The position numbers were made by a program, and so were the translations under genes. A DNA stretch of 32,142 nucleotides from a virus: positions 1-32,142 of IMG/VR virus record IMGVR_UViG_3300031999_000129; one strand, written 5' to 3'. Shown here in pieces: positions 1-32,142 of the stretch. Under the pieces are notes generated by a model, which was not told the origin of the DNA, ran no database searches, and saw only the letters and a list, made by a program, of their open reading frames with translations. The stretch's first letter is position 1; every line of letters begins with the position of its first letter.

Positions 1-33
1 AACGACAGCTCGAGTCTGATGCTATCGCACGGG

Positions 34-609
34 CTACACGACACCGTTAGGTCTGTAGCGAGGCCGTGTTATCGGGCCACCTCTATTTTTCCACGCTCGC
101 CCAAGAACGACATTTCTGGCGTGTACAATTGAGACTCCATAATTGGTGGCGAGCTGTCGAATTGTGAGTCCACCTGCACGGTCAAGGCGAATGTTTTCGA
201 CGTCTTTGTCGTCGAGCTTCTCATTTTTTGCTTTTGCGTTTTGGACATTCCGGCGAGCTAGCGATCCGCGGGGAACCTCTTTGAGATTTGCAAGGCTGTT
301 GTCGAGCCGGTTGCCGTCGATGTGGACAATGATTTTGTTGATTGGGATTGGTCCCCTAAATGCTTTCCAAACCAATCGATGGACCGCAATTTGCCGGCCT
401 CTGTCGTTTGGACGGCTGAGGCAGACGCATTGGAACCCGGCGGAGTCTGGGCCGACCGTTTTCAGCGTACCCTGTTTTCCGCTGGTGCGTGTCAGTTCGC
501 GGCGTACCTGCCCATCGCTTGAAACGGAGTAGAGTGTTTCGTAGTCCGGAACCGGTCTCCATCTTTCCGGTGGAGGCGTTGTTGTCTTCGTGGGGAAAGA
601 CTGGTTCAT
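34..609 (-). CDS. HNH homing endonuclease with NUMOD4 domain
   Basis: 191 residues. The N-terminal region (about 14-38) carries the W-x-P-V-x-D-Y-E-x-x-Y-S-V-S-x-x-G-x-V-R-R pattern of NUMOD4, and about 77-112 matches an HNH_3 nuclease core (HRLVWKAF, then VHIDGNRLDNSLANLKEV, with H and N catalytic-type residues). Residues about 135-175 look like a helix-turn-helix (TIRQLATNYGVS) that would help recognise the target. The family makes a site-specific DNA break that promotes spread of its own gene. It is transcribed against the tail operon and sits 60 bases from the tape-measure start, a common type of location for free-standing phage homing genes. The ATG at 609 has an AAGG about six bases upstream on its own strand. 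No sign of truncation. The domain assignment is firm; activity and target site are inference. Confidence 0.88.
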   Translation of the reverse strand: MNQSFPTKTTTPPPERWRPVPDYETLYSVSSDGQVRRELTRTSGKQGTLKTVGPDSAGFQCVCLSRPNDRGRQIAVHRLVWKAFRGPIPINKIIVHIDGNRLDNSLANLKEVPRGSLARRNVQNAKAKNEKLDDKDVENIRLDRAGGLTIRQLATNYGVSIVHARNVVLGRAWKNRGGPITRPRYRPNGVV

Positions 610-669
610 GTCTTACCTTTTCACTTGAACTGAATTAGCATAGACAGGATAGAGAGGCAACGACGGGCC

Positions 670-3270
670 ATGGCACTCAACAATTTTTCGCTAGGCTTTA
701 TTTTGACTGCCCGTGATCGGGCCAGCCGAGTAATTCAAGGCGTTGGTGTTTCGCTCGACAGGGCTGCGTTGCGTGCTCGGCTATCCGGTGTTGCTTTTCA
801 GGCAGGTATGCTGGGGGTCACTTCCGGCATTGCGACAATGGCCGCCGGCATCCTGAGCTTGCGTGCCGGGCTTCAGGCGGCAAACGTGGCGGGGGAGTGG
901 GAACAGCAGCTCACGAGGGTGCGAGCAGTCAGCCAGGCAACATCCGCAGAAATGGAGGCTCTCCGTGCGGCGACACTCACTGCGGGGACCACGACTTGGT
1001 TTTCGCCTGCACAGGCAGCCACTGCCGAACGCGAGCTGGCGGCCTTGGGGCTCACAGCGCAGCAGACGATTTCAGCCTTACCAGCAACGCTCGACCTGGC
1101 CGTTGGAGGGATGATCGATCTTGAGCGTGCCTCGGCAACAGTCGGCGCGGCTCTAAATTCGTTTGGATTGAATGCGGATCAGGCGGGTTGGGCGGTAGAT
1201 CGGTTGCTCGCTATTTCTAACACGACGGCCTTGTCTGCCGACGAGTTGGAGATTGCGCTTGGCAACGTGTCCCGAGGTGCTGGGGCGGCTCATCAAAGCT
1301 TGGAGACCATGCTTACGGCTGTAGGCCTGGTTCGGAATACAGGCGTTGCTGCGTCCGTCGCGGCGGCCTCTGTGTCGAGCGCCCTCATCCATCTGTCAAC
1401 GCGTGCTGTGGAGGTCAAGCAGCGACTTGGAGTCAGTCTGACCGATGAGACGACGGGGCGATTCCGAGATTTCATGGAAATAGCTGTGGATCTTGGGACG
1501 GCGTTGAACGGCATCACGAATGAGGCTGAGCGTGCTGCGGTAGCCAATGCCCTTGTCGGTCGGTATGGCATGACAGCGGTCATGGGCATCAAACGGCAGA
1601 TAGAGCGAGGGATAACTCTTCCGACGGGAGAGGTCGTGCAGAATGCCGAGGCGGTTGCCTATCTAGCTCAAGCGCAACGCGAGGCAGGGGGGACAGCAGA
1701 GGTATTTCGGCGCATCGTTGAGGAGTCGTTCATAGGGGTGCGTGATCGTTTGGTTGCTGCGGCCGGGACGCTTCGAGATGTTTTTGGGGAGTCGCTTGGC
1801 CAAGTGCTCGCCCCAGGGATGAAAGTCGTCTGGAAACTTCTTGGGGCAATTGCACTCGCGTTTGACACCCTGTCTCCGATAACTCGCAAGGTGCTGGCCG
1901 GACTATTTATTGGAATTTCCGTGGCGACGATCGCGCTGGGCGCGTTCATGGTTTCTGTGTTTGGAATTGCACTGGTAATTCCAATGTTCACAACTGTACT
2001 GGCGACGTTTGCTGCGTTGACAGTTCTTGTATTTCCTCTTGTGGCAGTATTTGGTGTGTTGGTGGCTGGGTTGGTTGGTATCGGGATCGCTGCAAAGTTC
2101 AATATTGGTGGGATTGGAGATTACTTTACGCGGCTAATTCGGCATGTCAGGCTGTTCTTCCGAATGATGAAGGAGTTGTTTACGACTGGCGGTTTGACCG
2201 AGGAGACGAGCCTAACCTCTCGACTCGAAGAGAATCTTGGAGTTCGTGATTTTGCCACAAAGGTTTGGCGCATATATCAAGGTCTTCGGGTGATGTGGGA
2301 TGGAATTAGGCATGGATTTGAGTTCACATTTCGGAGAGTTGGGCATGCAATCGGCGGTCTTCGGGATACGTTTCGACCGCTTCTTGAAATGCTTGGGCTT
2401 TATACAGCAGACGTTACTGACGCTGCAGAAGCTCCTGCTGTAAGGTGGCGTCGATTTGGTGAGAATATTGGTCGGTGGATTGGGAATGCTTTGGCGAGTG
2501 TTATCAATAAGGTTGCATGGTTGTCTCTAACCTTTACAACTTTCATGGTTGTGGCGCACGGATATGCAGAAGAATTTAGAATTTCGTGGGATCTTATTGC
2601 GCAGAGTTTCCGAGATTTAGGGGGCGCGCTACATTATGCAGGGCTCGGACCAGCGATGCGAGGTGCGAATACAGAAGCTAAAGGATTTGGAGCGACTTTG
2701 GCTAATGACATTCTTCCGGCTGTAAACTCTTTGCTTCGCTTGTTTGCAATGATTACCTCAATGCTTTCTGTGATGATAACCATTGGAGCTGCAATAAAAT
2801 GGATGTTTAGTCCAGATGTTGGACTTCAACGATGGTCTCCAGTTGGAATTGCACAGCGTGAGACATCGTGGGTGCTAGATAGATATGCGCGATTGCTACG
2901 TTCAGAATCGGCTCCGAGTCCTCGCAAAGTAGGATCCATCCCTGAACCAAGTCCGGCCCCCCTTCATACACCTCCACCTTCTCCCTTAACAGGTCGAGCG
3001 TTGCTAGCAGAAGAAGCTGTGCAACGTTCGCGATCTGCAAGGACTGGTAGTAACACTGGATACACACTACCGCCACCTTCGGCTGCGGAGCCTCTTCCTA
3101 AGGCAAGAATATCGCCTCGTGCCGAATTGCCGACGCAAACAATAATTTTGCATTCAAACATTAGTGTAGACGGGCAGTCTCTTGCGAGGCTAACCGAACA
3201 AGTGCGACGTAACGAGAATGAAACTTCATTCTCAATGGTTCCTACACCGTCTGAACACGGTATTCCGTAA
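670..3270 (+). CDS. Tail tape measure protein
   Basis: 866 residues. Residues about 60-290 resemble the TP901-type tape-measure core (PhageMin_Tail): alanine-rich helices, a W-E-x-x-L-T-R-V stretch, a conserved-looking TTWFSPAQAA segment and repeated small-residue helices. A hydrophobic region at about 400-475 has two or more membrane-spanning-like helices, as in tape measures that enter the host membrane during injection. The C-terminal part (about 730-866) is proline and serine rich. In the family this protein sets tail length and fills the tube. It is the first gene of the + strand tail operon, followed by tube and hub genes. The ATG at 670 has only a distant GAGG (654-657) upstream. Composition changes inside the gene: a 60-base line near 961 is 40/60 G+C by hand count, lines near 2521 and 2701 are 24/60 and 25/60. 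Confidence 0.88.
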   Translation: MALNNFSLGFILTARDRASRVIQGVGVSLDRAALRARLSGVAFQAGMLGVTSGIATMAAGILSLRAGLQAANVAGEWEQQLTRVRAVSQATSAEMEALRAATLTAGTTTWFSPAQAATAERELAALGLTAQQTISALPATLDLAVGGMIDLERASATVGAALNSFGLNADQAGWAVDRLLAISNTTALSADELEIALGNVSRGAGAAHQSLETMLTAVGLVRNTGVAASVAAASVSSALIHLSTRAVEVKQRLGVSLTDETTGRFRDFMEIAVDLGTALNGITNEAERAAVANALVGRYGMTAVMGIKRQIERGITLPTGEVVQNAEAVAYLAQAQREAGGTAEVFRRIVEESFIGVRDRLVAAAGTLRDVFGESLGQVLAPGMKVVWKLLGAIALAFDTLSPITRKVLAGLFIGISVATIALGAFMVSVFGIALVIPMFTTVLATFAALTVLVFPLVAVFGVLVAGLVGIGIAAKFNIGGIGDYFTRLIRHVRLFFRMMKELFTTGGLTEETSLTSRLEENLGVRDFATKVWRIYQGLRVMWDGIRHGFEFTFRRVGHAIGGLRDTFRPLLEMLGLYTADVTDAAEAPAVRWRRFGENIGRWIGNALASVINKVAWLSLTFTTFMVVAHGYAEEFRISWDLIAQSFRDLGGALHYAGLGPAMRGANTEAKGFGATLANDILPAVNSLLRLFAMITSMLSVMITIGAAIKWMFSPDVGLQRWSPVGIAQRETSWVLDRYARLLRSESAPSPRKVGSIPEPSPAPLHTPPPSPLTGRALLAEEAVQRSRSARTGSNTGYTLPPPSAAEPLPKARISPRAELPTQTIILHSNISVDGQSLARLTEQVRRNENETSFSMVPTPSEHGIP

Positions 3271-3311
3271 TGGTTTATTTTGAAATTATGCATTGTGAGG
3301 AGTAACACAGA

Positions 3312-3971
3312 ATGCCTACAAGGATGCCGCCACAACATGATCCGATGGCCGTCGCGTATACGCCTCACCATGTACAAGGAACGTACACTCCTCGAGAAAG
3401 AGTTGCTCCAGTTCGTGTGACGATACCTCCATCGGTCGTGCATAGTCCGACACGAATGTCTCTGACGAATGTTGCGACGGCTGAGACAATCTATGTTGCG
3501 CACAATCCTGAAATTCTTGATGAGGAGGTGCAGGTATCCTGGAATCGTTTGACGGTTCCAGGCCTCAGCCATCAGGTTCTCCAATACAACAACACCAACA
3601 ACCTGCTACTTCCGGCTGAGTTTTGGTGGAATGGGTCTGCCCAGATGGCTGCTGGGAATCTGAGACGAGACCGGTTGTTTCTTTTTTCGCTTTGTTACCC
3701 TCAGGGCGAGGTGGATTCGATTGAAGGAAGCGGTCCTCCGAGGGTGTTGTTCGTGTGGCCGCAGATGATTTCCTGCACGTGTGTTGTATCTGGGGTGAAG
3801 TTCACCCATACACAGTTCAACTATCAGGGGCGATCCTATATCGCCAAGGCTTCTGTGAACTTTGAGGAAATTCGAGACTTCCGGCTTTTGAGCGCGGACG
3901 TGCGAGCAAATACACAGCAACGCTACAGTCCGCCAGCGTCAACGCGTCCTCATGAAACGACAGTGAGGTGA
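3312..3971 (+). CDS. Tube-initiator / CIS-tube-like baseplate protein
   Basis: 219 residues. The middle section (about 68-200) resembles the contractile injection system tube domain found in proteins that join the tail tube to the hub (Pvc7/Afp7 type): an N-P-E-x-L-x-E-E-V-x-V-S-W start, an aromatic E-F-W-W-N strand, a P-P-R-V-L-F-V-W-P strand, and a Y-I-A-K-A-S-V-N-F-E-E-I strand near the end. The first 50 residues are basic and proline rich, probably disordered. The position between tape measure and a LysM protein agrees with this role, because in several injection systems a LysM domain is fused to this domain or encoded next to it. No enzymatic motifs are seen. The fold assignment is by pattern recognition only, without a profile search; another baseplate hub-adjacent protein is possible. 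Confidence 0.6.
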   Translation: MPTRMPPQHDPMAVAYTPHHVQGTYTPRERVAPVRVTIPPSVVHSPTRMSLTNVATAETIYVAHNPEILDEEVQVSWNRLTVPGLSHQVLQYNNTNNLLLPAEFWWNGSAQMAAGNLRRDRLFLFSLCYPQGEVDSIEGSGPPRVLFVWPQMISCTCVVSGVKFTHTQFNYQGRSYIAKASVNFEEIRDFRLLSADVRANTQQRYSPPASTRPHETTVR

Positions 3972-3974
3972 TGG

Positions 3975-4322
3975 ATGCCCCCTCGGCAATATTCTAGGCA
4001 TTCGTTTACGTACGGGATACAGCTACGAAGCCGTGGCGAGAAGACATTGTGGCTGACGGATCGAATTCCGTTTTCGTTCCAGCAACGGGCGGACAACAGA
4101 TTTCATGTTGTTCAATCTGGGGATTCGTTGTTTTCGCTTGCTGGAAAGTATTTCCGACCTTACCCTCGTGCGGCTGGATTGTGGTGGGTCATTGCTGATT
4201 TTCAGCCGCAGCGCATTCACGATCCCACGATTGAGTTGACGGTAGGTTCCGTGATGGTCGTTCCGTCCCGACGCGTGCTTGAAGAGGAAATCTTCAACTT
4301 CTCGAGGAGGAAATTCGGTTGA
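3975..4322 (+). CDS. LysM-domain tail protein (P2 gpX-like)
   Basis: 115 residues with a LysM domain at about 42-98: H-V-V-Q-S-G-D-S-L-F-S-L-A opening, central W-W-V-I-A-D-F, and the G-S-V-M-V-V-P-S ending. LysM modules bind N-acetylglucosamine polymers; in tails they occur in small proteins of the hub and tube region such as P2 gpX and T4 gp53. The gene starts three bases after the previous stop; a GAGGTG five bases upstream supports the ATG at 3975 over the out-of-frame ATG at 3971. The end overlaps the next gene (TTGA). The role in tail assembly is inferred from family and position. Confidence 0.82.
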   Translation: MPPRQYSRHSFTYGIQLRSRGEKTLWLTDRIPFSFQQRADNRFHVVQSGDSLFSLAGKYFRPYPRAAGLWWVIADFQPQRIHDPTIELTVGSVMVVPSRRVLEEEIFNFSRRKFG

Positions 4323-5983
4323 CACTCCCGAGCAATCTTGGTTTGCGTGCGTACCCATATTTTTGGGTAACAGTTCTTGACGAGGGTGGCCGGAGCATAC
4401 CGGTAGCCACCACGATGGAGGACTACTCAGCGGGTGCCGCGCAAGAGGATATTGTTCGGGTGTTGTCCTTCGAGTACACAGACAGCGAGCGGAAGGCTGA
4501 TTCGCTCAAGCTGCGTGTTGACAACTACAACCTGAAGAATTTCGACGATCCCGTCTGGAAGAAAGGCAACCGCCTGAACGTGTCGTGGGGGTACGCTGGG
4601 CGTATGGCGGCTGCTCGCCAGTTGGTGATCACAAAGGTCACTGGTTTTACCGAGCTGCAGATCGAGGCAAAGGCCCTTTCTCTCCTAATGAACAGGGTTA
4701 CGCACAATCAAATATTCGAGAATGCGAAGAGATCCGACGTAGTTCGTGTTATTGCAGGGGAAAATGGATGGGAGACGCTCGACATCGAAGATACACAGGT
4801 GGTCCATCCACACATTACCCAGGCACGCCTCACCGACGCGCAGTTCGTTCGACGACTGGCGGCCGCGGAAGGGTTTCAATTCTACGTTGACTTCGAAGGG
4901 TTTCATTTTCATCGGAGACGTACTGGGCAACGGCCTTGCAGAGTTTTTCGTTACTTCACAGACCGTAAGGGAGAGATAATCAGCATCAGCATTGAGAACG
5001 ATTTGACTGTAAAGCCGGGAGGGGTACGCGTCAAAGGTCGAAATGCGAGAGACGGGTGCGACACCTCGGGGGAGGCCACCGCAGGCGAGCCGAACAGCGT
5101 TCCAAGCTTGACGCCTACGGCTGACGTTGGCGGGGCAGATCCCGCAGCGATGGAAGCGGCTGCGGCGGATGCGCTGACAGAGCTTACAAATCCTTCTCCT
5201 GCAGCTCAGGCCAATGCACCTACACAGGCGACTGTGTATGAAGTCATGGAAAACGGGATGTGGCGAGTGATGGATCCGCTGTTGCCATTTGAAACTACAA
5301 ATCAATCCGTGATCGGAAATCCAAATCTGAACTCAATGACGCAGCAATCCGTGACGAAGCCAACCTCGAGCAATTCAGCGGAGCAGGCTCGCCGGGAAGC
5401 TTTGGCGTTGCAGCGCAGAAATCAGGAAACCGCAGTCAAAATGAAGTTGGAGGCTGTTGGCGACCCTGAGATGTACGCGAAGACCGTGATCCAACTCGAG
5501 GGGGTGGGTCGACGGCTTGGAATCAAATACTACGTGAAAGAGGTTGTTCACAAAATTGATTCCGGAGGCTACACAATTTCGTTGGATTGCATTAGCGACG
5601 GGTCGGGCGGCCATTCGACGACGAGTCGCTCTGCAGTTGGCCTCGAGCTGTTGGAGCCTGGGATTCCAAACACGGGGACCACGAACACGACGCCGGCGAT
5701 GGATCCGTGTCGTGACACCAACGCAGATGGTTCTCCGTTGGCAGAAACCCGCAGAAACCCAGCGAACGTGACCCGTCCAGCTCCTCCGCCTCAAACGTTG
5801 ACGTCGACGGCGCAGCAAACGGCACGGCAAGATGAAGACGCGGTTACGGCATTTCGGCCAGCAACCGGGCAGGAGTCCGTTCCAACCCAATCTGTGCCTC
5901 GGGGTAATTGCGTCACGCCGAATTCGACAGCGTTTGAGCCGTGGCCGGATGTAACTCAGAGCGACTTTTACGACCCGGAGTAG
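4319..5983 (+). CDS. Baseplate hub protein (gpD/gp27-like, late control D family)
   Basis: 554 residues. The N-terminal half resembles the gpD hub family: a strand beginning F-E-Y-T-D-S-E-R-K-A-D-S-L-K-L-R-V-D near residue 50, a G-Y-A-G segment, and the later E-G-F-Q-F-Y-V-D-F-E-G-F motif near residue 190. Such proteins form the trimeric ring that holds the spike. A low-complexity Ala/Thr/Pro region (about 255-300) separates it from a second folded part (about 365-435) ending in a K-Y-Y-V-K-E-V-V-H-K-I strand; the last 110 residues are again low complexity. The start is TTG at 4319, overlapping the previous stop; AGGAGG at 4305-4310, eight bases upstream, makes that choice convincing. The spike gene follows at once. 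The low-complexity inserts make it longer than P2 gpD. Confidence 0.78.
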   Translation: MTLPSNLGLRAYPYFWVTVLDEGGRSIPVATTMEDYSAGAAQEDIVRVLSFEYTDSERKADSLKLRVDNYNLKNFDDPVWKKGNRLNVSWGYAGRMAAARQLVITKVTGFTELQIEAKALSLLMNRVTHNQIFENAKRSDVVRVIAGENGWETLDIEDTQVVHPHITQARLTDAQFVRRLAAAEGFQFYVDFEGFHFHRRRTGQRPCRVFRYFTDRKGEIISISIENDLTVKPGGVRVKGRNARDGCDTSGEATAGEPNSVPSLTPTADVGGADPAAMEAAAADALTELTNPSPAAQANAPTQATVYEVMENGMWRVMDPLLPFETTNQSVIGNPNLNSMTQQSVTKPTSSNSAEQARREALALQRRNQETAVKMKLEAVGDPEMYAKTVIQLEGVGRRLGIKYYVKEVVHKIDSGGYTISLDCISDGSGGHSTTSRSAVGLELLEPGIPNTGTTNTTPAMDPCRDTNADGSPLAETRRNPANVTRPAPPPQTLTSTAQQTARQDEDAVTAFRPATGQESVPTQSVPRGNCVTPNSTAFEPWPDVTQSDFYDPE

Positions 5984-5995
5984 GAGAGCAGCGAA

Positions 5996-6577
5996 ATGCC
6001 GGACGAATTTGACGATGCAGGCGATCCACGCTTCACGGCCCTGTACCGAGGGGTAGTGACGGACAACGCCGACCCTCTCCGAAATGGTAGAGTACGGGTA
6101 CGGGTTCCTGGGATGCTCGAACCACAAAGCTCGTGGGCGCTTCCGATGGCGGTCGGGGGAGGGTCCCCGGAGCGGGGGATTTTCTTTGTGCCGGACGTCG
6201 GGGCTGAGGTTGCGGTCTGGTGTCATCAGGGCGACGTCGACGAGGTGAATTATCTGCCTGGAAATTGGAGTGCTCCGGGTCAGGTAAGCCAACTCAATGC
6301 GAGAATCACTGGGAAAACGCCAGCGGAAGCACCGAAGGTCAAAGTCATCGAGACCGAACGATGGCTGATTGTTTTGGACGATTCCGCGGATACCCCAGCA
6401 ATGGTGTTGCAGGACAAAGTTTCAGGTGATGGAATCGAATACAACGGGTTGACCCGGCAGATGGTAATCCTGAGCACCGCAAGTTTGTCGATCAATTCTG
6501 TCGGTACGATAAACATCGAAGGATTGAACGTCGTTATCAACGGGCGACCTGTGTTGCCCAGCGGAGAACCGATATAA
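5996..6577 (+). CDS. Baseplate spike protein (gpV/gp5-like, OB fold)
   Basis: 193 residues. Residues about 16-90 match the OB-fold of gp5/gpV/VgrG-type spike proteins: Y-R-G-V-V-T-D-N-x-D-P-x-x-N-G-R-V-R-V-R-V-P-G, then W-A-L-P-M, F-F-V-P-D-V-G-A-E-V-A-V-W and the Y-L-P-G-N-W strand. The C-terminal part (about 130-190) has short repeating strands (INSVGTINIEG) typical of the trimeric beta-helix that pierces the membrane, and ends in a common spike tail, NGRPVLPSGEPI. The hub gene lies just upstream; TAGGAG about ten bases before the ATG serves as ribosome site. Its stop codon is at the edge of the TnpB insertion, and the insertion does not appear to have removed coding sequence. No lysozyme domain is present, unlike T4 gp5. 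Confidence 0.82.
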   Translation: MPDEFDDAGDPRFTALYRGVVTDNADPLRNGRVRVRVPGMLEPQSSWALPMAVGGGSPERGIFFVPDVGAEVAVWCHQGDVDEVNYLPGNWSAPGQVSQLNARITGKTPAEAPKVKVIETERWLIVLDDSADTPAMVLQDKVSGDGIEYNGLTRQMVILSTASLSINSVGTINIEGLNVVINGRPVLPSGEPI

Positions 6578-6760
6578 ACTACCGTCGCCTAAAGGTGACG
6601 GCTTGTAGCTGAAGGCGAACGAGAAGCGTGCACATTCGCTACCATTGGCCTGTTTACGGTGGCCCTGGCCCTGATATTCAGGGCCGCGATGTGGTCTGCG
6701 AGGCCAGCGAGCCCGCACGACCGACAGAGAAATTTGGATTGCGATTTTCGGTTGGCCTTT
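6578..6760 (-). ncRNA. Predicted omegaRNA (reRNA) of the TnpB element, approximate
   Basis: In characterised tnpB elements the guide RNA scaffold comes from the 3' part of tnpB and the right end, and its guide is the flanking DNA just beyond. Here the hairpin at 6582-6601 lies at that place. The guide would read, on the minus strand, from about 6577 downward into the spike gene. Only the hairpin and the gene context are seen; the 5' limit is arbitrary and no further structure was computed. Confidence 0.32.
6582..6601. repeat. Right-end imperfect hairpin of the TnpB element
   Basis: Eight-base arms 6582-6589 and 6594-6601 around a TAAA loop, with a single G-T wobble (6587/6596) on the + strand that becomes an A-C mismatch on the tnpB strand. 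The core 6587-6596 is identical to 7767-7776 at the other end. It overlaps the tnpB stop codon (6589-6591). Confidence 0.75.
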
Positions 6761-7701
6761 TCGATGTGCCCGCACGACGGGCATTCTCGGCTGGTGTTTC
6801 GCGGGTCGACGAAGGTCACAGGAACACCAGAAAGCCGGGCCTTGTACGAGACGAACGAATGGAGCTGAAAGAACGACCAGTTCGACAGGCGTGCCCGCTG
6901 GCGCTTCCTAGCCGTTACCCGTTCGCGAATGCCTTTGAGATTTTCGAGGGCAATACCGCGACCGGTGCGTTGAGCGTTCGACACGAGTGTCTTGCTGATC
7001 TTGTGGTTGATGTCCTTTTGATAGCGAGCTTGTTTGCCGCTGACCTTCAGCAGCTTGCGTGTGGCAGACCGCGTGCACTTGCGCTGAAGATTGCGCCTGC
7101 GATGGGCGGTCTTGCGACGGTTCTCTTCGATGGCGGCCCCCGAGTGGATATTCCCATCGCTATCGGTCGCGATGTTGACAATTCCGAGGTCCACACCGAG
7201 CACGTCCGTGGTCTTGATCAACTCGGGATCGTCGACCTCGCAAACAGCCGACAGATAGAATATGCCGCGGACAAAGAGAAGATCGGTTTCCCCCTTGCGT
7301 CGCGCGAGCAGCGCACGCTGGCGCTCTCCGCAGGCAAACGGCACGACTTGACGCCCATCGACAGTCCAGATCGAGACGCGATCATCGGATTTGAAACGCA
7401 AGATGCGGTCGTCGTAGGCAATAGCTCCCAGCAAACGAAAAGTTTTTCGGGCCTTTCGGTCGAGTTTGTAGGCGTCGGCAACCTTTTTGATGCATTGCAC
7501 GACGACCTGGGCTGTGAGCCCAGAACTAGCGCGCATGGCGTGGTATACAAGTTTGTGCAGAGCGTACTGCCCGAAAATTTTCTGGTTCCATGCGGTCGTA
7601 CTGATTTCGGTGCAAACAGCGTTAGCGTGTTCGAGTGTACACCTAAAAATTGCGTGCTGCTCCCTAGTCGGCTTGAGCTTGAGATTGACAACGAGCCGCA
7701 T
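6589..7701 (-). CDS. tnpB: TnpB, RNA-guided nuclease of IS200/IS605 family
   Basis: 370 residues, near the usual family length. RuvC-type catalytic residues are visible: D171 in G-V-D-L-G, E253 in A-L-E-N-L, and D336 in L-A-D-H-I-A-A-L-N-I. A zinc-ribbon lies between the last two (C307-x-x-C310 and C326-x-x-C329), preceded by the N-T-S-R-E-C-P-S-C-G signature. The N-terminal opening (LKPTREQHAIF) matches the family start, supporting ATG at 7701. The usual D-H-x-N-A-A is D-H-I-A-A here; the catalytic Asp is kept, so the protein looks intact. TnpB proteins cut DNA guided by an RNA from the 3' end of the element and help keep the element in the genome. It lies antisense in the tail operon; its stop overlaps the right-end hairpin. 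Whether this copy is active is inference. Confidence 0.93.
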   Translation of the reverse strand: MRLVVNLKLKPTREQHAIFRCTLEHANAVCTEISTTAWNQKIFGQYALHKLVYHAMRASSGLTAQVVVQCIKKVADAYKLDRKARKTFRLLGAIAYDDRILRFKSDDRVSIWTVDGRQVVPFACGERQRALLARRKGETDLLFVRGIFYLSAVCEVDDPELIKTTDVLGVDLGIVNIATDSDGNIHSGAAIEENRRKTAHRRRNLQRKCTRSATRKLLKVSGKQARYQKDINHKISKTLVSNAQRTGRGIALENLKGIRERVTARKRQRARLSNWSFFQLHSFVSYKARLSGVPVTFVDPRNTSRECPSCGHIEKANRKSQSKFLCRSCGLAGLADHIAALNIRARATVNRPMVANVHASRSPSATSRHL

Positions 7702-7707
7702 ATTTTT

Positions 7708-7736
7708 AGCTTACATTTCAACAATCGATTTGTCAA
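7708..7736 (-). promoter_or_regulatory. Possible promoter of tnpB
   Basis: On the minus strand there is a perfect TTGACA (+ 7731-7736), a 17-base spacer, and a weak -10, TAAGCT (+ 7708-7713, three of six). Transcription would begin close to the ATG at 7701, giving a nearly leaderless message. The -35 is strong, the -10 is not. Confidence 0.35.
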
Positions 7737-7762
7737 GAATAGAAAAGAGGAAGGGCGATCTA

Positions 7763-7780
7763 CGCTGCCTAAAGGTAGCG
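7763..7780. repeat. Left-end imperfect hairpin of the TnpB element
   Basis: Seven-base arms 7763-7769 and 7774-7780 around a TAAA loop, with the wobble at the same place in the stem (7767/7776) as in the right-end hairpin. It lies about 60 bases upstream of the tnpB start on the tnpB strand, as expected for a left-end subterminal palindrome. Confidence 0.73.
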
Positions 7781-7799
7781 AGCGTCTGCCCGAAATAAT

Positions 7800-8537
7800 T
7801 TGACCACAGGACCTCTAGCCCCAATATCTCCGTTCAACTATTTGCCTGAAGGGCAACTCTGTCCGGAGTTGTCCACGAACAGCCGTGGGCTGCGGATACG
7901 ATTTCCTGGTGGGGCAGTCATCGCCGTTCAGCTTCCAGGGCTCAACGCGCCAAAGTTGAATCTAGCTCAACAAATCATGGCGCAATCAACTGCTGCCATC
8001 GCCGCGCTCCAGCCACTGTTTGACATCGTTGGATGCCTGCTCGCCGTCGGCGAGCTTGTGAAGGCGTTGATCACGAATCCCTTCAAACTGGCAAAGGAAG
8101 CCGAAGAGGTGTTCGAGAAGCTCGGGAAGCTCGCGAGCTTCCTGCCGCTGCTCTGCATACCCGCCATGCTCTGCGATATGGTCGAGGTGCTGCTGGGCTA
8201 CCTTGAGGGAATCGCGTCGGCGATCGATGCGCTAGGCCGGCAGGAGGCACGCATCGTACGTGCGGTCGCGGTGGCACAGACGCATGGCCTAACCTTTTTG
8301 CAGCAGGGGGCGGAGTGCTGCTCGGAAATGCAGGCCGCGCAGATTCAGAATATTCGGAATGCGTCCGAGCCAATGAGTTCGCTGGTCGACCTGCTCAACG
8401 CGTTCGCTTCTTTGATCCCAGGATGTCCTCAGGTGCCCCAGGTTGGGGCCATCGATGAGGATCTCTCGAAGGCGTCAACTGAAATTCGCAAATTGATTGC
8501 TGCCTTTCGTGAGATGAAGGAGCTGATCCCAGTATGA
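7800..8537 (+). CDS. Helical tail-operon protein of unknown function
   Basis: 245 residues, family not recognised. After a short N-terminal part with beta-like segments (about 28-50), the protein is mostly long amphipathic or hydrophobic helices (about 55-165), with a cysteine-containing hydrophobic stretch (FLPLLCIPAMLCDM near 115-130) and a CC pair near 172; a charged helix ends the protein. It could be a membrane-contacting or coiled structural component. The start given is TTG at 7800, with no ribosome site in front of it; the TnpB insertion lies directly upstream and may have cut away the native start region. Translation may now begin at this or another codon. The stop overlaps the next ATG (ATGA at 8534-8537), so it belongs to the same operon as the A proteins. 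Confidence 0.7.
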   Translation: MTTGPLAPISPFNYLPEGQLCPELSTNSRGLRIRFPGGAVIAVQLPGLNAPKLNLAQQIMAQSTAAIAALQPLFDIVGCLLAVGELVKALITNPFKLAKEAEEVFEKLGKLASFLPLLCIPAMLCDMVEVLLGYLEGIASAIDALGRQEARIVRAVAVAQTHGLTFLQQGAECCSEMQAAQIQNIRNASEPMSSLVDLLNAFASLIPGCPQVPQVGAIDEDLSKASTEIRKLIAAFREMKELIPV

Positions 8538-9673
8538 TTTACATACGAAACGTCAAGACGCCAATATATGGGAGTGACAGTGCTCACTACAAGTTTTCGA
8601 CGTGGTTTCATCGGGAGGCGCTACTTGCGGGCCGGTGGACGGAAGTGGCGAATAATGCGGATGCAGCCTGGGCCTCAAATTATTCGTCTTCGTACTCTGA
8701 CCTGTATGTGGATGCCAGCCAACAAGGGAAGGTTTTCCGAGCGGCTGGTTTTTCCACACCGCCTGTGAATTCTGCATTGACATTGATGGATCCATTGAAC
8801 GATTCCAACTGCTTCATCGCGAACATTATCGGCTACGACACGAAGACCCTCTTTATTGATATGTCGAGCATTGCAAGGCCGATGGTTTCCGCGACTGGAC
8901 TTATTGGAAAGGTTCATGTTTTTGGTCAGACGACTTTGTTGACGGCTGGGGCGTGGACTGTTCTTGCTGCTCCTGGGACAGAGGCTGATAGATTTCAGAT
9001 TCGATTGGAAGTTGGAACAACTGCGAACAGGCCATGGATCTATGCGTACCCAAAGGGTGATTACTCGACGTTCAAGAGCATGACAGGTGGGTTCACTTGG
9101 GCCTACGGAACGACAGAGAGGCGCTCTCTTATCAATGCCGACATTGATGGGGAGAATTTCATGTTGTTCGACTGGAACGGTTATACGAGTACAGCGATCT
9201 ACGGACCATACATTTGGTGCGGTGGGCGACTCACGGACACCCCTATCGAAGACGTGTATCCCTACTTCATAGCAACTAACTCAAGCACGTCGTGGGTTGG
9301 AACAATACCAGGCTGGGATTGGTTCCAGTGGCAAGTGTATATGCTCGATCAGTTTTCTAAGCCTGTTGCAGCTTACATCGAAGGGCCTAAGTACATGAGT
9401 GATCTCACGTACACTTCTGGGATTTGGCACGTAGACAGATGGTTCAACTCTCATGGACGTACAGCTCGACAGTATCCATTTGTTGTTGTTAGTGATGTAC
9501 CGAGCGGTGGTTATAAAAGGGGGAGGTTTCCTTGGCGTACTGTTCACGAACAGTGGGGAGATTGGTTGATTGCTGACGCTCAAGGAGAGACTCGCACGGC
9601 TCCTGGAAAGTTACTTGTGTCAAGCGCAGGCATCACAGGCTGTGATATTTATCCCCCACTGATGATTTTCTAA
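8534..9673 (+). CDS. Paralogue A1, putative tail/receptor-binding structural protein
   Basis: 379 residues, one of three paralogues in the window (with 9684-10862 and 13099-14265). Shared features are the opening M-I-x-I-R-N-x-x-T-P, a W-x-x-R-E-x-L-L segment near 25-32, W-T-E-x-A-N-N-x-D-A-A-W at about 35-47, D-L-Y-V-D near 57, Q-T-T-L-L-T-A-G-A-W near 135, a N-A-D-I-D-G-E strand, and a C-terminal G-x-x-R-G-R-x-P-W followed by a G-C-D-x-Y-x-P-L ending. The pattern is beta-rich and aromatic. It is the most divergent copy: the central region reads W-I-Y-A-Y-P-K-G-D-Y where the others have V-T-F-D-C-L-P-K-G-D-Y. No known family was recognised. Position between spike and wedge genes, and copy number, suggest an exposed virion component. 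ATGA overlap with the upstream gene sets the start. Confidence 0.78.
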   Translation: MIYIRNVKTPIYGSDSAHYKFSTWFHREALLAGRWTEVANNADAAWASNYSSSYSDLYVDASQQGKVFRAAGFSTPPVNSALTLMDPLNDSNCFIANIIGYDTKTLFIDMSSIARPMVSATGLIGKVHVFGQTTLLTAGAWTVLAAPGTEADRFQIRLEVGTTANRPWIYAYPKGDYSTFKSMTGGFTWAYGTTERRSLINADIDGENFMLFDWNGYTSTAIYGPYIWCGGRLTDTPIEDVYPYFIATNSSTSWVGTIPGWDWFQWQVYMLDQFSKPVAAYIEGPKYMSDLTYTSGIWHVDRWFNSHGRTARQYPFVVVSDVPSGGYKRGRFPWRTVHEQWGDWLIADAQGETRTAPGKLLVSSAGITGCDIYPPLMIF

Positions 9674-9683
9674 GGAGGTTTTC

Positions 9684-10862
9684 GTGATTCACATACGAAA
9701 CTGCGTGACTCCGATGTCTGGCTCTGAAAGTTGTCTGTACAGGTTCATCCCTTGGATTTGGCGAGAGGTGCTGCTTCTTGGTGGCTGGACGGAGATCGCC
9801 AACAATGGAGACGCAGCCTGGTCAGTTTCTACAAACAACATTCTTGAGGTATTCACGGATCTGTACGTAGACCCCGCAGATCCAACGCTTGTCAAAAAGG
9901 CTTCTGGTTCTTTCAATTCAGCGCACGCGGGGAGAATACTGTCGCTGTTTGATGCGACGAATCCGGCCAACGTGGTGATGGCGAATATCATTTCGGTTCC
10001 CTCCTCACAGACGCTCCGATTGGATGCCTGGAATCTTGGTAAGCCGTGGGTAACGGCTTCCTCGTTGACAGGGAGGGTTCATATCGGAGGCCAGACGACG
10101 CTCCTCACAGCGGGTGCCTGGTCGGTTCTTCAATCTCCTGTTGGTAGTCCACCATTTCAGATTCGCATCACATGTTCGTCAACGGCTAACCGTGTGACGT
10201 TTGACTGTCTACCTAAGGGTGACTACGCAACCACGAAGCTTTACACGGCGGCGTTCAATCAGAACATTTCTACTGATTGGAGAGCTTTGAGACTCAACGC
10301 TGACATAGACGGTGAGTTGTTCATGCTGTGGTGTGAGCTATTCACTTCAGCCAGTGCGAACGCTGGTTCCTGGTATGGCATGGCTGGTGGTTCATTGACA
10401 GATGTTGACGTTACGGACTTGTACCCGAGGTTCATTACTGAGTGCTGTGATGGTCTGTCTGTTGGCTGGTATTACGATAACTCAAGAGGATTTTGTACCA
10501 ATCTCAACATGCTAGATTTTACCAATTCCCCAATAACCGGGTATGTGGAGACCAGAAAATTATGTTCTGACTCTTCCGCTGGTGTCAATAGCGTATTTCG
10601 GGGCGGGTACCCATATTCTGCGTATTGGGCGAAGGTAGCTGGAAATAAGCTTCCGGTTGTGAATCCGTGGGTTGTGCTTGCGGACACCGTGAATGGGGGG
10701 TTTCGCCGAGGCAGGCTTCCATGGAAGCTCATCCATGATTATTGGGAAGATTGGAGGTTCATGGATTCTGGAGGGCTTTTGAGATCCTCTCCTGGCTCTA
10801 TATTGCTCCCGGCGGCAGGAAATCTTGGGTGTGATAAGTACGCCCCATTGACGGTTTTGTAG
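9684..10862 (+). CDS. Paralogue A2, putative tail/receptor-binding structural protein
   Basis: 392 residues. Much closer to A3 (13099-14265) than to A1: residues about 136-250, including G-Q-T-T-L-L-T-A-G-A-W (136-146), L-N-A-D-I-D-G-E (204-211) and G-G-S-L-T-D-V-D (235-242), are almost the same in both. Two DNA blocks (10284-10325 and 10370-10410) are identical base for base to A3. Starts at GTG 9684, with AAGGAGG (9672-9678) overlapping the previous stop, an ideal ribosome site. It is the first gene of the first A-B-C cassette; the B1 gene follows after nine bases. Structural role is inferred from context; no enzymatic motif was seen. Unusually rich in Trp and Cys for a virion protein. Confidence 0.78.
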   Translation: MIHIRNCVTPMSGSESCLYRFIPWIWREVLLLGGWTEIANNGDAAWSVSTNNILEVFTDLYVDPADPTLVKKASGSFNSAHAGRILSLFDATNPANVVMANIISVPSSQTLRLDAWNLGKPWVTASSLTGRVHIGGQTTLLTAGAWSVLQSPVGSPPFQIRITCSSTANRVTFDCLPKGDYATTKLYTAAFNQNISTDWRALRLNADIDGELFMLWCELFTSASANAGSWYGMAGGSLTDVDVTDLYPRFITECCDGLSVGWYYDNSRGFCTNLNMLDFTNSPITGYVETRKLCSDSSAGVNSVFRGGYPYSAYWAKVAGNKLPVVNPWVVLADTVNGGFRRGRLPWKLIHDYWEDWRFMDSGGLLRSSPGSILLPAAGNLGCDKYAPLTVL

Positions 10863-10871
10863 GAGTAGAAG

Positions 10872-12569
10872 ATGCGGCATTGGATTACAGATGTACAATT
10901 GGTGACTCAAGGTCAATACGACTCGGGATCTCAAACAAGTGCTTGGTATGTGTTTCACTTTCTCAGACTTTTGGATTGGAAGATCGTCGCCGAGTGCGAT
11001 AACTCGAGTATCACAGTTTGTAGCCACATAACCGATGGCTGCATGGATGACGCGGGAGTCACTAACTGGTCAGTTGTCGGAACAGCAACCCGAGCGAAGA
11101 GCGACGTACAGAAGTATTCTGGTTATCGAAGCCTGACCTTTACAACGGCGGCGACGGGCGATGGAGTTCAGAGCGCATCTTTCGTTTCTATGGAAGCTTC
11201 CAAGGCGTACGTATTCACCGTTTGGGTTTGGAACAATTGCGGCCACCAGCTCAAGGTGTATATGGACAACGGGAATGGTAGTTACGTGCTTGCGGGGGCT
11301 GTATCGGACAACGGTGGCGTCTGGACAAAATATCAATTCGGCTACACGTCACACTCTACGGTGACTGCCTGCAAATTCAAGATCGTTTCGGAGGATGGAA
11401 CAGTTTCAGCCGGTCAGGTGTACGTGGATTCTTGTTACACATATAGAAGCTTGTTTGAGGCTGCGATTTGCGGGAGTGGTACGGACGGCGTAATAGAGGC
11501 AGGTAACAACAAGTTTTCCTCGGCTAGCTACACCTTCACAAGTGCTGACATCTTGGCAGCATATAGAGTGGTGTGCTTTGTCGATCTTGTGAATGAGGGG
11601 AATAGTGGAATTTACAAGATTATTGGCCTTGATGGGACCAAGGCAATTCTGGACATACGCGATGATGGTACTTCTTTCTTGACAGCAGTAGCGGGTCTCA
11701 CTTTTCGTGTTCTTGACAGAGCGGATATTCCGAATGGTCTAACATCTCCAGGAGTAGGCTTTTGCCTCGAATCTCCGCATGAGTCAAAGTGGCGTTGGAA
11801 GTTTCGGTGTGCGTATGGCTCATGGGGATACGGACAAAATATTGGATGCGGTGCTTGGGCGTCTTCCCCGGAAGACTGTGCCCTAAACATGGATACATTT
11901 CAATTTTATCCTCTTGAGCAGAGGTCTACATCGCGGTATTTCATGCCTGATACTGGAGGTGTTACTGGGAGTCCAACGGGGGGATACGGTTTGCCATGGA
12001 CGAATACCGTGGTACAAGTAGCACATAAATTCTATTTTTTGACAGATGGTTTGACGTACATTTTTGGGGTGCATCGCAGAATATCGGCAAATGTTCAGGG
12101 CGCGTGGCTTATGGGGTTTTTAGGGGATGCCTACATGGAATTCAAGGACACTTTTGTACATTTACAACAGAAACTTGGAACAGCCACTGGCGCCGATAGC
12201 TTACAGTTTTCCACTGCTGATTGTTGTTGGTCCTACTACGGATCTGGATTTTCCCCAACGCGCAATGGTAGGTCTGTACAGGCGAGTTTGGGATCTGCTG
12301 GATTTGGGACAGCAGCGGGGGTTACAGAATACATGACGAACGCCAAGGCAAATCCTTGGAGCGGCGTCGAGCCTATTCGACCATTTTTTGTCTTCTTAGA
12401 TTGGCCAGGGAACTTAGGAGCTTTTTCTGTGATGGAATCTACCAATCAGAATTTTGGGCATTGTCGAGCAAACTTGCCTTTGTGGGCACCATTTGGTGGC
12501 TCAAGAGATTGGTTCCACACGAAGAACGGGTTATGTATTGCCTGGCATGGAAGAGAGGTAGCGCCCTAA
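10872..12569 (+). CDS. Paralogue B1, putative carbohydrate-binding tail protein
   Basis: 565 residues, exactly the length of B2 (14275-15972). The opening M-R-H-W-x-T-D-x-x-L is followed by a conserved S-A-W-Y-x-F-x-F-L-R segment and E-C-D-N-x-S-I-T-V-C. Residues about 60-190 look like a jelly-roll module of the CBM4/9 type: N-W-S-V-V-G-T-A-T-R-A-K-S, then G-Y-R-S-L-T-F, G-D-G-V-Q-S-A, a V-W-V-W-N-N-C-G strand and a final Q-V-Y-V-D. The C-terminal section includes Y-M-T-N-A-K-A-N-P and G-H-C-R-A-N-L-P-L-W, which echoes the R-G-R-L-P-W near the end of the A proteins, so A and B may share a C-terminal fold. AGGAG precedes the ATG. Its stop overlaps the C1 start. Carbohydrate binding is an inference from the module pattern. 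Confidence 0.77.
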   Translation: MRHWITDVQLVTQGQYDSGSQTSAWYVFHFLRLLDWKIVAECDNSSITVCSHITDGCMDDAGVTNWSVVGTATRAKSDVQKYSGYRSLTFTTAATGDGVQSASFVSMEASKAYVFTVWVWNNCGHQLKVYMDNGNGSYVLAGAVSDNGGVWTKYQFGYTSHSTVTACKFKIVSEDGTVSAGQVYVDSCYTYRSLFEAAICGSGTDGVIEAGNNKFSSASYTFTSADILAAYRVVCFVDLVNEGNSGIYKIIGLDGTKAILDIRDDGTSFLTAVAGLTFRVLDRADIPNGLTSPGVGFCLESPHESKWRWKFRCAYGSWGYGQNIGCGAWASSPEDCALNMDTFQFYPLEQRSTSRYFMPDTGGVTGSPTGGYGLPWTNTVVQVAHKFYFLTDGLTYIFGVHRRISANVQGAWLMGFLGDAYMEFKDTFVHLQQKLGTATGADSLQFSTADCCWSYYGSGFSPTRNGRSVQASLGSAGFGTAAGVTEYMTNAKANPWSGVEPIRPFFVFLDWPGNLGAFSVMESTNQNFGHCRANLPLWAPFGGSRDWFHTKNGLCIAWHGREVAP

Positions 12570-13090
12570 TGTCCTGTTCCTGGTATCCTTTCAATGTGGA
12601 GTATCAAGACGTTCCTTCTGGTAGAATTACAGGAATAGGGCAACAAGATGGTATCTTTTCCCTAACATATTTAGAACCCCCACCACCGAATTCTGGGACA
12701 GGTGAGCTTGTACCAGAGGCCATCGAGTGGACAGATTTATTCACGATTCCAGATGCAGAAGGTCCAATAGTGGAGTATCTGTCTCCCGAGGCCATGGCTA
12801 CGCTCCTTTCGGAGGATCCGATTGTTTTTACCGTAACCGATCCGACTGGAAACCTGAATCAAATAGTTGTGGCTGCGATTCTGCACACAACAGGTGTGCA
12901 TGAAATAGTGCATGACGGAGTATCGTTTGCTCAGAATTATTCCAGTTTGTCTTTCAGGGTTGAGATTGCACAGGGATTTGAGTATACCGTGCGAAGGAAC
13001 GCTGGTTGGCCACTTGGGACGCGAGTTAGTATGCGTGTGTGGGCTGTTGATACTGGAGGAAATACAGAAATAGCTCCAGGGTCAGTGTGA
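12569..13090 (+). CDS. Paralogue C1, small Ig-like tail protein
   Basis: 173 residues starting at the ATG that shares one base with the B1 stop (TAATG at 12567-12571). The first 45 residues are proline and glycine rich; residues about 50-170 form an Ig-like or fibronectin-like beta domain, with P-I-V-x-x-x-x-P near the start, D-P-I-V-F-T-V-T-D-P-T-G-N-L-N, an I-V-H-D-G-V-S-F strand, a F-E-Y-T-V-R-R-x-x-G-W-P motif and the closing V-W-A-V-D-T-x-G-N. The C2 protein (15972-16475) has the same domain. A long upstream extension of this frame lies inside B1 and is not used. Probably a structural partner or cap of B1, since the two genes are coupled; function is not known. Confidence 0.73.
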   Translation: MSCSWYPFNVEYQDVPSGRITGIGQQDGIFSLTYLEPPPPNSGTGELVPEAIEWTDLFTIPDAEGPIVEYLSPEAMATLLSEDPIVFTVTDPTGNLNQIVVAAILHTTGVHEIVHDGVSFAQNYSSLSFRVEIAQGFEYTVRRNAGWPLGTRVSMRVWAVDTGGNTEIAPGSV

Positions 13091-13098
13091 GGTAATTC

Positions 13099-14265
13099 AT
13101 GATTTACATACGAAATTGCGCGACCCCGATATATGGGTCTGACAGTTGTCTGTACAGGTTCATCCCGTGGATCTGGCGTGAGGCTCTACTGTGTGCTCGC
13201 TGGACGGAGAGAGCGAATAACTCGGACGCCGCCTGGGCAGGCAACGTGATTGCGACGCTCACGGACTTGTACGTCAACCCAGCCAGCCCCGGTATTGTGA
13301 GGACCGCAGGCGGTAATGTTTCGGCTCACGCTGGGCGCACGCTAACACTCATCGACCCAACGAATGACGCGAACTGTGTTATTGCCAACATCAAAGCTGT
13401 TGTGGATTCGACAACGCTATTGTTAGACGATTGGAATCTGCCGAAACCTTGGGTCACAGCTTCTGGTCTCACCGGACGAATTCATCTGACAGGGCAGACA
13501 ACGCTACTCACAGCGGGTGCCTGGACAGTCATGGAGGCTCCCGTAGGAAGCCCACCTTTTCAGGTCAGGATAACGTGCTCATCAACGGCCAACCGTGTCA
13601 CCTTTGACTGTCTACCGAAGGGGGACTACACGGGGGCGAAGACGTATACAGCAGCTTTCAACCAGGACCATACCAGTTCCTTGAGGGCTTTGAGACTCAA
13701 CGCTGACATAGACGGTGAGTTGTTCATGTTATGGCACACACCTTTCAGTTCAACAGGTGTGAATAACGGTATCTGGTATGGCATGGCTGGTGGTTCATTG
13801 ACAGATGTTGACGCCACGGACTTGTACCCTCGATTCGTTACTGAGTGCCTGGTGGCTCAGGCGTATGGTTGGGAAGTCGGGTACGCTCGGGCATTCTGTA
13901 ATCAACTCCTTATGTTGAGCTACACAGATACTCAGGTTTCCGCGTACACAGAGCACATGAAATCCTTTTCTGATACTTCTGGCGTAGACGCGAATCAACT
14001 ATTTTCTGGCTCTCAACCGTTGGCGCCGCGATGGCGGCAGAACAACAATAAGCTTGGAGTAGCGTTTCCGTATGTGGCCATGGATGACGTTGTCATGGGA
14101 GGTTACAGACGCGGAAAGCTGCCCTGGAGGTTGATAAACAAAAATTGGGATGCTTGGAGGCGCTTAGATGTAGCGTCTACTATACGTATACCTCAGGGGT
14201 CAATCGTTCTACCTCACGCGGGGATGCTAGGCTGTGACAAGTACGCTCCCTTGATTGTTTTGTAG
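13099..14265 (+). CDS. Paralogue A3, putative tail/receptor-binding structural protein
   Basis: 388 residues, the second-cassette counterpart of A2. Same opening and core motifs as A2; the N-terminal segment S-C-L-Y-R-F-I-P-W-I-W-R-E is the same in both. Differences concentrate in about 45-115 and 215-330, that is in the middle and second half, while 135-250 is nearly unchanged. GAGGT precedes the ATG. It begins eight bases after the C1 stop and is followed nine bases later by B2, reproducing the A2-B1 spacing. The hypervariable-looking stretch after residue 250 is where a binding specificity could differ. No known family recognised. Confidence 0.78.
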   Translation: MIYIRNCATPIYGSDSCLYRFIPWIWREALLCARWTERANNSDAAWAGNVIATLTDLYVNPASPGIVRTAGGNVSAHAGRTLTLIDPTNDANCVIANIKAVVDSTTLLLDDWNLPKPWVTASGLTGRIHLTGQTTLLTAGAWTVMEAPVGSPPFQVRITCSSTANRVTFDCLPKGDYTGAKTYTAAFNQDHTSSLRALRLNADIDGELFMLWHTPFSSTGVNNGIWYGMAGGSLTDVDATDLYPRFVTECLVAQAYGWEVGYARAFCNQLLMLSYTDTQVSAYTEHMKSFSDTSGVDANQLFSGSQPLAPRWRQNNNKLGVAFPYVAMDDVVMGGYRRGKLPWRLINKNWDAWRRLDVASTIRIPQGSIVLPHAGMLGCDKYAPLIVL

Positions 14266-14274
14266 GAGAGGAAA

Positions 14275-15972
14275 ATGCGTCATTGGCTTACTGATATAAG
14301 CTTGTACGGTACTGGTGACGGTGGCTGTTGTACCAGTGCTTGGTACATGTTCAACTTTTTGCGAGTTCTTGGTTGGAAAACAATCGCAGAGTGCGATAAC
14401 ACGAGTATAACGGTTTGCAGTCATATCCCAGACGGCTGCATGGATGATTCCGAGGTTACAAACTGGACTGTTGTTGGAACAGCAACCCGAGCGAAGAGTA
14501 CAACTCAGTTGTTTGCCGGTTATCGTTGTTTGACGTTCACTACGGCGGCGACTGGTGACGGTGTGCAGAGCGCCGTGTTCACGTCGATGGCGACTTCAAA
14601 GCCCTATGGGCTGTCATTGTGGGTATGGAACAACTGCGGCCATGCGCTTAGTGTATACGTGAATAACGGAAGCGGATCTTATGTTTTGGCTGGGTCTGTT
14701 CCTCACAACGCAGGTGTTTGGACGAGGTATCAATTCAGTTACACCTCACATACGGTTGTCACTGCCTGTCGTTTCAAGATAGTAGATGAGGCTGGGACCG
14801 TTGGAGTTGACCAGGTCTACGTGGACCAGGTCTATACGGCACAACCGTCATACGAAACAGCGATTCGTGGGAGTGGTACGGATGGTGTTGTGGAGGCTGG
14901 CAATAACAAGTTTTCCTCCGCTAGTTACTCCTTCACCGATGCGGACGTTACAGCTCTTCGTGCTGTTTGTTTTGCTGATTTGGTAAATGAGGGTAACAGC
15001 GGGATATACAGAATCATTGGCAGGGATGGTGCGAAGGCTGTTCTTGACATCAAAGATGACGGAACCAACTATCTAGTGGCGGCAACAGGTTTGACATTTC
15101 GTGTTATTGATAAAGCCGATATTCCTTCACTAGATAGCGGCGCAGGTTTCTGTATTGAGTCTCCACATTCCACTCATTGGCGATGGAAATACAGAATGAG
15201 TAATTTAGGATGGTACGGTGGCAATTGGGGTCAGGGCAAGTGGGCCTCCTCTCCAGATCCGTGTTCTGTAAATGTGGATACATTTCAATTCTACAAGCAA
15301 CATAGGTCCACCGCTCGGACACTCGTCCCTGATACAAGCAGCATCAATGGTTACTTCGACACTTCGCCACCGGCTGGGTGGGCATGGAACTTCTTTTGTT
15401 TGGGTGGGATACGAGGCTCGGCCTCTCCTAGTAGGTTTTACGCTGTAACAGATGGTGAGACGTATATTTTTGGGTTGCATCGAGCAACCTATCCGGCTGC
15501 CTGGTTCATGGGGTTTCTTGGTGATGCGTATCGGGATTTTGGAGATACATTTTTTCACTTTCAGGAAATTTATGATGGTGCGAATCTGTCGCTCAGCCAG
15601 GGCGACACACTACATTTTGCGAGCGCAATTCGTTCCTTCAACGCTTACGGGGTTGGTTTTGGGAAGAGAGGCCTTGGCATGAGGGCTTGTTTGGGGTCAG
15701 CGGGGTGGGGTACAACAACCGGGGTGACTGAGTACATGACGAACGCCAAGGCAAATCCCTTCGGCGGGAAAGAGATGATTCGCCCTTTCATGGCATTCCT
15801 GGATGTAGACGGGGTTGGGGGGGAGTTCGCCACGATTGAAGCTACCAATCACGACTTCGGGCACTGTCGGTCGAACCTCACACTATGGAATCATTTTGGG
15901 ACGAACAAAGAATGGTTCCACGCGAAGTCTGGCCTTTGTATCGCCTGGCACGGGCGAGGAGTACAACCCTGA
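14275..15972 (+). CDS. Paralogue B2, putative carbohydrate-binding tail protein
   Basis: 565 residues, equal in length to B1. The CBM4/9-like module (about 58-188) is well conserved with B1, as is the following segment with G-S-G-T-D-G-V-V-E-A-G-N-N-K-F-S-S-A-S-Y. The region about 290-470 is more different and contains unrelated-looking loops, then similarity returns at Y-M-T-N-A-K-A-N-P and G-L-C-I-A-W-H-G-R near the end. DNA blocks 14476-14498 and 15733-15758 are identical to B1 at 11079-11101 and 12330-12355. AGGAG seven bases before the ATG. The stop overlaps the C2 start (TGATG). Function inferred as for B1: an exposed, possibly glycan-binding virion part. Confidence 0.77.
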   Translation: MRHWLTDISLYGTGDGGCCTSAWYMFNFLRVLGWKTIAECDNTSITVCSHIPDGCMDDSEVTNWTVVGTATRAKSTTQLFAGYRCLTFTTAATGDGVQSAVFTSMATSKPYGLSLWVWNNCGHALSVYVNNGSGSYVLAGSVPHNAGVWTRYQFSYTSHTVVTACRFKIVDEAGTVGVDQVYVDQVYTAQPSYETAIRGSGTDGVVEAGNNKFSSASYSFTDADVTALRAVCFADLVNEGNSGIYRIIGRDGAKAVLDIKDDGTNYLVAATGLTFRVIDKADIPSLDSGAGFCIESPHSTHWRWKYRMSNLGWYGGNWGQGKWASSPDPCSVNVDTFQFYKQHRSTARTLVPDTSSINGYFDTSPPAGWAWNFFCLGGIRGSASPSRFYAVTDGETYIFGLHRATYPAAWFMGFLGDAYRDFGDTFFHFQEIYDGANLSLSQGDTLHFASAIRSFNAYGVGFGKRGLGMRACLGSAGWGTTTGVTEYMTNAKANPFGGKEMIRPFMAFLDVDGVGGEFATIEATNHDFGHCRSNLTLWNHFGTNKEWFHAKSGLCIAWHGRGVQP

Positions 15973-16475
15973 TGGCTACCGTTTGGGGTCCATTGGCCAT
16001 GTCCTATCTCGACCTGCCACCACCTATTGTGGAAGAGACAATAGAGTTTCCATTGGCCATGTCCTACCTCGACTTGCCTCCTCCTATTGTGGAAGAGGCG
16101 GAAGTTGTACCAGAGGCAATCGAGTGGGTAGCTCCGCTTGCATCTGCTGACGTCATCAGTCCAGTTGTCACCTATATTTATCCTGGAGAACTAGACACGT
16201 TACGAGTGGCCGACCCGATCATTTTTTCTGTAGTAGACTCGACTGGAAACTTGAATCGTATACTTGCGGCTGTGGAGATTATACCAACGGGTATTCAGGA
16301 ATTGGTTCATGATGGGCTATCGTTTACATCCATGTACCGATTGGGATCGTCAAGAACTGCTATTGAGAATGGGTTTGAATACGTGGTGCGAAGGCGCCAT
16401 GGGTGGCCCACTGGGACACAAATTCGAGTACGCGTTTGGGCGGTTGATTCCGCTGGAAATATTGAAGGCGCATAG
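15972..16475 (+). CDS. Paralogue C2, small Ig-like tail protein with internal repeat
   Basis: 167 residues starting at the ATG that shares one base with the B2 stop (TGATG at 15970-15974). Residues 7-46 are two copies of a 20-residue unit, P-L-A-M-S-Y-L-D-L-P-P-P-I-V-E-E plus four variable residues. Then comes V-V-P-E-A-I-E-W, also present in C1 as L-V-P-E-A-I-E-W, and the Ig-like domain (about 65-165) with D-S-T-G-N-L-N-R, E-L-V-H-D-G-L-S-F, F-E-Y-V-V-R-R and V-W-A-V-D-S-A-G-N. C1 lacks the repeat, so the N-terminal stalk differs between the copies while the domain is kept. The gp25-like gene follows after nine bases. Confidence 0.72.
   Translation: MATVWGPLAMSYLDLPPPIVEETIEFPLAMSYLDLPPPIVEEAEVVPEAIEWVAPLASADVISPVVTYIYPGELDTLRVADPIIFSVVDSTGNLNRILAAVEIIPTGIQELVHDGLSFTSMYRLGSSRTAIENGFEYVVRRRHGWPTGTQIRVRVWAVDSAGNIEGA
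15990..16109 (+). repeat. 60-base in-frame tandem repeat in C2
   Basis: Two adjoining 60-base units (about 15990-16049 and 16050-16109). The second copy differs from the first mostly at third codon positions in the first 48 bases, keeping the 16 residues PLAMSYLDLPPPIVEE unchanged; the last four residues differ (TIEF against AEVV). Confidence 0.9.
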
Positions 16476-16484
16476 GAGAAATAC

Positions 16485-17024
16485 ATGAGCATGGATTCGA
16501 CATGGAGCACTCCACCAATTCCTGCGGAACCAACTCCTCCGACGGTTGGCGTCCCCGTTTTGCCGCAGGTGAGCGAGGGGCCGGCACTCATTGGAGGCGG
16601 AGATTTTCTTGGAAGCGGCCTTACCCGTCCATTCCGCCGGGACCGCAAGCTTGATTTTGCGTCGGCCAATGGGGTGCGCTTGGTTGCCTCGTGCGTAGGG
16701 CAGGTGCTTGGTACGCGTTCGGCGGCTGGACGATTCCAAGGGGAGCTTCCCTGGAGGGATGAGTTTGGCTCGTCGTTGTACATGGTACGCCATCGAGCGA
16801 ACGACGACACCACGAGGGAATTGGCTAGAATCGGGGTCGTTGAGGCGCTTACACGCTGGGAGCCTAGGGTTCAGGTGACGAACGTGGAGATCATCGCGGA
16901 GGACGTCGAGGGCTTGGGAGAGGTAGCAATTGGCGTCCGCGCTCAATTTGACATCATCTCGAGGAACAGTGCCAGCAACGCTGTGTTGATGCCGGGCATT
17001 GAGGCGACGATCCCCCTTGGATAA
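16485..17024 (+). CDS. Baseplate wedge protein (gpW/gp25-like)
   Basis: 179 residues. Residues about 40-178 resemble the GPW/gp25 family: G-x-G-L-x-R-P-F-R-R-D, then a long helix, G-E-L-P-W-R-D-E-F-G-S (the most typical motif of the family), H-R-A-N-D-D-T-T, an A-L-T-R-W-E-P-R segment and a final strand. The first 40 residues are a proline-rich extension absent in T4 gp25 and P2 gpW, which are shorter. In contractile systems this protein is the sheath-initiating wedge component. AGGAG seven bases before the ATG. The J-like gene follows, the standard W-J order. This and the next gene are the strongest evidence for a contractile tail. Confidence 0.88.
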   Translation: MSMDSTWSTPPIPAEPTPPTVGVPVLPQVSEGPALIGGGDFLGSGLTRPFRRDRKLDFASANGVRLVASCVGQVLGTRSAAGRFQGELPWRDEFGSSLYMVRHRANDDTTRELARIGVVEALTRWEPRVQVTNVEIIAEDVEGLGEVAIGVRAQFDIISRNSASNAVLMPGIEATIPLG

Positions 17025-17052
17025 TTGAAGGTCTTTGGGATAGGATGCCCCC

Positions 17053-18564
17053 ATGACGTCATTGCTCGGGTCCAACCTCACGTATTCCGAGAAAGATTTT
17101 GATAGTCTTCGTGTGCGTCTCATAAACCTGGCGCGGTCAGCGTTCCCCGAGTGGACCGATTTCAACGTCGCAAATTTTGGCAACCTTCTTCTTGAGTTGT
17201 TCGCGTTCGTTGGGGACGTGCTGTTGTTTTACCAGGACAACCAAGCCCGCGAATCGAGAATCAGCACCGCGCAACTTCGGAAGAATATGCTGGCCCTGAC
17301 AAAGCTCATTGGGTACTTGCCGAGGGGATCGGCTGCGGCGACTGCAAATCTGACCGTCACCCTTGCAGCCGTGCCAGTCGGTGACGTTCTCATTCCGGCC
17401 CGGTCGACATTCCGCACGGAGCAGATTACGACGCCAGTTATTTTTCAGACCTTGCTTGCGACAACGATTCCTGCTGGAACCAATCCACCCGTAGCGACCA
17501 TCCTTGTCGAGAATAGCGCGTTCAGCCTACAGGTTTTCGTATCGACTGGGCTGCCGAATCAGGAATATATTCTGAACGATTACCCGTATCTCGACAGCTC
17601 AGCGAGGGTATCTGCAGACGGAGTGTACACCCAGGTTGACAACTTTCTTGATTCGCTGTCCACGAGCGCCCACTTTACCGTGACCGTTGACGAGAACGAC
17701 CGAGCTACAATTCGGTTTGGAAACGGGATTTCCGGTAGCATCCCTGTCGGAAACATTTCGGTGCTTTACAAGACAGGTGGGGGCGTGAACGGGAACGTGG
17801 AGAGCAACTCCATAGTAAGGGTGGATGTTCCATACAAAGACGAGTTTGGAAATGCTGTGGTGATGTCCGTTACGAATCCGGCAGCAGCGAGCAACGGGTT
17901 CAATCGAGATGGGCTCGAGCAGATTCGGATTTACGGGCCTGAGAGTTTGCGCACGTTGACGAGGACGGTCAGCCGTGAGGATTACGAGATCAACGCCCGG
18001 CGCGTGTCGGGTGTCAGCCGCGCCTTGATGCTCACCTCGAATGAGCGTCCTGGGATTCTAGAAAACCAGGGCATGCTCCATGTGATCCCAACTGGGGGTG
18101 GTCTCCCGACGCAGCTACTCAAGGATGCTGTACTCACGTCGGTTACAGAGACCTACCCAAACACGTTGACGTTCCTTGTGAGCGTGGAGGATCCTGAATA
18201 TCTGCCAGTCGACGTGCAGGCGACCGTGTTTTTGTCGGCTGGCCAGACGGCGAGTGTCGTTTCCGCTCGAATTCTCGCAAATTTGACGTCCTTTTTTGCG
18301 ATCGAGACGTACGACGGGAGCCCGAACACGACCGTAAACTTTGGCTACTATATGCAGGACGAGAATGGCGACCCAATCAATGAGATCGCCTGGTCGGACG
18401 TGTTCAACGTAATTCGTGACACGACCGGTGTTCGGAAGATTGGGGACACCCTCGGGTCCTTGCTGTTGAACGGGGAACGTAGCGACGTCTCGATTGGGGT
18501 ACAGCAATTTCCAACTCTCGGAAACGTCGTGTTGCTCAACGGCTCGACGGGGAGCGCGCTGTAG
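17053..18564 (+). CDS. Baseplate assembly protein J-like (gp6/gpJ family)
   Basis: 503 residues. Typical J-family features are visible: an opening helix D-F-D-S-L-R-V-R-L-I, a conserved F-x-E-L-F-A-F-V-G-D-V-L-L-F-Y-Q-D-N near 50-70, the helix L-I-G-Y-L-P-R-G, a domain with R-F-G-N-G-I-S-G-S-I-P near 220, G-G-G-V-N-G-N-V near 240, and T-R-T-V-S-R-E-D-Y-E near 310. These proteins build the wedge ring of the baseplate. The gene is preceded by the gp25-like gene and its stop overlaps the next start by one base (TAGTG). Length is greater than P2 gpJ (about 300 residues), closer to the longer injection-system versions. Confidence 0.9.
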   Translation: MTSLLGSNLTYSEKDFDSLRVRLINLARSAFPEWTDFNVANFGNLLLELFAFVGDVLLFYQDNQARESRISTAQLRKNMLALTKLIGYLPRGSAAATANLTVTLAAVPVGDVLIPARSTFRTEQITTPVIFQTLLATTIPAGTNPPVATILVENSAFSLQVFVSTGLPNQEYILNDYPYLDSSARVSADGVYTQVDNFLDSLSTSAHFTVTVDENDRATIRFGNGISGSIPVGNISVLYKTGGGVNGNVESNSIVRVDVPYKDEFGNAVVMSVTNPAAASNGFNRDGLEQIRIYGPESLRTLTRTVSREDYEINARRVSGVSRALMLTSNERPGILENQGMLHVIPTGGGLPTQLLKDAVLTSVTETYPNTLTFLVSVEDPEYLPVDVQATVFLSAGQTASVVSARILANLTSFFAIETYDGSPNTTVNFGYYMQDENGDPINEIAWSDVFNVIRDTTGVRKIGDTLGSLLLNGERSDVSIGVQQFPTLGNVVLLNGSTGSAL

Positions 18565-19484
18565 TGACAATTTTGAACGGAAGCTTCGAGGATCAAGCGA
18601 CGGGTATTCAGCCTGGGAACGCAAACGGCTGGAGCGTCACGGAGACGTCGACCGCGCTCGACTACGCTGAGTTTGTGGTCTCGATTCTTGGTGCTGGGAC
18701 TTTGACAGGGGCGTGTGAGGAGTTCGAGGGGGAGTGGCCGTCAGGCTACAGCACGGGGCTTGTGCACGGTTTTGTGGGCTACTACAGCGATTTGGATCCT
18801 GTGGCGTTCAATTCTATGGCTGGTGCTCCTTCCAGGTACGAGAATTTTGAGACCCTGTGGAGCTTGGGGGCGCAGGGGGTCTTCTATTTTGATCACATCG
18901 TCGGTGAGTTTTTCGCCGTCGACGTGACGGAGGCCTCTGGATCGGAGCCCGTCGAGGATTTTGACGAGGGCTGGCCTGCTGGGACCTTGTTCCATGGGGC
19001 GTTTGAGCCTTCCGATCTAACGGCTGCGGTTTTTGATTCGGCGGGCACCTCGGAAACGGTAGAGGATTTCGAGGAGCTATGGAACAACGTCTACAACTGG
19101 GAGTTCCCCGCGAGCGGAGCTGGCAGCGAGCTGACATTCGCTGTGTTTTTCATCGCCTTCATGGTGACCGATACGATTGAGAGCTTCAACGTGTTGAAGC
19201 CAGACCTCGGGGAGGTGGCGGCAGACCCGGCGACGGACACGTTTACATGTCTTTCCCATGGATTGTCAGATCTGTGGCGGATAACCTTTCGGAACGAAGA
19301 CGGCCAACTTCCGGAAGGCGTGTATGCAAATATGCGTTATTTCGTGCAAAACAAGACGACCGATACGTTTCAGGTATCATGGACAATTTCTGGGTCTCCA
19401 ATTTCGATAGGAGACTTCGGATCTGGCGAACATTTTGTGGTACATGATGATCGGTCGTTTTGGGTGACCGAGCTGGATAGCTGA
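18564..19484 (+). CDS. Repeat-containing putative virion protein
   Basis: 306 residues starting at GTG 18564, sharing one base with the previous stop. The opening N-G-S-F-E-D-x-x-x-G-x-x-P-G-x-A-x-G-W resembles the beginning of jelly-roll carbohydrate-binding modules. An acidic-aromatic motif, E-x-F-(E/D)-x-x-W, then returns at intervals of roughly 35-45 residues: E-E-F-E-G-E-W (about 52), E-N-F-E-T-L-W (about 93), E-D-F-D-E-G-W (about 132), E-D-F-E-E-L-W (about 168), and a degenerate E-S-F-N near 207. The stretch after about 220 is a separate beta domain. It lies between J-like and unknown tail genes, so it is probably a baseplate or fibre-attachment part. The family was not recognised. Confidence 0.72.
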   Translation: MTILNGSFEDQATGIQPGNANGWSVTETSTALDYAEFVVSILGAGTLTGACEEFEGEWPSGYSTGLVHGFVGYYSDLDPVAFNSMAGAPSRYENFETLWSLGAQGVFYFDHIVGEFFAVDVTEASGSEPVEDFDEGWPAGTLFHGAFEPSDLTAAVFDSAGTSETVEDFEELWNNVYNWEFPASGAGSELTFAVFFIAFMVTDTIESFNVLKPDLGEVAADPATDTFTCLSHGLSDLWRITFRNEDGQLPEGVYANMRYFVQNKTTDTFQVSWTISGSPISIGDFGSGEHFVVHDDRSFWVTELDS

Positions 19485-19491
19485 GGGAATC

Positions 19492-20223
19492 ATGGCGCAG
19501 GCAGACTGGGCATTTCTTACAGGCGGGTTGGGGTCGGGGAGCGTCGCACGAGGTGTGACCGCTGGGGTGGTCCCCCCAAATGGTGGGGGGAGCTTTGTTT
19601 ACGGGTTCAACTCGCTGGCCATCGTGGATGGCGCGGTTGCGCTATGCTGTAGCCTGTCTGGCTTTGCACCGATGGCCAAGGGAGGATCCATTCGAGGAGC
19701 TATCAAGCGTGCTCCTGGAGGGGGCGCGATTGGGTTTGCTCCGTTCTTTTTCATCGGCCTTCAAGGGGGAGCTGTATCCGATTCCGGCTATCTTCTTGGG
19801 CTTGGGGATGAGTCGCCCCATCATATCGTGCTTCGGAAGGGATCGATTCTGACCGGGTTGCCAGACCTGGCGGCCGATCCAGACGGGACAAGCCACATTC
19901 TCATGCGGAGCACCGAGACTTTCGAGGAAGATACTTGGCTCCAACTGAGGTTAGATTTTATCGTGCAGGGCTCGGGCGACGTCGTTCTGCAGTGTTTTGC
20001 GAACGACCTGACGGTGAATGCCGTGACGGCTCCAGTATGGGAAACCATCGCAGGAATGGAAGGCCCACTGATTCCGAGCGTGGAAGGCTTCGTCGACGAT
20101 GCCCTTGGGATCAATACTGGATCTGTGCCGTTTACCTCGGGACGTGCTGGGTTTGCATTTCGAGTCGAAGACGTGACAAGACGGGCGCACTTTGATTCGA
20201 TCGAAATTGCCAGGCAGCTTTAA
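19492..20223 (+). CDS. Putative beta-sandwich virion protein
   Basis: 243 residues, not recognised as a named family. The sequence alternates short strands with glycine-rich turns and resembles a LamG/concanavalin-type sandwich: G-S-F-V-Y-G-F-N-S near 30, I-R-G-A-I-K-R near 68, F-F-F-I-G-L-Q near 84, Y-L-L-G-L-G-D near 99, T-W-L-Q-L-R-L-D-F near 147, and a closing G-R-A-G-F-A-F-R-V near 220 followed by A-H-F-D-S-I-E-I. Such domains in tails are often structural or sugar-binding. GAGGG lies just before the ATG. It is in the continuous + operon between two other unassigned genes. Confidence 0.7.
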   Translation: MAQADWAFLTGGLGSGSVARGVTAGVVPPNGGGSFVYGFNSLAIVDGAVALCCSLSGFAPMAKGGSIRGAIKRAPGGGAIGFAPFFFIGLQGGAVSDSGYLLGLGDESPHHIVLRKGSILTGLPDLAADPDGTSHILMRSTETFEEDTWLQLRLDFIVQGSGDVVLQCFANDLTVNAVTAPVWETIAGMEGPLIPSVEGFVDDALGINTGSVPFTSGRAGFAFRVEDVTRRAHFDSIEIARQL

Positions 20224-20238
20224 TAGGGACGTCAGCGG

Positions 20239-20637
20239 ATGGCACTGAGCGCGTTCCAGCATGAATTGGGTCGCAAGTTTGGGAGGCTCGCTGTATCGGG
20301 GGCTCCAGACGGCGTCTACGTTTTCGAGCTTGGTTCGCAAATTCGAGAAGACGTCTACCTTGAAATTGGAAACTACGTTCAGGTTGCCCAGTCGTCTATC
20401 GCGTTTGATTCCCAGGCGACCCTAGTACGATTGCGAATCAAGGTGGCCCTTCCATTGGTGCTGGAGGGGGCCGTCTGGAAGTTGTCTGCGCGGCTGAATT
20501 CAACAACGTGTTACACGAGGTATCTCCGAGCCGAGCAGAGAGGGCTCGTGCTCGCTGACATTTGCATTCCAACGATTGGGGCAACAGGGGGCGCCACGAA
20601 CACCATTTCTGTCCGGCTGACATTGGAGGCTGCATGA
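20239..20637 (+). CDS. Small beta-rich tail protein, unknown
   Basis: 132 residues, no family recognised. Strand-like segments dominate (GVYVFELG, VYLEIGNYVQV, LVRLRIKVALPL, GLVLADICI, NTISVRLTLEA), suggesting a compact beta fold. An AGGGA lies nine bases before the ATG, and the stop overlaps the start of the following gene (ATGA at 20634-20637). The context in the baseplate operon suggests a virion or assembly role; nothing in the sequence fixes it. Confidence 0.68.
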   Translation: MALSAFQHELGRKFGRLAVSGAPDGVYVFELGSQIREDVYLEIGNYVQVAQSSIAFDSQATLVRLRIKVALPLVLEGAVWKLSARLNSTTCYTRYLRAEQRGLVLADICIPTIGATGGATNTISVRLTLEAA

Positions 20638-21110
20638 TACCAATGTCCGTACGGGAACTTCGAGAGAAGGCGCCGCTTCCGCTCGAAGTACACGTGTCGG
20701 GGTTATGCTTCCGCCGATTGCAGGGCATGTGGTCGGTGTTGCTCCAACGCTTGCCAGGTGATCAAGAGTTTGTTCAGGGTTGTAGGGATGGCTGTGGCGG
20801 GTGCCTGCGTGCGTATGAGACTTTTCAGGACGGGGTGCGCAGAATTTTTTGCGCTGAGTTAGGACTGGTCGTGTCATTCCACGGGGTGCATGAGTTTTAT
20901 GAAATTCCGTGGAAAAGTGGGATTATACCTGGGATTCGATTCCTTTGTTTGTATGAGGCTCAGGTGGGCTCGGCTTTGTTGAGTGGGGACTCTGGGTGGT
21001 TCATGAAGGAATCCGTTGAGCAGATGGCCGGAGATGAATTCATCCCTGGGATTAAGTCCAGGGTACTGGATTGGTTTGACGAGCTGCAACTTCGAGGGTG
21101 CGCGGGCTGA
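20634..21110 (+). CDS. Cysteine-containing tail-operon protein, unknown
   Basis: 158 residues from the ATG that overlaps the preceding stop (ATGA); an in-frame upstream extension exists but lies inside the previous gene. A C50-x-x-x-C54-x-x-C57 cluster (CRDGCGGC) near the middle and aromatic strands in the second half (FYEIPWKSG, RFLCLYEAQVG) are visible; the C-terminus is a helix. The cysteines could bind a metal. The stop overlaps the next gene by one base (TGATG), so it is translationally coupled on both sides. No family was recognised; comparable positions in other phages hold small baseplate or fibre-assembly proteins. Confidence 0.68.
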   Translation: MIPMSVRELREKAPLPLEVHVSGLCFRRLQGMWSVLLQRLPGDQEFVQGCRDGCGGCLRAYETFQDGVRRIFCAELGLVVSFHGVHEFYEIPWKSGIIPGIRFLCLYEAQVGSALLSGDSGWFMKESVEQMAGDEFIPGIKSRVLDWFDELQLRGCAG

Positions 21111-22870
21111 TGGCGATCCGAGTTCAACTTCCTTCGGTTCAGATTGACCTCATCCGAGAAGACCTTGGGGATGCAACCCAGGGCACTGTGTTGTCTGGTG
21201 GGGCGGAGCCGTTCGCGCTCGTCGACGGAGACACGCTTACCATTCAGATCGATGGGGGTGGAACGCAAACGATTACGTTCCATGCCATCGATTTCGTCGA
21301 TGTAGCCGATGCAACGCTGGCTGAAGTTTTGGCGGTGTTGGGGGCGTCGACTGGAATTACTGGAGCGGTCGCGAGTGGGGAAGCTGGGGCGATCCGAATT
21401 ACGTCGGCAACCTGGGGATACGGCTCATCGGTTCAGGTTACAGGTGGGACGGGAAACGGAGTTCTTGGGTTTGATACCGCTTTGCATCGCGGTGCTAATT
21501 TCGTTCCGGTCACCCAGCTTATCAACAGAATTCCTGAAAATTCCGAGTATGGAGTTCCAACCGATGCCGACATCGAGCTGGAGCTTCATTCTGGAAGTGG
21601 TGTGGCCCCGACGCTTGGGGACGTCGAGGTTCGCGTCAATGACGCCCTGGTGTTTGACGGGGCGGATTGGCAAGCGGGCTGGGCTGGGGCAGACACTACC
21701 CCGAACGCAGCCACGCTTCGCCTGGTGTTTGCACCTTCTGGCGTTTTCGACCCGGACACAGAGTACACCGTTGGCGTGGTGGTCGTCGCTGGGCTCGATG
21801 ACGAGTACACGTTTCGGACCGCTGACAACATCACGCCCCAGCTCGTTTCTGCCGAAGTGCGTTCTCAGACGTTCGTGCGAGTTGTGTTCAATGAGGCTGT
21901 GAAGCAGGTCAGCCCAACAAACACTGACGACGCGCTCAACCCAGCAAACTACGTTTTTTCAAGAGCGTCAATTCCATCCGTCGAGGTCGTGGCCTACGAG
22001 GTCACCCCGGTTGATACCCGAACGGTGGACGTGGAAGTCGACACGGAGTTGAGCTGGGGTTGCCAATATCTGCTCACGGTCGCAAATGTCGCTGACGTTT
22101 ACGGGAATATCATCGTCACCCCAAACGATGAGGCCATATTCGTTACGCTGAGCCAGCCCTGGCCTGCGGGCCGCCGATGGCAGTTGCTCGAGTTCATACC
22201 GCAGATCAACCGTACTGAGGATGTGACCGGTGAGCTGGCGAGGTTCATCGGCTGCCTTCAGGACGTGTGCGATTTGCTGCTCAAGCTCATCGACGATTGG
22301 ACACGAATTCTGGACGTGGACCTTGCCGATGAGAAGTGGCTCGACTGGATGCTGCTCGACCTTGGGAATCCCTTTTCGTTTTCGGAACTCGAGGTGGTGG
22401 ACAAGCGGCGTCTTCTGAAGGTGCTCGTCGACATGTACCGGGAGAAGGGTACGTCGATTGGGCTCCGCAACGTGATTCGGTTTTTCCTGGGGCTGGAAGT
22501 TACGATCAATATTTTCAATGGCCTCGGCTGGGTACTCAGTGACGAGGCCACATTGGACGCCGCCGACCCACCAGTGCTAGGCGACCCATTGGCAGGCTAT
22601 GCCAATGAGTTGGTAGGGGATGCGACATTGGGGTCTGGGGATTCCTGGTTGCTTTACAGCTTTGAGATCGAAAGCGCCGTTGCCTTGACGGCTATGCAGC
22701 GACAACGCATAACGAAAATCGCTGAGTTGATGAAGCCAGGTCACACGCATTTGCTTCGCATCGTAGAGCCGACGTTGCCAGACGAAGAACTCGACCATCT
22801 CGAGCTTGGGTTTTCTCGATTGGGCGGCGTGAGTTATACAGGCGAGTGGATTTTGCACGGAGTGGTGTAG
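21110..22870 (+). CDS. gpI-like tail protein fused to Ig-like N-terminal domains
   Basis: 586 residues from the ATG at 21110 that shares one base with the previous stop; a GTG four codons upstream is an alternative. Residues about 20-115 form a beta module with a L-T-I-Q-I-D-G-G-G-T-Q-T-I-T-F opening and S-S-V-Q-V-T-G-G-T-G, a type seen in several tail and wall proteins. Residues about 130-345 contain two Ig/Big-like domains, each beginning with P-x-L-V-S-A or P-T-x-A-D-I and including V-V-F-N-E-A-V. Residues about 355-586 match the P2 gpI family: L-L-E-F-I-P-Q-I-N-R, D-L-L-L-K-L-I-D-D-W, W-L-D-W-M-L-L-D-L-G-N-P, R-E-K-G-T-S-I-G-L-R-N-V. P2 gpI alone is about 180 residues, so this is a large fusion. 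gpI-type proteins sit where fibres attach, agreeing with the fibre gene next to it. Confidence 0.83.
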   Translation: MAIRVQLPSVQIDLIREDLGDATQGTVLSGGAEPFALVDGDTLTIQIDGGGTQTITFHAIDFVDVADATLAEVLAVLGASTGITGAVASGEAGAIRITSATWGYGSSVQVTGGTGNGVLGFDTALHRGANFVPVTQLINRIPENSEYGVPTDADIELELHSGSGVAPTLGDVEVRVNDALVFDGADWQAGWAGADTTPNAATLRLVFAPSGVFDPDTEYTVGVVVVAGLDDEYTFRTADNITPQLVSAEVRSQTFVRVVFNEAVKQVSPTNTDDALNPANYVFSRASIPSVEVVAYEVTPVDTRTVDVEVDTELSWGCQYLLTVANVADVYGNIIVTPNDEAIFVTLSQPWPAGRRWQLLEFIPQINRTEDVTGELARFIGCLQDVCDLLLKLIDDWTRILDVDLADEKWLDWMLLDLGNPFSFSELEVVDKRRLLKVLVDMYREKGTSIGLRNVIRFFLGLEVTINIFNGLGWVLSDEATLDAADPPVLGDPLAGYANELVGDATLGSGDSWLLYSFEIESAVALTAMQRQRITKIAELMKPGHTHLLRIVEPTLPDEELDHLELGFSRLGGVSYTGEWILHGVV

Positions 22871-22873
22871 CCC

Positions 22874-24706
22874 ATGCAGAAATATGATTGGTTTGAAGGT
22901 CAGAAGGTTAAGAATACGGAATTGAATGGAGCTTTTGATGCGGCCGAGGAGGCCTTCAAACGGCTGACACTCGACACTGGAATTGTGGGGATTACGTCTG
23001 GCGGAGCAGTTTCGGAAAATGCTGGTTCTGCAAATCTGACCGTGGACGTTGCAGGACCGGTATCGATTTACGATCAGGCAGGCCAGAGAATCTCGTGGTC
23101 TGGAACTCAGGATGTCATTTGTTCGGTCGATGAGAATTCAAGCTCGACAGCGGTTGTGAGCCCTGGCAACGAGCGGTGGCTTTCGATCTTTGCGAAGTTC
23201 AAGCAAAACCTGACGGATCCACGGCTCGACCGACAAGGTGACACGGTATACTTTGACGTCGCCGAATCGTTTGAGATCCATGTGGGGATGGGCGCGGAGG
23301 CTGTAATTCCAACTGCGGCGCGGCCGTTTCTTCGAGGCGACGAAATTCTGTTGGCTGACGTTCGTCTCATTTACGGACAGACGCAGATTTTCAACGCATC
23401 GATTTCGACAACACGTCGTCAGTGGGCGATTAAGACGGTTTCTGGACTTACTCAAATTGCAGTTGGGACGATGGAGGAAGCGGTCGAGGCGTTGAGTGTT
23501 GCGTCGGGAATCAACTACGCTGGAGGTCCAGCGTGGCACGATACAACGACGAATCCTGCGGCGTCAGTTGAAGCGCAGCTTGACAAGGTTGTGACGGATC
23601 TTGTTGCCAATGCGGGTTCGGATAGGATTGGTTCTGCTTCGGTCATCAACAGATTTGGGTCGTTGAGCATTGGGTCTGTTTTTGATCAGCTCACAACTCT
23701 TTCTGGTTACGTGAACACACTGCAGATGCAAGCCAAGCTGCTGAGAGCTAGGAATTGGCAGCATGTTGATAGCGGAACGTTTGTTGGCGGAAGTGTGATG
23801 TCCCTTCTTTATTCTTCGACCAAGAACTTGTATTACGCCGTTAGCGTTGATGGCGTAGCCTGGAAAAGCGAGAGTCCGCTTGGACCGTGGGCAGGAACTT
23901 CTGCTTTCGCCGGAATTGTAGACAATTGTAATGCACTTTGTGCAAATGGTGGAACGCTGTTCATGGGTGGGTGCGACATGTCGGTATCAGCTAGTCTCGA
24001 GTCGTATGATACTGCGACCGATACATGGACAGCGCGTACCCCAACTGGGATGAATCATCCGGCAGATCGTATCGTTGATATTATTCATGATGTTGGAAAC
24101 GGATGGCTGGTGGCAGTCGGATGGGGAACATCCCCAGCAACTGCGTACATCATTCGAGCTTCTGGCCTAGGTACTACGTGGGTTGCTGCGTCAACAAGTC
24201 TTACAGGCATTACCAAACTTCATGCCCTTGCCTATACAACTGGAATTCTGATTGCTGTTGGCCAGACAGCCACCGCTGGAAGAATATTGAAATCCGTGGA
24301 TGGCGGAGACAATTGGACGGATGTCACTCCGGTTTCACCTCCTTCTGTTTTCGCGTCTGTTACTTGGGATAGCGATTCTCAGAAGTTTTACGCAACCGAT
24401 TGGTCAGCAGGTGTTTGGTCCTCTAATTCAACAGGCACAACGTGGACACTTCTGAGGACATGGACGTCTGTGAATCCAACTGGGGTAGCATGTGACGGAG
24501 TAGGAACGATTGTGGTGTCGGGGTACGGCGGTAGTCCAGGTCCAGGTGGGTTTTTGGTGTCTGTCGACCAGGGTGTGTCGTGGGTACACTTCCACGAGAC
24601 TGTGTCAGATCCAACCATAGGGATTAAATACACGAATGGGCATTTCTTCGCGTTGATTACGCTTGGCCTTGCGGTTTCTTTGGGCACAACTGCTCCAAGT
24701 ATTTAG
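22874..24706 (+). CDS. Tail fibre protein with Asp-box (BNR-like) repeats
   Basis: 610 residues. The opening (Y-D-W-F-E-G-Q-K-V) and residues 1-190 resemble an N-terminal attachment part, with strands such as N-E-R-W-L-S-I-F-A-K-F and L-A-D-V-R-L-I-Y-G. A helical linker with coiled-coil-like character lies at about 195-290. The C-terminal 320 residues have four Asp-box-like units of the S-x-D-x-G-x-x-W type: R-A-S-G-L-G-T-T-W, S-V-D-G-G-D-N-W, S-N-S-T-G-T-T-W and S-V-D-Q-G-V-S-W, which indicates a beta-propeller related to BNR/sialidase-like folds. Enzyme activity is not implied, since the repeat alone is structural. It follows the gpI-like gene directly, the usual place for a fibre. Likely host-recognition protein. 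Confidence 0.75.
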   Translation: MQKYDWFEGQKVKNTELNGAFDAAEEAFKRLTLDTGIVGITSGGAVSENAGSANLTVDVAGPVSIYDQAGQRISWSGTQDVICSVDENSSSTAVVSPGNERWLSIFAKFKQNLTDPRLDRQGDTVYFDVAESFEIHVGMGAEAVIPTAARPFLRGDEILLADVRLIYGQTQIFNASISTTRRQWAIKTVSGLTQIAVGTMEEAVEALSVASGINYAGGPAWHDTTTNPAASVEAQLDKVVTDLVANAGSDRIGSASVINRFGSLSIGSVFDQLTTLSGYVNTLQMQAKLLRARNWQHVDSGTFVGGSVMSLLYSSTKNLYYAVSVDGVAWKSESPLGPWAGTSAFAGIVDNCNALCANGGTLFMGGCDMSVSASLESYDTATDTWTARTPTGMNHPADRIVDIIHDVGNGWLVAVGWGTSPATAYIIRASGLGTTWVAASTSLTGITKLHALAYTTGILIAVGQTATAGRILKSVDGGDNWTDVTPVSPPSVFASVTWDSDSQKFYATDWSAGVWSSNSTGTTWTLLRTWTSVNPTGVACDGVGTIVVSGYGGSPGPGGFLVSVDQGVSWVHFHETVSDPTIGIKYTNGHFFALITLGLAVSLGTTAPSI

Positions 24707-24708
24707 CG

Positions 24709-25512
24709 ATGAAGCAACTACCTCAGGGTATCGGGCTTTACCTCCGCCACTTAGATTCAAAGAAATTGGATCCACCACGTCTAGCCGACCAGTACGCCAA
24801 GCGAGGCATTTCGTGGGTAGCAATTGGAGGCCCCTGGCACGACGAAAACAATTCGGTCTGGGTCAACAAGCCGATCCAAGTGCAGAATTACGCTGACGCC
24901 TTCAAAACCGCTGGGGTGTCGGCACACGTTTGGGGCTACTGTTGGCACGATCGGATTGATCTGTTCCTCCGCAACATGATCGAATGCACAAACGGTTCCG
25001 TCGACGGTTGGCTGCTCGACCCAGAGCTGGGTCTCAAGAATCAGGTACGCGAGGCGAACAGCCTATTTGCTCAGTCTCGCGCGTATCTAGGTTCGGATCG
25101 TGTGCTCGGGATGACAAGCTACGGTTTGCCGCGAGGGCATAAGACGTTTCCATTTGAGGCCTTTGCCAAGCCTGGGGTTTCCAACGCGGAGGTCGAGGTC
25201 GATTACGGGAGCCCCCAGCTCTACGTGGTCGGGGAAGCCCAGGTGAAGCAAGGACTTGCCGACTGGAAAAAGCTTGGCTTCGACGTCATTATTCCGAGTT
25301 TTGGCAACTACAAGTTCGTCGCCGCTCCTGGAAGCGATGAGACAAAGACAGCAGTCTCGAAGACGGGGCCGGAGCTGCACGAGCATCTTTCTCACTTCAT
25401 GGGCAGTGCATCTTCGATCTCAGCCCTGATAGGATGGTCGTCTGGATTCGTCACGCGCGAGCAGTGGGAGGTTTTGTCGAAGTGGGGTCGGGTTCTGAGA
25501 CGCTCGCCCTAG
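24709..25512 (+). CDS. Putative TIM-barrel glycosidase, lysin candidate
   Basis: 267 residues. The strand order G-I-G-L-Y-L, W-V-A-I-G-G-P-W, A-H-V-W-G-Y-C-W, V-D-G-W-L-L-D-P-E-L-G, V-L-G-M-T-S-Y-G and F-D-V-I-I-P-S-F-G suggests a TIM barrel of glycoside-hydrolase type; the D-P-E in W-L-L-D-P-E-L-G is where GH25-like muramidases have their acidic pair, and this is a plausible catalytic site. No signal peptide. It is followed closely by a small membrane protein, the arrangement of a lysis module, so an endolysin role is reasonable; it could instead be a virion-associated hydrolase because it continues the fibre operon. The ATG at 24709 has no obvious ribosome site, starting two bases after the fibre stop. 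Confidence 0.6.
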   Translation: MKQLPQGIGLYLRHLDSKKLDPPRLADQYAKRGISWVAIGGPWHDENNSVWVNKPIQVQNYADAFKTAGVSAHVWGYCWHDRIDLFLRNMIECTNGSVDGWLLDPELGLKNQVREANSLFAQSRAYLGSDRVLGMTSYGLPRGHKTFPFEAFAKPGVSNAEVEVDYGSPQLYVVGEAQVKQGLADWKKLGFDVIIPSFGNYKFVAAPGSDETKTAVSKTGPELHEHLSHFMGSASSISALIGWSSGFVTREQWEVLSKWGRVLRRSP

Positions 25513-25526
25513 CTTGGAGGCCGTCG

Positions 25527-25973
25527 ATGACTGAGGAATTTTTTGCTGGGCACTGGTCGTTCATTGCATTTTCGTGCATCGCTGCAGTTTTGATGCAGGT
25601 TCTGAAGACGACGGTGTGGGCGCCGAGGAGAACTCTGCCTGCTGGGTTTTTGAGCACCTTCTTGTGGTGGGGGCGCAAGATGCTTCCCTTGCATCCTGTT
25701 TTTCTTGGATGCCTTTTCGGGCTCATTCCGGGCATACCCGCTGGAGGATTCGACTCAAGGTCGGTGGCCTCGCGGGTTCTCTACTATGCGACGGCCGGGC
25801 TTATGAGCACCTGGGTATACGATGTGATCAAGACGTTAGCGAAACGCAAAGGGGCAGGCCTTCCTGAATTGCTCGCGTTTCACTCTCCTAAGTATGCCTC
25901 CAATACGCCTAAGGAGACGCCGCCAACAGAATCGGTGGGGAAGGCGTCCGATACCATTGGCAGCGCGAAGTAA
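25527..25973 (+). CDS. Small membrane protein, holin candidate
   Basis: 148 residues from ATG 25527, which has GGAGG six bases upstream; the longer in-frame reading upstream would overlap the preceding gene. Three hydrophobic segments are visible: about 8-31 (SFIAFSCIAAVLM), about 53-70 (HPVFLGCLFGLIPGIPAG) and about 80-100 (VLYYATAGLMSTWVYDVI), with basic residues between and a charged, proline-rich tail after 115. Three-helix membrane proteins directly after a lysin-like gene are often holins. No family was recognised, so the call rests on topology and neighbours. The intrinsic terminator overlapping its stop ends the long + strand operon. Confidence 0.62.
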   Translation: MTEEFFAGHWSFIAFSCIAAVLMQVLKTTVWAPRRTLPAGFLSTFLWWGRKMLPLHPVFLGCLFGLIPGIPAGGFDSRSVASRVLYYATAGLMSTWVYDVIKTLAKRKGAGLPELLAFHSPKYASNTPKETPPTESVGKASDTIGSAK

Positions 25974-25991
25974 TTGTACTCCGCTTTTTAT
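25965..25991 (+). terminator. Intrinsic terminator ending the tail/lysis operon
   Basis: Stem of GCG-A-AGTA (25965-25972) against TACT-C-CGC (25977-25984) with one A-C mismatch and a four-base loop, followed by five T (25985-25989) and ATT. It includes the stop codon of the membrane-protein gene and stands between convergent genes. T-tract only in the + direction. Confidence 0.68.
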
Positions 25992-26398
25992 TAATCTGTC
26001 AGTGTTCTGAATGCTTTACACCGTGTAATTGTTTGGAAGGTTGACGAGTCTGGCAGGTCGGTGTGTGCGAATTTGCAGATTGGCTTGTTGGTGCATTGTA
26101 GGCAGATGTGCTGCTCGCGCCAGTTGGCAAGGGCTTCTTCGCGGGGCATTCCTCGATAAGTGATTGTCGCAATCGACGCGTCTGTTTTCGCAGCGGTGGT
26201 GCGTTGGACGGCTAGCTCATGTTTTTTGATGCAACTCGGGCAGACGAGGTCGTACGGGGGAGCGTCTCCAGTTTGCGACCATCCGTCGGGGGGAGGTAGT
26301 TTCGTCAAGTCTCCATCGGTCTTCGGATGAACTCGTTCGGATGCGGAACGTCCGCAGTCTGAGCATATCCAAAGAGCTGTCCGAAATTCATTAGGCAT
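25991..26398 (-). CDS. Zinc-ribbon-type protein, unknown
   Basis: 135 residues. Cysteine pairs at about 12-15 (ICSDCG), 52-55 (CPSC) and 99-102 (CLQC), plus C107 and C126, suggest one or two zinc-binding sites. The first lies in W-I-C-S-D-C-G, common in short phage zinc-ribbon proteins; the third, H-I-C-L-Q-C-T-N-K-P-I-C, is more cluster-like. A M-P-R-E-E-A-L-A-N-W helix stands between. The ATG at 26398 is chosen because AAGGAG lies five bases upstream on its strand, whereas the GTG two codons earlier would directly abut that site. Transcribed convergently toward the terminator. No function assigned; could be a DNA- or RNA-binding regulator. Confidence 0.72.
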   Translation of the reverse strand: MPNEFRTALWICSDCGRSASERVHPKTDGDLTKLPPPDGWSQTGDAPPYDLVCPSCIKKHELAVQRTTAAKTDASIATITYRGMPREEALANWREQHICLQCTNKPICKFAHTDLPDSSTFQTITRCKAFRTLTD

Positions 26399-26417
26399 TT
26401 CCACTCCTTAGAGAAAC

Positions 26418-26446
26418 TTGAGAAAATCGGAAAGTACCACTAGAAT
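26418..26446 (+). promoter_or_regulatory. Sigma70-like promoter of the secreted-protein gene
   Basis: TTGAGA (26418-26423), 17-base spacer, TAGAAT (26441-26446); five of six matches in each box. It lies 34 bases upstream of the ATG at 26480 and just before an AGGAG ribosome site. Confidence 0.62.
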
Positions 26447-26479
26447 CAAAGCTTCGCAAGGCGGGGGACAGGAGCAGCA

Positions 26480-27295
26480 ATGAGATGGGCAACGTGGTTG
26501 GGGTATATGTTTTGCGGGGGGGTTGGGCTTTTGATGGTAGGTGGAGGGCAAGGTGAATTATTCGGGGTGACTCCCCGAAGTATTTCCATGGATCTCTCGA
26601 GTCGAGAATTCCAGCCTAGCTCAAGAGACTTTTCCGAATTTTCTTACCTCCCTAGCGTTTCAAATGTTCCGCGTGAAGTTGGAAAGTCTGAGGAGAATCA
26701 GGTCACGTTGGCTACGAACATGCTACGGGTGTGCGTAAGCGAGGCGAGTTTCTCGAGTTGGCCTGACTGTGTTGGAATTTGGGAGGTGGCCAAGAATGTT
26801 CGGTCTCGAAAGTGCGATCGTCAGAAGTTGCCATCGATCACCACATGCTCGACTCGAGGCGAGACGGTGGCGTCGGCGTTGCGGAGGTTGTCACCAAGGG
26901 TGACTGGAGGAAAGCCGGCACGGACGACGCGGCAGCGATGGGTGTCTCGCCTTGACCTCTCGTGTGAGATGCCAGAGGGCTACCCTTCGAGGCAACGGTG
27001 GAACGGGGTACGAGATCGGTGTCTCCACTTTGCACAGTTGGTGCGTGGGTTGGCACGCGGTCAGGCGGTACAGAGGGTGACGCTTGGCCGAGGGGTGGCC
27101 ATTGCCTGGGGCGGTCGATGCGAACGTCCAGGGGGTGCCTGTGACGACGCTATGGCCTGTCGTCGCGGGCTTGCACGCATTCCTACCGAGACCGCAAACG
27201 CCTTCTGGTGTCGACCGGGTTCTCGTGGATGCCGCGACGATATTGAGCCGCTGTGTTTTCGCAATGGCTGGCTGCCTGCCGGATGGCATCCGTAG
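26480..27295 (+). CDS. Secreted cysteine-rich protein, unknown (possible wall-acting)
   Basis: 271 residues. The first 25 residues (MRWATWLGYMFCGG, VGLLMVGGGQG) form a signal peptide or anchor. Residues about 75-110 include C-V-S-E-A-S-F-x-x-W-x-D-C-x-G-I-W-E-V-A-K-N-V-R, which faintly resembles the E-A-R-x-E and V-x-x-N-R of SleB-type wall hydrolases, though too weakly to assign. Then W-V-S-R-L-D-L-S-C-x-x-P, a W-N-G-V-R-D-R segment, and A-W-G-G-R-C-E-R-P with T-E-T-A-N-A-F-W-C near the end. Several cysteines suggest disulfides in the periplasm. AGGAG lies six bases before the ATG and a good promoter stands upstream. Being next to the lysis genes but separately transcribed, it may aid lysis or alter the cell envelope. 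Confidence 0.6.
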   Translation: MRWATWLGYMFCGGVGLLMVGGGQGELFGVTPRSISMDLSSREFQPSSRDFSEFSYLPSVSNVPREVGKSEENQVTLATNMLRVCVSEASFSSWPDCVGIWEVAKNVRSRKCDRQKLPSITTCSTRGETVASALRRLSPRVTGGKPARTTRQRWVSRLDLSCEMPEGYPSRQRWNGVRDRCLHFAQLVRGLARGQAVQRVTLGRGVAIAWGGRCERPGGACDDAMACRRGLARIPTETANAFWCRPGSRGCRDDIEPLCFRNGWLPAGWHP

Positions 27296-27308
27296 AGAGG
27301 CGCCCGCC

Positions 27309-27839
27309 CTACCCCGCTGGAGGGGGGATGACGGGGATGGGCAGGCAAAAGGTTTCCCGTACCGATAGATTATCGTCGGTCCCCGCTGTTTGTTCAAGGG
27401 ATTCGTTCCATCTGCGCACGAGAGAAAGCCAATCCTCGAACTCGAGGTGTACCATCGTTGAAGGTCCGCCGGCGAGGCGGAGGGGTTGGAGGGTCCACAG
27501 TTGGATGAGCAGCTCGAGCCGGCACGCAACAGACAGGGACCGTGCACGGAGCTTCCTCCAGATGACGACGGAGTGTTTTGGAGTTTGTGTGTTCATGGCG
27601 GCCGCGCGTTCCGCCTGAGCCATGGCATCTAGAATACTGAATTTCTTTCTGAATTTTGCCTCTATCCAGAGTGGGGTTCCCGAGACATCGGGGACTTCGC
27701 CCGCACATCTGGTCTGGCCGATGCCTCGTTTTGCTTCTGGGAATAGTACGCGGAGGGCCTCAGCGACCTCGCGTTCAAATCGTGCGCCCTTGGTACGGGC
27801 ATAGCGCCCAATTTGGGACGGATTTCTTGAAGAGGTCAC
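27309..27839 (-). CDS. PD-(D/E)XK nuclease, possible Holliday-junction resolvase
   Basis: 176 residues. The opening K-G-A-R-F-E-R-E-V-A-E-A-L-R (E22 or E24), then D51 in E-V-P-D-V and E60-x-K62 in W-I-E-A-K-F give the E...D...ExK pattern of Hjc-like and related phage nucleases. The helix after it (DAMAQAERAA) fits, and V-V-I-W-R-K forms the following strand. Residues beyond 110 are an extension of unclear function. Starts at GTG 27839, which overlaps the stop of the upstream small gene (GTGA at 27839-27836 on the minus strand). Likely role is resolution of branched DNA or recombination in phage replication; a restriction-like role cannot be excluded. Ends 13 bases from the convergent secreted-protein gene. 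Confidence 0.75.
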   Translation of the reverse strand: MTSSRNPSQIGRYARTKGARFEREVAEALRVLFPEAKRGIGQTRCAGEVPDVSGTPLWIEAKFRKKFSILDAMAQAERAAAMNTQTPKHSVVIWRKLRARSLSVACRLELLIQLWTLQPLRLAGGPSTMVHLEFEDWLSLVRRWNESLEQTAGTDDNLSVRETFCLPIPVIPPPAG

Positions 27840-28039
27840 GTCGGACCCGCCGAAGAGCTGAGGTTGGAATTCGTGTAAGCAATTTCCATGACGTGTGTTG
27901 CCACGTCAGGCTGTACTTGATACAGATGACACAGCCGACCGAGGACCATGGCAAGAACGGCAATGCTCTGTCGGCCCAAGCTGTGTACCACCATGGCTTC
28001 GACGTTAGCACAAGCCCTTGTAATAGGAACGTCACCCAT
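27836..28039 (-). CDS. Small helical protein coupled to the nuclease gene
   Basis: 67 residues. The segment E-A-M-V-V-H-S-L-G-R-Q-S-I-A-V-L-A-M-V-L-G-R-L-C-H-L-Y looks like one or two amphipathic helices, and the protein ends in a polar tail. Its TGA stop overlaps the GTG start of the PD-(D/E)XK nuclease, the kind of coupling common between true neighbours, and this is the main reason to accept it. No clear ribosome site before the ATG at 28039 and no recognised family. A competing small reading frame lies on the opposite strand (27926-28126). A partner of the nuclease is possible but unproven. Confidence 0.48.
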   Translation of the reverse strand: MGDVPITRACANVEAMVVHSLGRQSIAVLAMVLGRLCHLYQVQPDVATHVMEIAYTNSNLSSSAGPT

Positions 28040-28166
28040 ATACCAGTATTACGCATCTATACAGAAAAGCGCGGAACATTTCGAGAGGCGACGTTGTCTA
28101 TTGACGCTGACGTGTTGATTTGGTAGGTTTGACGTGCAGCAAACGTCGACCCTTGTTCCGTGGCTA

Positions 28167-28200
28167 GTGGAACTTGGCGGCCCCATCCGCCAAGTTCCAC
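28167..28200. terminator. Perfect 14-bp hairpin downstream of the VWA gene
   Basis: Arms 28167-28180 and 28187-28200 pair without mismatch around a six-base loop. It begins 13 bases beyond the stop of the minus-strand VWA gene. No T-tract follows on the minus strand; on the + strand only GCTTTATAT follows. It could end or stabilise transcripts, but it is not a classical intrinsic terminator. The remainder of 28040-28212 shows no other feature. Confidence 0.45.
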
Positions 28201-28212
28201 GCTTTATATCCC

Positions 28213-29604
28213 CTACAAGTCGTCCACCTGAACCATCGCGCCCCATGAATTCTCGGGGAACATTGGACTGCGAGAATTGTTCCCGATCAGGAGCCAGATC
28301 GTGTGGACGCCACGCAGCGGAAGTCTTGGCGCTGGTCCCCATCCGTCGGTGGCGACGATGAGAATTTCTGGCAGAGGCCTCACCTTCGAGACGGCCTCGA
28401 AGATCGGAAGGAACGACGTGCCGCCGCCACCTTGTAGCGTTGCCATCATTGCTTTCGCCGTGTGAACTTCCCGCACCGCGCTGACCTTGGTGTCGCAAGA
28501 CAGGAACGTGACCTGCGCACCAACCGCTTGAAGAATTCCCAGGGACTCCCTGATGGCAACAGCCAGGTCAGCCCCCGACATCGACCCAGACGTATCAACG
28601 GCGATGGCGCATTTTGGGACAGGTCGCACGAGCGCGGGCAGAATCGGGTGCCCGAGCCCGTAGCCGAAGGCGGCCTGCCTTCGGGATGGTCGATGGTAGC
28701 GAAAGTCCACAGCACCCGGACGGTATCCCATGGCGTTCCGCGTCAGACGTGCCAACTTCGCGCGCCAATTGATCTTGGCTGGCTTCGCATAGTCGTTGGC
28801 CCAGCGAGTCAGCCCGGCCGGAACAGTACCCGGCTGTTTCGAGGTGGCCTGTTGGATGTCTTCGGCCACACGCTTGCGAAGCGCGTTGAGTTCCGCCTCG
28901 GATCGCCCACCCTTGGCTTGCTCGTCTACTTCATCAATTGGCTCCCCTGGTACAGGGCGACCTGCGCCCGAACCGCACCAGCCTCCAGCGGCAGTTGGCT
29001 CATCCGGACTCGAGCAACGAGGGCATGGCGGCTGCTTCGAGGAATTTTTTGATTTTTTCTTTTGTCCTTTACCCTTGGTTTGTCCTTGAGTTTGTCCTTG
29101 TCCTTGACCATTTGCTTGCCCGGAACCCTGGCCTTGTCTGCTTTGAGCTGAGCAGGTTGGGCACTGCTTGGCTTTGCGTAGCAGCTCCTCGTAGTAGAAC
29201 TCCTCGGTCTGTCCCGTGGGGAGCTTGAACGTTGCCGGGTGGCGAGCAGTTTCTGGGAGTTTGAGCCGAGCTGCAACTAAATCGTCGTTGATCGCACAGT
29301 CCGCCGAAATATTCCAGAGGTCCTCCGCGTATTTCAAGCGGACTCCTCGAGCGTAGTGGTCTCGAATTATGTGAAGCGCCTCGTGAACGAGCACACCAGC
29401 GATTTGTGGAACGTTCCATTTTTCCAGGGCCTCCTCGTCGACGAGGAGTATTCCAGTTTTAGTTACACCAAAAGTCCCAAGGGATCCTTTTGGAACGTAA
29501 CACGGTGTGAGTGCATGCAGAGCGGCAGAAAAATAAGGCATTTTCTCGCACGCCATCAGTCGGCCGCAGGCAAGCTTTAGCTGGGGGCTCATAATTTTTG
29601 GCAT
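28213..29604 (-). CDS. Metallopeptidase-VWA fusion protein (DUF2201-like)
   Basis: 463 residues. The N-terminal half is a putative zinc peptidase: H74-E-A-L-H78 in V-L-V-H-E-A-L-H-I-I, followed by N-I-S-A-D-C-A-I-N-D (98-107), the pattern of the DUF2201 metallopeptidase-like family. Residues about 155-190 are a Gly/Gln/Lys low-complexity linker, interrupting cysteine pairs C148-x-x-C151 and C194-x-x-C197 that may form a zinc ribbon. The C-terminal part (about 330-463) is a VWA domain with the MIDAS motif D337-T-S-G-S-M and later T396 and D420. Proteins of this type are often encoded with MoxR-type AAA+ ATPases, as here. The gene ends the minus unit begun at 30470, two bases after its neighbour. 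Probably remodels or processes a phage or host target; the substrate is unknown. Confidence 0.85.
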   Translation of the reverse strand: MPKIMSPQLKLACGRLMACEKMPYFSAALHALTPCYVPKGSLGTFGVTKTGILLVDEEALEKWNVPQIAGVLVHEALHIIRDHYARGVRLKYAEDLWNISADCAINDDLVAARLKLPETARHPATFKLPTGQTEEFYYEELLRKAKQCPTCSAQSRQGQGSGQANGQGQGQTQGQTKGKGQKKKSKNSSKQPPCPRCSSPDEPTAAGGWCGSGAGRPVPGEPIDEVDEQAKGGRSEAELNALRKRVAEDIQQATSKQPGTVPAGLTRWANDYAKPAKINWRAKLARLTRNAMGYRPGAVDFRYHRPSRRQAAFGYGLGHPILPALVRPVPKCAIAVDTSGSMSGADLAVAIRESLGILQAVGAQVTFLSCDTKVSAVREVHTAKAMMATLQGGGGTSFLPIFEAVSKVRPLPEILIVATDGWGPAPRLPLRGVHTIWLLIGNNSRSPMFPENSWGAMVQVDDL

Positions 29605-29606
29605 AA

Positions 29607-30470
29607 TTACACCGCCTCCTGAGCTTCCTGGTCCGGGTTAGCCATGAGAATCATTGTTGAGGTTTGCGCTTTCAGCGTGTCGAACACTTTCCTCAGATTT
29701 TCCAGCTTTTGGCCGAGGATGCCCTCGTATCGTTCAAACTTGGAAATCATGCGGTCGCATTTTCCAGCCCTGAATGTGAGGGCGCGGACGCCAAGGTCGA
29801 GCGTCTGCAGCTCGATCTCGAGTTCGCTGGCCACCTGCTTTGTCTCCGCCTCTAGCGCATCGAGGACGGCGGCGATGACGTCCTGAGAGCCGATGGCTGG
29901 CAGGGCGTAGATTTGATGCCGGCTCGTTTGCTGCAGTGGCGCCATGTGGCGATACCATTCCGACAACTCAGCTTTCGGGATGAAATAGAATCCACCGGCC
30001 GCCCGCAAGGCGACGGCAGAAAATTGGGTCAGGACTTTGTGGATCCATCCCGAGATCGAAATTGTATCCAGCTCGGTAATTGCCCGGGCGAACCTCTGGG
30101 TTATGAGTCTTTCAAGTTTGTGCCCTTCCGGGCTGAACACTAGACCTGGAATGTATCCACCTACGTCTCGAACGTGTACGGTGAGTTCCGGCGAAAGCCG
30201 AACTCGTTGTGGTTTTTGTTCTTCGAGAAACAGACTCTGCCCGGCCAACGCCTTGATGGGGCGGGCGATCATTTTGTTCTCGACGAGGACGCTCTCGACC
30301 GCGCGCTTTAGTGCTCTGTCTGGCGTCTGAGGCAGAGGATACAGGTCTTTTTGTATTCCACCTGTCTCCAACGCCTCGATGAAGGCGTCGAATTCCACGA
30401 CGCCCGATAGGGTCCAGTATACAATTCTGCCTGCCAGGCTTTCATCATCGCACACAAATATAGAGGTCAT
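29607..30470 (-). CDS. Helical partner protein of the AAA+/VWA unit, unknown
   Basis: 287 residues from the ATG at 30470, with AGGAG about eight bases upstream on its strand; the frame is open a further eight codons to 30494 but that would pass through the promoter -10. Residues 1-30 include R-I-V-Y-W-T-L-S-G-V-V, then a mixed domain (about 50-200) with V-R-L-S-P-E-L-T-V-H-V-R-D and G-G-F-Y-F-I-P-K. Residues about 205-280 are coiled-coil-like helices (EAETKQVASELEIELQTLD and GILGQKLENLRKVFDTL). It may belong to the DUF6744 group, but I am not certain. First gene of the minus unit, followed by the VWA-peptidase after two bases and facing the MoxR gene, so a shared complex or pathway is likely. 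Confidence 0.7.
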   Translation of the reverse strand: MTSIFVCDDESLAGRIVYWTLSGVVEFDAFIEALETGGIQKDLYPLPQTPDRALKRAVESVLVENKMIARPIKALAGQSLFLEEQKPQRVRLSPELTVHVRDVGGYIPGLVFSPEGHKLERLITQRFARAITELDTISISGWIHKVLTQFSAVALRAAGGFYFIPKAELSEWYRHMAPLQQTSRHQIYALPAIGSQDVIAAVLDALEAETKQVASELEIELQTLDLGVRALTFRAGKCDRMISKFERYEGILGQKLENLRKVFDTLKAQTSTMILMANPDQEAQEAV

Positions 30471-30493
30471 GCTAAATTCTCCTGCCCATCTCA

Positions 30494-30522
30494 AGAATAA
30501 TTCAAAATGGCGTGACGGTCAA
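30494..30522 (-). promoter_or_regulatory. Minus-strand sigma70-like promoter of the VWA unit
   Basis: On the minus strand TTGACC (+ 30517-30522), 17-base spacer, TATTCT (+ 30494-30499). It lies 24 bases before the ATG at 30470. Confidence 0.6.
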
Positions 30523-30549
30523 GTAAATTTGACACGGTTGAGAAAATTG

Positions 30550-30578
30550 TTGACGTGCAGAAAATTGTATGCAATACT
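30550..30578 (+). promoter_or_regulatory. Plus-strand sigma70-like promoter of the MoxR gene
   Basis: TTGACG (30550-30555), 17-base spacer, AATACT (30573-30578, four of six). A second TTGACA at 30529-30534 lacks a -10 at proper distance. It lies 37 bases before the ATG at 30616 and, with the opposing promoter, fills the 145-base divergent gap. Confidence 0.52.
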
Positions 30579-30615
30579 CAAATTCGAGAGCGCAATTTTT
30601 CGAGGGAGGCTGACG

Positions 30616-31815
30616 ATGGATATTTTGCAGATCAAGCAAATTCTAAAGACCGCGTTGTTCACACCCGGCCTCAATGGCCGGTGGGGGCTTCCGATATTGT
30701 TTTGGGGGAAGCCCGGCGTGGGGAAAAGTCGGGTTATCGAAGTGGAAGGCCGCAGGCTTGGGCTGCAGGTCCAGACGTTGATCGCTTCAATTCGGGAGCC
30801 GTCAGATTTTGGGGGTCTTCCGATTCCGAAAATGATTGGGAAGAAGACGTTGGTGGAGTATGCCGCACCGGCTTGGGCGGTCGACCTAGATATTAGCTCG
30901 AACGGACAAGCCATTGTATTCATTGATGAAATTTCCACAGTGAGTCCTCTGATTCAGGCGGCGCTGCTCCGAATGATTCTCGATGGGGCTCTCGGGGATT
31001 ATGTCTTCCCCCCTGGAGTTCGTTTTCTTGCGGCCGCCAATCCGACAGAAGATGCGGCCGGAGGCTGGGACATCGCAGCCCCGTTGGCCAATCGATTTGG
31101 GCATGTCGCGTGGGATGTTCCCTCCAGTGCCGATTGGGTCGATTGGCTTCTCGGGGATGGAGGGAGCTATTCCAACACCGATGTGGGAGTTGATGCAGCG
31201 TCCGCCGAGGAAGCTTTCGTGATGGCTCGATGGGACGACGCGTTTGCGGCGGCGAAGGGCCTGGTAGCCGGGTTCATTCAGGCACGGCCGGACCTGCTGT
31301 TCAAGATGCCAGAGTACGGGTCTGCGGCGCTCTCAAGGGCATGGGCGAGCCCTAGGAGCTGGGAGCTTGCGACTCGTGCGTTGGCGGGTGCTGGTGTGCA
31401 TAGGCTGTCTGGTTCGCTTACAGACGATCTCTTTGCGACCTTTGTGGGGGATGGAATATCTGCAGAATTTTCGACTTTTCGGAATGGATTCACCTTGCCA
31501 AACCCTGCGGATATTTTGGATGGTGTCGTGGCGTTCGAGCATGAGGCCATTCGCCTTGACCGGACGGTTGCAATTTTGGCAGCGTGTCTTGCTGTGGTGG
31601 TTGGCCCACGATGCTACAACCTTGATGCCCGTGTGAATAGGTTGTGGGGCATCTTGGAGGAGTTGCTCGCGCAGGCGGCCGACCTAACCGTTTCCACCGC
31701 ACGCGTGCTGGTTCGGAAACGACTTCATCTGAACGCTGGGGCAGCTGCTGCGAATCCGGTTCTCGTGAAGCTGCAGCCGGTTTTGAAAGCTGCCAATGTT
31801 GGAGTTACCCCGTGA
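30616..31815 (+). CDS. MoxR-type AAA+ ATPase
   Basis: 399 residues from ATG 30616, which has GGGAGG six bases upstream; the longer frame starting at 30379 runs through the divergent promoters and is not used. Walker A at G31-K-P-G-V-G-K-S38, Walker B at V101-F-I-D-E105, sensor 1 at A-A-N142-P-T-E, and an arginine (R160, in L-A-N-R-F) in the arginine-finger region. The spacing and the D-F-G-G-L-P motif (64-69) match MoxR/chelatase-like ATPases. These are chaperone-type motors which usually work with VWA-domain proteins; the VWA-peptidase fusion on the opposite strand is the likely partner. C-terminal half (about 200-399) is a helical lid region. A further gene follows after 28 bases. Confidence 0.9.
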   Translation: MDILQIKQILKTALFTPGLNGRWGLPILFWGKPGVGKSRVIEVEGRRLGLQVQTLIASIREPSDFGGLPIPKMIGKKTLVEYAAPAWAVDLDISSNGQAIVFIDEISTVSPLIQAALLRMILDGALGDYVFPPGVRFLAAANPTEDAAGGWDIAAPLANRFGHVAWDVPSSADWVDWLLGDGGSYSNTDVGVDAASAEEAFVMARWDDAFAAAKGLVAGFIQARPDLLFKMPEYGSAALSRAWASPRSWELATRALAGAGVHRLSGSLTDDLFATFVGDGISAEFSTFRNGFTLPNPADILDGVVAFEHEAIRLDRTVAILAACLAVVVGPRCYNLDARVNRLWGILEELLAQAADLTVSTARVLVRKRLHLNAGAAAANPVLVKLQPVLKAANVGVTP

Positions 31816-31843
31816 GAAGGATGTATAGAGTAGGGAGCTGACA

Positions 31844-32142
31844 ATGAGTATGCCTCGTCCTTACCATGATGGAATGAACGAGTTTGAGTATCTCGTTAAG
31901 AGAATTTGGGACACCCTTCCACAGAAGATAGCGGACGACATAGGCAGATGCATTTCTGTCTTTAGACTTTCTGGGCAAATTGAGCCGTTGACCTCTGGGG
32001 TGAGGATGGATTTTCGTTCTCTGGTTACAGAAAAGGGGGTTACTTCAACCTATAAACTCACTGTAAGTACGAAGTTGTTTGGCGTCGTTGCGGAAATTGA
32101 TTGGCCGGTTCAGGATAGTTTGAATCTAAAGAGAGTGCTGTC
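31844..32142 (+). CDS. Unknown protein, 3' end beyond the window
   Basis: ATG at 31844 with GGGAG about six bases upstream; the frame is open for 99 codons to the window end. The visible part begins M-S-M-P-R-P-Y-H-D-G-M-N-E-F-E and continues with a helix (YLVKRIWDTLPQKIADDI), then beta strands (VRMDFRSLV, STYKLTVSTKLFGVVAEIDW). No family recognised. It is downstream of the MoxR gene by 28 bases in the same direction and so probably in the same transcript; it may be another member of that system or an unrelated middle gene. Confidence 0.7.
   Translation, partial: MSMPRPYHDGMNEFEYLVKRIWDTLPQKIADDIGRCISVFRLSGQIEPLTSGVRMDFRSLVTEKGVTSTYKLTVSTKLFGVVAEIDWPVQDSLNLKRVL

Follow-up and report, generated by a model that had tools for sequence, protein, structure and literature searches.

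A proposed modular, stackable host-attachment locus in the baseplate region of an uncultured contractile-tailed phage

The stretch of DNA analysed here (the window, 32,142 nucleotides) is a 32-kb metagenome-type virus fragment in which repeated three-gene cassettes, A-B-C, lie between two conserved tail genes. We put at about two-thirds the probability that the region serves a contractile-tailed (myovirus-type) phage as a host-attachment locus that is modular and stackable, in which the slot between the tail gene p7800 and the wedge gene gp25 would take in cassettes of surface-binding genes. The genes concerned are the following:

7800-8537, + strand: p7800, conserved tail protein of 245 amino acids (aa), left border of the slot; 100% aa identical in a sister phage (below), with a homologue 5' of gp25 across relatives
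8534-9673, + strand: A1, 379 aa; about 42% identical to A2 and A3 (BLASTP to A3, E 3e-95)
9684-10862, + strand: A2 of cassette 1, 392 aa, with a GTG start and an AGGAGG ribosome site; 61% identical to A3
10872-12569, + strand: B1 of cassette 1, 565 aa, with a CBM_4_9 domain; homologous to B2
12569-13090, + strand: C1 of cassette 1, 173 aa, with an Ig-like domain after a variable linker; placed by homology to C2 and by the C family alignment
13099-14265, + strand: A3 of cassette 2, 388 aa; homologous to A2
14275-15972, + strand: B2 of cassette 2, 565 aa; homologous to B1
15972-16475, + strand: C2 of cassette 2, 167 aa, variable linker and Ig-like domain; placed by alignment with C1 and the sister's C
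16485-17024, + strand: gp25/gpW-like baseplate wedge protein, bordering the slot on the right; Pfam GPW_gp25, E 5e-9; 100% aa identical in the sister
17053-18564, + strand: Baseplate J-like wedge protein (gpJ), anchor of our survey of relatives; Pfam Baseplate_J, E 4e-9; PHROG baseplate wedge, E 1e-31

A tape measure gene (670-3270) and genes for a tube-like protein, a hub protein and a spike lie upstream of the array, and gp25, gpJ and a TIGR02242/gpI-like protein lie downstream; tape measure, hub, spike, gp25 and gpJ thus follow one another in the order of a contractile-tail (myovirus) baseplate locus. The sister phage (IMGVR 3300031885_000008, 67 kb; two sister contigs in all) has a terminase match (E 2e-9) and a sheath match (E 2e-8, just below the curated cut-off). 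Because this 67-kb record holds terminase and sheath genes, the lineage is most likely a phage rather than a tailocin. Relatives of gpJ at 50-58% identity come mainly from Myxococcota contigs, and the sequence comparisons suggest this phylum for the host. An ORF at 6628-7803 on the + strand was not accepted as a gene, since the opposite strand carries a TnpB gene there, one that the sister lacks.

The original prediction had described 9684-13090 and 13099-16475 as a tandem duplication of one three-gene unit. ORF calls and direct reading confirm three matching proteins in identical order in each, with the same junctions (a nine-base gap between A and B and a one-base overlap of B and C, as TAATG and TGATG) and a B of 565 aa in both. 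Per-gene alignments are collinear over the full length rather than limited to short motifs: A2 and A3 are 61% identical over 393 columns (E 2e-171), B1 and B2 60-63% over 579 columns (E 0), and C1 and C2 44% over 167 residues (E 2e-47). At the DNA level the cassettes are 63% identical at a near-constant offset of about 3.4 kb, and their similarity is far beyond chance. The C1 start codon overlaps the B1 stop codon, as does that of C2 with B2, an arrangement that suggests translational coupling. The full array reads A1-A2-B1-C1-A3-B2-C2; the extra gene directly upstream of the cassettes, A1, is an older A paralogue than A2 and A3.

Only part of B resembles a known family. B1 carries a CBM_4_9 carbohydrate-binding domain at residues 58-173 (Pfam E 6e-9, 36.8 bits), and the sister's B also scores above the curated cut-off of 25.9 bits (36.0 bits); in B2 the match at residues 59-169 (E 5e-5, 24.0 bits) falls just under it. 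The remaining 450 residues of B have no family match, nor do the A proteins in Pfam, PHROGs and NCBIfam, and profiles of A, B and C found no match among PDB sequences. The earlier remark that the cassette is not recognisable as a described tail module is supported, as A, B and C as wholes match no tail family in these four collections. A and B have a short domain in common at borderline significance (A1/B2 E 6e-4; profile E 2e-4). C consists of a Pro-rich variable linker followed by a C-terminal domain weakly resembling bacterial Ig; a Big_7 match (E 0.005-0.0075, below the Pfam cut-off) was obtained for relatives' C only, and the Pfam scan gave no Ig-family match for C1 and C2. The C2 linker includes two 60-nt tandem units (PLAMSYLDLPPPIVEE; 15989-16108, + strand) that are 82% alike, and the linker of the sister's C differs from it. 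AlphaFold models built from six A and four B sequences were poor (mean pLDDT 44 and 31, respectively) because homologues are few; in the A3 model only residues 50-130 reach a pLDDT of about 70. The top Foldseek ranks (endosialidases and fibres, TM about 0.15) came from these poor models and were set aside as fold evidence.

Comparison with the sister shows that one cassette allele has replaced another. Flanking proteins are 97-100% aa identical between the two phages, and the sister has a single A-B-C after A1. Its A' is 48-53% and its B' 58-66% identical to their window counterparts, and this cassette is about as far from each window cassette as the window cassettes are from each other. Among the genes compared, the only other strongly diverged one encodes the fibre-like p22874 (41%). 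A1 is 93% identical overall, with one nucleotide difference before 8695 and about 14% difference after it; its first 53 codons are conserved backbone and the rest exchanged block, with the left crossover in codon 54. Nucleotide identity is about 60% through the cassettes and returns to 100% at 16105 in C2, on into gp25. At this right crossover, identity jumps from about 50% to 100% at a 23-nt block (TTGTACCAGAGGCAATCGAGTGG; 16105-16127, + strand) that comprises the codons for VPEAIEW, is conserved in all three C genes and has a copy in C1 at 12708-12730 (22 of 23 nucleotides). The first 50 codons of C2 are 44% aa identical to the sister's C and the Ig part 98-100%; the sister's C thus joins a C1-like linker end (GELVPEAIEW) to the Ig domain of C2. 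The latter domain belongs to the backbone, and that of C1 does not. The block is exchanged as a whole and spans 7.4 kb in the window versus about 4 kb in the sister.

Direct searches of viral contigs with B1, of genome contigs with B, and of cultured phages with A, B or C returned no match, so relatives were reached through alignments of A and C and through gpJ. The survey anchored on gpJ fetched 80 viral and 49 genome loci. In the 57 viral loci with both borders, the slot is empty in 40, holds an insert with C in 16 and an insert without C in one (L052); on chromosomal contigs it is empty in 32 of 33. C adjoins gp25 in 14 of the 15 viral loci with other cargo, compared to 2 of the 42 without (Fisher p 2e-10, treating loci as independent although they are related). 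Where C is present, 93-166 nt always separate its end from the gp25 domain, and it lies directly before gp25 in five further loci in which p7800 was undetected. Searching 195 Myxococcota genomes with the C profile yielded nothing but one stray weak match.

Cargo in the slot is varied: A-B-C genes (L009/L010), a GW family (L008, L024, L025, L064, L068, L073 and L087) and collar-fibre, BNR/tail-fibre, beta-helix or LamG-like genes (L055, L034, L026 and L054). Tests for shared ancestry between the GW family and A or B gave no support for it. The search for relatives with other cassette numbers, advised at the outset, found L073 in addition to the one-cassette sister; its order, GW-[GW-Ig]-GW-[Ig], with Ig parts 42% identical, makes it an independent two-unit array. 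Amidase (lysis) genes occupy part of the slot in L055 and L059, showing that cargo is not all adhesin, and this counts against an attachment role, as do the cargo without C in L052 and the presence of C alone in 2 of the 16 C-bearing viral inserts (L056 and L077).

In the attachment locus that we propose, A and B would be adhesin or receptor-binding subunits shown at the baseplate, and C a small adaptor, Pro-rich linker plus Ig-like domain, most likely the tie between these subunits and the wedge around gp25. From these comparisons we infer the location on the virion, the binding of ligands and the physical contact of C with the baseplate. Homologous recombination would swap the alleles in one piece, with crossovers in two conserved places, the 5' end of A1 and the boundary between linker and Ig domain in the last C gene; the Ig 'plug' beside gp25 would thereby stay put while specificity changes. 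With two complete cassettes, the virion of the window phage would probably display two different A-B-C assemblies, or mixed ones, and two specificities may result. CBM_4_9 in B1, in the sister's B and weakly in B2 supports attachment, and the surface-binding role first guessed from the divergence of the copies appears likely given this domain, the allelic replacement and the fibre, lectin or enzyme genes that relatives carry in this slot. CBM_4_9 domains can also serve assembly instead of recognition, which counts in the other direction. A, B and C might instead be structural baseplate parts, for example a wedge-linked ring or collar, their duplication giving a hetero-oligomer with the receptor unchanged. 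The position of the array among baseplate genes, the conservation of C beside gp25, the retention of A1 at 93% in the sister and the weakly detectable domain common to A and B all fit such a role. However, the empty slots of most viral and chromosomal relatives imply that the cassette genes are dispensable for a baseplate, and these genes are among the most divergent between near-identical sisters. Since most relatives lack them and few genes in the region change faster, we regard a purely structural role as unlikely.

The duplication itself stands as a repeated unit in the baseplate region but not as a simple recent event, since synonymous divergence is near-saturated while the flanks are nearly identical. 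Between any two cassettes pS is 0.64-0.82, except for C2 and the sister's C with their common Ig domain, compared to a dS of 0.04-0.14 for flanking genes of window and sister; the cassette copies therefore predate the parting of the sister genomes. Likewise, the segments noted earlier as hardly diverged are indeed conserved in protein, but they are mostly near saturation at synonymous sites and so reflect purifying selection rather than recent origin. Two places point to later exchange. A2 and A3 have in common a probable gene-conversion tract (10284-10410, + strand, and 13687-13813) with exact runs of 42 and 41 nt, a second-longest run reached in 0 of 5000 codon shuffles, and the CBM domain of B1 is 91% aa identical to that of B' (pS 0.34-0.43). 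An old in-place duplication followed by divergence and by loss of one copy in the sister, through recombination between the two, would be compatible with an attachment function. It would account for the closeness of A2 and A3 (61%) relative to A' (50-53%), for the conversion tract in these tandem copies and for the sister's C', which pairs a C1-like linker end with the Ig domain of C2 as a deletion hybrid would. A' and B', though, are no mosaics of the window copies, and their synonymous sites are near saturation against both almost everywhere except in the B1-B' CBM tract, so the sister allele cannot have come from a simple deletion; we find this history rather doubtful. Alternatively, the second cassette may have been acquired; trees with L009 as outgroup do not distinguish this from an ancient duplication because the L009 branch is long. 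Joining of two alleles of a one-cassette phage head to tail during assembly might be suspected in a 32-kb metagenome-type record whose sister has one cassette. Assembly would have had to confuse the flanks C1-gp25 and A1-A3, but the C1/A3 join lies outside the sequence that these have in common; C1 has a 3' end of its own, and A3 begins after a normal short spacer. As this junction is not repeat-mediated and L073, from another metagenome, has a similar layout, an assembly error is very improbable. Least probable of all is a dedicated mutator such as a diversity-generating retroelement, even though host-attachment genes are the usual targets of these elements: differences span whole genes, synonymous sites included, instead of adenine-specific variation in one short repeat, and no reverse transcriptase was found among the window proteins scanned.

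If the attachment reading is right, the swappable slot suggests a plug-in site at which phages change or stack attachment proteins. A tentative extension, which we hold to be a minority possibility, makes C a plug of general use. As an Ig-like adaptor set beside gp25, it would let one baseplate take adhesin families that are unrelated to one another (A-B, GW, fibres and enzymes), and complete adhesin-plus-plug units could be added in series, making cassette copy number a tunable host-range trait. The near-identical sisters, one with one cassette and one with two, offer a natural experiment on the effect of an extra attachment cassette, and the C-gp25 rule provides a sequence marker for adhesin loci whose binders match no known family. 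Our literature search turned up no earlier account of this locus. What is known of multi-receptor phages comes mainly from the tailspike clusters of enterobacterial phages, and the window would represent a different solution in an uncultured lineage with Myxococcota chromosomal relatives.

The locus would be a variation on known multi-receptor attachment loci, and the functional guess made originally is plausible, the more so after these comparisons. In the Ackermannviridae (kuttervirus) tailspike cluster, TSP1-TSP4 form a branched complex on Gp10-like XD domains; gene duplication has been proposed for these spikes, and homologous recombination at conserved ends has been shown to exchange them in blocks (PMC11414711). 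As in that cluster, several receptor-binding genes, here putative, lie in one baseplate-linked locus and are swapped at conserved ends, and dedicated domains unite the binders in one complex, a part that C is predicted to play. The conserved ends there are the 5' (N-terminal) part of each spike gene, whereas in the window one is the 5' part of A1 and the other an Ig domain that a small gene of its own encodes, and the repeats here are whole three-gene cassettes. No Gp10-like XD or spike domains were detected in A, B or C by Pfam, PHROGs, NCBIfam or PDB sequence searches.

Alteromonas phages A5 and V22 have common host-recognition modules of tail fibre and chaperone (PMC10579305). There, as here, the gene for a binder, putative in our case, moves between phages along with that of a small partner; in contrast, C adjoins gp25, has an Ig-like domain and belongs to a tandemly repeated unit. 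It matched no known tail-fibre assembly or chaperone family in the sets searched, Pfam and PHROGs among them. Several independent receptor-binding proteins are carried by phiK64-1 and SP6/K1-5. The same is true of phi92-like phages (PMC11414711). Like all of these, the window phage probably displays more than one specificity, but where they use unrelated spikes or fibres, its two cassettes are paralogues of each other and belong to a family not named before.

The window holds a second variable gene, at the following position:

22874-24706, variable gene, 610 aa

Its product reaches only 41% in comparison with the sister phage (IMGVR 3300031885_000008), against 91-98% for the neighbouring genes. 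Its sequence includes a Kelch-like match, and its C-terminal part weakly resembles F510_1955 glycosylhydrolase. The gene probably encodes a tail fibre.

Two further window genes, both on the minus strand, were set against the sister phage:

6589-7701 (-), TnpB gene, OrfB_IS605 / Cas12f1-like TNB
34-609 (-), HNH endonuclease gene with NUMOD4 motif, immediately ahead of the tape measure gene

The TnpB gene is carried on an insertion (about 6575-7797) that separates the spike gene from the conserved tail gene p7800, a junction that is unbroken in the sister phage; no TnpA was seen adjoining it. The HNH endonuclease gene is common to both phages, with one more ORF separating it from the tape measure gene in the sister. 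Elsewhere in the window, 28213-31815 encodes a MoxR-VWA-like set within a phage genome; its members are a DUF2201 metallopeptidase/VWA-like protein, one DUF6744 protein and one AAA ATPase.

Relatives' loci, fetched by their Baseplate J-like protein (gpJ), included the following genes:

L055, 7846-8475, Amidase_2 lysis enzyme
L059, 5108-5722, Amidase_2 lysis enzyme
L020, 5960-6934, GW-family protein

Both lysis genes lie inside the slot between p7800 and the baseplate wedge gene gp25, between fibre genes and the linker/Ig-like gene C, and each is preceded by a probable small holin. On Myxococcota chromosomes there are gpJ-gp25-p7800 clusters whose slot is empty (L092-L130) and which may belong either to prophages or to tailocins; among these genomes, Myxococcus xanthus AM003, M. 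qinghaiensis and M. dinghuensis each carry more than one gpJ locus. The GW family, known as slot cargo in some relatives, occupies two tail positions, since the L020 copy sits outside the slot, between homologues of p19492 and the gpI-like p21098.
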